Positions 1 to 64,000 of a stretch of DNA of 64,000 nucleotides are shown piece after piece; position 1 is the first letter of the stretch; each line of letters opens with the position of its first letter. The stretch is taken from assembly GCA_028280565.1 (NCBI GenBank), contig JANQLQ010000049.1, positions 1-64,000 of the forward strand, in the 5' to 3' direction. The translations under genes were made by a program, and so were the position numbers. The notes under the pieces are model-generated. The model made no database searches, was not told the origin of the DNA, and was given only the letters and a program-made list of their open reading frames with translations. Source of the DNA: Fulvivirga sp. Lineage in GTDB: Bacteria > Bacteroidota > Bacteroidia > Cytophagales > Cyclobacteriaceae.

Positions 1-13
1 GCGGGATTTTGCG

Positions 14-424
14 GTTCTAAGTCCAGTTTTCATTTTCTTTTGCGCGCCCAAAAGAAAACGAAACAAAAGAAAAGGGCGCCAGCAACCAAGCCCATTTTCC
101 CCTCGAAACGCGCTATCCAACCCCTATGGCCTGCTTACCCACATGCCTCAAATGTGCCGCGCTGTTCCTGGATGGTGCCCTTTTTAAGATGTTCTGGGTA
201 GTGCCAACCTCGCAATGAGTAGTTTAAGTGGCATTCCGGGGTTCTAAGTCCGTGTTCATTTTCTTTTTGCCCGCCCATGCCATAGGCATCCCTTCGGGGA
301 AAGAAAACGAACCCAAAGAAAAAGACGCCAGCAACCAAGCCCATTTTCCGCCCGAAACGCGCTATCCAGCCCCTATAGGCCGCTTATCCACAAACCCTCA
401 AATGTGCCGCGCTGTTCCTGGATG
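14..424. repeat. Imperfect tandem/direct repeat, two copies (about 14-174 and 240-424)
   Basis: Both copies share gttctaagtcc...cattttcttttt...aaagaaaacgaa...gcgccagcaaccaagcccattttcc..cgaaacgcgctatcca.cccctat and cctcaaatgtgccgcgctgttcctggatg; copy 2 has an extra segment of about 24 bp. Confidence 0.9.
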
Positions 425-517
425 TCTCTCCTCCATACGCCAATTGAATTTTCAATGTTGTCCTGTTTGAATATGCACCACAACCCAAGTTGGTGTAAAC
501 CTATTCACCCAGAAACA

Positions 518-2830
518 TTAATGCCCATTGACCATAGCTGTTTTCAAGGGATGTAGCTCTAAAGGCTTGTCAGATAAGAAAATGGTAATAGGGGATTCCG
601 ACCTATTTTCAATTTCTACCTTGTCTTTGGCTACAATAATTTTCAAGAGCCATTCCCTAAAGCGGATCTTAAAAGAGTAAGAATTCCACTGGTCAGGAAT
701 GAAGGGGTTAAAATAAAGCTGCCCGTCTTTAACTCGCATTCCGCCGAAACCTTTTACCACGGACATCCAGGTACCTGCCATACTGGTAATATGGCAGCCA
801 TCTTCCGTGTCGTTATTGTAGTCATCTAAGTCAAGCCGGGCCGTTCTAAGGTACATTTCATATGATTTCTCTTTTTGTCCCAACAGGGCCGCCTGTATGG
901 AGTGTACGCAAGGACTCAGCGAGGACTCATGTACAGTGCGTGGCTCGTAAAACTCAAAATTTCTACGAAGCGTTTCCAGGTCGAACCGGTCTTCCAAGAA
1001 ATAGATGCCTTGCAATACATCTGCTTGCTTAATGAAACAAGACCGCAGGATACGGTCCCATGACCACTTTTGATTTATAGGGAGATGCTTGGGTTCAAGA
1101 TCTTTAACGAGCACCTGCTCCTTGTCTAAATAGCCATCCTGTTGCAAGAAGACGCCCGTTTTTTCGTCTACAGGGTAGTACATGTCCTTGACGATAGCTT
1201 GCCAGTGCGTGACTTCTTTGTTTTCATCGAAGCTGATCTTTTGGACAAGTTGTGCAAACTGGTCTTCATCAGTATTTTTTACATACTCCACCATATCCAC
1301 GGCATACTCCATGCACCAGCTGGCGATCAAATTCGTGTACCAATTGTTGTTTACATTGTTTTCATACTCATTAGGGCCGGTAACCCCTAGTATGACGTAC
1401 TTCTGTTTCTCTTGTGAAAAGTTCACCCGCTGGCTCCAGAAGCGGGCAATGGCGATCAATACTTCTAGGCCATGATCCACAACATAGCGCTGATCACCGG
1501 TGTAGTTTACATAGTCGAAGATGGCGTAGGCTATGGCGCCATTCCTATGGATCTCTTCAAAAGTGATCTCCCATTCGTTGTGGCACTCTTCGCCGTTCAT
1601 GGTCACCATTGGGTAAAGCGCCGCACCCTGGGTAAATCCAAGCTTTTCGGCATTTTCAATGGCCTTGTCCAATTGTTTGTAGCGGTAAAGCAGTAAGTTT
1701 CGCGCTACGTTTTGGTCGGCAGTACTTAAATAAAAAGGTAAACAATATGCTTCGGTGTCCCAATACGTGCTACCGCCATATTTTTCGCCGGTAAAACCTT
1801 TAGGGCCTATGTTCAATCGTTCGTCCTCCCCGGTATAGGTTTGGTTGAGTTGAAAAATATTAAACCTTATGCCTTGCTGTGCCGAGACATCGCCTTCGAT
1901 CTTGATATCACTTTCTTCCCACTTTAATTCCCATGCGGCTTGTTGCTCTTTCAGCATAATATCAAACCCCTTGGATGTGATGCGGCTAAGCTCCGACTTG
2001 CATACTTCGATCAAGTCATCTTTGGGGTGGTTCTCAGAACTAATAATAGCAGCATATTTTTTTACGACCAGTTCTTCTCCTTGTGGTACATATACCGAAG
2101 ATGTACTTGCCAGGTACTTGTTTTTCTCCTTGGATTGGGCTGGGGCCTCGATGATATCGTTTCCTATTTCTAAGCTATAATTCATACCCACTGCCACGTG
2201 AAAGTCCAGCTTATCCGTCTTTGCTTCGATCCATCCTTCTTTCTCCTGGACAGATTTGGTCACTTCGGACCAAAATTTTTCGCCATAGTTTGAATCTTCG
2301 TTGGCTACATCAAAATCTACATACGGGGTGACGGACACTTCTCCCCCAAAGTTGACCGGTGTGATAGCGTAACGTATAGCGCCTGCCTGGTCATCCACTA
2401 TACTACAAAATCTTTGGGCACTTACTTTTACTTCCTTACCACTGGGAGTGATCACGGAAAACTCTCGCAGCAGGTAGCCCTTTCGCATGTTCAGTGTGCG
2501 CCGGAATTCTTTTACATTACATCGTGCCAGGTCGAGCACTTCACCCTCTATTTCTACATCTATGCCGATCCAGTTGGCAGAGTTGATCACTTTAGCAAAA
2601 TACTCGGGGTAGCCATTCTTCCACCAGCCTACACGCGTTTTATCGGGGTAATACACACCAGCTACATAACTTCCTTGTAACGTATCCCCGGAGTACTGTT
2701 CTTCAAAATTGGCTCGTTGGCCCATACGACCATTCCCAATGCTGAACAGGCTTTCTGAGATACGGTTTAGTTTAGGATCAAACCCTTCTTCTATAATGTT
2801 CCACTCATCATGCTTAATGTAATCCTTCAT
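518..2830 (-). CDS. Glycoside hydrolase family 65 phosphorylase (maltose/kojibiose/trehalose phosphorylase-like)
   Basis: 770 aa; GH65-type motifs GGSTYWDTEAYCLPFYL, VTGPNEYENNVNNNWYTN, HESSLSPCVHSIQAA; ATGA overlap with the pgmB-like gene. Confidence 0.9.
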   Translation of the reverse strand: MKDYIKHDEWNIIEEGFDPKLNRISESLFSIGNGRMGQRANFEEQYSGDTLQGSYVAGVYYPDKTRVGWWKNGYPEYFAKVINSANWIGIDVEIEGEVLDLARCNVKEFRRTLNMRKGYLLREFSVITPSGKEVKVSAQRFCSIVDDQAGAIRYAITPVNFGGEVSVTPYVDFDVANEDSNYGEKFWSEVTKSVQEKEGWIEAKTDKLDFHVAVGMNYSLEIGNDIIEAPAQSKEKNKYLASTSSVYVPQGEELVVKKYAAIISSENHPKDDLIEVCKSELSRITSKGFDIMLKEQQAAWELKWEESDIKIEGDVSAQQGIRFNIFQLNQTYTGEDERLNIGPKGFTGEKYGGSTYWDTEAYCLPFYLSTADQNVARNLLLYRYKQLDKAIENAEKLGFTQGAALYPMVTMNGEECHNEWEITFEEIHRNGAIAYAIFDYVNYTGDQRYVVDHGLEVLIAIARFWSQRVNFSQEKQKYVILGVTGPNEYENNVNNNWYTNLIASWCMEYAVDMVEYVKNTDEDQFAQLVQKISFDENKEVTHWQAIVKDMYYPVDEKTGVFLQQDGYLDKEQVLVKDLEPKHLPINQKWSWDRILRSCFIKQADVLQGIYFLEDRFDLETLRRNFEFYEPRTVHESSLSPCVHSIQAALLGQKEKSYEMYLRTARLDLDDYNNDTEDGCHITSMAGTWMSVVKGFGGMRVKDGQLYFNPFIPDQWNSYSFKIRFREWLLKIIVAKDKVEIENRSESPITIFLSDKPLELHPLKTAMVNGH

Positions 2831-3495
2831 AATGACGATATTTTCTCTTCAAATTCTTTTATTTCTATGCTTCCTATGCCCGGAACGACCCAGTGAGCTT
2901 TGTGTAAAACAGCCGGATCCCCTACACCCACGCAGAACATACCCCCATTCAGTGCAGCCTCTACACCGGCTTGGGCATCTTCGAAGACCAGGCAGTTTTC
3001 CGGGGCAACGTTTACGGCTTCGGCCCCTTTTAAAAATACTTGGGGGTCTGGTTTAGCGGCTGATACATGGGTGCCGTCCACGATGGCATCAAAAACCTCG
3101 ATGAGGTCAACATTTTTTAAAACGGTTACAGCATTTTTTGAAGCAGATCCTAGCACGATCTTGAACCCTTTTGATTTGAGGTCATGGATAAACTCAGTGA
3201 CCCCCGGGAGTACGTCAGCAGGCTGCATACTTGAAATATACTCAACAAACCACTCGTTTTTTTTATCTCGATAGCTGGTTTTTTCTTGCTCCGGCATTTC
3301 TACCCGTCCCAAAGACAGTAAAATATCAAAAGACCTTACCCTGCTCACGCCCTTGAGCTGTTCATTATCTTCCTCTGTAAAAGGTATATCCAATTCATCC
3401 GCCAATCGCCTCCAAGCCTTATAATGATAGACCGCCGTATCTACAATGACCCCATCTAAATCGAAGATGAGCGCCTCAATTTTTGCCATACTCAA
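2827..3495 (-). CDS. pgmB: Beta-phosphoglucomutase (HAD superfamily)
   Basis: IFDLDGVIVDTAVYHYKAWRRLADEL, GSASKNA, FEDAQAGVEAA; adjacent to GH65. Confidence 0.9.
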   Translation of the reverse strand: MSMAKIEALIFDLDGVIVDTAVYHYKAWRRLADELDIPFTEEDNEQLKGVSRVRSFDILLSLGRVEMPEQEKTSYRDKKNEWFVEYISSMQPADVLPGVTEFIHDLKSKGFKIVLGSASKNAVTVLKNVDLIEVFDAIVDGTHVSAAKPDPQVFLKGAEAVNVAPENCLVFEDAQAGVEAALNGGMFCVGVGDPAVLHKAHWVVPGIGSIEIKEFEEKISSL

Positions 3496-3596
3496 TTTTA
3501 TTGAGAAACAAAATTAAGCTTATTCAAAACAAGTTGTTAACAAAAACTTGTGTATCTCCGCAAACGATTTCTGTAATATAAAATATTGATTTTCAG

Positions 3597-3863
3597 CTAT
3601 TTAATTTGATTGCCGACATTCTTGGACCGCAAAATACTCACTATGGCCACGGCGGCAATGATCAGCCATACTACATTAATGGCCGTGGAAGGATAAGCTC
3701 CATAATAGATTGTATTGATGATGAGGAATGCACCTCCTGTCAGGTTGAGTAATTGGTATACGATAGATTTTGCGGTTATTTTATGGTAGCTGATAAGCCC
3801 ATAAGCCAATATTACCTCTACAGACCCTATCCAGCCTACGATATCAATCAACAGCTTTATCAT
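3597..3863 (-). CDS. Small integral membrane protein (CBU_0592-like domain)
   Basis: 88 aa, three hydrophobic segments, DIVGWIGSVEVILAYGLIS...LLNLTGGAFLIINTIYYGAYPS. Confidence 0.65.
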   Translation of the reverse strand: MIKLLIDIVGWIGSVEVILAYGLISYHKITAKSIVYQLLNLTGGAFLIINTIYYGAYPSTAINVVWLIIAAVAIVSILRSKNVGNQIK

Positions 3864-3940
3864 GGATATGTAAACCTATCGAATTTTGAACACTATCCTA
3901 ATTTGATCGGTCTGGAGTTGGTGACTATATTTGTTGAATC

Positions 3941-6094
3941 ATGCGCAACTCCACACAAACTGACCAGGACCAACTTCAACCTTTCATCGATAAAGTACAT
4001 GTACAGGCTGATACGATTGTAAAGTATTTCATCGGGGGTTATTTTATTTTTGGATTTATACTGAGCCCATTTTATCATAGCTACCTGCTGGCGTTGATCA
4101 TGGGCTCCATTAGTTTAGGAATTTACCTTTTCGGGCATTCAATAGCTAAAGAAAAGGGCTGGTTCCGGGTTGTTGTAAGCCTCCTGTTCTGGAATTTTGG
4201 GCTCCAATTTATCCTACAGATGCAGGGCATGTACGCTATGCATTTTTTTTATTTCGTGTCATTAACAGTCCTGCTTTTTTATGAAGATTGGAGATTGTTA
4301 TTGCCCGCCGTAACTTATGCTATTGGTTCATTTATTACGATTTTCTATTTACAATATCATGATTCCACGCTGGTCATGGAATGGGAAAATTTGCCTGAGC
4401 TGAATTACTACGACTTATTTTTCCATGTGAGTATTACCGTGGTATATGCCCTGCTTTGTATGGCCTGGGCCCGGATGCAGCACCAGCAAACTATTCGTTC
4501 AGCAGGCGACCAACTCACTATGCAGAGGCAGCTACAATTGATGGAAAGTAACATCAATTTTGCCAACAGCATCAGTAAAGGAGATCTTACCATGGATTTT
4601 GATGCTGAACACAACGATAAGCTCGGACAATCACTGATGAATATGCGCAACAGTTTGGTAGAGGCGTCTAATCGAGAGGATAGAGAGCGTTTTATCAATA
4701 CAGGGCTGGCAGCCATTGGCGAGATATTGCGGAACCATTCTGATGATCTCAATATACTTAGCGACCAGGTCATTAGTAAGATCGTTAAGTACATGAAAGC
4801 CAACCAAGGAGGAATTTTTATCATACAAAAAGACCCTGTAACCGGGGAAAGGTACCTTGAGTTGAAAGCTTGCAGGGCGTTTGAACGAAAAAAATTCTTG
4901 CAAAAGCGAATTGAAATTGGGCAAGGGTTAGTAGGGCAATCAGCCATAGAGCAGCGTGTGATCTATATGACGGAAGTGCCGGAAAATTATGTCAATATTA
5001 CTTCTGGCCTGGGAGATTCCAACCCAAAATCATTACTCATAGTGCCCCTTATCTCCAACGAGGAGATCATGGGTGTCATTGAGGTAGCCTCGTTCGAAGT
5101 GTTTGATGAAACAGATAAGGAGTTCTTAATACAGGTCGGGGAGAGCATTGCAGCTACGGTGATCTCTACCCAAACGAATGAGCGAACAAAGGAATTGCTA
5201 GAGCAATCGAACCAAATGACAGAAGAGATGCAGGCCCAAGAGGAGGAGATGCGCCAGAACATGGAAGAAATGCAGGCCACCCAAGAAGAGATGGGTCGAA
5301 CCCAGCGAGAGTTAGCCCAAAAAGAAGCCAACCTAGATTCTCTTTTTAACAACACAGGGGATTCTATCGTCACGATCAATAAGGACTACGAGATAGTAAT
5401 GATGAACCAAGTGGTGAAACAACGCTACAAAGGCACCCAATATGAGAATATACAAGAAGGGTCTAATGCACTGGATATGTTGGGAAATGCTATGGAGGAA
5501 TGGAAGGGATATTATGATAGGGCTTTCCAAGGGGAGTCATTGAATTTCACCTTGGAAAGTTCAGTTTTAGGAGAAGACACCTGGCGAGAATACTTTATTA
5601 ATCCTATCAAAGACACTGATGGCAATGTCATAGGCGCTTCTATATTTTCAAGAGATATTACTGGCAAGATGAAAATTGAAAATGAAATGCACAAGTACGG
5701 ATTTGTTGTGAAATCAATGATCAATACTACCTCAGATACGTACTTTGCCATAGATAAAAATTATTCCATACTGGTGGTTAACCAAGCTTTAAAAAGTGTT
5801 TTTGCGGAATCTGGTGTTAACGTGGAGGTGGGGATGAATATATTGGAGGTATTGCCGCCCGATCAATATGACACTTGGAAAGAAAGATATGACCGTTGTT
5901 TTCAAGGAGAAAAAATTGAGTTGGAGGAAGAACGTATTATTGGAGACAGGACCCTCTGTTATTCCTTACGTTGTGAACCCATAATGGATGATAAAAATAC
6001 TATACTGGGTGTTACTGTTGTATCAAAAGACATCACCAAGCAGAAACAAGCGTTAATGCAAGTGGAAAAACTTACCACAGAGCTTCAAAAATAG
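3941..6094 (+). CDS. Membrane sensor with GAF and two PAS domains, no visible output domain
   Basis: N-terminal TM segments, HAMP-like segment, GAF (GGIFIIQKDPVTGERYLEL...GQGLVGQ), coiled coil, PAS-type segments ending KDITKQKQALMQVEKLTTELQK then stop. Confidence 0.75.
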   Translation: MRNSTQTDQDQLQPFIDKVHVQADTIVKYFIGGYFIFGFILSPFYHSYLLALIMGSISLGIYLFGHSIAKEKGWFRVVVSLLFWNFGLQFILQMQGMYAMHFFYFVSLTVLLFYEDWRLLLPAVTYAIGSFITIFYLQYHDSTLVMEWENLPELNYYDLFFHVSITVVYALLCMAWARMQHQQTIRSAGDQLTMQRQLQLMESNINFANSISKGDLTMDFDAEHNDKLGQSLMNMRNSLVEASNREDRERFINTGLAAIGEILRNHSDDLNILSDQVISKIVKYMKANQGGIFIIQKDPVTGERYLELKACRAFERKKFLQKRIEIGQGLVGQSAIEQRVIYMTEVPENYVNITSGLGDSNPKSLLIVPLISNEEIMGVIEVASFEVFDETDKEFLIQVGESIAATVISTQTNERTKELLEQSNQMTEEMQAQEEEMRQNMEEMQATQEEMGRTQRELAQKEANLDSLFNNTGDSIVTINKDYEIVMMNQVVKQRYKGTQYENIQEGSNALDMLGNAMEEWKGYYDRAFQGESLNFTLESSVLGEDTWREYFINPIKDTDGNVIGASIFSRDITGKMKIENEMHKYGFVVKSMINTTSDTYFAIDKNYSILVVNQALKSVFAESGVNVEVGMNILEVLPPDQYDTWKERYDRCFQGEKIELEEERIIGDRTLCYSLRCEPIMDDKNTILGVTVVSKDITKQKQALMQVEKLTTELQK

Positions 6095-6109
6095 GGCGTA
6101 TGCACTGGA

Positions 6110-7519
6110 TCAAGGCCTTTTGTTCCGGTTGTTTTTGCCAATAATTTCCAGTATCCCGGGATGCTTTAACAAGGCAGTAAATGCCGGCTCACTTGTAATG
6201 AGCTTTAAGGGGAGGTTGTTGTTATTTTTGAAGACAAATGTAATGTGTTCTACAGCCTGTTGGAGTTCTCCCTTTTGAGCATATACTTTTGCAATGCTCC
6301 AATGAGCCCATTGGCTACCAGGCTCTACGTAAAGCCACATTTTATTGAATAACAGCGCTGCATCATACTCGCCTTGGGAGGTGAAATTAAAACTAGCAGT
6401 GGCAAACTTTGCCCAAACCAGGTTGAGTAGACGTAAGGCCATGTTTTTCTTTTCAATTTGAGAGGTTTTTGCCATCTTTTTTAACAGGTCTACTTCCTTA
6501 TGCCACCAATCTTCGCCTTTCAAGGATGAATCATTTCTTACATTGAGCTTTGTGAATATCGCCTCGGTAAATGCCTCACCGATTTTATGTTGATAGTTTT
6601 TTTCCTTTTGGTTTAATCGCTGATCTACTTTCAATTGTTTTTTATAGTCTTTATTTTTTTGCAAGTCAGTTAGAAGCTTGTTTATACCTGCCAGGTCTAC
6701 CTTCCCTTCAAAATCGTCGAGCATTTGTACATAAGCCTGTTGGGCCAACACCAGCCGGTTAGCTTTTCTTAAACTGTCGGCCCGGTGTTTTAGGTGATGG
6801 TAGGTCCCTAGGGCATTCCAATTGTCACTGGTGTTGTAGCCCAAGAGTTGCGCTTGTAACTCAAGCCACTGCAGGGCGGTTTTGATTTGGCTGGGAGGGG
6901 GCCACTGGTGTATGCCGTGAAATACCAGGCGTATATTTTTGAGCCCTATTCGATCCAGTTCTTTTTCTATGGTAATATGTTCTTGGTAGTTCATGTCCCT
7001 GTCTCCCACCAGCCCAACATAAGAAAATGCATGACCGGTACTAGGGCGGTAACCCGGTGTGTCCGGGAAGCCTGCCCCACAGCCAATAACACCCCTAACA
7101 CTTTTGGTCATAACGGCCACACCCATAGCTACCCGGGAACCCCCTGAAAACCCCGTGGTGTAGATCCTGTCTGTGTCGATGGAAAACCGTTTAAGGGCGT
7201 CCACAAACATAGCGTCTGCGGCGTCCAAAGCAATTTCCCATGATCCGTTCCTCGAATTATTCGATGCTGCTACGATATATCCGAGCTCCTCGGCAGCCGG
7301 GGTGAAGACCTTTGCTGCGTGCATACCACGCGCCATGGGATCAAATACAAAAATAATAGGCCACTTTTGGTGGCTTTGGTAACTATTGGGGAGGTAGAGG
7401 GCGTAGCCCTGTGAAGGATCGTGCTGGCAAATGATCGTATCCAGTAGGATACCTGCTGCCGGCTTAGGCTGGCCATAGGCCCCATTAGCGAAGAGTAATA
7501 TGACGATCAGCCGTTTCAA
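6110..7519 (-). CDS. Exported alpha/beta hydrolase (esterase-like) with C-terminal TPR-like region
   Basis: Signal peptide; GFSGGSRVAMGVA nucleophile elbow; C-terminal helical repeats. Confidence 0.65.
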   Translation of the reverse strand: MKRLIVILLFANGAYGQPKPAAGILLDTIICQHDPSQGYALYLPNSYQSHQKWPIIFVFDPMARGMHAAKVFTPAAEELGYIVAASNNSRNGSWEIALDAADAMFVDALKRFSIDTDRIYTTGFSGGSRVAMGVAVMTKSVRGVIGCGAGFPDTPGYRPSTGHAFSYVGLVGDRDMNYQEHITIEKELDRIGLKNIRLVFHGIHQWPPPSQIKTALQWLELQAQLLGYNTSDNWNALGTYHHLKHRADSLRKANRLVLAQQAYVQMLDDFEGKVDLAGINKLLTDLQKNKDYKKQLKVDQRLNQKEKNYQHKIGEAFTEAIFTKLNVRNDSSLKGEDWWHKEVDLLKKMAKTSQIEKKNMALRLLNLVWAKFATASFNFTSQGEYDAALLFNKMWLYVEPGSQWAHWSIAKVYAQKGELQQAVEHITFVFKNNNNLPLKLITSEPAFTALLKHPGILEIIGKNNRNKRP

Positions 7520-7534
7520 AACTTATAAGATGAA

Positions 7535-7555
7535 GAAGGGGGCATAGCCCCCTTC
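7535..7555 (-). terminator. Strong GC hairpin between the susD-like gene and the downstream hydrolase gene
   Basis: GAAGGGGGC-ata-GCCCCCTTC perfect 9-bp stem; no clear U tract on the minus strand, so attenuator or mRNA-stability hairpin is equally possible. Confidence 0.5.
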
Positions 7556-7570
7556 GGAATCAAACACTTT

Positions 7571-8944
7571 TTATTCGTCCCACCAAAACCGGGTCTGTAG
7601 GTTCGGTGTTTTTATGGGTAGGTTTTCCAGGTTCAAAAGCCTTTCTTCTTGGGGGTAGGGTAGTCTTCTAGGAATTTCTCCATTTGCATTGAAGGCATTC
7701 GTACCTCCTGCGATCAATTCTAAACTTGGGTAACCCGTACGCCTATAGTCCGTCCAGGTCACCAGGCTTTGTGAATAGCACGCAATGTATTTTTCATCGA
7801 TCAAAACCTCGAGCTTATCTATAGCAGCCGCCCACCGTGTATCCAGGTCAGTTTGATAATCTACCGGGACTTCCCCTCCTGTGATCTTAACAAAAGACGA
7901 AGCTACCGCTTCATCCAGCGCTGCTTTAGCAGCGGTTTCATCGGGGCTGCTTTTCATTAGGTGCGATTCCGCTTCGATAAACTTTATTTCCACATAACTC
8001 ATCAGGACTACCGGCGAATTGATCGTAGTGTAGTATCCATTGAATTCAAAGTTTTTCGACCCCTCGCCGTTAACGAAAAGGGGTTTCCGGGTGTCAGCAG
8101 CATTGAAAAAATCAAAGAAGTGCTGTGACATTTTCATATTCCCGGACCTGCTTTGTGTAAATTGGTATTGAGGGTTAGCCTCGTTAGGAAGTGAACCGAA
8201 GATCATTTCAAAATCCTCGTCGTTAGAGCTGATAACATTGGGTAGCATGGCTAGGGTTTCATCGTATGCCATGGGGTTTCTATTCGCCGCCTGGAACGTA
8301 TAACGCAATTTCAAGGACTCAGCCGCAATAACCCACTGGTCCAAGTCTCCGCCAAATATCACATCGTCATTGCCAGGGGTTCCCCCAATACTTTCGGAGG
8401 CCTGGAGTTTTTCAATGGCATCATCGAGCAAATTTGGCAGCAGGGTGGAATACAGGTCCTGCTGGGTATCGTAGGAAGGGGTGAAATTTTCATTATCCGC
8501 CCCAAAAGCATCCGTATAAGGGACATCACCAAAAGCATCGGTCAAGACCCCTATCCCTAACGCCATGAGTACTTTCGCTATTCCTTCGTAATGCGGGGCA
8601 TCTTGCTCTATGGATTGGGTGATAAGTACATTTAAGGTATTCAGGGAATTAAAATACATCCTTTGCCAAACACCGTCTGTATCAGCCTCCCGGATCAGGT
8701 ACCTGTAGTTATCCAATTGTTGCGCATTAATTCCTTGAAACTGCTGCGTCAAAAGCCCGCTAAACCGGACCATTTCGCCGCCGATGGCCCAGGAAACGGC
8801 TGTTTGCCCCGATGGGAGCAGTGCGCTAATAGAAACGTCAGTGGGGACCGCCGGGTCCACATTTGTATCACCAAATTCGCAAGACGTGATCACAGATAAG
8901 ATCACTGCCAAGCTTAGTATTTTTATAGATAAGTATTTTCTCAT
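7571..8944 (-). CDS. SusD/RagB-family nutrient-binding outer-membrane lipoprotein
   Basis: Lipoprotein signal MRKYLSIKILSLAVILSVITSCEFGDTN; SusD-like body; start set at 8944 because the longer ORF start lies inside susC. Confidence 0.85.
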   Translation of the reverse strand: MRKYLSIKILSLAVILSVITSCEFGDTNVDPAVPTDVSISALLPSGQTAVSWAIGGEMVRFSGLLTQQFQGINAQQLDNYRYLIREADTDGVWQRMYFNSLNTLNVLITQSIEQDAPHYEGIAKVLMALGIGVLTDAFGDVPYTDAFGADNENFTPSYDTQQDLYSTLLPNLLDDAIEKLQASESIGGTPGNDDVIFGGDLDQWVIAAESLKLRYTFQAANRNPMAYDETLAMLPNVISSNDEDFEMIFGSLPNEANPQYQFTQSRSGNMKMSQHFFDFFNAADTRKPLFVNGEGSKNFEFNGYYTTINSPVVLMSYVEIKFIEAESHLMKSSPDETAAKAALDEAVASSFVKITGGEVPVDYQTDLDTRWAAAIDKLEVLIDEKYIACYSQSLVTWTDYRRTGYPSLELIAGGTNAFNANGEIPRRLPYPQEERLLNLENLPIKTPNLQTRFWWDE

Positions 8945-8963
8945 GATATATCTATTTTCAAAA

Positions 8964-11900
8964 TCAGAAAGTAATGTTAAGATTGACACCGTAACTTTTA
9001 GTATTCGGGTTATTGAAGTAATCATACCCGAGTACGTTACTGGAGTCCCCGGTGAGGTTGGTCTCAGGATCAATGCCCGTGTAGTCCGTGATCAAGAATA
9101 AGTTCCTGGCGTTCACCCCGACGCTCACGGCTGAGAAAGGAAGCTGGCCCAGTAGTTTTTGGGGCAAGTCATACGAGAGTGATATGTCTCGCATTCTTAT
9201 CCACGAGCCATCCTCTATGGTGAGCTCGGTCAAGTTGACAAAACCATAGTTTTCATAAAAGTTAGTGCCGCCATCGGTGCCCCCTTTGATCACTTCGATG
9301 GTATTGGGCCTGGTGGTCGGTACTATGGAGCCGTCGTCTTCTACTTGTCCTATCACTCCATCAAAGATCACTCGTTCGTTCCTGTCGGCGGTTTCGGCGC
9401 CTACACCAAAATTGTTAAGCACGCCTTTGGTGCCATTGTATACATCGCCGCCTTCCCGTATATCCAGCAGGAAACTCAAAGTGAATCCCCTGTAACTGAA
9501 TGTATTGCGAAAACCTAACAAGAAATCCGGGTTTGGATCGCCGACGATCCCCTCGGTGGGGTCCTCGAAAGGCATACCATCTTCCTCGTTGATCACCATG
9601 TTGCCGTTTTCATCCCGCAGGAACCGTGTGCCGAAAAAGATCCCGTAGGGCTGTCCTTCGGCAATACGTTGGGTTCCAAATGGATCTATCGTGATGAAAG
9701 GTATTCCTTCTGCCAATCGTTCTACCTTATTCCTGATCCGTGTGAAATTGATCCCCGCGTCATAGGTGAATCCCCCACTATTCACTACATTGGCGGTGAG
9801 CGCAGCTTCGAATCCTTTGTTATTCAGTTCCGCCGAGTTTACCGCTCGCTGTTGCCTGCCACTGGCACTGGGCAGGGTAATGTTTAGGATCGCATCGGTC
9901 GTGGTGGCATCGAAATACGTGATGTCCAGTGCGATTTTTCCATCAAAAAATTGAAGGTCAGCTCCAAATTCTATCGTGGTGGTTTCCTCCGCTCTCAATT
10001 CATTGTTGCCAAGAAGGGTATTCGGATTAAAGGCATTTAAGCTAAGCGCGGGAAAGATCACCCCTTGGGGATTAGTCCACCCGTCACGCACTCTTGTTTG
10101 TACGAAACCGTTGTTCGTGACTCCAAAGGGAGCGTCATTACCTACTTGTCCCCACGATGCTCTTAGTTTACCATAAGAGAGAACATTACTACTCACGCCA
10201 AAAGTTTGTGTGAAATCCCATCCTATACTAGCCGCAGGATAGAAAAAGCTGTTGTTATCTTCTGGCAAAGTAGAGGACCAGTCGTTCCTACCGCTGAGAT
10301 TGACAAAAAATTGATTGGCATAATTCAGCGTTACGGTGCCAAACAGCCCGTAAAGTTCACGTCGTGTAACGCCCTCCGACACGTTGACGGATGTGGCGCT
10401 GGCAATGTTAAAAAAGCCGGGAGACGCTAACCCTTGCCCGTCAATTCGGTTTATATGAACGTCTTTATTAAAGTAATTGTGTCCTACGGTGGCGTTCAGG
10501 TCCAGGTTTTCCGTGATATCGGTATTGACGGTGACTAAAAAGTCCGAGTTGATATCTGTGCTGCTTATGGTTTGATTGATGACCTGTCCTACTTGCACAC
10601 TGGATGAGTTTACATCGTTCCTGAATACCCTATCGTCGCCATAGGTATCGACACCTAAGCGGTAGGTTATGTTAAGCCAGGGGAGGGCATCGTAAGCTAA
10701 TTGGGTATACCCAATGATCCTATTCACGTCATCCGTACTGAAGTTCTTAAATACTGTGAAATAAGGATTATCATAGATGCTTCCTCCACGGTAAGCGCGC
10801 TGCGTGCCGTCGTCTTCAAAGATAAACCCGGCGCTATTATCAAAAGTCGGGGAAGTACGAAGCAGGCCGAGCATTACGCCGGAGGTATTGGAACCATTCT
10901 GAACCCGTTTTCCACCAGAATTGATGTATGTAGCGGATAGCGTAGCTGTAAAATTATTAAATAGTTCCGCGCTGGTCGTAGCCCTAAAGCTTGTACGTGC
11001 AAAGTTGCTGTTGGGCATGATCCCTGTTTGATCTAATCGCCCCACGGAAAAGAAATAGCTGGTTTTTTCTGTTCCGCCGGAGACACTCAAGTTGTGCGTT
11101 ACGTTGGAGCCATCTTCAAAGAAGTCACCAGGATTATCGTAAGAATTGGGGATCCTGTTCGTTGCCGTGGGGTCGTCAGCCAGCACGATCAGCCCATTTG
11201 CGTCCCATCGTGACGGTGTGGTAGAATACCTCAGGTCTGAGATCCTCGGCCCCCAGCTGGCACGTTGGGAGGAGCCGGTCATAGCGGCCTGGAAAGTGGG
11301 CACAAAAACGTCTGACCCTTCGAAAGTCTCCACTACACTGCCTTGGGCAAATTCTCGTTGCAGATCAGGCAATTGGTTTACACGATCAATGGAATAGCCA
11401 AACGAGTACCTGATCCGTGCAGGCTTGTTTCGTTCGCCCTTTTTTGTCGTAATGACTACTGCGCCATTAGCGGCCCGGATACCATAAAGCACAGTGGCTG
11501 CAGGACCTTTGAGTACCGTTAAAGAAGCTACGTCTTCAGGATTAATGTCTACAGCCCTGTTGGAGTTTGTGACCCCTCCCGAACCCAGGTCAGCTACGTC
11601 GTCTTCAGGTGAATCTACCGTGTTAAAGGTAGAATTATCAATAGGTACCCCGTCGATGACAAAAAGCGGCCCGTTACTTCCTTGTACGGATTTGTTGCCC
11701 CGTATCCTTATTTGTGCTGCCGCCCCGGGTGTTCCGCTGGCGTTGGTCACCTGTACCCCGGCTATTTTTCCGCTCAGGGCAGATACAAAATTCGTCTCGC
11801 GAGCTTGCCGGATCTCATCGGCATCTACATTTTGTATGGAGTATCCAAGTTCCCTTTTGTTGGCTTCAATCCCGGCGGCGGTAACCACCACTTCGCTTAG

Positions 11901-12209
11901 CTGCCGTACATCGGAGGTTAATTGGATATCTATAACGTTCCTTGACCCGATCTCTTCTTCTTCCGTTATGAAACCGATAAATGAAAACACCAAGACGGAG
12001 CCATTAGCGGGGACTACTAGTGAATACTTGCCGTTCAGATCCGTGACGGTACCCACCGTGGTGCCTCTCACGAGTACGTTTACCCCTGGTAATACGGCGC
12101 CATCATCTAATGACACCACTGTGCCCGTTACGGTCTTATCCTGCGCTGTGCTTTCAGAATAACATAGGGCTACCATTAAGATTAATAGTAAAATCTTTTT
12201 CATAAGCAT
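8964..12209 (-). CDS. SusC/RagA-family TonB-linked outer-membrane protein
   Basis: Signal peptide, CarboxypepD_reg-like VTGTVVSLDDGAVLPGVNVLVRGTTVGTVTDLNGKYSL, plug domain IRIRGNKSVQGSNGPLFVIDGVPID, C-terminal beta barrel. Confidence 0.95.
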   Translation of the reverse strand: MLMKKILLLILMVALCYSESTAQDKTVTGTVVSLDDGAVLPGVNVLVRGTTVGTVTDLNGKYSLVVPANGSVLVFSFIGFITEEEEIGSRNVIDIQLTSDVRQLSEVVVTAAGIEANKRELGYSIQNVDADEIRQARETNFVSALSGKIAGVQVTNASGTPGAAAQIRIRGNKSVQGSNGPLFVIDGVPIDNSTFNTVDSPEDDVADLGSGGVTNSNRAVDINPEDVASLTVLKGPAATVLYGIRAANGAVVITTKKGERNKPARIRYSFGYSIDRVNQLPDLQREFAQGSVVETFEGSDVFVPTFQAAMTGSSQRASWGPRISDLRYSTTPSRWDANGLIVLADDPTATNRIPNSYDNPGDFFEDGSNVTHNLSVSGGTEKTSYFFSVGRLDQTGIMPNSNFARTSFRATTSAELFNNFTATLSATYINSGGKRVQNGSNTSGVMLGLLRTSPTFDNSAGFIFEDDGTQRAYRGGSIYDNPYFTVFKNFSTDDVNRIIGYTQLAYDALPWLNITYRLGVDTYGDDRVFRNDVNSSSVQVGQVINQTISSTDINSDFLVTVNTDITENLDLNATVGHNYFNKDVHINRIDGQGLASPGFFNIASATSVNVSEGVTRRELYGLFGTVTLNYANQFFVNLSGRNDWSSTLPEDNNSFFYPAASIGWDFTQTFGVSSNVLSYGKLRASWGQVGNDAPFGVTNNGFVQTRVRDGWTNPQGVIFPALSLNAFNPNTLLGNNELRAEETTTIEFGADLQFFDGKIALDITYFDATTTDAILNITLPSASGRQQRAVNSAELNNKGFEAALTANVVNSGGFTYDAGINFTRIRNKVERLAEGIPFITIDPFGTQRIAEGQPYGIFFGTRFLRDENGNMVINEEDGMPFEDPTEGIVGDPNPDFLLGFRNTFSYRGFTLSFLLDIREGGDVYNGTKGVLNNFGVGAETADRNERVIFDGVIGQVEDDGSIVPTTRPNTIEVIKGGTDGGTNFYENYGFVNLTELTIEDGSWIRMRDISLSYDLPQKLLGQLPFSAVSVGVNARNLFLITDYTGIDPETNLTGDSSNVLGYDYFNNPNTKSYGVNLNITF

Positions 12210-12261
12210 TGGTTTAGATTATTTAATATGGCAATTATTCAAAATTGCCAACTGTAAGAAT

Positions 12262-12291
12262 CCAAGGTATGCACTTATGGCAGGGGTCAAA
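12262..12291 (-). promoter_or_regulatory. Possible Bacteroidota-type promoter upstream of the susC-like gene
   Basis: On the minus strand TTTTG-N18-TACCTTGG, close to the TTTG / TAnnTTTG consensus. Confidence 0.3.
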
Positions 12292-12463
12292 ACACGTAGA
12301 TTGTAGGAATCGGGGAGCCGGGTAGCTCTTACGGAATTATGGCCTTAACTTACTGGGATGAATAGGTTCAGGGCGGAGACGCAAGGAGTGGAAAAGAAGG
12401 AGTATGAATTTTGTAACGTAATTTGGAGTAGTTTTTTCACTTTTTGACCCCTTAAATTACCAC

Positions 12464-13345
12464 TTATTTCCCGGCTTTATTGGCTAAATAAACACCTGTT
12501 ATAATGAAGATCATTCCAAGGTAATGCCCGGAATATAGACGTTCGTCATCTATCAACCCCCAGACAACTGCAACGATCGGAATTATGTAAGTCACTGAGC
12601 TGGTAAAAAGAGGTGAGGTGATTTTCACCAATTGATTGAACAGGATCAGGGCTATGGCAGTACCCAAAATGCCAAGCAAGGCAACAGCGCCTAAGGCTGG
12701 GTAAGACCCCTCTACGACTCCTATTTTGCCAGTGAAGCCAGTAAAGAAAAGCAAATAGATCGTAGCTACTGGCCCTACTAAAAAAAGGGATAAACTGGTT
12801 ATAGCCCTCGCATTGAGTTCAGCCAGTTTAAATTTGATCAAGTTGAGATTGATGCTATAAAATAATGTAGCCAGTACCACGAGTAATGCGTATGCATTGA
12901 AGCCAATATTTCCACTAGAGCCAGCAAAGATCAATATACCACAACCTAAAAACCCGAGGATAACCCCGGCAAATTTACGAGCTACCACCTGTTGTGCGAA
13001 GAGTAAAGCACCCAAGATAAGTGTAAATAACGGCGTTAGCGCATTGAGAATCCCAGCCACAGAGCTTGGTATCCTGGTCTGTGCAATAGCAAACAAAAAG
13101 GAGGGGATCAAGCTACCCACAAAACCTACGCTTATCAGCACTACCCAATGTTTCCGGCGTATTTTTTTGAAAGAGCTTAGGGCCAGCGGCAATAGGAAAA
13201 GGTAGGCCGAAACGATACGTAAGGCGCCTACTTCCCCGGCCGAGTATACTAACAAGGCCTTTTTGATCAAAATAAACGAACTGCCCCAGATAGCTGCCAG
13301 TACTAACAGTAATCCCCAAGCGAGCAAATTTTGTTTTTTGTCCAT
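12464..13345 (-). CDS. EamA/DMT-family transporter
   Basis: About 10 TM segments; GLLLVLAAIWGSSFILIKKAL and a second EamA half. Confidence 0.9.
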   Translation of the reverse strand: MDKKQNLLAWGLLLVLAAIWGSSFILIKKALLVYSAGEVGALRIVSAYLFLLPLALSSFKKIRRKHWVVLISVGFVGSLIPSFLFAIAQTRIPSSVAGILNALTPLFTLILGALLFAQQVVARKFAGVILGFLGCGILIFAGSSGNIGFNAYALLVVLATLFYSINLNLIKFKLAELNARAITSLSLFLVGPVATIYLLFFTGFTGKIGVVEGSYPALGAVALLGILGTAIALILFNQLVKITSPLFTSSVTYIIPIVAVVWGLIDDERLYSGHYLGMIFIITGVYLANKAGK

Positions 13346-13361
13346 TAAGCCGCCACGGGGA

Positions 13362-14369
13362 TCAAGCCATTACATGGATATCGAAAGTATGTCTTATTTC
13401 TTCAAGGGTGTCTGCGATCTCTCGGTAAGAATCAGACTCTACCAGCTTTGTGCGGAAAGGCTTAAAATTAGGAATGCCCCGGAAATAATTGGTATAATGC
13501 CTGCGCATTTCAAAAAGCCCTTTTCGCTCCCCTTTCCATTCTACCGAAAAATCAAGGTGCTTACGCGCCACATCCACCCGGTCATTAAGTGTAGGAGGGG
13601 CAAGTTTTTTGCCCGTTTCAAAATAATATTTGATCTCGTTGAATATCCAAGGGTAGCCTATCGCTGCCCTGCCGATCATGATGCCGTCTACCCCGTATTT
13701 TTCCCGGTACTCCAACGCTTTTTCGGGAGAATCTATGTCCCCATTCCCGAAAATGGGAATATGGATATCTTGATGATTTTTTACTTCGGCGATCTTGGTC
13801 CAGTCGGCCTCGCCCTTATACATCTGTTTACGGGTACGACCATGGATGGTGAGGGCTTTTATGCCTACATCCTGCAACCTTTTAGCCACTTCTACAATTT
13901 GTATGGTTTTTTCATCCCATCCGAGCCGTGTTTTTACCGTTACCGGTAAGCTGACCTGCTTCACGATCTCTTCGGTCATCTTTTGCATTTTGGGTAAGTC
14001 CAGCAGGATACCTGCCCCAGCGCCCTTGCAGGCCACTTTTTTTACCGGGCATCCGTAGTTGATATCAATGATCTCCGGGCGGGCCTGTTCGGCGATGGCC
14101 GCTGCTTCCCGCATCGAGTCGATCTTATCCCCAAAGATCTGGATACCGATGGGCCTCTCGTAATCATAGATGTCCAACTTCTGCACACTTTTTTCTGCAT
14201 GACGGATCAGTCCCTCGGAAGAAATAAACTCCGTATACATTAAATCTGCCCCATTTTCCTTACACACTGCGCGGAAGGGAGGATCGCTCACATCTTCCAT
14301 AGGGGCCAGTAGCAATGGAAATTCACCCAGCTCTATATCGTTTATTTTCACCATATGTGCTTTACCCAA
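13362..14369 (-). CDS. dusB: tRNA-dihydrouridine synthase
   Basis: LAPMEDVSDPPFR, DINYGCPVKKVACKGAGAGIL, TIHGRTRKQMYKGEADW, GNGDI; start may be 14354. Confidence 0.92.
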   Translation of the reverse strand: MGKAHMVKINDIELGEFPLLLAPMEDVSDPPFRAVCKENGADLMYTEFISSEGLIRHAEKSVQKLDIYDYERPIGIQIFGDKIDSMREAAAIAEQARPEIIDINYGCPVKKVACKGAGAGILLDLPKMQKMTEEIVKQVSLPVTVKTRLGWDEKTIQIVEVAKRLQDVGIKALTIHGRTRKQMYKGEADWTKIAEVKNHQDIHIPIFGNGDIDSPEKALEYREKYGVDGIMIGRAAIGYPWIFNEIKYYFETGKKLAPPTLNDRVDVARKHLDFSVEWKGERKGLFEMRRHYTNYFRGIPNFKPFRTKLVESDSYREIADTLEEIRHTFDIHVMA

Positions 14370-14409
14370 TCTGCCGAATTAAAAATAAGCCGTAAATTTA
14401 AGCCAATTT

Positions 14410-15369
14410 ATGGACAAATTCGACAATAACTTTCGGCTGCCGGGTGGTCATAGCCCCTCGCTATCGGCCATTATAGCCTTGATTGTATCCTTGCTTGGAT
14501 TCTTTGCCATTGGCCCCTTGGTAGGATTATTACTGGCCATCCCCTTTTATGACGGCCCTGTGCTGGAATTCTCCCAAGGGCTTACGGATCCATTGGCGTC
14601 ACCGAAGTTTAAACTGCCACTTTTTATTATACAAGGCTCTGCCACTTTAGTAGGGTTGTTTGTCGTTCCTGCCATTTATATGTACGCTAGGGAAAAGGTA
14701 AGTATCAAATCTTTTTTTGCTAAACCGCTGGGTATAACGCCATGGCTGATTACGGGGATCGTTACCGTTGTATTTATGACTGTAAATGCAGTCTTTATCG
14801 AATGGAATTTGAATGTTTCTTTCCCCGAGTTCATGAAAGGTTTTGAAAGCTGGGCGCGACAGACCGAGGAAGCTGCCGCAAAAATGACGGAATATCTTAC
14901 GGCATTTGACAGTTTCTCGCAGTTTATGGTAGCATTTTTCGTAATTGCAGTTTTTGCAGCCTTAGGGGAAGAGCTCGTCTTCCGGGGGATCATGCAAAAC
15001 ATGATCCACAAGGCTAACGGTAACATACACATAGCCATCTGGCTCTCGGCGGTCCTGTTCAGCGCAATTCACTTCCAATTTTTTGGTTTTGTTCCTAGGG
15101 TGTTGCTTGGGGCATTGTTTGGATATTTGTATTACTGGTCCGGGAACTTGTGGATCCCCATATTCGCTCATTTTATCAACAACGGGTTTACGCTTGTCAT
15201 GATTTACCTGTATAATTTGGGCCAAGTCAATTTTGATATTGAAAATAGTGAACCTCCTTCGTTGATGGCTGTGGTATTATTCGCTATTATTACCGCTGGT
15301 CTATTATTTTATTTTAGAAATCACTTCCTTAAAAACAATCCCGATGAGCAAATGGCAGAAGGTGTTTAG
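14410..15369 (+). CDS. CPBP-family intramembrane metalloprotease
   Basis: EELVFRGIM, HFQFFGFVPRVLLGALFGYLYYWSGNLWIPIFAHFINNG. Confidence 0.9.
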   Translation: MDKFDNNFRLPGGHSPSLSAIIALIVSLLGFFAIGPLVGLLLAIPFYDGPVLEFSQGLTDPLASPKFKLPLFIIQGSATLVGLFVVPAIYMYAREKVSIKSFFAKPLGITPWLITGIVTVVFMTVNAVFIEWNLNVSFPEFMKGFESWARQTEEAAAKMTEYLTAFDSFSQFMVAFFVIAVFAALGEELVFRGIMQNMIHKANGNIHIAIWLSAVLFSAIHFQFFGFVPRVLLGALFGYLYYWSGNLWIPIFAHFINNGFTLVMIYLYNLGQVNFDIENSEPPSLMAVVLFAIITAGLLFYFRNHFLKNNPDEQMAEGV

Positions 15370-15553
15370 CGCTTTTGAGTCGTACAAGGCGGAAATTGTG
15401 AAGGATGTGTTGGAAAGCAACGGCCTAAATCCTGTGATTATCAATAAGAAAGACTCATCTTACGCCAGTTTTGGGCAAATTGAAGTGCACGTGGCCGCTG
15501 AAGAAGTGATCAAGTCATTGAACATTATCGAAAATGACATCAGTTTTGGGTAA
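15344..15553 (+). CDS. DUF2007-like small protein
   Basis: 69 aa; KVFSAFESYKAEIVKDVLESNGLNPVIINKKDSSY...GQIEVHVAAEE; overlaps both neighbours. Confidence 0.75.
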   Translation: MSKWQKVFSAFESYKAEIVKDVLESNGLNPVIINKKDSSYASFGQIEVHVAAEEVIKSLNIIENDISFG

Positions 15554-16370
15554 GTTAAGCAACCTTGTACAGCGGGTCATTGCCGCCGTACTGGGTGCCG
15601 GGGTCATCCTAGGGGGGATCTATTATGGTGCGTGGTCCTATTTCACTATTTTTTTCTTGATCAGTATGATCACCCAGTTAGAGTTTTATAAACTGGTAGG
15701 CTTGGACGGTATGCTGCCCTTAAAAACGTTTGGCACCTTTTCAGGGTCTTTTATTTTTCTTATTTCTTTCCTGGTGGAAAGCAGCACGATCCACGAGAAG
15801 TATTATTTCACGATTTTCCCGGTGGTGGCTTGCGTATATATGATCTACTTGTACCGTAAACAGATCAAGAAGCCTTTTCGGGGAGTGGCGTTTACTTTCC
15901 TAGGGATAATTTATGTATCCATACCGTTTTCGCTTATCAACGTGATGGCGTTCCATCCCGGGCAGTATACAGGCCAGCTTATCATTGGTTCTATGCTCAT
16001 TTTATGGGCCAGTGACACAGGTGCATACTTTGCCGGGGTACGTTTTGGCAAGCGCAAGCTTTTTGAACGGGTTTCACCAAAAAAATCATGGGAGGGCAGC
16101 TTAGGTGGATTTGTACTGGCTATGGCCATGGCTTTTGGTATTTCTAAAATACCTTTTTTCGGGTTAGAGACCTGGCAGTGGACCACCTTGGCACTGATCA
16201 TAGTAGTTACAGGTACTTTTGGAGACCTGGTAGAATCTTTGTTCAAGAGAAGCATCGCCATTAAAGATTCAAGCCGGCTGATCCCCGGGCACGGCGGCTT
16301 CCTGGATCGTTTTGACGGCCTTTTGCTGGCGGCGCCTTTTATTGTAGCATTCCTCAAATTATTTGAATAA
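15534..16370 (+). CDS. cdsA: Phosphatidate cytidylyltransferase
   Basis: Multi-TM; SPKKSWEGSLGG and GDLVESLFKRSIAIKDSSRLIPGHGGFLDRFDG. Confidence 0.93.
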   Translation: MTSVLGKLSNLVQRVIAAVLGAGVILGGIYYGAWSYFTIFFLISMITQLEFYKLVGLDGMLPLKTFGTFSGSFIFLISFLVESSTIHEKYYFTIFPVVACVYMIYLYRKQIKKPFRGVAFTFLGIIYVSIPFSLINVMAFHPGQYTGQLIIGSMLILWASDTGAYFAGVRFGKRKLFERVSPKKSWEGSLGGFVLAMAMAFGISKIPFFGLETWQWTTLALIIVVTGTFGDLVESLFKRSIAIKDSSRLIPGHGGFLDRFDGLLLAAPFIVAFLKLFE

Positions 16371-16489
16371 CCTAAGGGTCATAACAAACGCCGTTTTTGT
16401 GCGGTTTAACGGTTTTCGTAAAATTCTGATTAGAGAAATGACAAATTTTGGGTTTATTTGCAAACGTTTCCAAACACACAGAATAATCT

Positions 16490-17764
16490 ATGGGTTATAT
16501 TGAGCCGGCCCCGCTGAAGGATGAGACTAATCCTTTCGAGGCAATGATGTCGAGATTCCACATTGCTTCCCAGATCCTCGGCCTGGATGACGAAGTTTAT
16601 AACGTACTGAAGTCTCCCGCTAAACAGGTTATCGTTTCACTGCCCATCACCATGGATGATGGGTCGATCCGTGTTTTTGATGGCTACCGGGTGATCCACT
16701 CAAATATCCTAGGACCCTCGAAAGGGGGTATCCGTTTTGATCCCGGGGTGAATTTGGACGAGGTAAAAGCGCTTGCTGCCTGGATGACTTGGAAATGTGC
16801 CGTGGTGGACATTCCCTACGGAGGGGCGAAAGGAGGTATTCAATGTAACCCACGGGAGATGTCATCAGGAGAAATAGAACGGCTGATGCGTGCGTACACC
16901 TTGGCTATGATCGAGATCTTTGGTCCTGACCGGGATATTCCCGCTCCTGATATGGGCACGGGGCCGCGAGAAATGGCCTGGCTCATGGACGAATTCTCCC
17001 GGACCCAGGGGATGACGATCAATTCCGTAGTTACGGGTAAGCCTCTCGTACTAGGCGGATCCTTAGGACGTACCGAGGCTACAGGCCGGGGGGTGATGGT
17101 TTCCGCGCTGGCGGCCATGGAAAAACTCAAGATCAATCCTTATAAATCTACATGCGCTGTGCAGGGCTTTGGTAATGTGGGCTCGTTTGCCGCGTTACTG
17201 CTGGCTGAACGGGGAGCAAAAGTAGTGGCGGTCAGTGACATTTCTGGGGCATACTACAATGGCGCAGGTATAGATATAGAGGCGGCCATTGAATATCGTA
17301 ATGCTAATAATGGTACCATGGAAGGATATTCCGGGGCAGAAAAAATAGATGGCAACGAGATACTGGAACTGGAAGTGGACGTGTTAGTACCAGCGGCCAT
17401 GGAGGATGTGATCAACTCGCGTAATGCCGAAAACATTAAAGCACGATTAATTGTAGAAGGGGCAAACGGCCCCACATCGGCAAAGGCAGACACGATCATT
17501 AACGACAAAGGCATCATGGTAGCTCCTGATATTTTGGCCAATGCGGGCGGTGTAACCGTGTCTTACTTCGAATGGGTACAGAATCGCTTGGGATATAAAT
17601 GGACGGGCGAACGTGTGAACAGGCGTTCAGATCGTATTATGAAGGATGCTTTTGACAATGTGTACCGGACGTCGCAAGAATATGACGTATCGATGCGTAT
17701 TGCGGCCTACATCGTGGCAATTGATAAAGTAGCGAAAACCTATAAGTTCCGTGGTGGTTATTAA
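16490..17764 (+). CDS. Glu/Leu/Phe/Val dehydrogenase
   Basis: GPSKGGIRFDPGVN, WKCAVVDIPYGGAKGGI, PAPDMGTGPREMAW, VQGFGNVGS. Confidence 0.93.
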   Translation: MGYIEPAPLKDETNPFEAMMSRFHIASQILGLDDEVYNVLKSPAKQVIVSLPITMDDGSIRVFDGYRVIHSNILGPSKGGIRFDPGVNLDEVKALAAWMTWKCAVVDIPYGGAKGGIQCNPREMSSGEIERLMRAYTLAMIEIFGPDRDIPAPDMGTGPREMAWLMDEFSRTQGMTINSVVTGKPLVLGGSLGRTEATGRGVMVSALAAMEKLKINPYKSTCAVQGFGNVGSFAALLLAERGAKVVAVSDISGAYYNGAGIDIEAAIEYRNANNGTMEGYSGAEKIDGNEILELEVDVLVPAAMEDVINSRNAENIKARLIVEGANGPTSAKADTIINDKGIMVAPDILANAGGVTVSYFEWVQNRLGYKWTGERVNRRSDRIMKDAFDNVYRTSQEYDVSMRIAAYIVAIDKVAKTYKFRGGY

Positions 17765-17829
17765 CCCAGGGGAAGCCCATTAAAATACGGTACGTTTTTA
17801 GGGTAGTTTCTGATTAAGACACATAAGCT

Positions 17830-18486
17830 TTGACAATACATAAAGAAGGAAGGACCCTTTTAGCGGTCCTATTGATCATACTCACAGTAGTAAATCTTGT
17901 AGCCTACAATTATATTGGAGGTACAATTATTTTCCAGGTGTCGCTGGGCGTAAGCGTAGTACTCTTTTTATTAGTGTTACAATTTTTCAGGAGCCCGAAG
18001 ATCCATTGTCCAGTCAATGATAAGCATGTGATAGCCCCGGCAGATGGAAAAGTGGTAGTGATTGAAGAGACGGCAGAGGGAGAATACCTAAAAGACAAAC
18101 GTATCCAAGTATCCATTTTTATGTCGCCCATCAATGTTCATGTGAACAGGATGCCGGTGAAAGGTATCATCGACTACTTTAAATACCACCCGGGCAAATA
18201 CCTAGTGGCTTGGCACCCTAAGTCCAGCACAGAAAACGAACGCACCACCGTGGTGGCCAAAATGGATAACGGTACGCCCATACTCTTTCGCCAAATTGCG
18301 GGAGCTATGGCGCGGAGGATTAAGTGCTACCTCTCTGAAGGAGATAAACTATCCCAGGGGCAGGAATTCGGGTTTATAAAATTCGGTTCACGCGTAGATG
18401 TTTTCCTTCCTTTGGGGACAGATGTTCTTGTAAACATTGGCGACAAGACCAAGGCCGGGATGACTGTACTGGCTGAGCTTAACTAA
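17830..18486 (+). CDS. psd: Phosphatidylserine decarboxylase family protein
   Basis: VIAPADGKVVVIEE, FMSPINVHVNRMPVKG, FGFIKFGSRVDVFLP (G-S cleavage context); TTG start. Confidence 0.88.
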   Translation: MTIHKEGRTLLAVLLIILTVVNLVAYNYIGGTIIFQVSLGVSVVLFLLVLQFFRSPKIHCPVNDKHVIAPADGKVVVIEETAEGEYLKDKRIQVSIFMSPINVHVNRMPVKGIIDYFKYHPGKYLVAWHPKSSTENERTTVVAKMDNGTPILFRQIAGAMARRIKCYLSEGDKLSQGQEFGFIKFGSRVDVFLPLGTDVLVNIGDKTKAGMTVLAELN

Positions 18487-18965
18487 AGCTTCGATTCCAC
18501 CAGCTTCATTATCTTTTCAAGATACACTTGGTCAGTCGTATCAAAATCATTGACTTGGTCACTGTCTACATCTAAAACCAATTGTACCTCCTCATTTTTA
18601 AAACCGGGGAGTACGATCTCCGACCTGGAATCCGAGCTACAGGCAATATGCCCGGGAAACTGCTCTATGTCAGGCACCAGTATTGTTTTTCCTTTTTCCC
18701 AGGCCGTTCCACATACGCCTTTTCCTTTTTTGATGCGGGTGCAGGCAATGGGGCCCTGGAAAGGCCCTAGTACCAATTCGTCGTCTTTTACCAAGTAAAA
18801 TCCTACCCAAAAAAAGCCCATTCCGAATTTCAAGGCGGATGAAACGTTGGCGAGGTTTGCGACCAGGTCGGGTTCGTTACTGAGCAGGCCTTCTATCTGT
18901 GGCAGTAAAGTTTCATATTTTTCTTTTTTATCCGTGGAGGTGGGTATGATCAATTCTTCAGCCAT
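18483..18965 (-). CDS. GAF-domain free methionine-(R)-sulfoxide reductase-like protein
   Basis: GAF fold; GPFQGPIACTRIKKGKGVCGTAWEKGKTILVPDIEQFPGHIACSSDSRSEIVLP with three Cys. Confidence 0.88.
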   Translation of the reverse strand: MAEELIIPTSTDKKEKYETLLPQIEGLLSNEPDLVANLANVSSALKFGMGFFWVGFYLVKDDELVLGPFQGPIACTRIKKGKGVCGTAWEKGKTILVPDIEQFPGHIACSSDSRSEIVLPGFKNEEVQLVLDVDSDQVNDFDTTDQVYLEKIMKLVESKL

Positions 18966-19234
18966 ATTCGTTTACAAATGTTTCTTGGTTACATCTTTAT
19001 AACTTCTTACTTCAGCAAGGGAAAACTCGCAGGGTTTTCCAACCAGGTATTTCGTTTTCACTTAGCCCAATCTTTACCTCTTTCTTTCATGTTCGCGGAA
19101 GGTTGACCCCCGGTTGTTTTAGGCTCATCGATCGGTCTCTATAACAATATTAGTTTCTTTAGAAAAGTTCAAAGTTATCACTTACATCTAAATGGCAAGT
19201 ATGGTCTTATACAAAAAGAGTTTTGATCACGAGT

Positions 19235-20260
19235 TCAGTAGGGATTGGTAAAGTATAACAGTTTGTCGCTAATGATCTTGGTTTCAGCCGCAGGGGTTTT
19301 TAGTGATGGAGCTGCCACTCCACTTCCGAAAGTACCAGGCGCTACAAAGACCCTAGCCTCGTCCCACAAGCCTGCGTTGATGAAGCTGTTCAATAGCTGG
19401 GCTCCTCCTTCTATGATCAAGGACTGTATCTCGCGTGCTTTTAGGTCTTCGAGTAATGATTCTAAAAAGGCATGTTCTTGGAGACAAATGAATTGTGTGA
19501 GCCCTTCCACTTTATTTTCGACAAGGTTGTAGCATAATGTTTTTTGAGAACCATCAAAGAGGTGTAACTTTTTTGGTAGTTGCAGGTGTTTGTCAATGAC
19601 CACGCGCACCGGGTCTCGACCGGTAACTTCTCTTACGTTAAGCTTGGGATCGTCAAACCTGGCCGTGTTGGTACCTACCAAAATCGCATCTTCTTCTGAC
19701 CGCCATTGGTGGACCAACAGCCTGCTAGCCGGTTCGCTAATCCATTTTGAATCATAATTATTACGAGCAATGAAGCCATCACTGGTTTGGGCCCATTTGA
19801 GAATGATGTATGGTCGCTGTTTGTTAATGTAGGTGAGAAATCGCTTGTTAGTTTCTCTTGCCTGTTCCCCTAAAATCCCCGTTTTAACTTGTATCCCGGC
19901 TTTTTCCAGCTTGCGTATCCCTCGCCCACTGACCAAAGGGTTAGGGTCCTGCACGGCAATGATCACTTCCTTTACCTTATGTTCTACAAGAAGATCAGCG
20001 CAAGGTGGGGTCCGTCCATGATGTGAGCATGGCTCTAATGTGACATATACCGAGCTTTCTTGGAGCAGGGCAGGTTCCTTTACGGAATAGATGGCGTTTA
20101 CCTCGGCATGAGCTTCACCCACCTTTCGGTGCCACCCTTCCCCGATCACGGTGTCATTATGGACGATCACACAACCTACCAATGGGTTGGGACTTACCTG
20201 TCCTAAACCGTGACGGGCTAGTTTCAACGCCCTGTGCATATATTGCTCATCTTTGCTCAT
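19235..20260 (-). CDS. ribD: Bifunctional riboflavin biosynthesis deaminase/reductase
   Basis: MHRALKLARHGLGQVSPNPLVGCVIV, HAEVNA, EPCSHHGRTPPCADLL, C-terminal RibD reductase region. Confidence 0.93.
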   Translation of the reverse strand: MSKDEQYMHRALKLARHGLGQVSPNPLVGCVIVHNDTVIGEGWHRKVGEAHAEVNAIYSVKEPALLQESSVYVTLEPCSHHGRTPPCADLLVEHKVKEVIIAVQDPNPLVSGRGIRKLEKAGIQVKTGILGEQARETNKRFLTYINKQRPYIILKWAQTSDGFIARNNYDSKWISEPASRLLVHQWRSEEDAILVGTNTARFDDPKLNVREVTGRDPVRVVIDKHLQLPKKLHLFDGSQKTLCYNLVENKVEGLTQFICLQEHAFLESLLEDLKAREIQSLIIEGGAQLLNSFINAGLWDEARVFVAPGTFGSGVAAPSLKTPAAETKIISDKLLYFTNPY

Positions 20261-20348
20261 TGTAAGAAGGGCTCAGAAATTTTAATATATTTGTGCTGCT
20301 CCAAAAGCTTTACAATGTTAGCAAACACATTGTTATTAACAGACTACG

Positions 20349-21242
20349 ATGCCTGAGATTCTCCCCGACTCTTCAAAAAAGCTATTTCAATACATCATAA
20401 ACGGTATTGATATCAACGAACCCGAAGCAGAGGTGAGCAGTATTGCCTACAGGGTAATAGATCACCTGTTTCATATAGATAAGGCGGAGGTCATTGTCGA
20501 CCGCTCTTTGAATATTACAACAAAGGAAAAAAAGAATTTGGATCAATTTATCATGAGAATTAATGATCATGAGCCAATCCAGTATATAGTAGGAGAGACG
20601 GAGTTTTATGGCCGAAAGTTCGAGGTGAATTCATCCGTACTGATCCCTCGCCCGGAGACAGAAGAACTTATCGCGCTTATCATCAAAGAAAACCGGGATA
20701 AAAAGATCAAATTCCTGGATATTGGTACAGGCTCAGGCTGCATCCCAGTGACGTTAGCGCGTGAGCTAAGAGATAGTAAAGCCTATGCTATTGATATTGA
20801 TCCCCGGGTGATAAAAACAGCCCGTTCTAATGCTGCTCGCCACGAAGTGGATGTAGAGTTCTTGTTAATTGACATCCTTACAGAATCCATTCCCGGCGGA
20901 CCCTTCGACCTCATAGTGAGCAATCCTCCCTATGTATTGGAAAGTGAAAGAGAGCATATGAAAGCCAATGTTTTAGATCACGAGCCTGCTACAGCCCTAT
21001 TTGTCAGTGATAAGGATCCCTTTTTATTCTACCGTCGCATTTGCGAACTGTCCCAGCAAGCGCTGAGAGATGGCGGACGACTTTATTTTGAGGTGAACGA
21101 GAAGTATGCAGAAGACATCAAAGCAATGATGGAGGTATTGGATTTTCACTCTGTAGACATCACACAGGATCTAAACGGTAAAAATAGGATTGTCAGGGGA
21201 TTGTGGACCAATGATCTTTTCGCCAAGCCAGAAAGGCTTTGA
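20349..21242 (+). CDS. prmC: Release factor glutamine methyltransferase
   Basis: FLDIGTGSGCIPVTLA, DLIVSNPPYV, PRPETEEL. Confidence 0.92.
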   Translation: MPEILPDSSKKLFQYIINGIDINEPEAEVSSIAYRVIDHLFHIDKAEVIVDRSLNITTKEKKNLDQFIMRINDHEPIQYIVGETEFYGRKFEVNSSVLIPRPETEELIALIIKENRDKKIKFLDIGTGSGCIPVTLARELRDSKAYAIDIDPRVIKTARSNAARHEVDVEFLLIDILTESIPGGPFDLIVSNPPYVLESEREHMKANVLDHEPATALFVSDKDPFLFYRRICELSQQALRDGGRLYFEVNEKYAEDIKAMMEVLDFHSVDITQDLNGKNRIVRGLWTNDLFAKPERL

Positions 21243-21818
21243 GGAACCTACTTCTACAAAACCTTCCTGTTTTGGTGAAAACTCGAAATACCCTTTCTCC
21301 CATTTGACATTTGGTGTAGGTTCTATCTTTACCCTAAGATCCTTGGTTATCGTCCTGAAGACTTGGCCCGGCGGGCCCCATTTTTTAAACTTTCGGTCCA
21401 CAAAGTACCATTTGAAGTCTCCATCTATGATGGTAACCTGCATGGAGGTCAAATGAAAAGATAATCTTTTTACTAATTGCGCGCTGAAGTTGGTAACTAG
21501 GTAAACCGCTTTGTGCTTAGAAGCGACAAGGTGATCCAATCCTCGTGGGATGCTTTCCTCGTACCGTGGGATGGTTAAAAAATGTATCGGTACCTGGTGC
21601 AGTAGTTTTGATCTTAAAGCCTCTAGCTCCTGCCGGTGACACAATACTACATCAACCTTAAAACCTCGACCCAGTGCCTGGTCCACTTGGTCGCTGGTGA
21701 TCATCACCGTAGGGCTCCATTCTAACAAATGGCCTAATCGCTCGCTGGGAACAGCATGCAACTGTTGAATGAATAGTGCAGGCTCCTGCTCATCACGTAC
21801 AATGTGATGAGACGACAT
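21171..21818 (-). CDS. Thiamine diphosphokinase-like protein
   Basis: TPK-like layout: VMITSDQVDQAL, DVVLCHRQELEALRSKL, DGDFKWYFVDRKFKKWGPPG, C-terminal beta-strand domain; overlaps the 3' end of prmC. Confidence 0.5.
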   Translation of the reverse strand: MSSHHIVRDEQEPALFIQQLHAVPSERLGHLLEWSPTVMITSDQVDQALGRGFKVDVVLCHRQELEALRSKLLHQVPIHFLTIPRYEESIPRGLDHLVASKHKAVYLVTNFSAQLVKRLSFHLTSMQVTIIDGDFKWYFVDRKFKKWGPPGQVFRTITKDLRVKIEPTPNVKWEKGYFEFSPKQEGFVEVGSSKPFWLGEKIIGPQSPDNPIFTV

Positions 21819-21820
21819 AA

Positions 21821-22057
21821 TTAAAGGTTTTTGTGGGAGCCATCACAAAACGGAGGGGTATTGGTCTGCTTACATCCACACCATGCGAGTTTCTTATCTT
21901 CGTCTATTACCTGTTTCATGGGTGAAAAGTCCGTGCCTTTGTGGGAGCCATCGCAGTAGGGCTGGCTTTTACTCAGCCCACATGAGCACCAAAAGTAAGT
22001 GCCGCATTTACAATCGGCTACTATAGGAGTTTTTTGAGGGATTTTAGGTAAGTCCAT
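21821..22057 (-). CDS. Double CDGSH-type iron-sulfur protein
   Basis: CSCGLSKSQPYCDGSHKGT and CGCKQTNTPPFCDGSHKNL. Confidence 0.93.
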   Translation of the reverse strand: MDLPKIPQKTPIVADCKCGTYFWCSCGLSKSQPYCDGSHKGTDFSPMKQVIDEDKKLAWCGCKQTNTPPFCDGSHKNL

Positions 22058-22102
22058 ATTTTTTCCTTTTAAGATAGGCGAAGTTTTGGTGGAATGGAAA
22101 TT

Positions 22103-22894
22103 TTAGTCTTCTAAAGGATAGCAGTCTACAATGTATTGTGAAAATATCCTATACACTTCGGCGAGTTCATCGTTTTCCTTAAGGTAGTCCAGGTGTTCAT
22201 CCAGTGTTTCATAATCATGCCTTTTTGCGGGCCCGGTCTGGGCCCGGTCCGGGCCTATTTGGAATGCTTTCCGAATGGTCTCTTCTACCAAAGGACGGAT
22301 CAATTCACCGTCCAGTTTTTCAGACTTCATAATATCGTGGGATATGCGGAGGCAATGGTTAACAAAGTTATTGGCAAAAACAGCCGCCACATGCAGGGCC
22401 CTTCGCTGGTCACTGTCGATCGACACCACCTTTTTGCTTAGGCTATTGCCTATTTCCGCTAAAATGCCTTCCGCATAGGCAGTAGAAGCCTCCACGCATA
22501 TGGGGATCTCGTCGAATTGTACTTTCGCTTCTTTGTTAAAGGTTTGTAAAGGGTAGAAAATCCCGATATTCTCTACTGCTGCATATGACAAAATACCCAT
22601 GGACCTACTGCCCGAGGTATGGACTAATATGGAATCTTCTGCCGGAAGAACGATCTCTTGGGCCACTTCTTCGATAGCATCATCATTGACAGCTATTATG
22701 AAAACATCTGAGTTGCTTTTGGAGAAGTCGAGGTTTTTTTTTGTTTCGGCCTGGTACAATCGTTCCACTAACGATTTTGCTTTTTTAACGCTCCGACTAT
22801 ATACTTCTGCCACCACGAACCCCGCATTGTCTAGTGTAGGTGCCAGGTGCCAGGCCAAGTTACCAGCGCCAATGATTGAAACCCGGTATTTCAT
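22103..22894 (-). CDS. Rossmann-like / DUF2520 domain protein
   Basis: VSIIGAGNLAWHLAPTLDNAG, VHTSGSRSMGIL, GIFYPLQTF, HVAAVFANNFVNH. Confidence 0.85.
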   Translation of the reverse strand: MKYRVSIIGAGNLAWHLAPTLDNAGFVVAEVYSRSVKKAKSLVERLYQAETKKNLDFSKSNSDVFIIAVNDDAIEEVAQEIVLPAEDSILVHTSGSRSMGILSYAAVENIGIFYPLQTFNKEAKVQFDEIPICVEASTAYAEGILAEIGNSLSKKVVSIDSDQRRALHVAAVFANNFVNHCLRISHDIMKSEKLDGELIRPLVEETIRKAFQIGPDRAQTGPAKRHDYETLDEHLDYLKENDELAEVYRIFSQYIVDCYPLED

Positions 22895-22975
22895 GATGTT
22901 ACAAGCGTGAAGCGTCTAAATCTATCCTATCTATTAAATGGTTTAAGCGCTTTAATCTACACCATCCGAAATGAG

Positions 22976-25507
22976 CTATTCCGCTCCCTTTTCTCGCATT
23001 TTTTTAAACTCCTGGTATCTTCTGACCACGGCTACGCCAAAACCAAACATGAGCACTAAGGTCCCGAGCCAGAGTATATTGATAAGTGGCTTTTCAATTG
23101 CCTTTAAGATGATCCAATCTTTTTGCCGGGTGCTTACACCTACTGTAAACTTGTTCTCCTCGGGATAAATATTCATCAAAGATACGCTAAGCCCTAAGTC
23201 GTTTACCTCGTCTGGGATCCTGCCTACTAAACCATTTTTTATTAAAAAAATAGGCTGGGCTTCGTACTCCTTTTCTTCACCCAGTATTTTGACAAATCCC
23301 CGGATGGCAACATCTTCTTGTGCTAAGTCCACTCCTTGTACCTTGGATATCCGCTCTAAGCCTTCTACTTGTGCTACATAATCATTGACAAAAAAGTTTT
23401 CCTTTGGGCTGATCTTAAATTCCCTTGGCTCACTCCATTCTACTTCCTCGTGTGATAATCTCGAGACTACATGAGCGTAAAGGTCCCGTGACAGGTCCCG
23501 TTTGATCGCCGGGGAAGCCGCCGACCCCATGGTAGGGTTATCTTGTATCCGGGGGTACAAATTGTACTTTTTACCGGAAGATTGTGATGTCAATTCAATT
23601 TCATAATATACGTTTTCGGCGTGGATCGGGAAAGTATCTTGCGCCTGGAATAGTTTCTTACCTTCAAAGAAAATATCGTTATCAGCAACGGCAGTAAATT
23701 CATCGATCCGCGTAATTTCATCTTTTTTCACCAGCCCGGACCGCCCTGTAGGCTCCAGCCGCTCACCCTTATACTTTAGGTCATAGTTATTCATCGTTTT
23801 GGGCTCATTGATGAATAAGAGGAGGTTTTCGCGATTGAACTCTTCGTCCAGCTCCCGTGAGATGAGCATGCCCGTATTGTTCAAAGAAACCACTTTTGAA
23901 TACCCAGAAGAGAAGAGTACTCCTATCAACATAAGCCCCACGCCAATGTGCGTAATAGCCCCCCCGGATAGCTTGGGACTGGTTTTAAGTACATTGATCA
24001 ATATTTTTGCATTCGCCACCACGGTATAAGTCCCCGCTAATAGCAGTACGATCAGCGCCGGATCCCCAACGTCGTAGATCAAAATGATGATGGCGCTCAG
24101 GATCAATGTTAAGATCACGGGTCCTGTAAGGTCTGACAGCAACTGCTTTTTATCCATTTTCTTCCACCAGAAAAACTGGCCGGTGCCAGACAAAAGAGCT
24201 ACCGCTACCGCAAACCATAGCTGGAATTTGGAATAATATTCCACTTGGTCCACCGGGGGAGCTACATTTGAAATGCCCCCGAAAGATTCAACGATACTGT
24301 TATACACGGGAATGGAAGTAGGGACAAGCACCTGGAAACCCATCAGGCATAAGGTTATTGCCCCGATCAAGATCCAAAATTCCCTGGAATAGGTGGAGAC
24401 CTCTTTTTCCGTAGTGGGCAGTTCTTTCCATCGAATAGCTGCCAAAATGATCGAAAGAACGAGGAAAGCGAGCAAGTAGAGCAGTAACTGGCCTGAAAGA
24501 CCCAGGTCAGTAAAAGAATGGACAGAAGAATTGCCAAGTACTCCACTACGCACTAAAAAGGTGGAATAAAGAATTAAGATGAAAGTAGCGATAACTAAGA
24601 TCACCGATATTTTAAGTGCGGTGCTACTCTTTTTAAAGGTGATCATGGTGTGGATAGAAGCAATAAGGATCAGCCATGGCACGTATACTGCATTTTCTAC
24701 CGGGTCCCAGTTCCAATACCCTCCAAAATTCAAGGTTTCGTAAGCCCAGTATCCGCCCATAAGGATGCCTAGTCCTAATACGGCGCCAGAGAAAAGAGCC
24801 CAAGGTAGTGCTGGCCTCACCCAATCGCGATATTTTTTAAGCCATAGCCCGGCTATGCAGTATGCAAAAGGGATCACGGTAGTGGCAAAACCTAAAAAAA
24901 GCGTGGGAGGGTGAATGACCATCCAATAGTTTTGCAACAATGGGTTAAGTCCAGTTCCATCTTGCGGTACAAAATCCGGGTCTTGCTTAAAGATCGGAGC
25001 GTCTATAACTTCCCTAAGTAGGATAAAGGGAGAACTGCCGATCTTGAGTTCAAGGCCCGGTATGATCACCCCCAATATCATGGAAGCTAAAAAAGCCTGT
25101 ACCAAGGTGAATATGGTCATGATCGATGATTCCCAGAATTTATTGGTAAAGATCAAGACCATACCCAATATACTGTGCCAAAACATCCAAAGGAGAAAGC
25201 TACCTTCTTGACCTTCCCAAAACGAGGAGATCATGTAATGTGTAGGCAGGCGAGTGGAGGAATGGCTCCAGGCATAGTGGTATTCAAAATAGTGGTTGTA
25301 AATAATGGTAAACAAGGAGATCACCACTCCCATAACCCCGACTACATGAATAAAGAAAAACCCTCTGCCGTTTAACCGCCAGTCTTTTTTAAGCCCTAAA
25401 TCGTTCGCTACAGTAGCTTTGAAGTAGGAAAAGAACGAAAAGAAGGCCCCTATAAAGGCTAATATCGTAAAGAAGTGACCTAGGTCACCAATGAAGCTTC
25501 GTATCAT
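22976..25507 (-). CDS. ccmF: Cytochrome c biogenesis heme lyase CcmF/CcsA family
   Basis: WWD motif GGYWAYETLNFGGYWNWDPVENAVYVPWL; multi-TM. Confidence 0.92.
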   Translation of the reverse strand: MIRSFIGDLGHFFTILAFIGAFFSFFSYFKATVANDLGLKKDWRLNGRGFFFIHVVGVMGVVISLFTIIYNHYFEYHYAWSHSSTRLPTHYMISSFWEGQEGSFLLWMFWHSILGMVLIFTNKFWESSIMTIFTLVQAFLASMILGVIIPGLELKIGSSPFILLREVIDAPIFKQDPDFVPQDGTGLNPLLQNYWMVIHPPTLFLGFATTVIPFAYCIAGLWLKKYRDWVRPALPWALFSGAVLGLGILMGGYWAYETLNFGGYWNWDPVENAVYVPWLILIASIHTMITFKKSSTALKISVILVIATFILILYSTFLVRSGVLGNSSVHSFTDLGLSGQLLLYLLAFLVLSIILAAIRWKELPTTEKEVSTYSREFWILIGAITLCLMGFQVLVPTSIPVYNSIVESFGGISNVAPPVDQVEYYSKFQLWFAVAVALLSGTGQFFWWKKMDKKQLLSDLTGPVILTLILSAIIILIYDVGDPALIVLLLAGTYTVVANAKILINVLKTSPKLSGGAITHIGVGLMLIGVLFSSGYSKVVSLNNTGMLISRELDEEFNRENLLLFINEPKTMNNYDLKYKGERLEPTGRSGLVKKDEITRIDEFTAVADNDIFFEGKKLFQAQDTFPIHAENVYYEIELTSQSSGKKYNLYPRIQDNPTMGSAASPAIKRDLSRDLYAHVVSRLSHEEVEWSEPREFKISPKENFFVNDYVAQVEGLERISKVQGVDLAQEDVAIRGFVKILGEEKEYEAQPIFLIKNGLVGRIPDEVNDLGLSVSLMNIYPEENKFTVGVSTRQKDWIILKAIEKPLINILWLGTLVLMFGFGVAVVRRYQEFKKMREKGAE

Positions 25508-25525
25508 AAACCGCCACTATTTGTC

Positions 25526-25936
25526 TCAAACCCCTGCGCTTACCGTAGTCTCTTGGTACTTGGAAGGACACTTCATCAATATCTTATCTGCGACAAACAT
25601 GTCGTTATGGTATGAGCCAATGACCACTACTTTTTCAGATTTCGTAAAATCAGCCGGCATAGGCTCATGGTAGATCACTTCCTGCTTGCGGTCATTCTCA
25701 TCAACCATTACGAATGAAAAGGAAAGCTTGTCTGAAGAATGTTTTATACCGGTCACTTCGCCCTGTGTATCCTTGGTAAGCTCACCTACTACATGGATGC
25801 TCTTATCCTTGCCTTTTTGTGCCATTTCATAGGCCTTTTCAAAGGTGACATAAGAACTGGCGTCACCGGCCGTGGAGATGATCACGAATATAGCAATAGC
25901 AATAATTCCAATTCCGATGATATGCGTCTTTTTCAT
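25526..25936 (-). CDS. ccmE: Cytochrome c maturation protein CcmE, Cys-type
   Basis: N-terminal TM, OB-fold-like region VHVVGELTK..., terminal motif VADKILMKCPSKYQE. Confidence 0.85.
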   Translation of the reverse strand: MKKTHIIGIGIIAIAIFVIISTAGDASSYVTFEKAYEMAQKGKDKSIHVVGELTKDTQGEVTGIKHSSDKLSFSFVMVDENDRKQEVIYHEPMPADFTKSEKVVVIGSYHNDMFVADKILMKCPSKYQETTVSAGV

Positions 25937-25984
25937 GTTGTATGAGGATTCATTCTAATTACAAAATTATGACAGGTAATGTTT

Positions 25985-26239
25985 CTAATGACCGTCATTT
26001 CGTAATTCTTTTTCCAGGCGGCTGACTTTCCTGTCAATTACGATTAAGTATACCACGGTGCCAAATAGGATGATAAGTATTATTCCCGTTAATACATATA
26101 TTTTTCCATCTGCCCTAAACTGGTCAGCCATTTCCACTTGTGAAGCACTGTAGTCTTGTCGGGCATTTTGGACTTCACCGTGTGCTGCCAAGACCTGTGC
26201 ACACATAAAAATAAAAAAGGCAACGAGTACTTTTCTCAT
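25985..26239 (-). CDS. CcmD-like small membrane protein
   Basis: 84 aa, signal plus one TM (YVLTGIILIILFGTVVYLIVIDRKVSRLEKEL), between ccmE and ccmC. Confidence 0.65.
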   Translation of the reverse strand: MRKVLVAFFIFMCAQVLAAHGEVQNARQDYSASQVEMADQFRADGKIYVLTGIILIILFGTVVYLIVIDRKVSRLEKELRNDGH

Positions 26240-26895
26240 AGTTCTAACGATGACTCTATTCTGCGTATCCTGACCCTGACACTAGCTATCCATACTCCTA
26301 ATAGTGACCAGCCAATTACCGCGGTGTAGAAGACCCTTCTCATTCGGTTATCAAGGTCATAAGCATTAAATCCCGGGTTACCGCCGTTCCCAGGATGTAA
26401 CGAATCAGTGAGCCTAGGTAGTATAAATAAAAGTGGGATCAAGGCAGCAAAAGCAAAAATATTGTAAACTGCCGCTATTCTTGCTCTTTGTTCACGGTCT
26501 TCTAAAGAGCCTCTTAATACGAAGTAAGCCAGGTAGATCAATAGGCCGATGGCCGATGCATTTTGCTTGGGATCTCCACTCCACCAGGCACCCCAGGCAA
26601 ACTGGGCCCAAAACATCCCTGTTAAGATCCCGAAAATGCCAAACACTATGCCTACGTTGGCAAATTCAAGGGCAATGGTATCGTATAATGCATTAGAACT
26701 CCTCAAATATTTTACAGAGTATACCATGGATACTACCAGCATAATGATCATCCCAAACCACATGGGTACATGAAAATAAAGGGCGCGGATCGTCTCATTC
26801 AAAATATTCAATCGTGGTACCTCCATCAATAATCCCCCTGTGATCACATACACGAGAAGCACAACGGTAACTACTTTCCACCAGCTTTTGCGCAT
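26236..26895 (-). CDS. ccmC: Cytochrome c biogenesis protein CcmC (CcsA family)
   Basis: Six TM segments; YFHVPMWFGM, WGAWWSGDPKQNASAIGLLIYLAY. Confidence 0.88.
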   Translation of the reverse strand: MRKSWWKVVTVVLLVYVITGGLLMEVPRLNILNETIRALYFHVPMWFGMIIMLVVSMVYSVKYLRSSNALYDTIALEFANVGIVFGIFGILTGMFWAQFAWGAWWSGDPKQNASAIGLLIYLAYFVLRGSLEDREQRARIAAVYNIFAFAALIPLLFILPRLTDSLHPGNGGNPGFNAYDLDNRMRRVFYTAVIGWSLLGVWIASVRVRIRRIESSLEL

Positions 26896-26907
26896 ATCAA
26901 GAACTCT

Positions 26908-27573
26908 TTAACTGCGCCAAAGATACGGGAACAAAAGGTAAGATACCGCTCCTGTTATGGCATTTATTGCCAAAAGGGTAGCCAGCTCATCATAAGAATT
27001 CGATCTTTCCAGGCCATCCATAGCATTTTTTGATACCTTGATCACCATCAGTAAGATGGGGAGTATAACCGGGAAGCTCAAGATGGCCATAAGTGTATGA
27101 CTATTTTTGGCTTTAGCAGCAATGGCAGAAATCATGGTAAGTGCTGATGACAACCCAAGAGATGCGACAATAACGTTAATCAAAAATAGAATAATATCTT
27201 CAACAGGGTTCCCAAGTACAATGGAATATACCAACAGGCCTACCACCCCTAAAATCACCATGAGCAATGCATTGTAGAGCGTACGAGCGATGATGAGGGA
27301 GGTTGGATCGTGCAGCCAATAGTAGTATAAAAACAGCCCCTGCTTTTCTTGAATGAAGCTTTTGGCTACAACACTGATAGCAGTAAAGAGAATAATGATC
27401 CAAAAAAGAACATTCCAGGTAATAGGGTCTAACTCGTTCGACTTTACGTTAAAACCTAGATAGCAAATAAAAATTGTACTTATTAGGTAAAGTGTGATTC
27501 CATTAATGGCATAGCGATTGCGCCACTCTAAAACGATTTCTTTCTTTATTAAATGGATGATCTGGGCAAGCAA
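26908..27573 (-). CDS. ccmB: Heme exporter subunit CcmB
   Basis: Six TM segments; KEIVLEWRNRYAINGI, EKQGLFLYYYWLHDPTSLIIARTLYNAL; position in ccm cluster. Confidence 0.85.
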   Translation of the reverse strand: MLAQIIHLIKKEIVLEWRNRYAINGITLYLISTIFICYLGFNVKSNELDPITWNVLFWIIILFTAISVVAKSFIQEKQGLFLYYYWLHDPTSLIIARTLYNALLMVILGVVGLLVYSIVLGNPVEDIILFLINVIVASLGLSSALTMISAIAAKAKNSHTLMAILSFPVILPILLMVIKVSKNAMDGLERSNSYDELATLLAINAITGAVSYLLFPYLWRS

Positions 27574-27575
27574 AT

Positions 27576-28427
27576 CTATTTATCAATGGATTTTAAATAC
27601 GAGATTGTTTCCCTGGTAAACACTATGATCAGGGCCAAGAACAAGCCAACCAGTAGACCACTTCCTCCTGATATGGATAACCTAGGAGCAATAGGATTCT
27701 TAAAGGCAGTAAACCCTTCGATAAGCTGGATACTGTCGATTAACTCAAGGTTCTCTTGATAGGTCAACTCCTCTTTGAAAAGACTAAGAGCCTTTTCATA
27801 GACATTTGAAGGGTCCAATACTACCAAATTAGCCCCTTGTTGATTATAAATTATCCCCTCGTTCATTCTTTTTTTAAGGCTGTCTATTTCTTTGATCTCT
27901 TTGTTTACTTGACTCACCAATGCCTCAAAACGCTTGCGTCTTAGGTCAATTCTCTTTTTAACAAACTCGTTATTCTCCAAAAAATTGACAATGCCAGCCT
28001 GTAAATTCTCCAAGATCCCGTTATCCGTGATCTCGACTGAAATTAAAAATATGATGTTTTTAACCGCTCCCACCGGGGTGTTCGCCTCTTCTACACTCTC
28101 TACTTTAATATCTACCAAATGAGAAGCTTCTTCAGCCGTGATACTCAATTTTTCGCTTAGCAGAGCATCGTTTCTCTCCTGTATGAGCCTTTTGAGATTA
28201 TCCGTTAGCGTTTCACTATAAGCTTCAGTGAGGATGTCGGATCTTAACATCATACTACTTTCATATATAGGTTCTTTTAGGTAGTAATTAACTGTTCCTA
28301 AAGCTACTCCTAGAGCAGTGAGTATAAGTAAGGTGAACTTATTCCTGTTGACGATTTTAAATAGTTTTAATAGCAGTTCTCCCAAATCAATTTCATCGGA
28401 AGGAAGCTGCCTTTCGCTATTTTGCAT
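27576..28427 (-). CDS. Wzz/GNVR-type polysaccharide chain-length determinant-like protein
   Basis: Two TM segments flanking a coiled-coil periplasmic region; EIDLGELLLKLFKIVNRNKFTLLILTALGVALG and C-terminal APRLSISGGSGLLVGLFLALIIV. Confidence 0.75.
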   Translation of the reverse strand: MQNSERQLPSDEIDLGELLLKLFKIVNRNKFTLLILTALGVALGTVNYYLKEPIYESSMMLRSDILTEAYSETLTDNLKRLIQERNDALLSEKLSITAEEASHLVDIKVESVEEANTPVGAVKNIIFLISVEITDNGILENLQAGIVNFLENNEFVKKRIDLRRKRFEALVSQVNKEIKEIDSLKKRMNEGIIYNQQGANLVVLDPSNVYEKALSLFKEELTYQENLELIDSIQLIEGFTAFKNPIAPRLSISGGSGLLVGLFLALIIVFTRETISYLKSIDK

Positions 28428-28505
28428 AGACTAGGCGGTTGAAAGACTCTGCAAGTTTATTAAATAACTGTTGGAGATGATAGAGATAGCGAATAATTCT
28501 TAGTT

Positions 28506-29537
28506 TTGTGCGATTTCGATAAAGCTATGATTTTAATAACTGGTGCTGCAGGTTTCATAGGATTTCATCTTGCCATACGTTTGTTGGAGAAAGGGGAAAG
28601 GGTTTATGGAATTGATAACTTGAATGATTATTATGATCCTGACCTTAAGCAATCTAGGCTTGAACTATTGAATGCCTCCGATAATTTCAGGTTTGAAAAG
28701 CTCGACCTAGAAGATAAAGCAGGGATAGATGATCTTTTTTCTAAGGAAAAATTCCAATGTGTGATCAACTTAGCGGCACAAGCCGGGGTAAGGTACTCGC
28801 TTGTCAATCCTTATGCTTACCTAGAAAGTAACTTGCATGGCTTTTTAAACATTCTTGAGGCCTGCAGGCATTCTCAAGTGGGTCACCTAATCTACGCATC
28901 GTCTAGTTCTGTTTATGGGAAAAATACTAAAATGCCGTTTTCCGTGCACGACAACGTCGATCACCCGGTATCTCTATACGCGGCCACCAAGAAGTCAAAT
29001 GAGTTAATGGCCCATACCTATTCCCATCTTTTTGGGTTGCCTACTACTGGGTTGAGGTTTTTTACCGTTTATGGGCCGTATGGGCGCCCGGATATGGCAT
29101 TGTTCTTATTTACCAAAGCCATTTTAGAAGACCAACCCATTGATGTCTATAACAACGGTGAAATGCTAAGAGATTTTACCTATGTTGATGATATTGTTTC
29201 AGGGATCGAGAACCTAATTCCTATCGTCCCTTCACCTAGTACAGGGTGGAACAGCGATAGCCCTGACCCTGCATCAAGTACAGCACCCTACAAACTTTAT
29301 AACATAGGGAATAATAACCCGGTGAAGCTAATGGATTTTATCGAAGCCATAGAATCGGCTACTGGAAAAAAAGCAAAAAAGAATTTCTTGCCGATACAGC
29401 CTGGGGACGTTCCAGCTACCTATGCTGATGTGCAGGACTTGGTGAGTACAGCGGGATTTAAACCAGGTACAAGTATCCAAGAAGGAATAAGGAAATTTGT
29501 AGACTGGTACAAAGAATATTACAAAGTAACTTTTTGA
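28506..29537 (+). CDS. NAD-dependent epimerase, UDP-glucuronate 4-epimerase-like
   Basis: [51 protein letters not shown]; likely start 28527. Confidence 0.88.
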
Positions 29538-30788
29538 ATGGATATAATTGCAGTCGTTGGACTAGGATATGTAGGACTTCCCCTAGCCGTTGAATTTGGA
29601 AAAACCCGCAAGGTCATTGGTTTTGATATTAATGAAGCACGTATTTGTGAGTTGAAAAAGGGTGAGGATCGGACCCTTGAAGTCAATAAGCAGGAGCTTG
29701 AAGAGGCTATGGAACTGGCTTATACCAATGATCCCAATCAATTACAAGAGGCTAACATTTTTATTGTAACAGTACCTACACCCATAGACAATTACAAGAC
29801 GCCGGACCTAACTCCCTTGGAAAAAGCAAGCTCTATGGTAGGGAAAGTGCTTAAGAAGGGAGATATTGTTATTTATGAATCCACTGTATTTCCCGGGTGT
29901 ACGGAGGAAGTGTGTGTGCCCATTTTGGAAGAAATAAGCGGCTTACGGTTTAATCAAGATTTTTTCTGTGGGTACTCTCCTGAAAGGATCAATCCCGGGG
30001 ATAAGCAACATCGTTTACCTAACATTAGTAAGGTTACGAGCGGGAGTACGCCTGGGGTTGCTGAGAAAGTAGATCAACTTTACCAATCTATCATCAAGGC
30101 CGGTACGCATAAAGCTTCTTCTATTAAAGTGGCTGAGGCTGCCAAAGTCATTGAAAATGCACAGCGTGATCTCAACATTGCTTTTGTGAATGAATTGGCA
30201 CTGATCTTTGACAAACTGGACATCGATACCCACGAAGTGCTGAACGCAGCAGGGACCAAATGGAACTTCCTGCCCTTCAAGCCCGGGCTGGTCGGGGGGC
30301 ACTGCATTGGTGTTGATCCCTATTATTTAACCTACAAAGCAGAGAGCCTAGGCTACAACCCACAGGTAATCATGGCGGGTAGAAGGATCAACGATAATAT
30401 GGGCATTCATGTGGCTAATAAGGTGGTGAAGTTGATGACTAAAAATGATAATCCTATCAATAACAGCCGGGCACTGGTGCTGGGTATTACCTTTAAAGAA
30501 AATTGCCCGGATATCCGTAATAGTAAGGTCATTGATGTGGTACGTGAAATGGAAGGGTTTGGGATCAATGTGGAGGTATTTGACCCACTGGCAGATCATG
30601 CCGAGGTAAAAGAGGAGTATGGAGTTGGGCTGGTAGAACGACCTAAAGGGGAATACCACGCCATTGTCTTGGCTGTCGGGCATGAATCATTTTTACAGTT
30701 AGGCATAGAAAATCATAAAAACGAGAAAACCGTAATTTTTGATCTTAAAGCGTTTTTCAATAAAGAACAAGTAACAGCCAGGTTATAA
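29538..30788 (+). CDS. UDP-sugar 6-dehydrogenase (TviB/WbpO-like)
   Basis: VGLGYVGLPLAVEFGKTRKVIGFDIN, YESTVFPGCTEEVC, FCGYSPERINPGD, NFLPFKPGLVGGHCIGVDPYYL. Confidence 0.92.
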   Translation: MDIIAVVGLGYVGLPLAVEFGKTRKVIGFDINEARICELKKGEDRTLEVNKQELEEAMELAYTNDPNQLQEANIFIVTVPTPIDNYKTPDLTPLEKASSMVGKVLKKGDIVIYESTVFPGCTEEVCVPILEEISGLRFNQDFFCGYSPERINPGDKQHRLPNISKVTSGSTPGVAEKVDQLYQSIIKAGTHKASSIKVAEAAKVIENAQRDLNIAFVNELALIFDKLDIDTHEVLNAAGTKWNFLPFKPGLVGGHCIGVDPYYLTYKAESLGYNPQVIMAGRRINDNMGIHVANKVVKLMTKNDNPINNSRALVLGITFKENCPDIRNSKVIDVVREMEGFGINVEVFDPLADHAEVKEEYGVGLVERPKGEYHAIVLAVGHESFLQLGIENHKNEKTVIFDLKAFFNKEQVTARL

Positions 30789-30789
30789 C

Positions 30790-31818
30790 ATGGACAACAA
30801 AAAGATAATTGTTACAGGGGGTGCCGGGTATATAGGCTCTCATACCTGTGTGGAACTGATCAATGCAGGCTTTGAACCTGTGATCATCGACAATTTTTTC
30901 AATTCTGAAAAGTTTATCGTTGACCGGATCGAGCAAATTACAGGCTTTAAGCCTTCGGTGATCGAAGCCGATTGCGCCGATCTTAATACATTGTCCTCGG
31001 TGGTGGAAGACCTGGGCGGACTAGCCGGTATCATTCATTTTGCCGCCTATAAAGCCGTAGGTGAATCCACTGCCAAGCCATTGGATTACTACTACAACAA
31101 TATTGCCAGTACCACGGCGATGTTGAAGCTAATGGAGATATTTAATATTCATAACTTCGTGTTTTCTTCTTCCTGCACCGTTTATGGCCAGCCAGATGTC
31201 CTTCCTGTTACGGAAGAATCTCCCGTAAAAAAGGCTGAGTCACCTTACGGTAGGACAAAGCAGGTGTGTGAAGATGTCATTGCTGACTTTAAAAAGGCTA
31301 ATGAAGACCTGAGGGCCGTTTCCCTACGATATTTTAACCCTATCGGAGCCCATCCTTCTGCGTTGATCGGGGAATTACCACTAGGTATACCTAATAATCT
31401 AGTGCCTTTCATTACCCAGGCAGCAATAGGATTGCGAGATCACCTTACCGTATTCGGAGATGATTACGATACCCCGGACGGAACTTGCATACGGGATTAT
31501 ATACATGTGGTTGATCTCGCGAAAGCCCATGTTGCGGCAATAAAATACCTAATAGATCAAGAAAAGGGACTTTACAATATTTTCAACTTGGGTACGGGAC
31601 AGGGTAATTCTGTACTTGAGGTCATCAAGACTTTTGAAAAAGTGGTAGGTCAAAACCTGGATTACCGTATCGGGCCGAGACGCCCGGGAGATGTGGTGCA
31701 GGTGTACGCCGATGTCTCTAAGGCCAATGAACAACTCGGATGGAAAACTGGGCTAAGCCTGGAGGATGCCCTAAGGGATGCATGGCGTTGGGAAAATAGT
31801 TTAAAGGAGAAAAAATGA
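30790..31818 (+). CDS. galE: UDP-glucose 4-epimerase
   Basis: VTGGAGYIGSHTCVELINAGFEPVIIDNFFNS; PYGRTKQVCE; ALRYFNPIGAHPS-like. Confidence 0.93.
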   Translation: MDNKKIIVTGGAGYIGSHTCVELINAGFEPVIIDNFFNSEKFIVDRIEQITGFKPSVIEADCADLNTLSSVVEDLGGLAGIIHFAAYKAVGESTAKPLDYYYNNIASTTAMLKLMEIFNIHNFVFSSSCTVYGQPDVLPVTEESPVKKAESPYGRTKQVCEDVIADFKKANEDLRAVSLRYFNPIGAHPSALIGELPLGIPNNLVPFITQAAIGLRDHLTVFGDDYDTPDGTCIRDYIHVVDLAKAHVAAIKYLIDQEKGLYNIFNLGTGQGNSVLEVIKTFEKVVGQNLDYRIGPRRPGDVVQVYADVSKANEQLGWKTGLSLEDALRDAWRWENSLKEKK

Positions 31819-32116
31819 GGCCAGGTTGACCTTGCAACTTGTGAAGTAAATTCCGTTCGTAGAGAAAGCTTGCAGTCATATGTTTAAAAACCAGGAATCA
31901 TAAATATGAACGTTGGAAGATTTGATTTTTAACACACCAATTTGCATGTTAAATTTGGACCCCGTACTAGGTTTTCGCAAGATCAATACTTCCTGGTTTA
32001 CTCTTTAGAATTTCTGATTTCATATCTTCAATCTTTGTTTCCTGTTTCTTAAATTAAAAACATAAGGATCAATTTAAACATAACCATCAGACCATTACCT
32101 GTTTAATCGTCAAACT

Positions 32117-32989
32117 ATGAAAGGTATTATACTAGCGGGTGGATCAGGGACCCGGCTTTACCCTGTCACCAAATCGATATCAAAGCAACTGCTGCCCATT
32201 TATGATAAGCCGATGATCTACTACCCGCTATCTGTATTGATGATCGCGGGGATTAAAGATATCCTAATCATTTCCACGCCGCATGATCTCCCTCTTTTTG
32301 AAAACTTACTGGGTACAGGTCATGAATTAGGAATTAACCTAAGCTATGCAGTTCAGCCAAGCCCTGACGGACTGGCGCAAGCGTTTTTGATCGGGGAAGA
32401 GTTCATAGGTGGAGAACCTACTTCGCTTGTACTTGGCGACAATATCTTTTATGGGTACAATTTTTCTAAAATACTTCGACAGGTCGGAACACTGACTGGT
32501 GGTGCCACCGTATTCGGCTATTATGTGAATGATCCCGAACGATATGGGGTAGTGGATTTTGATGACGAAGGAAAAGTACTTTCTATTGAAGAAAAGCCGG
32601 CAAAACCAAAGTCCAATTACGCAGTCACAGGGTTATATTTTTACGATAGTACAGTAGTAGAAAAAGCAAAACAAGTGAAGCCCTCGGCCCGCGGGGAGTT
32701 AGAGATCACGGACCTTAACAGGTTATACTTGGAGGAAGGCACCTTAAATGTTCAATTGCTGGGAAGAGGAATGGCTTGGCTAGATACGGGGACCCACCAT
32801 TCTTTACTACAGGCCTCCAACTTCGTTGAATCCATAGAAGAGCGTCAAGGATTAAAAATAGCTTGCTTGGAAGAGATTGCCTACCGGATGGGGTACATCA
32901 CCAAAGATCAACTGAAAGACCTGGCCAAACCTTTGCTGAAAAACCAATATGGGCAGTACCTGGTGAAAATAGCAGAATCAAAATTATAA
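32117..32989 (+). CDS. rfbA: Glucose-1-phosphate thymidylyltransferase
   Basis: [42 protein letters not shown]. Confidence 0.96.
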
Positions 32990-32999
32990 CAAGCTTACT

Positions 33000-33548
33000 A
33001 TGACGTTAACTGAAACAGGGTTTGAAGGGTTGATTGTCCTAGAACCTAGGATTTTTGAAGACCAGCGAGGGTTTTTTATGGAAAGTTACAATCAAAAAAC
33101 ACTGGCGCACCTGGGCATTAACAAAGTTTTTGTACAAGATAATCATTCGAAGTCCTCCAAAGGCGTGATCCGCGGACTGCATTTTCAAAATCACCCTTAT
33201 GAACAGACCAAGCTCGTCCGTACCTTAAAAGGCAGGATACTAGATGTAGTGGTGGACATTCGAAAAAATAGCGCTACGTTCGGTAAGCATTTTAGTATCG
33301 AGATCTCCGAAGACAACAAGAAACAGCTCCTGATCCCTCCCGGGTTTGCACATGGTTTTACAGCGCTTACGGACGACGCCCAGATCCTGTACAAATGTGA
33401 TCAGTTTTACAATGCTGAATCCGAGGGAGGGCTGCTTTATAATGATCCGGAACTGAACATTGATTGGAAGATCGACCTGGCACAGGCCATCGTATCCGAA
33501 AAAGATAAGGTCCATCCCGGTATAAAAGACCTTGATTCTACATTTTAA
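33000..33548 (+). CDS. rfbC: dTDP-4-dehydrorhamnose 3,5-epimerase
   Basis: EPRIFEDQRGFFMESYNQ, QDNHSKSSKGVIRGLHFQ, IPPGFAHGF. Confidence 0.95.
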   Translation: MTLTETGFEGLIVLEPRIFEDQRGFFMESYNQKTLAHLGINKVFVQDNHSKSSKGVIRGLHFQNHPYEQTKLVRTLKGRILDVVVDIRKNSATFGKHFSIEISEDNKKQLLIPPGFAHGFTALTDDAQILYKCDQFYNAESEGGLLYNDPELNIDWKIDLAQAIVSEKDKVHPGIKDLDSTF

Positions 33549-34417
33549 TGAATATGAGGATACTCGTCACCGGGGCGAACGGCCAGCTAGGCAGCGAATT
33601 TAGAGCCTTGACCTCTCAGCATTCGGCAGAATTCATTTTTTGCGATGTTGACGAAATGGACCTGTCGCAGGAAAGTTCTATGGAGCAGTTTCTTGCCAAT
33701 ACCCAATCCGATCTCATCATACATTGTGGTGCATACACCCAGGTAGATGGGGCTGAGGATCAAAAGGAACTGGCCTTCGCCATAAATGCTAATGCACCTG
33801 CTGTAATAGCTCGACACTGTGCCAATACAGGGTGCCGGCTCATCCAGGTATCCACGGATTATGTGTTTGACGGTACTGGGAACATGCCCATTTCCGAAGA
33901 AGACAGGCCCAATGCCCAATCTGTCTATGGAGCCTCTAAGTTAGAAGGCGAAAAACAAATATTATCCATACTCGATAACGCATACATTATACGGACCTCT
34001 TGGGTATATTCTGTATATGGCAAAAATTTTGTTAAAACCATGCTTCGTCTTGGGCAAGAGCGGGATGAACTGAACGTAGTGGTGGACCAGGCAGGCACCC
34101 CTACCTATGCGGCTGACTTAGCCGCTGCAATTTTGAAGATCGTAGATCAATGGCCCAGCAATGATCAGCCGGGGATCTATCATTATTCTAACTGGGGGGT
34201 ACTATCTTGGTATGATTTTGCTAAAACTATTTTTGATTTAGCGGGAGTAAAATGCCATGTGAACCCCATATCCTCGTCAGGTTTCCCGGTAAAAGCCCAG
34301 AGACCGGCTTTTTCGGTGTTAGATAAAACGAAAATTGCCAGCACATTCCACCTGGATATACCCTACTGGAGAGATAGTTTGAAGCGATGTTTGGAAGAAA
34401 TCAGAAAGATGAAATAG
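33548..34417 (+). CDS. rfbD: dTDP-4-dehydrorhamnose reductase
   Basis: ILVTGANGQLGSEFR, STDYVFDGTG, YGASKLEGE; likely start 33548 or the internal ATG at 33554. Confidence 0.95.
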   Translation: MNMRILVTGANGQLGSEFRALTSQHSAEFIFCDVDEMDLSQESSMEQFLANTQSDLIIHCGAYTQVDGAEDQKELAFAINANAPAVIARHCANTGCRLIQVSTDYVFDGTGNMPISEEDRPNAQSVYGASKLEGEKQILSILDNAYIIRTSWVYSVYGKNFVKTMLRLGQERDELNVVVDQAGTPTYAADLAAAILKIVDQWPSNDQPGIYHYSNWGVLSWYDFAKTIFDLAGVKCHVNPISSSGFPVKAQRPAFSVLDKTKIASTFHLDIPYWRDSLKRCLEEIRKMK

Positions 34418-34661
34418 GAAACCTGAAATCAGCGGAGTCCGGGAAAATCCTGGGGCAGTAGGAAGTCGGAGGTAGAATATTAATTTTAACCATTTTGGTG
34501 ATAACAGTTACTATCTTTTCCATGTCACGACCTTTTCTTTTCCAATTTCTTATTTTCTTGCAAACTGTGACGATCTTCTCCTGTTCATATCTCGCTAGGG
34601 TTTGCACTTTGCGCTTACTTTGCGACCTTAGCGGTTGGTAACATTGGAATCTCGTATTGAA

Positions 34662-35708
34662 ATGAAAAGTATACTCATCACCGGGGGAGCCGGATTTATA
34701 GGTTCACACGTCGTTAGGCTGTTTGTTAAAAAATATCCCAACTACAAAATTGTTAATCTCGATGCCTTGACCTATGCAGGAAACCTGGAAAACATCGTAG
34801 ATATCGAGGATTCACCCAACTATAAATTCATTAAAGGGGACATCTGTGACGAATCCTTGGTGACGCAAATTTTCAAAGAAGAAAATATAACTGATGTGAT
34901 CCACTTGGCCGCAGAATCGCATGTGGATCGCTCCATCAAGGATCCCTTAAGTTTCGTAAGGACGAATGTGTTTGGTACAGTCACATTACTCAACGCCTTT
35001 GTAAGTGCTTGGAAAGAGAACTTTGAAGGGCACGTTTTTTACCATGTTTCTACCGATGAGGTATATGGTTCCCTTGATGAAGGAGGCTATTTCCTGGAAA
35101 CCACTCCATACGACCCCCAATCTCCTTATTCTGCCTCGAAAGCAAGCTCAGATCATTTTGTGAGGGCTTATGCCAATACTTACAAACTACCGATAAAGCT
35201 TACCAACTGTTCTAACAATTACGGCCCCAACCAATTCCCGGAAAAGCTGATCCCCTTGATGATCAATAACATTAAAAACAACCAACCCCTCCCCGTATAT
35301 GGCAAAGGAGAGAATGTCCGGGATTGGCTATACGTGATAGACCACGCCCGCGCTATTGATGAAGTATTCCATAATGGCAAAATGGGTGAGACGTATAACA
35401 TCGGGGGATTTAACGAATGGAAAAATATCGATATCGTCCACTTACTCTGTAGCATCATGGACAAAAAGCTAGGCCGGCAAGAAGGAGAATCCTCCAAGCT
35501 GATTACTTTCGTTACCGACCGTGCCGGGCATGATCTGCGCTATGCCATCGACGCTTCAAAAGCCATGAACGAACTAGGCTGGAAACCTTCTTTGCAGTTT
35601 GAAGAAGGGCTGGAGAAGACCGTGGATTGGTACTTGGAGAATGAAGAGTGGCTTGAACGGGTTACTTCCGGGGCTTACCAAACGTATTATAAGGAGCATT
35701 ATGCTTGA
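34662..35708 (+). CDS. rfbB: dTDP-glucose 4,6-dehydratase
   Basis: ITGGAGFIGSHVVRLFVKKYPNYKIVNLDALTYAGN, HLAAESHVDRSI, STDEVYGSL; ATG chosen over the listed upstream TTG. Confidence 0.95.
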   Translation: MKSILITGGAGFIGSHVVRLFVKKYPNYKIVNLDALTYAGNLENIVDIEDSPNYKFIKGDICDESLVTQIFKEENITDVIHLAAESHVDRSIKDPLSFVRTNVFGTVTLLNAFVSAWKENFEGHVFYHVSTDEVYGSLDEGGYFLETTPYDPQSPYSASKASSDHFVRAYANTYKLPIKLTNCSNNYGPNQFPEKLIPLMINNIKNNQPLPVYGKGENVRDWLYVIDHARAIDEVFHNGKMGETYNIGGFNEWKNIDIVHLLCSIMDKKLGRQEGESSKLITFVTDRAGHDLRYAIDASKAMNELGWKPSLQFEEGLEKTVDWYLENEEWLERVTSGAYQTYYKEHYA

Positions 35709-35767
35709 TGATTGAAGAGCAATAGCAAGCTAGTGTAAGCCCTACACTTCCTCTTATACTTCACGCT

Positions 35768-35797
35768 AGTCGTAGGTGAAGCGCAGCGATCCTAAGA
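35768..35797 (+). repeat. Dispersed short repeat, copy A
   Basis: gtcgtaggtgaagcgcagcgatcctaaga, matched by the reverse complements at 38409-38439 and 41532-41562. Confidence 0.6.
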
Positions 35798-36190
35798 TCT
35801 TACAGCATCCTCTCGGTCTACCATGAAGCCAGCAATTTTCAATCAAGACGTTAAATACACTTTATTCGCTAGCTACTTAAGACGAGGGTTGTTTTATTCA
35901 TCGCACACGACGTGGTAGTTGCTGTTTCGATCTGTGGGCTAAATTAAGTCCTAGCCATAGAATGTTTGGTTAAAATGGAACGAAGGTCGATATATTTCGC
36001 TTCGCAAACTCAACGTGCGGGTGTTCATGACCCCTCAAATGGTATGTTTTTATCCAAAAGCAACCTATTAAAATACATGCCGATGGATATAATTCTGCAG
36101 GGTAGATATATCATTTCCTCCATTAATATGAGTATTTTGGCAAGGATGTTGATCATAAAAGAGTGTAACCCGCTGGAACCATTAAAACTT

Positions 36191-38065
36191 ATGAAAAAAA
36201 TCGCCTATCTTTTCTTCCTTCTTCTCTTCTTTGGAAACACGGCCTTTGCTCAAGTTCCCGAATGGGTAACCAATCGACCGAATAGTCCCTTGCACTATAT
36301 AGGTGTGTCTTCTGCTTCTAAGAACAATACGAGTTTTCAAAAAATCGCAAAGCGAAACGCGCTGGATGACTTGCTAAGCGAAATTCGGGTTACCATCCAA
36401 AGTGTGTCTATACTGAATCAAATGGATAAGAACGGGACTTTTAGAGAAGCGTTTGAATCGACCATCAAGTCTACCGTAGCGGATGAAATTGAAAACCTTG
36501 AACTGGTGGACTCCTACGAGGACGAACAGAATTATTGGGTCTACTACCGCATTCTAAAATCGGAATACGCTAGCCAAAAAGAGCGGAACCGGGAAAAAGT
36601 GGAAAAGATGGCGCTGCAATTTTATGAAAAGGCGCAAAATGCCGAAGAGACAAACAACTACGTTACAGCCATCGATTTTTACCTGCAATCCTTGTTGTCC
36701 CTCAAGGCCTACTGGGGCGAAAATATTGAAGTTACCTACAAGGGTGAATCTATCTTTTTAGCGATTGAAAGCTATACCCAATTGCAGCGGCTCTTAGATC
36801 AAATCGACCTGGTGCCCAGTGTGAGCACGATCAATTTTTCTTCAAGGGTTGAAAACAAGCCTTTGGTGGTCAAGGTGGAAGACCAAAATAACATACCCAT
36901 CACCAAGATACCTTTATTGGTGACCTATTTACCACAAAGGGCACAACTGAAAAATTATTTCACCAACGAAAACGGTGAAGCGAACATCACGGTATCCTTA
37001 AGTAACAATGCAGATTTCAACCAAATTGAGGTCTTGTTAAACCTCAAACACTTCTCGAAGGGCAACGCTGATGACAGGTATTATCAATACTTAATGCAGA
37101 GTTTGCGATGCCCCACACAAAAAATAGATTTGATTGTCCCAAACGCTCTTACGGCCAGCGTCAATCGTGTAGAGGGAGATTTATTTCCCTTCAATTTAGA
37201 TTATGTGACGGTCGATTTTAGCAACGCTAGCGATTATACGTTCAAAAACTTGAGGCTTGTGCCCATAAGGGCAAAAGATAATTTTAGGCGAATTATAGGG
37301 AATATGGGGTACTATATTTCTATGCAGGAAGCCATAGATGCGGATAAGGTTGCTATCAGTGAGATTAATAGAGCCGGAAGGGTTAATACCTTACTTGTAC
37401 GAAACCTGTCTACGGATACGCTCTTTGTGATGGCTGGAGAGATTTTAATCGGGGGAAAACAAGACCGTGTAGTTGCCAGCGATATGCTCATACCCCCTAA
37501 TAACGGACAGTCAAAATTACCCGTTTACTGTGTAGAAAAAGGGCGTTGGGAATATGGTAACAACGGTACGAAATTTACCGAGTATTATGGCATGGCCAAC
37601 GAACATTTAAGGAATATCATAGACCATAAAGGGAGTCAGCGAGAAGTGTGGAGCGAAGTTTCCAAATCAAACAAAAGAGACGGGGTGAATAGCAGGACTG
37701 AAGCCTACACCGCACACGCCAACAATAGGAGGTTTAGACAACAAGAGCAGGAGTATATCAATTTTTTTGAAAACGTATTCAACGGCCAGGATGATATCAT
37801 TGGTGTTATCGCTGTCACAGGCAACCTTATTGAGGGAGCGGATCTCTTTGTTTCGAATAGGCTCTTTATGCAAGAGTACCGCAAACTGATTTATGCCTAT
37901 ACCGATGAGGCCATTACCTATGGAGCTCCCATTAGAGTTAAAAACAGCACTATTGAGAATTATATCAATCAATTACTAAACCCTCAACTGCAACAGGGTT
38001 TTGTAGAAGAAAAGGGGCAAGCTTTTAGAAGAGGAAACCAGGTAATTCATATTTCCGTGTATTGA
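36191..38065 (+). CDS. Exported LPP20-like / ARPP-1 (DUF6569-type) domain protein
   Basis: Signal MKKIAYLFFLLLFFGNTAFA; N-terminal LPP20-like VPEWVTNRPNSPLHYIGVSSASKN...AKRNALDDLLSEIRVTI; C-terminal ARPP-1-like VMAGEILIGGKQDRVVASDMLIPPNNGQSKLPVYCVEKGRWEYG; start moved to 36191 at the signal peptide. Confidence 0.65.
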   Translation: MKKIAYLFFLLLFFGNTAFAQVPEWVTNRPNSPLHYIGVSSASKNNTSFQKIAKRNALDDLLSEIRVTIQSVSILNQMDKNGTFREAFESTIKSTVADEIENLELVDSYEDEQNYWVYYRILKSEYASQKERNREKVEKMALQFYEKAQNAEETNNYVTAIDFYLQSLLSLKAYWGENIEVTYKGESIFLAIESYTQLQRLLDQIDLVPSVSTINFSSRVENKPLVVKVEDQNNIPITKIPLLVTYLPQRAQLKNYFTNENGEANITVSLSNNADFNQIEVLLNLKHFSKGNADDRYYQYLMQSLRCPTQKIDLIVPNALTASVNRVEGDLFPFNLDYVTVDFSNASDYTFKNLRLVPIRAKDNFRRIIGNMGYYISMQEAIDADKVAISEINRAGRVNTLLVRNLSTDTLFVMAGEILIGGKQDRVVASDMLIPPNNGQSKLPVYCVEKGRWEYGNNGTKFTEYYGMANEHLRNIIDHKGSQREVWSEVSKSNKRDGVNSRTEAYTAHANNRRFRQQEQEYINFFENVFNGQDDIIGVIAVTGNLIEGADLFVSNRLFMQEYRKLIYAYTDEAITYGAPIRVKNSTIENYINQLLNPQLQQGFVEEKGQAFRRGNQVIHISVY

Positions 38066-38219
38066 AATCCCTACTCGGCACATTCCAAGCAAACTTTTTC
38101 TACACAACCGTGATGTGCTAAAACGGGTATGTTCCCGTCAGCGCTCTTTTAATCCCAGGGACCCCAAACAGGAAAACTATCAAGCCTATTGGCAACATCA
38201 TTTTAAGCAAATACCATAA
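38052..38219 (+). pseudogene. Possible 3' remnant of a gene
   Basis: Open frame ending ...KLFLHNRDVLKRVCSRQRSFNPRDPKQENYQAYWQHHFKQIP* directly before a terminator hairpin; no plausible start. Confidence 0.35.
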
Positions 38220-38226
38220 TGCAAGG

Positions 38227-38245
38227 CCTCCCGTTGGGAGGTTTT
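38227..38245 (+). terminator. Rho-independent terminator
   Basis: CCTCCC-gtt-GGGAGG followed by TTTT. Confidence 0.8.
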
Positions 38246-38408
38246 CATCTTACTCTTGTCTTAATGAGCAAAATATTGAACATCAGTTGTTTTTTTAAAC
38301 TTCTTGTTTCTCTATGAGGCAGTAATGCTCATGAACTTCCTTTGATCACTTGGATACAGTAGCTAAACCAGTAACTAGAGACGATGCGGACGCTCTTGAT
38401 AATTTAGG

Positions 38409-38439
38409 GTCTTAGGATCGCTACACTCCACTTACGACC
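38409..38439 (-). repeat. Dispersed short repeat, copy B (inverted relative to copy A)
   Basis: Reverse complement ggtcgtaagtggagtgtagcgatcctaaga matches copy A at about 25/29 positions, differences are transitions. Confidence 0.6.
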
Positions 38440-38915
38440 AGGGGAGATAAAACCTTCTCAGAGTCTCGCACAGGACCTTGGGTAAACAAACGCTAAACTA
38501 AAAACAAAAAACCCTTGTCCATCCAGGTCTACATATCGAACACTTTGAGATGTTTAGCTGTCCCTTAGCATCCTGCATGTGGTTGGATTATATCCATCAT
38601 ACCCTATTCCAATGGAAGTGGAGTTTGGTGGAAGGCTATGGATTATTGTCATTCGATATCGAGGTGGAAAGTAGGCGGAAATGAGCCGCGGGTGTTTCAT
38701 TTACGTGAGCTGGGATGCCCCGGAGTGTGGGTAGTGCCAAAACAAGCCTGGGTGCGCCGATCGACGAGGTCAAGGGTATGATTTCAGGGTCCAGGTACAA
38801 AAAAGCGGCATGGCGCAGAGTGGATACAAAACACTGGAAGAATGAGGAGTTGGTACTTTATTTGATTCGGTTAAAAAAGAATAAGATGTTTTTAATTATT
38901 GATAAAGGAGGAATA

Positions 38916-40064
38916 ATGTTCAAAATAATTTTAATCGTAATTCTATTGATTACTTATGATGCTTATGGACAAGAAATACTTCTCAAGAAGAGTGTTTTAT
39001 TGCGGAATATTACTGCCAAGGGACAAGTATTCAGTTCTGGTAAACGATATTTTGAAGTAAGAAAAGGTACTAGAGGAGAAAGTGTAATATCAGAAACAGG
39101 TCAAACTTATATTCTCAAAGAAAACGAACATGTCGTAGATATTCAAGGCCCATCCATTCTAACCAAAAGTGTAGAAGCTAACAAAGCTACGTTGCACCTT
39201 TACAAACTTGATGAAAATAGTAGTATGTCCGCTATTGGGGTTACTAATATCGAGACAGGAGGAAACGCTTCTTTTCTTGGTGGCGGCTTGGTGATATTGA
39301 CGGATGAATACGAGCTTTTTGGAAGATACATCAGGTTTTATTCCGATACTCTAACTGAAATTAAATCAATTAGGCCATTCGAAGATAGCGGATTCCAAAA
39401 TGTAGAATACGCTGATAACAATGAGGTTATATTAGTTTTGGCGATGTCAAAGGATAAGCAAACAAAATTGTTATTGTTTGATAAAGCAAACCTTACTCTT
39501 AAGAAAGAAAGTAATCTCTACGAAAAGATAGTTCCGAATTCAGTCAAATCTTTTGATCCTGGTTTTATAGTTTATGGTAGATCTACAGTCTCCTACATTG
39601 ATAATCAAGGTAACCTGGTTTGGAGTAAAAATTTACTCCTTCCAAGGAAGGAGATAGAGGTTTTTCAAGAAAGACTATTTTTAATTACAAGAGCTGGATT
39701 AATTTGTTTAGATGCCACAACTGGAGCAATCAAGTGGCAAAGAACCATTTCTTCCTTTTATCCACATACATTAATCAGCAACGCAAATGAATTACCTAAT
39801 ATAGAAATCCGACCAATTGTTATGAAAGCCATTTTTGAAAAAGGCTCTAAATTGGCTTTAGTCATAGGCCAAACAAAAAAGGGTTCAATAAACCCTACAT
39901 ACCCTATATACAATTCTGAATTATATGTATTCAATAATAATGGGGATGTTATATTTAATAGTCATCTAGCAGATAAATCTCACGTTATTCAATTAGAAAC
40001 TCGTCAAAATACCTTTTCCATCATAAAAGATGCGGTAGTCGAAATCTATGAAAACATCAACTAA
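38916..40064 (+). CDS. Exported hypothetical protein with PQQ-like/beta-propeller features
   Basis: RBS aaaggagg before ATG; signal MFKIILIVILLITYDAYG; NQGNLVWSKNLLLPRKEIEVFQERLFLITRAGLICLDATTGAIKWQRTI. Confidence 0.7.
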   Translation: MFKIILIVILLITYDAYGQEILLKKSVLLRNITAKGQVFSSGKRYFEVRKGTRGESVISETGQTYILKENEHVVDIQGPSILTKSVEANKATLHLYKLDENSSMSAIGVTNIETGGNASFLGGGLVILTDEYELFGRYIRFYSDTLTEIKSIRPFEDSGFQNVEYADNNEVILVLAMSKDKQTKLLLFDKANLTLKKESNLYEKIVPNSVKSFDPGFIVYGRSTVSYIDNQGNLVWSKNLLLPRKEIEVFQERLFLITRAGLICLDATTGAIKWQRTISSFYPHTLISNANELPNIEIRPIVMKAIFEKGSKLALVIGQTKKGSINPTYPIYNSELYVFNNNGDVIFNSHLADKSHVIQLETRQNTFSIIKDAVVEIYENIN

Positions 40065-40242
40065 CCTTATAATACTTCTAATCGGTTTTGGGCTTAATAG
40101 ATAGTGCAATAGTGCAAATCACCCGGTCTGTAAGACCAAACGGCGTGGAACACATAATTACTGGGACTATTGGTGAATATAGGAATGATGATCGTTTTCG
40201 CCAGGGTGTAAATATCATCGCCAATGTAACGTTCATATTATG
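40048..40242 (+). pseudogene. Remnant of an exported protein (possibly M23-peptidase-like N-terminus)
   Basis: MKTSTNLIILLIGFGLNR* then, frameshifted, AIVQITRSVRPNGVEHIITGTIGEYRNDDRFRQGVNIIANVTF; start overlaps the stop of the upstream gene. Confidence 0.5.
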
Positions 40243-41400
40243 AAAAAACATTTTACAACGGTTGTATTACTTTTATTCGGAATGGACTTGTTTGGTCAGT
40301 TAAGCCTGGAAAAAGCTATCATACCTGGCTATAAAGAAAGGCAAATTTATGCCATAGATCAGAATCTGTTCCTAATAGGAACTAAGGGCAACTTCAAAGA
40401 AATAATATTAAATGACCAAAAAAAGGGAACGATAGGTAAAGATGAAGAAATAAGCTACTTAAACTTGGACGACCTTTTTACCATTAAAAAAGACCCATAT
40501 TGTCATTTCGGTGGAGGACAATTAGAGCTTTCAAAGTACTCATTCAGTGGAAGTTTACTTAAAGAATCAAGCATGGTATATCCATGTTTTGAATCAAGTA
40601 TCAGTCATTTTTTAGATGGTTCATTCCTTATTAAGGACGAGGGAGAAGAAGGGGGATATGAATTCAAGTTTTTTGATAACGATCTTAAGTATGTAAATAG
40701 TCACATTCCATTCGAAAAAGGATACCACAACTCCCATCACACCACTTCAGGTAATTTACTTTTTTTGGCAGCCAATCCAAAAGACTTAAACAAGCGTCCA
40801 ACAGTCTTTCTTTTAACTAACAAAGGCGAATTACTATTTAGGAAAAGTATGAATGGAAAAAGCGAATTACTTAAAGTTAAGAGCTCGAAAAACTATTTTG
40901 CTGTATATTGCTTTTCTTCACACACCGATCTCCACCAAATCCATATATTCGATCGAACAGGAAATACAGTTTGGTCAAAGGAGATAAGTAATCAAGTTGA
41001 AAATTGGTCATTTCTTACCGATACCCCTCAAAAACTTCTAGTAGCGGATAGCGATCAACTTGTTTTACATAGTATTGATGATGGTGCAGTGTTATACAGG
41101 AAACCATTCAGCCAGATTTTCCGGGAAGAGGGATTTAGGCGTTTCAGGAACGACCATTACCTGGAAATAATCGAAGTTATAAATTTTGGCAAAGGGTTTG
41201 CCGTGCTTTTATCAGAACCAACTGGTCTTCGGTCTTTCAAGAATAATATTTTATATATGGTGAGAGATCTTGAAAAATCAGCAGAATCTTTTACTCTAAA
41301 GCTTGACGATTCTAATGTTCAACCTTCACTTATCAGCACAACTGGAGAAATGCACATACTACTTGACAATAAAATCTTAAGCTATGGACAAGGTAAATAG
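40240..41400 (+). CDS. Exported hypothetical protein, WD/PQQ-like repeats
   Basis: Signal MKKHFTTVVLLLFGMDLFGQ; repeats such as IHIFDRTGNTVWSKEIS and LVLHSIDDGAVLYRKPF. Confidence 0.7.
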   Translation: MKKHFTTVVLLLFGMDLFGQLSLEKAIIPGYKERQIYAIDQNLFLIGTKGNFKEIILNDQKKGTIGKDEEISYLNLDDLFTIKKDPYCHFGGGQLELSKYSFSGSLLKESSMVYPCFESSISHFLDGSFLIKDEGEEGGYEFKFFDNDLKYVNSHIPFEKGYHNSHHTTSGNLLFLAANPKDLNKRPTVFLLTNKGELLFRKSMNGKSELLKVKSSKNYFAVYCFSSHTDLHQIHIFDRTGNTVWSKEISNQVENWSFLTDTPQKLLVADSDQLVLHSIDDGAVLYRKPFSQIFREEGFRRFRNDHYLEIIEVINFGKGFAVLLSEPTGLRSFKNNILYMVRDLEKSAESFTLKLDDSNVQPSLISTTGEMHILLDNKILSYGQGK

Positions 41401-42571
41401 TGGCATTGTTTTACTGGCCGTGGTGACTTTAAACATAGTGCAAGGAACACTTACAGGACAAAAAAATGGCCATTTAAGAATACTATGGTGACGTTACTTG
41501 AGGAAAGATACCGAGAACTGTCGATGATGCCAGGTCCGCTGCGCTTTTAACTACGATCAGCGCAGAGGACTTGATCTTGGCCTATCTACTTCCTCTAGAT
41601 TGAAGTAATCCCTGTAAACTAAAAATCGTACGGGTAGTCAAGCCAAAATGAAACTGTATAGGTATATCCGTATGAGTATATTAAATCAATGATGTAACAA
41701 CCTGAACTGTATAGTGAAACCAGTATTGGACACCCGGCAAAGTACAATTAGGATTATTAAGTATCATTGTAAACCAATATCAGAATTGATGCAAAACCTG
41801 TCAACTTTATAGGACGGTACACTCTTTTGAATTAAGAGGAAATTATGACCCATTGTTAGGTACCTGGTATAGAGCCGCGTTAATTCTTGATGAAGATGTT
41901 GGGGAATTTGCTGTGTATGACGCACTCCTTAGAGGGCTTGCAGGAGGACTTAGGAGGATCCGTTGATTTGGATACGGCAATGAAAGCTTTCTAACAAATA
42001 CTAGAGGATAAATCGAGTATGCTTTAACCGGAGAATCCGGTTGTATAACAATTAAAACTGCAAAAGGAACAAAAAAACCAATTCGATATGGTTCTGGAAA
42101 AATGCGTGCACGTCATATAATGTCTACCGCTAATATCTACCGCGGCTAGAGATAAATTAAGAGACAAGTTTTTGGCAAAAAGGGATGCACTTGATAAAAG
42201 GTAAAATAGTCTAAGAGGTTTTGAAAAATAACCTCCAAAATATTTAAAAAAGTTAATACTGATATTGAACTATTACATATGATTCCTAATGGACGAATGA
42301 TAAAGTTCTATAAAATCTTTATCACTCCTTGAGATTAGACGACTTAGCTAATGATACATATGAATTAAAAAAACATCAAGAGGGTCTTAGTCTGACCCCT
42401 TATGAAATCGAGATCCGTCATTCACACCTAGACAAGTAAAGTCTCAAAACCGGTTAGCTAAAAAAGGGATAAGCCAGATATAAGGGGCAAGAACGTAGGT
42501 TTAAGTAGAGCAGGTCAATTGGAATGGGATTTAAAGGCAGTAGGATTAAAAAAACGCTTGATTAAAAGTAA
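41384..42571 (+). pseudogene. Frameshifted remnant of an exported multidomain (possibly toxin-like) protein
   Basis: MDKVNSGIVLLAVVTLNIVQG...; FNYDQRRGLDLG; TVHSFELRGNYDPLLGTWYRAALILDEDVGEFAVYDALLRGLAGGLRRIR*FGYGNESFLTNTRG*IEYALTGESGCITIKTAKG; ELLHMIPNGRMIKFYKIFIT; SLRLDDLANDTYELKKHQEGLSLTPYEIEIRHSHLDK; GLSRAGQLEWDLKAVGLKKRLIKSK*. Confidence 0.6.
41532..41562 (-). repeat. Dispersed short repeat, copy C (more diverged)
   Basis: aggtccgctgcgcttttaactacgatcagcg aligned to the reverse complement of copy A aggatcgctgcgcttcacctacgactagcg. Confidence 0.45.
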
Positions 42572-43711
42572 ATGATTAGTAAATCCATGTTTTACAAATT
42601 ATTCATTATCATAACCTTGGTTGCTTTTGGTAATTTATCATACGCCCAAGAAAGCATTAAGTTTTTGGAATTTGAACTTGATATCCCACTTCTCAGAAAT
42701 ATGAATTTTCAAGTCAAGGCGAATCCTAAGTCCATAGAGAGAGCATTTGTGCGATGTGAGCAACTGCCATTTACTAAGACTTTAGAAACTTTAGATAGTT
42801 TGAAATACGCCCTTCGTTTGGTCGATTGGCCTTATTTTGAACTTATAAAAGCCTATATAAATACATATCAAAAGGATGAAAATCATTCTAGCTTCCTTTT
42901 ATGGTATTTTTTGGGGAAAAGTGGCTACAAAACATATTTGAATTTTAAGAAAAGTAAATTGCGAGTATACGTGTCGTCTGATGATAAGGTCTTTGGCCTG
43001 CCAAAAATTGGAAATAAATATTGCTTGAATTGTACAAATCAGTCAATCAGCGTTTCCTTGTCTGGATTGGATTATTTCTCCACTGGTAGAAATTTTGAAT
43101 TCGCTATAGATCAAATTCCTTTAATAAAAGAGCCACAGAAAATTGAGAAAAACATCACTATTAATTCCAATTTGCTTTTGGACTCATTCCATGTAAACTT
43201 TACAATTAATAAAAGTTGGGTAACTTTTTTAACAGGTTATCCAAACCTGGAATTATCCAAGTTATACAATACTCCAATGTCTGTCGAGGCTCAATCCCTG
43301 GTTGATGAGTTAAGGTCTATCGCCAATAATCTGACGACTCTGGACGCTGTACGGCTATTGCTGTCTTTTGCCAGGAATCATTCGAGCTACATGCCGGACG
43401 AAGATCTATTTGGTAAAGAAAAATGGATGACCCCGGAAGAAGCGCTTTTTTATCCATCGGGAGATTGTGATGATAAGTCCTCTCTATTTTACTATTTAGT
43501 GAAAGAGGTTTTAAACCTACAAACTGTGATCTTAGTATATGATAAAGCAGATCATGTAAACGTTGCTATACAATTAAACGATTTTGGAACTCCAAACCTG
43601 GTTATTGATGGTAATCCATACTATATCTGTGAAACTACTGATTCATCTGATTTAGAAGATATTGGTGAAAACGTACTACATACTAAATATAGATATCGAA
43701 TTTTAAAATGA
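42572..43711 (+). CDS. Exported transglutaminase-like protein
   Basis: Signal peptide; MTPEEALFYPSGDCDDKSSLFYYLVKEVLNLQTVILVYDKADHVNVAI, a transglutaminase-like Cys/His arrangement. Confidence 0.7.
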   Translation: MISKSMFYKLFIIITLVAFGNLSYAQESIKFLEFELDIPLLRNMNFQVKANPKSIERAFVRCEQLPFTKTLETLDSLKYALRLVDWPYFELIKAYINTYQKDENHSSFLLWYFLGKSGYKTYLNFKKSKLRVYVSSDDKVFGLPKIGNKYCLNCTNQSISVSLSGLDYFSTGRNFEFAIDQIPLIKEPQKIEKNITINSNLLLDSFHVNFTINKSWVTFLTGYPNLELSKLYNTPMSVEAQSLVDELRSIANNLTTLDAVRLLLSFARNHSSYMPDEDLFGKEKWMTPEEALFYPSGDCDDKSSLFYYLVKEVLNLQTVILVYDKADHVNVAIQLNDFGTPNLVIDGNPYYICETTDSSDLEDIGENVLHTKYRYRILK

Positions 43712-43847
43712 GCTACTGTCGCTTGGATGTGTCAAGAGACATACAGACGCTTGACTTAGGAAGATAAATTCCCGGCCTACGAAGAGTATCCTGCAAGGGA
43801 ATCCGGGGTTTTCACTCTCTATACAGATTGTGGTAGAAATTATGCTT

Positions 43848-44007
43848 CAGAGGGTGAGTTATTGGACAATAGACGATGTTGAGGCTATTCATGACAATAT
43901 AGAAATAATAATGTGGGGGTGACAATCCACTGCCAGGAGGATTCAAAAAAACAGCCTACATCGAATTCAAAAGATACCAAGGGAGCATTGTTACTCAAAG
44001 TTACTAA
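43848..44007 (+). pseudogene. Short frameshifted coding remnant
   Basis: QRVSYWTIDDVEAIHDNIEIIMWG then +1 frame DNPLPGGFKKTAYIEFKRYQGSIVTQSY*. Confidence 0.4.
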
Positions 44008-44024
44008 ATTACTAGCCATTAAAT

Positions 44025-44861
44025 ATGAGAGTCTTAATTGCTATCCTACTACTGTTCATAACAGTCAATGTCCATGGTCAACCGGAAAAGAATTTCTTTT
44101 CCGGTGGCTGGCAAATGTGTGATACGGAAGGGTATTTAGAATTGCACTTTTTTGATGAACAGCTCTATTTTTGTGCGGACTACTCCCCATTTGGTTTTTC
44201 GTCAATCTATGCCTTTACAAGTGATACTATACATTATTTCTTACCTAAACCGGGTGGCTTAGAAAAAATTGATGTTCCGTACAGGGTGATAAGCTATGAT
44301 ACAGTACTTTTTTTAAAAGGTGATTTAAATTATTTTGATAGTACATTAGCCGTCAGGTTAAAGCCAGCCGACGTTAGACCCCTTATTATGAGTGAAGAGG
44401 AAATTGTTACAAAGGCTAAAGAAATCTCAAAATTTGAAGAAGACTTAATATCTCGATCAAAAGAATTTGTTTGCTTAGATCCTCCGTTACACTACCAAAA
44501 CCCTAATTTGGGAAGTCAAATTCTTGGACATTGGTATTATGGCAACGATAAACGTTACATTGAAGTTTTGATAGATTCTTCTAAAGCATGGTTTGTCAGG
44601 GATTCAATTGTTGAAGAATACAACTATCAACTAAGTAGTCGAGATCATATCGTGTTTAATCCTATCAGTGATGAAAATTCCATAGAATTTCGTTATGTAA
44701 GAATATATAATAATGAATTTAGAGCACGACTTAAGAATGGTTTTTATATTAAAGTAAGAAGATTATCCAAAATTAATGAGGAAGTGAATACGATAAATCA
44801 AGTCGCAAAGGGTTATGAACAGAGGAGGCATAAGTACTATAATGGTATAAAAAAGAGATGA
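44025..44861 (+). CDS. Exported hypothetical protein
   Basis: Signal MRVLIAILLLFITVNVHGQ; intact 278-codon ORF. Confidence 0.65.
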   Translation: MRVLIAILLLFITVNVHGQPEKNFFSGGWQMCDTEGYLELHFFDEQLYFCADYSPFGFSSIYAFTSDTIHYFLPKPGGLEKIDVPYRVISYDTVLFLKGDLNYFDSTLAVRLKPADVRPLIMSEEEIVTKAKEISKFEEDLISRSKEFVCLDPPLHYQNPNLGSQILGHWYYGNDKRYIEVLIDSSKAWFVRDSIVEEYNYQLSSRDHIVFNPISDENSIEFRYVRIYNNEFRARLKNGFYIKVRRLSKINEEVNTINQVAKGYEQRRHKYYNGIKKR

Positions 44862-44892
44862 GTTTTCAACCTCCCCAGGTCTCTCGTAGAGG

Positions 44893-45237
44893 ATCCTGGA
44901 CAAACGAGCCACAAACCAAAAAATGATAAACTTTTCTCCCTTACAACAGCATGCCGACAACTTTGAGATGTGCATCTTTCGGCTTGCCTGCCATAAAGGA
45001 CTTCCTCTTTTTGAAATAGAGAATTTCTACAATATCGTATGCCCTTGGTTTGATATTATTGAAGTAGGTGGGTTACTTTATTGGATAACACTAAAGTAGC
45101 CTAGACCTTTTACAGGAGACCTTGTGGAGGGTGATGTAAAACATCAAATCACCATTAGGGAACTCACTATTTCTGAGGCACGGGCGCATCACCGGCTCGA
45201 TTATTCGGAAAATATAAAGCAACAAAATGTAAGCTAA
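44893..45237 (+). pseudogene. Coding remnant with an internal stop
   Basis: ILDKRATNQKMINFSPLQQHADNFEMCIFRLACHKGLPLFEIENFYNIVCPWFDIIEVGGLLYWITLK*PRPFTGDLVEGDVKHQITIRELTISEARAHHRLDYSENIKQQNVS* in one frame. Confidence 0.45.
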
Positions 45238-45793
45238 TTTTACTTAACTATACAAAAGCGACTGGAGGCTGACCTATTAGTATAGTTTTTAGACAAATTA
45301 AGGCAAAAAAAGTGATTTATGTCAGTGTAATATCTGGCCTGCATAAAAAACATTTTTGTTCCCGATCATTGACTAACTTATACTCAGAAACGGTCGCTTA
45401 ACGTGAGCCGACCATTTTATGATTGTATCACCCTAACCCCTAAACCAATGAAAAAAATTATCTTATTGTATACTGCCTGTGGCATCCCGTTCCGGTTAGC
45501 ATAAACCCGCTCAGGCGTATCCACTGCAATCGGTTATTAAAAGATCAAAGACCTGTTGTTTGATTTAACTGGCAGAATACGGGTATTTAAAGATCGGCCA
45601 TCATACTATCCACAGTATTATGTGTGACATATGCTAAATCCCAACATTAGGTTTAAATCCTATGCCACAAGGGTAGCATTTGGACATTCCTAGTTCTGCA
45701 ACCTACGTTAGCTGGATTCAAATTACAGTTGATGAACATAGCAAGTACTGCTCTACTCAAATCACTAAGTGAAACGTATCAAAACACATTAAA

Positions 45794-46630
45794 ATGAAAA
45801 CTACTTTCACAATCCTATTCAACCTATTTTTTTTAATAGGTGTAACAGCACAGAATAACCCCGTCACATTTGATCCTGGGGAGGCAGCTGGCGGCGATAT
45901 TTTTGGTATTAAAGCTACGGAGACAGGGAACAACACCACTAAATTCCATATCTACAAAAATTTCACGAATGACGCTACAGACCAGGAAAAACTGGTGATC
46001 ACAGCCGATGGCAGCGTAGGAATAGGCACAGCAAACCCCGATGCTACTTTTCATATTTACTCTGCTGGGAACGTGGGGAATGGTAATGTTCTTTCTTCTT
46101 TTATGATCGGTAAAACTAACGGGCCAGGAATACGAGCGATCCAGCAGGCTGTCGATGATGATGTACAATCTCTTTTCTCCAGGGTGAAATCGTCCCAGGT
46201 GTTTACTGATAACAGTTTTGAAGCTATGCGGATACATGCTAATGGCAATGTAGGGATAGGCACTACCAACCCTACTTCAAAACTCTCGGTAAAAGGCCGC
46301 ATTCACGCAGAAGAAGTAAAAGTAGATCTTAATGTTCCCCGTCCAGATTATGTTTTTGAGGAGGATTACGACCTCACCACCTTAGAAAGCCTTCAGAATT
46401 ACATCCGGGAAAACAAACACCTACCGGAAGTTCCTTCAGCCGCCGAAATGAAAGAAAATGGGGTTGATCTCGGGGTGATGAATATGTTGCTGTTGAAAAA
46501 GATTGAGGAACTTACCCTTTACTTAATTGACGAAGCTAACCATCGCAAAGCACAAAAAGCTTTGATCCAGCAACTGCTCCAAAGAATACAAGAATTAGAA
46601 ATCCAACTCGAAAACTACGATAAGCCATGA
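45794..46630 (+). CDS. Exported GNVGIGT-repeat surface protein, paralog 1
   Basis: Signal peptide; GSVGIGTANP, GNVGIGTTNP; C-terminal RIHAEEVKVDLNVPRPDYVFEEDYDLTTLESLQNYIRENKHLPEVPSAAEMKENGVDLGVMNMLLLKKIEELTLYLI. Confidence 0.8.
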   Translation: MKTTFTILFNLFFLIGVTAQNNPVTFDPGEAAGGDIFGIKATETGNNTTKFHIYKNFTNDATDQEKLVITADGSVGIGTANPDATFHIYSAGNVGNGNVLSSFMIGKTNGPGIRAIQQAVDDDVQSLFSRVKSSQVFTDNSFEAMRIHANGNVGIGTTNPTSKLSVKGRIHAEEVKVDLNVPRPDYVFEEDYDLTTLESLQNYIRENKHLPEVPSAAEMKENGVDLGVMNMLLLKKIEELTLYLIDEANHRKAQKALIQQLLQRIQELEIQLENYDKP

Positions 46631-47532
46631 AGACGATCTTTTCCTTTCTTGCTTTTTTATGTTGTGTAACGGTAACGGTGCATTCTCAAAATACCTTTCC
46701 AACCTCGGGTAACGTGGGGATTGGTACTCTTAATCCGCAGGTAAAGTTAGATGTCGTTGGGCCGGTACGCTTTAACTTCGGGAGACTTACACATTCAGGT
46801 AATTTGCCGAATGATAACAACGCCACATTTGTAAATACAGCCTCTACTGGATATGGAATTTATTCCAAAGGAGGGGCAGGTACAAGATACTCCTTCCATT
46901 TTGAGAACCAGGAAGGGGTTTCAGTTTTGATTGGCAAAGGAAACGGGAATGTGGGGATAGGTACGGTTAATCCACAAGCCAAGTTAGAAGTAATAGGATC
47001 TGTAAGATTTTCTGGTGCTAGGTTGACACATTCAGGTGATATTCCTAATGACAACAATGCGGTGTTTGTTAATACTTCAGGTTTGGGCTATGGCCTTTAT
47101 TCAAAAGGAGGAATCGATTCGAGATACTCCTTCCATTTTGAAAACCAACAAGGACTATCTGTTTTGTATGGACGAGGTGACGGTAAAATTGGTGTTGGTA
47201 CCACAGCTCCCGATGCTCGGCTCACCGTCAAAGGAGACATCCATGCCGAAGAAGTCCGTGTAGATCTGACAGTCCCCGGTCCGGATTACGTTTTTGAAGA
47301 AGATTACGACCTGCCTACGCTGGAAAGCCTCAAAGAATATGTCCAAGAAAATAAGCATTTACCAGGAACCCCTTCCGCTGCTGAAATGGAGGTAAACGGG
47401 ATTGATCTCGGGGTGATGAATATGCTTTTGCTAAAGAAAGTGGAGGAGCTGACACTTTATGTGATTGAGTTAAAGGAGGAGAACAAGATGCAAAATGAAC
47501 TTATCCAAGAAATGATCTATAACCAAAAATAA
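46627..47532 (+). CDS. Exported GNVGIGT-repeat surface protein, paralog 2
   Basis: Same C-terminal module; contains an internal 79-aa duplication; ATGA overlap with paralog 1. Confidence 0.8.
   Translation: MKTIFSFLAFLCCVTVTVHSQNTFPTSGNVGIGTLNPQVKLDVVGPVRFNFGRLTHSGNLPNDNNATFVNTASTGYGIYSKGGAGTRYSFHFENQEGVSVLIGKGNGNVGIGTVNPQAKLEVIGSVRFSGARLTHSGDIPNDNNAVFVNTSGLGYGLYSKGGIDSRYSFHFENQQGLSVLYGRGDGKIGVGTTAPDARLTVKGDIHAEEVRVDLTVPGPDYVFEEDYDLPTLESLKEYVQENKHLPGTPSAAEMEVNGIDLGVMNMLLLKKVEELTLYVIELKEENKMQNELIQEMIYNQK
46708..47181 (+). repeat. Two 237-bp intragenic repeats (46708-46944 and 46945-47181)
   Basis: GNVGIGTLNPQVKLDVVGPVRFNFGRLTHSGNLPNDNNATFVNTASTGYGIYSKGGAGTRYSFHFENQEGVSVLIGKGN versus GNVGIGTVNPQAKLEVIGSVRFSGARLTHSGDIPNDNNAVFVNTSGLGYGLYSKGGIDSRYSFHFENQQGLSVLYGRGD. 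Confidence 0.95.
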
Positions 47533-47533
47533 A

Positions 47534-48568
47534 ATGAAGAGAACACTTACCATTTGCTTAGCCATGTGCCTTAGCTACCTCTCTTTTTCTCAATGGAATG
47601 GAGGGACTGGCCCTAACCAAATTGATGGACTGATCGAACGAAATGGAAATGTAAAAGCCAATAACCTCTTTTTTGGAAAATATGGTGGTTCCATACTTGG
47701 CAATCCTGATCCTTTCGCGATTTATTCAGATGCGATCAGTGCTGAACAAGACCTTTTGCTTTTTGGGAATCATGACGCCGTTTTGCATCTAAGGGTTTGG
47801 GATGGAGACCTTAAGATAGGCTCCAGTCCAAATGCAATAATTCATAATGATGGATCTGCTTTTTTCAATGGAAAACTTGGGATTGCAACTTCTAATCCAG
47901 TGGAAAGACTTGATCTAGGCTTAGATTCCAAAATAAACATCAAGATCGGTCGATGGGCTTCAGTGGGAGTTACCGGTAGCGGCATTGCGACAATAATCGG
48001 CAATAACGCAAAAGCCAGTACTACCCTAGATAACACCATGGAATTCATGACAACTACTGTTGATGGTGCTAAGGCTATAAAAATGCAATATAATGAAGGG
48101 ATATCCTTTCACACCTACAGGGGTAGTGTTACATCCGGGCAGGCTTTTGATGGTTATGAAAGGATGAGAATAAACAATAACGGTAACGTTCTTATTGGCA
48201 AAACCTCTCAAGCTAACCCGGCCTACAGGCTGGACATAGCCGGCTCGGTGAGAGCCAACGAAATTGTGGTCAATACCACGGGGGCAGACTATGTCTTTAA
48301 AGCAGATTACACACGGAAAAGCTTAAGGGAGGTTGAAAGCTTTATCCAGGAGAACGGTCACCTGCCGGGTATCCCTTCGGCCGAAGAAATGCAAGAAAGT
48401 GGGATGGCTGTGGGAGAACTGAATACCAAGCTGTTGGAGAAGATTGAAGAGTTAACATTGTATGTGATCGAGTTAGAGAGAGAAAACTCTGCTTTAAAAG
48501 AAAACCTATTTAAAATCGATGAATTAGCCAATAGGTTAAAGTCTCTCGAAAATGCTCTTAACGAGTGA
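47534..48568 (+). CDS. Exported surface protein, paralog 3 (diverged C-terminus)
   Basis: Signal peptide; RLDIAGSVRANEIVVNTTGADYVFKADYTRKSLREVESFIQENGHLPGIPSAEEMQESGMAVGELNTKLLEKIEELTLYVIELERE. Confidence 0.8.
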   Translation: MKRTLTICLAMCLSYLSFSQWNGGTGPNQIDGLIERNGNVKANNLFFGKYGGSILGNPDPFAIYSDAISAEQDLLLFGNHDAVLHLRVWDGDLKIGSSPNAIIHNDGSAFFNGKLGIATSNPVERLDLGLDSKINIKIGRWASVGVTGSGIATIIGNNAKASTTLDNTMEFMTTTVDGAKAIKMQYNEGISFHTYRGSVTSGQAFDGYERMRINNNGNVLIGKTSQANPAYRLDIAGSVRANEIVVNTTGADYVFKADYTRKSLREVESFIQENGHLPGIPSAEEMQESGMAVGELNTKLLEKIEELTLYVIELERENSALKENLFKIDELANRLKSLENALNE

Positions 48569-48777
48569 ACCTGGTTTTTGTGTTAGGGCCTTACTCCCCA
48601 GCGGTTATAAGACACCCACTTTCATCGATTGATATCCATCGTGAATCAAAGTGTAAAAAAACTGCCTTGATCAATCGTAAACATTCAGCAAGTAGCCTGG
48701 ATGAGTATGACCGACTTGAATTGACAGTTAAATGTCTATACAATAGTAAATTTTAAAGTAGTCAAAATCCCTTTATC

Positions 48778-49791
48778 ATGAAAAAAGCTGTAGTTGTAAT
48801 ATTCTTATCCTTTTGGTCAACATTAGCATTTACTCAAAACACATTCCCTTCTTCCGGCAATGTAGGGATCGGTACCTCTACACCCGGGGCGCTCTTGGAT
48901 ATAAGCTCACCCGGTGACGGGGCAGACTTGTTAAGGTTTGCGATAGATCGTCCTTGGGTCTTTCGTCAGCAAGGCTCAGGTGCGACAACAAGCTTGGTCC
49001 TTAAGTCGCTGAATGCTGATAAATTCTTTATTATCAAAGATGACCTGGATCACGATGTTTTTCGTATCCAGTCCACCGAAGGTTCTGCCTTTTTCAAAGG
49101 TAATATGGGCATAGGGCAGTTAAATGCCACTACCAAGTTAGAGGTGCGCGAATCAAAAAGCTTGGCGGACATTAATGCCAATAACGTAGTAGATGTTTTG
49201 AAAGTGAACTTATCCATCCAGGATGGTTTTGTCCCTGGTGATGCAGAGAATAGGATTGTTTTTGATCACCAACAGTGGGGCAGTGGAGGTTCACGTACTT
49301 TTTCTGCCATTGGCTCCGCAAAAGAGGCGGATTCCGGGGGGCTTTATGGTGGCGGACGTCTTGTTTTCTACACCTTGGCAGGGGACCCGGGAGGGCAAAC
49401 TGGCCCGGGCATGTCAGAAAGGATGCGGATCAATAGGGAAGGAAATGTAAGCATCGGTACCCCTTCGGCTGATGCGAAACTGACCGTAAAAGGTGACATC
49501 CACGCCGAAGAAGTCCGCGTGGACCTCACTGTACCTGGCCCGGATTATGTTTTTGAAGAAGACTATGATCTACCCACATTAAAGAGCCTTCAAAGCTATA
49601 TCCAGGAAAATAAGCATTTGCCGGAGGTGCCCCCAGCGCGTACGATGGAGGAGAGTGGGATCGACTTAGGGGTAATGAACATGCTGTTACTCAAGAAAGT
49701 AGAGGAACTAACACTGCATTTGATCCAACAAAATGAAAACATGGAGAGAATGCAAGATGAGATTGATGAACTAAAAAAAGCTAAAAAATGA
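48778..49791 (+). CDS. Exported GNVGIGT-repeat surface protein, paralog 4
   Basis: Signal peptide; GNVGIGTSTPGALLDIS; shared C-terminal module GDIHAEEVRVDLTVPGPDYVFEEDYDLPTLKSLQSYIQENKHLPEVPPA. Confidence 0.8.
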   Translation: MKKAVVVIFLSFWSTLAFTQNTFPSSGNVGIGTSTPGALLDISSPGDGADLLRFAIDRPWVFRQQGSGATTSLVLKSLNADKFFIIKDDLDHDVFRIQSTEGSAFFKGNMGIGQLNATTKLEVRESKSLADINANNVVDVLKVNLSIQDGFVPGDAENRIVFDHQQWGSGGSRTFSAIGSAKEADSGGLYGGGRLVFYTLAGDPGGQTGPGMSERMRINREGNVSIGTPSADAKLTVKGDIHAEEVRVDLTVPGPDYVFEEDYDLPTLKSLQSYIQENKHLPEVPPARTMEESGIDLGVMNMLLLKKVEELTLHLIQQNENMERMQDEIDELKKAKK

Positions 49792-50786
49792 AACCAATCG
49801 CTATTTTACCGATCCTAATTTGTTCATTTACCGGGTTATTTGGACAACAAGGTACTATCATATTTAACAATTCTGCCACGCCAGGTCTAAACTCCATCGG
49901 GCCATTCGATGCCAACAAGAGTCTTCGTCTCAATGGCGAAAGGAATATTGAACTGGTGATCAACGAAGAAAATCAATACGGGGATGCTGCACTGAACATC
50001 TGGAAAGACGGTATAGGAACGGTCCCGTTTTTCAGGGTGCAAAACGATGGAAGGGTCGGGATCGGTACGGCCACACCTTCTCAAAGATTAGAGATATTTA
50101 ATCAATCCCCCTTTAATATGAATGAGGGTAGTGAATTCCAGGATCACATCTCCCTGCATTCGGTTGAACATGGTCAAGGAAGTTTTTTTGGAGGGATAAC
50201 GTGGAGGTCAGCGGCCGGCCGGCGTCGCGCCGCTATTGCAGCTACGCGTGAACATCCGGATGCCGATTTCATTGGCCTGGCCTTTTTTACACGAGGAACG
50301 GACGGCCCAGGGCCTATGTATGAAAGTATGAGGATCACAAGGAATGGCGCCGTTGGGATCGGTACTACTGCTCCCGATGCTACGCTTGCCGTAAAAGGCG
50401 ATATCCACGCCGAAGAAGTACGAGTGGATCTTAATGTACCCGGTCCTGATTATGTTTTCGAGGAAGATTATGACTTGCCTTCTCTTAGCAGCGTTCAAAA
50501 CCATATTCGTAAATACAGACATCTCCCAGGAATCCCTCCGGCAAAAGTAATGGAAGCAAACGGGATAGAGGTGGGTAAAATGAATATGCTGCTCTTAAAA
50601 AAAGTTGAAGAGCTCACTTTGTATGTCATACAGCAGGAGGGAAAGATCACCGAGTTGAGAGAAGGGCAAAATTCAAAAGAGAAAGACTTAGAAGTTAAAA
50701 TCAATAGACTCATGCTTCAGCAAGGGGAATTATTAGAAAGGCTGGAGGCCCAAGGTCGAAGGATAAAAGAACTAAGTAGCAATTAA
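49788..50786 (+). CDS. Exported GNVGIGT-repeat surface protein, paralog 5
   Basis: Signal peptide; GRVGIGTATPSQRLEI; GDIHAEEVRVDLNVPGPDYVFEEDYDLPSLSSVQNHIRKYRHLPGIPPA; ATGA overlap with paralog 4. Confidence 0.8.
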   Translation: MKPIAILPILICSFTGLFGQQGTIIFNNSATPGLNSIGPFDANKSLRLNGERNIELVINEENQYGDAALNIWKDGIGTVPFFRVQNDGRVGIGTATPSQRLEIFNQSPFNMNEGSEFQDHISLHSVEHGQGSFFGGITWRSAAGRRRAAIAATREHPDADFIGLAFFTRGTDGPGPMYESMRITRNGAVGIGTTAPDATLAVKGDIHAEEVRVDLNVPGPDYVFEEDYDLPSLSSVQNHIRKYRHLPGIPPAKVMEANGIEVGKMNMLLLKKVEELTLYVIQQEGKITELREGQNSKEKDLEVKINRLMLQQGELLERLEAQGRRIKELSSN

Positions 50787-50869
50787 TGTGTATATACACG
50801 TGAGTTGTTAGATCCTCGGATTTTAAATTTTAAAACACAATCAAACATTTCAACCACCCGAATTTTAAG

Positions 50870-52081
50870 ATGATGAAAAGTTTAATAAGTATTACTGTAA
50901 TCTTTGTTGTTCTACATACCATGGTGTATGGGGTAGACGTCGAATTTACCATTAAGAATAATGTCGGTGATCCAATCATTATTAATTCTGACAAAACATT
51001 TTCTGCCGAGATCATATTGAAATCAACACGCTCTACGCCCCATGGACAACTGGAGATATTCTTAAGGAATCCGGATGGAAACGCCGAAAGAGTATACTAT
51101 TGCGGTGGGAGCCTTTGTGTAAGAGCCGAGAACTGGATATGGGCAGACAATTTAAGTTCGTATGTTTTTTTGGCGGAAAATATATCGTTTGATGTAGAGA
51201 CAGCGATACATCAGCAGGGTTATGGCCAGCTATTTGCCAGGTTTAGGACAAGCTCAGGGACAAATCATAACAGCGAATCCTATGAAACATTGAAAGATAC
51301 CGTCAAACCGCTTCCTGTAAGTAATTTGAGGGGAGATGAAATCACGAGTAACAGCTTTACTTTACGATGGAACACGGGTGCGGATAATGTCGGTGTTGAG
51401 GGATATAGGATTTTCCAGGGAAGTGCTAAAGTCGGTGAAACGGCGAGTAATTTCTTAGCGCTTAGTGACCTTACAAGCTGTACCTCGTACACGCTTTCCG
51501 TGGAATCCTATGATAAGGTGGGCAATGTATCTTCTAGGTCCACCACCACGGTACAGACCACCTCCGGTCAGCCACAAACGGTAGTTTTAAACACAGATAG
51601 AACAAATGATGTCACCTTAAGCGTAGAAGCAATAACCCAGGTGACGCTAGTGAACGGTTTTGTTTTCAAAGCAGCGTCCAGTTCACATTCCTTTTCAGCA
51701 AGGATAGTGAGTGATGCGTGCCAATCGGCATCTCCAGGTCGCCTGGCATATTTTGGCGATATTAATCGAGAGCCAATAGAAGATGACCAGGGTGCCGAAA
51801 CTGTTACTGAACCTGGAGTATTGGGTAATCCCTGGGGTGAAACGAGTTTTCATATTTATCCTAATCCTACCCATCGTTACTTAAACATAGCCTGTAATGA
51901 AAATGGATTTTTCAAGGTGGTGGTGATCTCACAAACGGGTGTGATCGCTAAAGAGTTCGATGCCTTTGGACGTTTGTTTACCCTCGATGTATCTGCTCTC
52001 AAAAATGGAGTCTATTGGGTAAAAGTGATAAAACCGGGGCATAACAGTGCTGAGGTTTTTAAGCTTGCTGTCAACCATTAG
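50870..52081 (+). CDS. Secreted fibronectin type III protein with T9SS type A C-terminal sorting domain
   Basis: Fn3-like PLPVSNLRGDEITSNSFTLRWNTGADNVGVEGYRIFQ...; C-terminus FHIYPNPTHRYLNIACNENGFFKVVVISQTGVIAKEFDAFGRLFTLDVSALKNGVYWVKV. Confidence 0.85.
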   Translation: MMKSLISITVIFVVLHTMVYGVDVEFTIKNNVGDPIIINSDKTFSAEIILKSTRSTPHGQLEIFLRNPDGNAERVYYCGGSLCVRAENWIWADNLSSYVFLAENISFDVETAIHQQGYGQLFARFRTSSGTNHNSESYETLKDTVKPLPVSNLRGDEITSNSFTLRWNTGADNVGVEGYRIFQGSAKVGETASNFLALSDLTSCTSYTLSVESYDKVGNVSSRSTTTVQTTSGQPQTVVLNTDRTNDVTLSVEAITQVTLVNGFVFKAASSSHSFSARIVSDACQSASPGRLAYFGDINREPIEDDQGAETVTEPGVLGNPWGETSFHIYPNPTHRYLNIACNENGFFKVVVISQTGVIAKEFDAFGRLFTLDVSALKNGVYWVKVIKPGHNSAEVFKLAVNH

Positions 52082-52269
52082 ATGACTCAATATGACTTTT
52101 ATTCTTCACATAACCCTACAGGTGTTCCCCATTCGTGAAATTAGGGTACGCTAAGGAGCCTTAGAATGGAGGGGGGAAGCCTGAGATCTTTAAGGCCTTG
52201 GCACTGAAAAAACGTTCTGCCATGTGGAAAAACTTATCTATCTTAGCAAGCTAATAGCGAAAAAAGTAG

Positions 52270-53382
52270 ATGAAAAAAGCGCTTATTACAGGTATTACCG
52301 GTCAAGATGGGGCTTATTTGGCAGAGTTCTTACTCAATAAGGGGTATGAAGTACATGGCATAAAAAGGAGAAGCTCCCTGTTCAATACGGACAGGATCGA
52401 CCATTTGTACCAAGATCCCCATGAACAGGATTTGAGGTTAAAATTACACTATGGAGACCTCACGGATTCAGCCAATATTATCCGGATTATCCAAGAGGTG
52501 CAACCGGATGAGATCTATAACTTGGGGGCCATGTCACATGTAAAAGTCAGCTTCGATGCCCCGGAATATACAGCGAATGTCGACGGTTTGGGTACGCTAC
52601 GCATTTTAGAAGCAGTGCGTTTGCTAGGATTGACCCAGAAAACAAAAATATATCAAGCGAGTACCTCGGAGCTCTACGGGCTAGTGCAGGAAGTGCCGCA
52701 AAAGGAAACGACACCCTTTTATCCTAGGTCGCCTTATGCTGCAGCTAAGCTCTACGGCTATTGGATCACCGTAAACTACAGGGAGGCTTACGGCATGTTC
52801 GCTACAAACGGTATACTTTTCAACCACGAGTCCCCATTGAGAGGCGAGACTTTCGTTACCCGGAAGATCACTCGTGCCGCGGCTCGAATTGCGCTGGGAC
52901 TTCAAGACACCCTATACCTCGGGAACCTGGACGCTAAAAGAGACTGGGGTCATGCCAAGGACTATGTAGAAGCGATGTGGCTCATCCTCCAACAAAAGGA
53001 ACCAGAAGACTTTGTCATAGCTACAGGTATAACAACGACAGTAAGAGAATTTGTACTCAAAGTTTTTACTGCATTGGGGATAGCCCTGGAGTTTGAAGGC
53101 AAAGAAGATAACGAGATCGCTCGTGTGGCTGGGTTTACAGATCCTGCTTTTAAGGTGAAAGAAGGACAAGTAGTAGTAAAAGTGGATCCCACCTATTACA
53201 GGCCTACCGAGGTAGACTTGCTGATCGGGGACCCGACTAAAGCAAAAGAAAAGTTAGGCTGGCAACCCAAGTATAACTTGGACCAACTGGTAGAAGATAT
53301 GGTCCGAGCTGACATTGAGCTATTTAAAAAAGACCAATATCTCCACGAAGGAGGCCATAAGATCCTGAATTATCACGAATAG
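52270..53382 (+). CDS. gmd: GDP-mannose 4,6-dehydratase
   Basis: [54 protein letters not shown]. Confidence 0.96.
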
Positions 53383-54320
53383 TGAATAAAAACGCTAAAA
53401 TATACATTGCCGGTCATAAGGGTATGGTGGGCTCAGCCATTTTGAGAAGGCTGCAAAAAGAAGGTTTTGAAAATTTTGTTCTTCGGTCTTCCAAAGAGCT
53501 GGATTTAAGGGTACAACAAGACGTTGAAAACTTCTTTAAGGAAGAAAAGCCGGAATACGTTTTCCTAGCTGCTGCCAAAGTCGGGGGTATCCTTGCTAAC
53601 AATACTTATCGTGCGGAATTCTTGTATGATAACTTAATGATCCAAAACAATGTAATCCACCAGGCCTATGTTAACGGAGTAAAAAAGCTACTGTTCCTTG
53701 GGTCGTCTTGCATTTATCCCAAGCATGCTCCCCAACCCTTAAAAGAAGAGTACCTACTAACAGGGGAATTAGAGCCTACCAATGAGCCCTACGCCATAGC
53801 CAAAATTGCAGGTATAAAGATGTGCGACGCTTACCGGGATCAATATGGCTGTAATTTTATTTCCGCCATGCCTACTAATTTGTATGGCCCGAATGATAAT
53901 TATGATCTTAAAACTTCCCATGTGCTGCCGGCTCTAATACGGAAGTTCCATGAGGCCAAGGTAGAAAATAAGCCTTTCGTGGAGGTTTGGGGAACGGGTT
54001 CGCCGAGGCGGGAGTTTATGCATGTGGATGATTTGGCGGGTGCTTGTTTGTTTCTGATGGAGAATTATAATGAACCGGGGTTTGTGAATGTAGGTACGGG
54101 GGTAGATGTGACGATCAAGGAGTTAGCGGAGATGATCAGGGATATTGTTGGGTATGTGGGGAAAATCCAGTGGGATACTTCTAAACCGGATGGGACACCT
54201 AGGAAGTTGATGGATGTTTCATTGTTAGGCAAAATGGAATGGGAAAGCAGGATTGATCTGGAAGAAGGTTTGAGGTTAGAAATAGAGAGTTTAGCCTCAA
54301 TTTTGAAACATGAAGTTTAG
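53382..54320 (+). CDS. fcl: GDP-L-fucose synthase
   Basis: [56 protein letters not shown] start overlapping the gmd stop. Confidence 0.95.
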
Positions 54321-54625
54321 TCCCTTCATCCAATAAATTATAGGTAAGATCTTTTAAAAATCGAGAATAACCTTTCCTGAGATCTGTTGTACTTCGAATC
54401 TTTGTTAAGCTTTAATCGCAGTTTTTGTATACCAGTATTAGGAAGTGGATCTTAAACCATAAGCTAGATAGAATGTGCCCTTACATTAGTTGGGGAGAAT
54501 CTTTTTTGAGTGAAATTAATGATGTACCAAAGACGCAAAGGAATTATCATTTACCGATCTAATTATTGAAGTTGAGAAGAAGTAGTTAAGAATACTTAAA
54601 ATTGAAATAATCCATATAAAGTGGT

Positions 54626-55381
54626 ATGAGCAACCAGAAAAATGAAGTCCGTGAATTTTATAATCAATTTGCCTATGATGTCTTGTTAGAAGACCTTAAA
54701 CTACCTAATAGAAGACAGCTAGAAGTAATAAAGTTATGCAAGAACTTTGTTCATAAGAAATCAAGGGTCTTAGAAATTGGCTGCGGTATCGGTATAATAA
54801 CAAAAGCATTGGCCAGCAGTGTTGGTGAGATCAAGGGTTTGGATATTAGTGATAAAAACATTCAAATAGCAAGTAAAATTTCTAGTGCTAAGAACATTTC
54901 ATTTTACTGTATTAACATTATTGAAGATAACTTAGAAAGTTTAAAGAACTATGATTTTGTAATATTGGCTGATGTGATTGAGCATATTCCCCTTGACAGA
55001 CATGAAGAATTATTCGAGAAAATTTGGGATGTCACCAATGAGAATGCATCGGTTATATTAACCTACCCATCTCCTGAATACCAAGTTTTTTTGAGGGAAA
55101 AAAATCCAAGTGCATTGCAGATTATTGATGAAGTTATTCAAGTCAATTCTATTTTGTCTTCAAGTCAAATGAACTTAAGGTACTTTTCTTATAAAAGTGT
55201 TTTTGGGAACCTAAATAACTACTGTCACCTTGTCTTAACAAAGACAACGAAATTCGTTAAAAAAGGAAAAAAGTATTCTTTTTTCAATAAAATTCAATTT
55301 AAGCTTCAATCTATGACTTGGAGAGTCCAGAACCTGCTTGCTTATAGGAAATTGAAAAATCTTAGGTCTAGACAAGCTTAA
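54626..55381 (+). CDS. SAM-dependent class I methyltransferase
   Basis: VLEIGCGIGIITKALASSVGEIKGLDIS, DFVILADVIEHIP. Confidence 0.85.
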   Translation: MSNQKNEVREFYNQFAYDVLLEDLKLPNRRQLEVIKLCKNFVHKKSRVLEIGCGIGIITKALASSVGEIKGLDISDKNIQIASKISSAKNISFYCINIIEDNLESLKNYDFVILADVIEHIPLDRHEELFEKIWDVTNENASVILTYPSPEYQVFLREKNPSALQIIDEVIQVNSILSSSQMNLRYFSYKSVFGNLNNYCHLVLTKTTKFVKKGKKYSFFNKIQFKLQSMTWRVQNLLAYRKLKNLRSRQA

Positions 55382-55436
55382 GCTTCAATTAAAATTGAAT
55401 GTTTGGTAATAAATTCATTCTCCCTTTATAGTAAAT

Positions 55437-56603
55437 ATGCATAAACCAAAAATCGCGGTTTATACGCGGAATTATCTGAATAATTCCATGACTTTTATTT
55501 TTAGACAAATAAAACAAATGGATAGTTCGTATGATATACATGTTTTTACAACAGAGATTCGAAATCTCAATAAGTTTAAACGATCAAACATTCATTGCTT
55601 CAAAAGAAGTTATGTTGAGGAAATCATAAGTAAAATAAAAACCAAATTCTTTGGTAAATATCAAAACTTATCTTTCAGACAGATTAACTCTTTTTCAGCC
55701 CTGATAGACGAGAATAAAATAGAGTTAATTCACGCTCATTTTGGGTATGGAGCCCTACAAATCTATCCTATTGCGAAAAAAAAACATATCCCGTTGTTAG
55801 TCCATTTTCATGGAGTAGATGCTTCACTGATGTTAAAAAAAAAGAATTATGTCGAACAGCTAAGGGAAATGATGAAATATGCTAAAGCAATAGCAGTTTC
55901 TAAACATATTGCTGCGAACCTAATAGATGCAGGCATTCCCGAAGATAGGATTGAGGTTCAATACTTAGGCATACCAATTGAGCTTTTCAAGTATGTCAAG
56001 AGAACTAGCCCTTCCAAATTGATAAAAACTCATCGCAATTTACAGTTTATCCAAGTGTCAAACTTTGTTGAAAAAAAGGGGCATATTTATTCAATCCTTG
56101 CATTTCAAAAATTATTAAACATTTGCCCAGGAGCACATTTAAATTTGATTGGAGAGGGGCCACTTTTGCATTCCTGTAAAAAAGTAGTCCACAAAAATGG
56201 TCTCTCTAATAAGATAAAGTTCCTAGGGGTAAAGAATTCTGAAGAGGTGGCAGAAATAATGAAAAAATCAGACATTTTCCTGCACCATAGTATAACAAGT
56301 AAAAAGGGAGATCAAGAAGGGTTACCTACAGTGCTGATGGAGGCAATGTCAACCGGGATGATAATAATAAGCACATTTCATAGTGGAATCCCTGAACTGG
56401 TAAAAAATGGATTCAATGGATTCTTAGTCAGGGAAAAGGACATAGAGGGATATTTTTTCGCGATGAAAGAAGTTTTACAACTTGGTGATGATAGAATAAA
56501 TCAAAATGCCAGGAAAACAGTTGTGTCTAGCTTCAGATTGGATAAAAATACTGAATATTTAAAGAAAAAATATTCAGATACTATCACTAAAAAACAATTT
56601 TGA
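55437..56603 (+). CDS. Glycosyltransferase (GT4-like)
   Basis: HAHFGYGALQIYPIAKKKHIPLLVHFHGVD, FVEKKGHIYSI, EGLPTVLMEAMSTGMIII. Confidence 0.9.
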   Translation: MHKPKIAVYTRNYLNNSMTFIFRQIKQMDSSYDIHVFTTEIRNLNKFKRSNIHCFKRSYVEEIISKIKTKFFGKYQNLSFRQINSFSALIDENKIELIHAHFGYGALQIYPIAKKKHIPLLVHFHGVDASLMLKKKNYVEQLREMMKYAKAIAVSKHIAANLIDAGIPEDRIEVQYLGIPIELFKYVKRTSPSKLIKTHRNLQFIQVSNFVEKKGHIYSILAFQKLLNICPGAHLNLIGEGPLLHSCKKVVHKNGLSNKIKFLGVKNSEEVAEIMKKSDIFLHHSITSKKGDQEGLPTVLMEAMSTGMIIISTFHSGIPELVKNGFNGFLVREKDIEGYFFAMKEVLQLGDDRINQNARKTVVSSFRLDKNTEYLKKKYSDTITKKQF

Positions 56604-56856
56604 ATTTTTTTCCTGCCTTTCGATAACTTCGTAATAGGTAGTTGTCCAACAGCTTATGTAAACATGCAATATTCACTGTTCAAATGCCCCTGACATTCAT
56701 TGTTGGACTCAATAAGCTTTTCATTCTAGGGGGTAGCCTATTGTCAATAAGATGATATGATGAGTGCCTAAATTTTAAGGATGCAAAAAAGACTTCACTT
56801 CATGCCGTTTAAAACCATATATCAGCATTGATGTATAAAAACAAAAAATACGATGA

Positions 56857-58293
56857 TTGATTGTTGTCCATATGAACATTAAAAAGCAAGTTTTCTCAGG
56901 GGTCAAATGGACTACAATATCGACCATATTTGTAGCTGTTGCTAATCTTATTAAAATCTCAGTTTTAACCCGTTTTTTAAATGAGTCTGATTTTGGTCTT
57001 ATGGCCATTGTTTCTATAGTCATTGGTTTTGGTGATATGTTCATGGACTTGGGGCTCACTTCAGCCATTTTGTATAAACAAGAAATAAAGAAAAATGAAT
57101 ACTCCAGTCTGTACTGGTTTAATTTGGTTTTTAGCATCCTTGTTTTTCTGGTGATTTGGATATTTACACCCTTTATTTCTTCCTTCTATAATGAACCCGA
57201 ATTAAATCAACTCATTCCTCTTACAGGGGTTAATGTCATTGCATCCGGTCTGGGTAGACAATTCAAGACTATCGATCAAAAAAAAATGAGGTTTCAGTCT
57301 ATTTCAATAATAGAGATTTTGGCAGCCTTAGCTTCATTAGTCTTATCTATCATTTTGGCAATTTTAGGATTTGGCATTTATGCATTGGTCTATTCTGTGA
57401 TATTGCAGCTAAGCGTAAGCAATATTATCTTTTTGCTGAAAGGCACAAAGTTGGAAGGTCTTTTGTTTTACTTTGACTTTCGAGATGTAAAACCATTTCT
57501 GAAAATAGGTATTTATCGTGTCGGTGGACAAATCGTAAACTATTTCAGCCGTGATTTGGACATTCTGATAATAGGTAAACTGTTTGGTACAGAAATATTA
57601 GGAGGATATAGTTTGGCGAAGCAGCTCGTGCGTCGGCCCCTGAGCATAGTGGATTACGTTGTTTCCAGAGTCTCAAACTCAATTTTACCAAAATTCCAAG
57701 ACAACAAAGAAAAATTAGGTGCTCATATTTCTGAAATTTTGACAAAACTGAGCCTGGTAAATGCACTAGTATATGGACTAATAGCTATAGCGGCTTCTAG
57801 TTTGGTACATATTCTTTATGGAAAAGAATACTATAATATTGTCACAATAGTCCAAATATTTGCGCCAATTGTCTTCTTAAGGTCCATGGCCGGACAAGTA
57901 GGAGTCCTTGTCATAGCCAAAGGAAGAACAGATTTAGAGTTTTATTGGAATATCTTGACATTTTTTGTGTATCCCCTTGCCATTTATTTGGGTTCTGCTT
58001 ACCAAATTCAAGGAGTTACTATTGCATTGTTAATTACTCAACTTATTATGATGGTACCGATATGGTATTTTTTTTATAACAAATTAATCGGGTACGAATT
58101 GATTAAATATTTAAGGATAATTTGTAACCCTCTTGTTATTGGCTTTGTTGCTTTTTCCTTTTATAGTTTTGCTGAAGACTATGGTATTTTCATGCAATTT
58201 TTGTCGTCTATTATTTTGTGCTTGATGCTGTTAGCATATGGGTATTACTATGATAATGACGTTTCAATGGTTTTAAAAAAGGTGTTCAAATAA
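56857..58293 (+). CDS. Polysaccharide flippase (Wzx/MOP family)
   Basis: KQVFSGVKWTTISTIFVAVANLIKISVLTRFLNESDFGLMAI; multi-TM; likely start 56872. Confidence 0.88.
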   Translation: MIVVHMNIKKQVFSGVKWTTISTIFVAVANLIKISVLTRFLNESDFGLMAIVSIVIGFGDMFMDLGLTSAILYKQEIKKNEYSSLYWFNLVFSILVFLVIWIFTPFISSFYNEPELNQLIPLTGVNVIASGLGRQFKTIDQKKMRFQSISIIEILAALASLVLSIILAILGFGIYALVYSVILQLSVSNIIFLLKGTKLEGLLFYFDFRDVKPFLKIGIYRVGGQIVNYFSRDLDILIIGKLFGTEILGGYSLAKQLVRRPLSIVDYVVSRVSNSILPKFQDNKEKLGAHISEILTKLSLVNALVYGLIAIAASSLVHILYGKEYYNIVTIVQIFAPIVFLRSMAGQVGVLVIAKGRTDLEFYWNILTFFVYPLAIYLGSAYQIQGVTIALLITQLIMMVPIWYFFYNKLIGYELIKYLRIICNPLVIGFVAFSFYSFAEDYGIFMQFLSSIILCLMLLAYGYYYDNDVSMVLKKVFK

Positions 58294-58297
58294 TACT

Positions 58298-60019
58298 ATG
58301 TCTGGGTTTGTTTTTGTTTATGGTAAATTAAAATACGAGTCATCTTATGATAGCGATGACTTTATCTTAAATGATAAGATTATTGGAGATAATTACGTCA
58401 TTCATCGAAGTACATTGAGCAAATTTATTGAAGATAAAGTTTTCTATAATAGTGAAGGGTATATCGTTGTTATTGAAGGCATAATTGTTAACAAGGCTGA
58501 GCTGTTAGGGAACAGTACAAGTTGGAGCCAAAGAGTTATTGAACTTTATCAATTGCATGGTGACTCGTTTTATAAAGATTTTAGGGGATCTTTTTCTGGA
58601 TTGATTTATGACAAAAAACAAGAAAAGTGGATAATATTCTCTGACCAAATTGGCAGTAAGCACATTTATTATTCTAAGATGAGTGGTGAAAGATACATTT
58701 TTGCCTCAAATATTAGCGAGGTATATCGAGTGTTAGATTTAAACAATGTTACAAATTCATTAGATACAAATGCTGCTTATATGTTACTGTCCTATGGTTA
58801 TATGCTGGGGGATCGCACATTGTCAACTACCATTAAAAGGGTTGAGCCTGGGAGCTATCTTAAAATTCAAAGGGACCAACTTTCTAAACATGAATACTTC
58901 AGGTTTACTAATATCCCAGACAGCAGATTGACAGAGGATGATATTATTGAACAAGCAGATTTCCTTTTCCAACAAGCCATAAGGAGACAGTTTGAAAAAG
59001 ATTTAGAGTATGGATACAAGCACTTCGTTTCTTTAAGTGGGGGGTTGGATTCAAGAATGACCTCTTACGTAGGAAATAAACTAGGTTATAAGAACCAGTT
59101 AAATTTTACATTTTCTCAAACTAATTATCTCGATGAGACTATTCCGAAAAAGATTGCCGAGGATTTGAGACATGAGTGGATTTTTAAATCATTGGATAAC
59201 GGGCTTTTTTTGCTAGATGTGGACTACATTACATCAATCACAGGAGGAAATGTATTGTATTATAGCCTAGCTCATATCATGAGTTTGTATAAGTATACTG
59301 ATTTTACTCTTTTAGGAATTGTACACTCTGGACAATTAGGGGATGTAATTTTAGGTACGTACAGCACTAACCCTTACCACATAAACGATTTTGACCCTGG
59401 CAGCGGCGCCTTTTCAAACAAATATTTGGATCAGATAGAATTTTCGGACCTTAACATGTCTTATGAAAATGAGGAAATGTTTAAGATGTATTCTAGGGGA
59501 TTTAATGGGATCAATTCTAGCGCACTTGCTACCCATCAATTCACCGAAACACTTTCCCCATTTTGCGATGTAGACTTTATGGATTTTGTTCTTAAAATCC
59601 CATTAAAGCTTCGATTCAACCATTATATTTATATTAAACTGATACGTAAGAAGTATCCAAAACTTGCTGGTTATATATGGGAAAGAACAAAGCGAAGGCC
59701 AACAAAAGTGCCACATAAAATAAGCTTTAAAGGAAAATACATAACGCTACAGGATCTTCCGGTTAAGTTATTGGAAAAAGTAAAACTGAGGAAATCACCT
59801 ATGCTTACAAAAAAGCATATGAACCCCTTCGGTTATTGGTATAAAACCAATGAAGAATTAAGACTCTACTTTGATCAATACTTAAAAGATAGCATAGATG
59901 TTCTAGATAGTAACCCTGCCCTAAAGCAAGACTGTTATCGACTTTATTCGAACGGAAATGCCAGGGAGAAAATTCAAGTGATATCACTTCTTTCCGCTGT
60001 TGATAGGTTCTTTAAATAG
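58298..60019 (+). CDS. Asparagine synthase-like protein with Ser in place of the N-terminal Cys
   Basis: MSGFVFVYG... N-terminal Ntn-like region; PP-loop FVSLSGGLDSRMTS. Confidence 0.85.
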   Translation: MSGFVFVYGKLKYESSYDSDDFILNDKIIGDNYVIHRSTLSKFIEDKVFYNSEGYIVVIEGIIVNKAELLGNSTSWSQRVIELYQLHGDSFYKDFRGSFSGLIYDKKQEKWIIFSDQIGSKHIYYSKMSGERYIFASNISEVYRVLDLNNVTNSLDTNAAYMLLSYGYMLGDRTLSTTIKRVEPGSYLKIQRDQLSKHEYFRFTNIPDSRLTEDDIIEQADFLFQQAIRRQFEKDLEYGYKHFVSLSGGLDSRMTSYVGNKLGYKNQLNFTFSQTNYLDETIPKKIAEDLRHEWIFKSLDNGLFLLDVDYITSITGGNVLYYSLAHIMSLYKYTDFTLLGIVHSGQLGDVILGTYSTNPYHINDFDPGSGAFSNKYLDQIEFSDLNMSYENEEMFKMYSRGFNGINSSALATHQFTETLSPFCDVDFMDFVLKIPLKLRFNHYIYIKLIRKKYPKLAGYIWERTKRRPTKVPHKISFKGKYITLQDLPVKLLEKVKLRKSPMLTKKHMNPFGYWYKTNEELRLYFDQYLKDSIDVLDSNPALKQDCYRLYSNGNAREKIQVISLLSAVDRFFK

Positions 60020-60075
60020 ATAAGTTTCCGTTGCTGAAGTACTTTGAGTAATCGTAGGATTGAATAGTTAACATC

Positions 60076-61317
60076 ATGATTTCGACTTTTGTATTTTCAA
60101 TTCTTAGCCTCTACTATTTCTCTCTAGGCTTACTACCTTTTATACCCAAGTATCGCTTGATGTCCATAAAGCTTTTTTTGATATCTCTTTTTACTGTGCC
60201 GACCGGTTCCTTTCTAGTCAAGTTTTACTTTATCAACCAGGTGTATGCCTGGTATTTTTATTTGTTCGGTACCACGTTGGTTTATTTCTTTCAAATTCTA
60301 AAAAACAAGAAAATAAATCGATTTGCCGCTAATAGCACTATTGGTTTTGTCCTCTTCTTAGTGCTATCTCTTATTTATACTGGTTTAGTTAATAATAAGG
60401 ATGCTATTCACATACTTATAGACCTTAAGACAGCTTTATTGATCCTATTTGGGATTATTATTTCGGTTCAGTACAAGGGAATGCTGAATGACTTTTTTGA
60501 AAATAAAATGTGGAAGAGGGCACTTCTTTTCAACTTCCTATTAGACTCTCTCTTTTTCTTCTTGAATTACAGTTTTAGCATTTCATATATACTAACGAAT
60601 GATGAACATTATTTAATAAATAATGTCGCCAGGTATGCAGATTTGAGCTTACCTTTTTTGGTTTTGTATATCATGTATAAGTATACAAAAAGTCAGTCTT
60701 ATAAGCTGTCCGAGCTAATATATGTGATTTTGCCTATAATATATTCTGGTAACAGGACTCTCTTAATGGCGGTTGTTCTTATCTTTATTCTATACATTTT
60801 TCGGCTCAGGATTACCAAGATGATCTACTATGGTGTGGCAATAGTTGTGGTTCTCACTTTGGTCGGTTACGCAGTCCTTGTGGCTGAAAATGACTCCATA
60901 TTAGGCAGGACAAAGATTTTATACAAACCCGACGAGGTTTTTAAAAAGATCTCTAAGCGCTATGAGCCGTTTATGTTAGAAGTTGAGACATGGGAAAACC
61001 CAATGTATTGGATTTTTGGCAAAGGAATTGGCCAGTCTTTCTATATACCATGGTTTGAATACAGGAAAAATATAAGTAATTACAATCCATACCTTGACAA
61101 TATATACTTATCTCTATATGTTAAAATGGGCCTATTAAGCCTAATGGTATATTTTTTCTTATTGCTTTATTTTAATTATTTGTCAAACAATACGACCTAC
61201 GTTACTATACTAATGCTGTACCTACTTTTTATGGGAATCACAACAGCTTTTGTTTACCAATCTTACTTTTTTATTTTTTTGCTATCACCCATCCTCTTCT
61301 TTAGAGTTTCGAAATGA
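60076..61317 (+). CDS. Multi-TM membrane protein, putative polysaccharide polymerase (Wzy-like)
   Basis: About 10 or more TM segments; located between AsnB-like and GT genes. Confidence 0.6.
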   Translation: MISTFVFSILSLYYFSLGLLPFIPKYRLMSIKLFLISLFTVPTGSFLVKFYFINQVYAWYFYLFGTTLVYFFQILKNKKINRFAANSTIGFVLFLVLSLIYTGLVNNKDAIHILIDLKTALLILFGIIISVQYKGMLNDFFENKMWKRALLFNFLLDSLFFFLNYSFSISYILTNDEHYLINNVARYADLSLPFLVLYIMYKYTKSQSYKLSELIYVILPIIYSGNRTLLMAVVLIFILYIFRLRITKMIYYGVAIVVVLTLVGYAVLVAENDSILGRTKILYKPDEVFKKISKRYEPFMLEVETWENPMYWIFGKGIGQSFYIPWFEYRKNISNYNPYLDNIYLSLYVKMGLLSLMVYFFLLLYFNYLSNNTTYVTILMLYLLFMGITTAFVYQSYFFIFLLSPILFFRVSK

Positions 61318-61452
61318 AAATCAAAATTTATCATTGCTATACTATATTCAAGACTTCCCAAGATTATGTCTGCAACAGGAATGTCTGCAGATCGAAAGGT
61401 GGCTATTAAAGACTTAAATTACCCAATTAACGTATAAATTTGTTGTAAAATC

Positions 61453-62682
61453 GTGAATATAAAAGTTCTTCATATATTTTATAATTCATACCCTAATATC
61501 AGTGGTGCCAGTACACGAAATAGGGATATTGTAGAGAGTCAAATATCAACCAGGGAGCTACTGCCTATTGCAATAACAGCACCCTTTCAAAAACCTTTAA
61601 GTAGAAGAGTAGAAAGGATAAATGGAGTAACCCACATAAGAACAACAAGTCTTAAGGGTAACTTGGGAATTTCTGAAAATAAATCATCTCTATTTATTAA
61701 GGCAAGAAAAGTGTTATCGCTTTTATGTTTTTTATGGAAAACGATCAGTATTGCAAGAAAAGTCAAACCGGATATTATTCATTCTCATTCTATTTTTTTT
61801 TGCGGCCTTACAGGTTTTTTTACGGCACGTATATTAAGACTACCCTGTTTATATGAAGTAAGGTCGCTCTGGGAAGAAAGGGGCTATGCTAAGAATAGAT
61901 CAATGATTGGTCGATTACAATATAAACTAATACTCTTTCTTGAGAATTTTTCGATCAAGTCATCGGACCTTTTGGTAGTAATAAATAAAAATCTAAAGCA
62001 CGAAATATTAAGTAGATCAATAATTGATAAGAAAAAAGTACATGTTGTTAATAACGCAGTGAATCTTGATAAGATCCATAAAGGAATTCCGCAAAACGCA
62101 TTTTTATCTAAGGGTTTTGAAAATTTAACCTTTGGATATATAGGTACTGTTGCACCCATAGAAGGGCTTTTATATTTGCTTCAAGCGTTCAAAGAATTGA
62201 GTTACAACGGTATTACGAATGAGTTGTTAATCTATGGAAATGGAAAGGAAACAAGTAAATTAGAGCAATTCCTTGATAATAACTCTTTGCCTAATGTCAA
62301 ATTGATGGGAGCGATTGCCCCAAATAATATTTGGCAAGCATACGAAAAAATTGATGTTATTATTAACCCTCGAGTGAGTGAAAAGATAACAAATCAGGTA
62401 ACACCACTAAAGACATTGGAGGCGATGGCATACCGAAAGTTAGTTTTGGTAAGTAATGTAGGAGGACTTTTGGAATTGGTTGAGCATATGAAAACAGGCA
62501 TTGTATTCAAATCGGACTCTGTGAGCAGTATAGTTCAGGCCATAAAAGAGATCAAAAAACTAGACAACAAGGTTTTACAACAAATAATCACGACTGCACG
62601 GTTATATATTCAAGAAAAAAGGAGTTGGAATAGAAATGCCGAAACGTACCTAGAACTCTATAAAAGTCTTGTAAATGATTAA
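61453..62682 (+). CDS. Glycosyltransferase family 4 protein
   Basis: IIHSHSIFFCGLTGFFTARILRLPCLYEVRSLWEERGYA, FGYIGTVAPIEGLLYLLQAFKEL, TPLKTLEAMAYRKLVLVSNVGG. Confidence 0.9.
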   Translation: MNIKVLHIFYNSYPNISGASTRNRDIVESQISTRELLPIAITAPFQKPLSRRVERINGVTHIRTTSLKGNLGISENKSSLFIKARKVLSLLCFLWKTISIARKVKPDIIHSHSIFFCGLTGFFTARILRLPCLYEVRSLWEERGYAKNRSMIGRLQYKLILFLENFSIKSSDLLVVINKNLKHEILSRSIIDKKKVHVVNNAVNLDKIHKGIPQNAFLSKGFENLTFGYIGTVAPIEGLLYLLQAFKELSYNGITNELLIYGNGKETSKLEQFLDNNSLPNVKLMGAIAPNNIWQAYEKIDVIINPRVSEKITNQVTPLKTLEAMAYRKLVLVSNVGGLLELVEHMKTGIVFKSDSVSSIVQAIKEIKKLDNKVLQQIITTARLYIQEKRSWNRNAETYLELYKSLVND

Positions 62683-63943
62683 GATTGAGTCATTAGACAC
62701 CAGTGTAATTCTTAAATACGGACTGTTGATGTTGTTAATATTGCTTCCGTACCACTATAGATATGCTAGTATTACCATAGTAATAATGTCATTCGGGTGG
62801 CTGTTATATCTTTTTTGCGACAATGAATCAGGTAGAACATGGATTCGGATTACCACATTTTTACTACCAGCGATATTTTTATTATATATACTTTCTGCAT
62901 TCTACTCAAGTGATTTAGAAAAAAGCTTATTCCTACTTGAAAAAAGTCTATCATTTATTATTTTTCCTGTAATTTTCTTATCAATATCGCCATATTTTCC
63001 TGATAAATATTATTTCGTTGTAAAGCAAATATTTATTGGATCAGTTTTAGTTGCAATTCTATTTTGTTGGTCAGCAACTGCTTATGACATGTATGAAGAT
63101 GGTGCCTCCTTTAAGCACCTATTTCATTTTAAATATTCATATAGAAATCTTCATAAATACCTAACTATATCAGGCATTCATTTCGCATTATTTATTATTA
63201 CAGGTATAATTTTTTGTCTTGACAATCTTTTGTCTAGGACGATAATAAAACCGCTGAATCCCAATATCTTGTTAACTTTGGTGTTCACCATGTTTCTTTT
63301 ACACCTTGGGTCAAGAATGTCATTGGTAATTCTAATTTTCGTGTTTATCCTGTTTTTTACAATAAAATTCTATCAAACTAAATCCATAAAGATAATTATT
63401 GTATTCATAATGTTATTGACAATTATAGTAATCTCGGCAGTGAATATGCCATATCTAAAAATTAGGATTTTGGAATATGGATTGTCATTTGACGATAAAA
63501 AAATCACATTAATTGAAAAAAGGATTCCACGTTGGAATGCTGCGTTGGATGTAATTCGTGAGAACTGGATTATTGGGGTAGGGTCTGGAGATACTCAAGA
63601 AGAGCTTTTGAAGGCATATGATACATACAGCCTAGAAGATGCCAAAGCGGGAAAGCTAAATGCTCATAACCAATATATTCAAATGGCTCTAATGAGTGGT
63701 GTTGTAGGTTTGCTTATTTTTGTTCTTGTTTTGGGCTGGCAAGTATATTTATCTATAAAGTACAAAAGTTTCACTTGGTTGGCTTTTATATTATGTGTAA
63801 TTATGGCCTCAATGACAGAATCCTTGTTGCATAGGCAAAAAAGTATAATTCTATTTTCACTTTTTACATGCATGTTTATAAAATTTTATGAAAGAGAGAA
63901 AAGAAGTGGTGGCTTTGGTGTATGGATTCGGGGATCACAATGA
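62675..63943 (+). CDS. O-antigen ligase/polymerase family membrane protein
   Basis: Multi-TM; IGVGSGDTQEELLKAYD...LNAHNQYIQMALMSGVVGLLIFVLVL, a Wzy_C-like motif. Confidence 0.8.
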   Translation: MIKIESLDTSVILKYGLLMLLILLPYHYRYASITIVIMSFGWLLYLFCDNESGRTWIRITTFLLPAIFLLYILSAFYSSDLEKSLFLLEKSLSFIIFPVIFLSISPYFPDKYYFVVKQIFIGSVLVAILFCWSATAYDMYEDGASFKHLFHFKYSYRNLHKYLTISGIHFALFIITGIIFCLDNLLSRTIIKPLNPNILLTLVFTMFLLHLGSRMSLVILIFVFILFFTIKFYQTKSIKIIIVFIMLLTIIVISAVNMPYLKIRILEYGLSFDDKKITLIEKRIPRWNAALDVIRENWIIGVGSGDTQEELLKAYDTYSLEDAKAGKLNAHNQYIQMALMSGVVGLLIFVLVLGWQVYLSIKYKSFTWLAFILCVIMASMTESLLHRQKSIILFSLFTCMFIKFYEREKRSGGFGVWIRGSQ

Positions 63944-64000
63944 ACAAATGTGCAGATCTGGAAGAATTGTGACATAAAATAGAATGTATTTGTTATGACT

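What the first reader, a model, noticed from the sequence alone, without database searches (positions are those of the whole stretch)
45794..50786. Five tandem exported paralogs with variable centres and a nearly constant C-terminal module
All five have a signal peptide, GNVGIGT.NP..KL-type beta-repeat units reminiscent of tail-fiber proteins, a variable middle, and a C-terminal module (HAEEVRVDL.VPGPDYVFEEDYDLPTLESLQ.YI.ENKHLP..PSA.EM...GIDLGVMNMLLLKKVEELTLY.I + coiled coil). Paralogs 1, 2, 4 and 5 are close in this module; paralog 3 is diverged. ATGA overlaps join 1-2 and 4-5. The layout suits segmental gene conversion and surface variation with a shared anchor or trimerisation domain. This family is common but uncharacterised in Bacteroidota.
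Basis: partly seen in the sequence, partly recalled or inferred. Interest (0 to 1): 0.6.

Follow-up and report, generated by a model that had tools for sequence, protein, structure and literature searches.

The report
Tandem trimeric surface-fibre genes
Five neighbouring genes encode exported, probably three-stranded fibre proteins like those the predator Bdellovibrio uses to recognise prey, each ending in a conserved, undescribed module that in many other bacteria sits beside toxin and secretion genes, which this genome's array lacks.

Summary
In detail: five co-directional genes (45794-50786), each with a signal peptide, GNVGIGTxxPxxKL beta repeats, a divergent centre and a strictly C-terminal ~78-residue module (here MOD) ending in a coiled coil. 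p3 is an old, separate subtype.

The repeats match the solved shafts of Bdellovibrio "mosaic adhesive trimer" (MAT) fibres (p1 alone vs Bd2133, E 7e-9). MOD matches no Pfam, NCBIfam or PDB entry. It caps the shaft where other proteins of these genomes carry the S74 chaperone, and never with it. Copies in phage contigs lack signal peptides, so MOD is not an export signal. Best reading: short MAT-like trimeric adhesins with MOD as trimerisation cap.

Recent gene conversion among the five is refuted (synonymous sites saturated). Family-wide, centres and MODs have discordant histories, so centres are exchanged over long times.

Not foreseen: MOD arrays across Bacteroidota lie upstream of, and co-oriented with, RHS genes (37 of 117 clusters), and often beside type II-secretion-like genes. 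A Persicobacter plasmid carries 13+4 fibres, both RHS genes and the secretion genes in one block. The window genome has no detectable T2SS and no RHS gene near this array: an orphan array in a polysaccharide locus. Function is inferred, untested.

The parts
45794..46630 (+). p1: exported fibre protein, 278 aa (signal peptide, 2 GIGT repeats, MOD, coiled coil)
   Evidence: alone hits PDB 8ond (Bd2133) E 6.8e-9
46301..46534 (+). MOD of p1
   Evidence: profile hit E 5.9e-46
46627..47532 (+). p2: exported fibre protein, 301 aa, 3 GIGT repeats; overlaps p1 by ATGA
   Evidence: AF2 model mdf507c94dddc
47239..47469 (+). MOD of p2
   Evidence: E 1.7e-45; AF2 three helices, the last 40 residues long
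47534..48568 (+). p3: exported fibre protein, 344 aa, divergent MOD subtype
   Evidence: MOD about 50% to the others; clade with G013:C71:7064-type and G003 genes, 99/98
48248..48472 (+). MOD of p3 (subtype VRANEIVVNTTGADYVF)
   Evidence: E 6.6e-38
48569..48777 (+). 209 bp gap between p3 and p4; place where the syntenic G004 array (3 + 2 genes) carries the RHS pair
   Evidence: no RHS remnant found by tblastn; G004 and G013 layouts
48778..49791 (+). p4: exported fibre protein, 337 aa, 3 GIGT-type repeats
49498..49731 (+). MOD of p4
   Evidence: E 5.2e-46
49788..50786 (+). p5: exported fibre protein, 332 aa, longest coiled coil; overlaps p4 by ATGA
50403..50636 (+). MOD of p5
   Evidence: E 1.7e-45
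50870..52081 (+). neighbour, 83 bp after p5: secreted fn3 protein with T9SS sorting domain; membership in the array's function uncertain
   Evidence: Por_Secre_tail 4.2e-9, fn3 2.1e-6

Best explanation
The five genes are a battery of short, exported, probably homotrimeric adhesin fibres of the kind described as mosaic adhesive trimers (MAT) in Bdellovibrio. Signal peptide: export to the periplasm (inferred from sequence). GIGT..P..KL repeats: capping loops of an intertwined trimeric beta-helix shaft (shown as homology to solved shafts). The divergent centres are further beta-helix faces and probably bind surface glycans or other target epitopes (inferred). MOD plus coiled coil is a C-terminal cap that starts or holds trimerisation; it takes the place that the S74 intramolecular chaperone has in sister proteins, but has no S74 catalytic motif and shows no sequence homology to S74 (place shown, role inferred). 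Several variants expressed side by side would give the cell a set of target specificities. In many relatives such arrays are the upstream part of a run ending in RHS toxin-like genes, often next to T2SS-like genes, so the family's wider role is probably target recognition for contact-dependent toxin delivery (inferred from gene order). The window array stands without these partners near it, inside a polysaccharide locus, and is best read as an orphan adhesin battery.
For: Shaft homology: profile vs PDB 8ond 1.6e-18, 8oml 1.4e-11, 8ojn 1.8e-7, p1 alone 6.8e-9; Foldseek hits with E <= 0.001 are all Bdellovibrio MAT fibres; viral fold hits are largely tail fibres and S74 fibres. PHROG tail-fibre matches to 1e-12. 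MOD strictly C-terminal; predicted helix-helix-long helix, pLDDT mostly over 90. Same shaft in 12 of 16 S74 proteins of these genomes; MOD and S74 never together. Phage MOD proteins beside tail genes lack signal peptides, 272/279 cellular ones have one. Gene order: 37 of 117 MOD clusters with a co-oriented downstream RHS gene, 7 upstream, 2 opposite; 16 of 96 clusters near DUF6443 versus 1.65 expected in close relatives; GspE/GspD beside MOD in 15 of 76 loci; complete set on a Persicobacter plasmid.
Against: No trimer could be modelled; TM-scores to MAT shafts are low (0.2-0.4), as expected for a monomer model of an intertwined fibre. MAT proteins are about 1,000 aa with a conserved ~130 aa N-terminal domain and variable tips; these are about 300 aa, with the first repeat only a few residues after the signal peptide in p2 and p4, and constant at the C-terminus, so polarity on the cell may differ. 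The export route across the outer membrane is unknown here (no T2SS found in G000, no T9SS domain on the five). Adhesion and surface location are untested. The RHS/T2SS linkage does not hold for the window array itself.
Confidence: 0.62

Rival explanations
1. MOD is a C-terminal export or surface-anchoring signal, comparable in place to the T9SS sorting domain, and the rest is cargo.
For: Strictly C-terminal, ~80 residues, conserved over variable cargo, mostly in Bacteroidota.
Against: Predicted all-helical coiled coil, unlike the beta-sandwich T9SS domain (general knowledge); present without signal peptide at the end of large proteins beside baseplate, sheath and terminase genes in phage contigs; present in Fusobacteriota and Rhodobacterales plasmids, groups not known to have T9SS (general knowledge).
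Confidence: 0.13
2. The array is a phase- or antigenic-variation locus in which centres are swapped by recent gene conversion on constant flanks.
For: Constant module, divergent centres; family-wide discordance of centre and module; G015 array has MODs 90-95% identical with unrelated centres.
Against: In the window synonymous sites are saturated also in MOD; longest exact match 23 bp; p3 is an ancient subtype shared with other species.
Confidence: 0.08
3. MOD fibres are dedicated partners (docking, assembly or shuttle factors) of the RHS proteins rather than adhesins; similar MODs within an array reflect binding to a common partner.
For: Immediate co-oriented linkage MODn-A-B, with distances of 1-36 bp in 15 cases; MOD similar within many arrays.
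Against: Many MOD arrays, the window's included, have no RHS nearby; the varying part is the centre, which fits many targets better than one partner.
Confidence: 0.12
4. The array is a remnant of a prophage or tailocin.
For: Tail-fibre-like repeats; MOD found in genuine phage tail loci.
Against: Signal peptides on all five; no structural phage genes among the Pfam-scanned genes of 34.6-61.3 kb; polysaccharide genes on both sides; no MOD match in 50,697 phage records.
Confidence: 0.03

Closest known systems
Mosaic adhesive trimer (MAT) fibres of Bdellovibrio bacteriovorus (Caulton et al. 2024, PMC10769870), NS74 subgroup
   Same: Signal peptide, trimeric beta-helix shaft repeats of the same sequence type (8ond, 8oml, 8ojn), non-S74 C-terminus, multigene repertoire, mosaic make-up
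   Different: About 300 instead of ~1,000 aa; first repeat directly after the signal peptide in p2 and p4; helical MOD terminus not described in MAT; constant part C-terminal; tandem array
Peptidase_S74 / intramolecular chaperone (PF13884) tail-fibre and host proteins
   Same: Same shaft and same C-terminal position; long helix at the end
   Different: MOD lacks SDxxLK; profile comparison only 1.9% probability; no sign of autocleavage
Phage tail-fibre families phrog_9942 and phrog_18345
   Same: Shaft repeats
   Different: Exported by a cell, MOD instead of phage terminus
TANFOR polymorphic toxins of Bacteroidetes (Jana et al. 2020, PMC7073777)
   Same: Bacteroidota toxin loci with neighbouring exported surface proteins (fn3, PKD, T9SS domains) and downstream genes that look like immunity genes
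   Different: Linked toxin-like genes here are DUF6443/RHS; neighbours are MOD fibres, and T2SS-like rather than T9SS genes
T2SS-like system of Bacteroidetes (Cytophaga hutchinsonii, PMC5553014; placed apart from T2SS and with type IVa pili in PMC6668835)
   Same: GspD/E, pseudopilins, L-like genes found beside MOD arrays
   Different: Not present in the window's genome; no fibre or RHS substrates reported in the passages of the two papers that were checked

Membership tests
MAT superfamily (NS74) | Trimeric beta-helix shaft with GIGT-type capping loops | tested here: met
   Sequence homology E 1.6e-18 (profile), 6.8e-9 (p1 alone); Foldseek top hits. Trimer itself not modelled
MAT superfamily (NS74) | Signal peptide | tested here: met
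   Hydrophobic N-termini by own heuristic, all five
MAT superfamily (NS74) | Conserved ~130 aa beta-rich N-terminal domain after the signal peptide | tested here: inconclusive
   p2 and p4 start with a repeat directly after the signal peptide, which argues against it; MAT N-terminal sequence was not at hand
MAT superfamily (NS74) | Surface display and glycan or epitope binding | not testable with these tools
   needs experiments
Peptidase_S74 | PF13884 match with SDxxLK catalytic motif | tested here: not met
   No Pfam match in five paralogs or 110 MODs; hhalign probability 1.9%
T9SS substrate | C-terminal Por_Secre_tail domain | tested here: not met
   None in p1-p5; present only in the next gene 50870-52081
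MOD-RHS-T2SS gene block (proposed here) | MOD array with A and B RHS genes | tested here: not met
   None near the window array; met in 37 of 117 clusters elsewhere
MOD-RHS-T2SS gene block (proposed here) | T2SS-like genes in genome | tested here: not met
   No T2SSF, T2SSE or secretin in G000
Recent gene-conversion array | Low synonymous divergence in the constant segment | tested here: not met
   dS saturated, longest exact match 23 bp

The most novel reading that the evidence does not exclude
MOD fibres, the two-part RHS proteins (A and B) and the non-canonical T2SS-like machine are one undescribed, mobile, contact-dependent toxin-delivery system of Bacteroidota (and Haliovirga): the machine exports pre-assembled trimeric fibres and the RHS proteins, and the fibre repertoire sets the target range. 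The window array is the system's fibre battery kept as stand-alone adhesins after loss of the other parts.
Probability: 0.33. Interest if true: 0.85.

Novelty: new variant of a known kind. Interest (0 to 1): 0.6.

Why it matters
It ties a widespread family of unannotated proteins (MOD in 45 of 248 sampled Bacteroidota genomes) to a structurally solved class of target-recognition fibres, names a conserved C-terminal module that has no entry in Pfam, NCBIfam or PDB, and shows a gene linkage with RHS toxin-like genes and with the odd T2SS-like system of Bacteroidetes. That gives a testable answer to two open points: what that system secretes and how these RHS proteins could find target cells.

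Tried and rejected
S74 homology of MOD: hhalign 1.9%, slightly above 30 shuffles but not significant. RHS remnant in the window: none by tblastn. T2SS in the window genome: none. PDB fold match for MOD alone: none. Phage record match for MOD: none in the phages collection; IMG/VR loci with signal peptides (L109-L111, L113, L115, L117, L130) were discounted as probably host genes beside prophages or misassigned, by inference. Promoter and terminator scans: no more than shuffles; Bacteroidota-type promoter pattern not found directly upstream of the array. I first thought of the A protein as SpvB/TcB-like; that rests on memory of a motif and Pfam shows only PKD and RHS repeats, so it is not claimed. 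One array comparison script stopped after three arrays, so only G015, G030 and G034 were compared in that way.
Full report
OBSERVATION. The window (contig C101 of a 9.05 Mb genome) holds five co-directional ORFs at the stated place. p1/p2 and p4/p5 overlap by ATGA, p2/p3 are 1 bp apart, p3/p4 are 209 bp apart, and a secreted fn3 protein with a T9SS domain follows p5 after 83 bp. All five have Sec-type N-termini and GIGT-type repeats. The last ~78 residues before a short coiled coil, called MOD here, are 68-82% identical among p1, p2, p4, p5 and about 50% to p3, while the centres are 25-34%.

KIN. G000 has 13 MOD copies, five of them in this array; 30 of 59 relatives have MOD, and 45 of 248 genomes sampled over the phylum. 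MOD was also found in Balneola loci and on plasmids of Persicobacter, Haliovirga (Fusobacteriota), Leisingera and Tropicibacter (Rhodobacterales).

WHAT THE PARTS ARE. The repeat part matches PHROG tail-fibre families and, in the PDB, only the Bdellovibrio MAT fibres and weakly MyRF: profile E 1.6e-18 to 8ond, p1 alone 6.8e-9; Foldseek agrees. In the MAT paper (PMC10769870) these are surface-displayed trimeric fibres, one of which binds prey glycans. MOD has no family match in Pfam, NCBIfam (110 members; the few marginal hits are scattered) or PDB, and its predicted fold, two short helices and one 40-residue helix, has no PDB neighbour. MOD lies 5-49 residues from the C-terminus in the first 75 proteins and 1-88 in a further set. 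Twelve of 16 S74 proteins of the same genomes carry the same shaft, and none carries MOD: MOD and S74 are alternative ends. MOD is not recognisably homologous to S74 and lacks its catalytic motif. In phage contigs MOD ends large proteins without signal peptide next to baseplate wedge, sheath or terminase genes, so it is a structural cap and not an export signal.

EVOLUTION. Synonymous sites of MOD are saturated within the window array and the longest identical stretch is 23 bp: the module is kept by selection on protein, not by recent conversion. In the tree (few columns, many open forks) p1, p2, p4, p5 mix with G013 and G003 genes (96/94) and p3 falls with G013, G003 and G030 genes of its own subtype. 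Across arrays, centres and MODs disagree: best hit within own array 35/60 for MOD, 10/60 for centre, same partner 9/60; one G015 centre is 59% identical over 174 residues to a G003 gene with another MOD subtype. So centres are exchanged between genes over long times.

GENE CONTEXT. In relatives MOD arrays flank a pair of large RHS-type genes: A (RHS and PKD by Pfam) and B (DUF6443 with RHS); in one genome the two are fused with a C-terminal CHAP domain. Of 96 MOD clusters in relatives, 16 lie within 15 kb of a DUF6443 gene against 1.65 expected. Over 112 loci, 37 of 117 clusters have A or B downstream on the same strand within 6 kb, 20 of these within 400 bp, against 7 upstream and 2 opposite; other genes of the same loci: 65 of 1149 downstream on the same strand. 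The order recurs in Flavobacteriaceae, Sphingobacteriaceae and Cytophagales. That B proteins are toxins is inferred from architecture, not tested. Beside 15 of 76 named loci lie GspE and/or GspD, usually with pseudopilins and L-like genes (Pfam T2SSE to 1e-130, Secretin to 4e-36). The Persicobacter plasmid CP012864 has MODx13 - A - B - MODx4 - pseudopilins - GspE - GspD - GspL on one strand. Haliovirga pHIC has GspE, GspF, GspG, pseudopilins and secretin, then MODx5, LRR, fn3 and RHS on one strand. The named loci were chosen as best MOD hits, so frequencies there are not unbiased. G000 itself has no T2SSF, T2SSE or secretin, and no RHS gene or remnant near the array. The syntenic array of G004 (same polysaccharide locus, 3 + 2 MOD genes) carries the RHS pair between its third and fourth gene; the window has a 209 bp gap at the same rank, which suggests but does not prove loss.

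LITERATURE. Ten searches found no paper on MOD, DUF6443 or this linkage. The T2SS-like system of Bacteroidetes is known to act in secretion in Cytophaga and to branch away from true T2SS. Only open-licence papers were searched.

VERDICT. Ordinary in being one array of a widespread family, interesting because the family can now be filed as works-like MAT fibres with a new terminal module, and because its linkage elsewhere points to a delivery system not found described. For the window array the defensible claim is: orphan battery of short MAT-like adhesin fibres.

Noticed in passing
window 28506-35708 and 52270-63943: Surface polysaccharide locus on both sides of the array (UDP-sugar, rml, gmd/fcl, flippase, glycosyltransferase and Wzy-like genes; part of these named by Pfam, part by reading). 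MOD genes also sit in polysaccharide loci in G004, G013, G002 and on Leisingera and Tropicibacter plasmids.
   Followed up: partly
L238 (CP012864.1) 4455-40117: Persicobacter plasmid with 13 + 4 MOD fibres, RHS genes A and B and T2SS-like genes in one block; the record has no annotation.
   Followed up: yes
L239 (NZ_AP027060.1 235000-275000): Haliovirga abyssi (Fusobacteriota) plasmid with T2SS genes, MOD array, LRR, fn3 and RHS genes in one run.
   Followed up: yes
L051:7715-8926, L049:17119-18519, L064:13219-14712: Recurrent ~400-540 aa gene between RHS and MOD genes in Cytophagales; the C-terminal half looks like an outer-membrane barrel by eye; no convincing Pfam family in the two scanned.
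   Followed up: partly
window 38715-41400: Two exported proteins whose homologs directly follow MOD pairs in G009 and G001 (L065, L067); one has a weak PQQ propeller hit.
   Followed up: no
window 35966-38065: Protein combining LPP20 and ARPP-1 domains inside the polysaccharide region.
   Followed up: no
window 44862-45793: 932 bp without a convincing gene upstream of the array; contains ATGAAAAAAATTATC... like the start of a decayed signal-peptide gene.
   Followed up: partly
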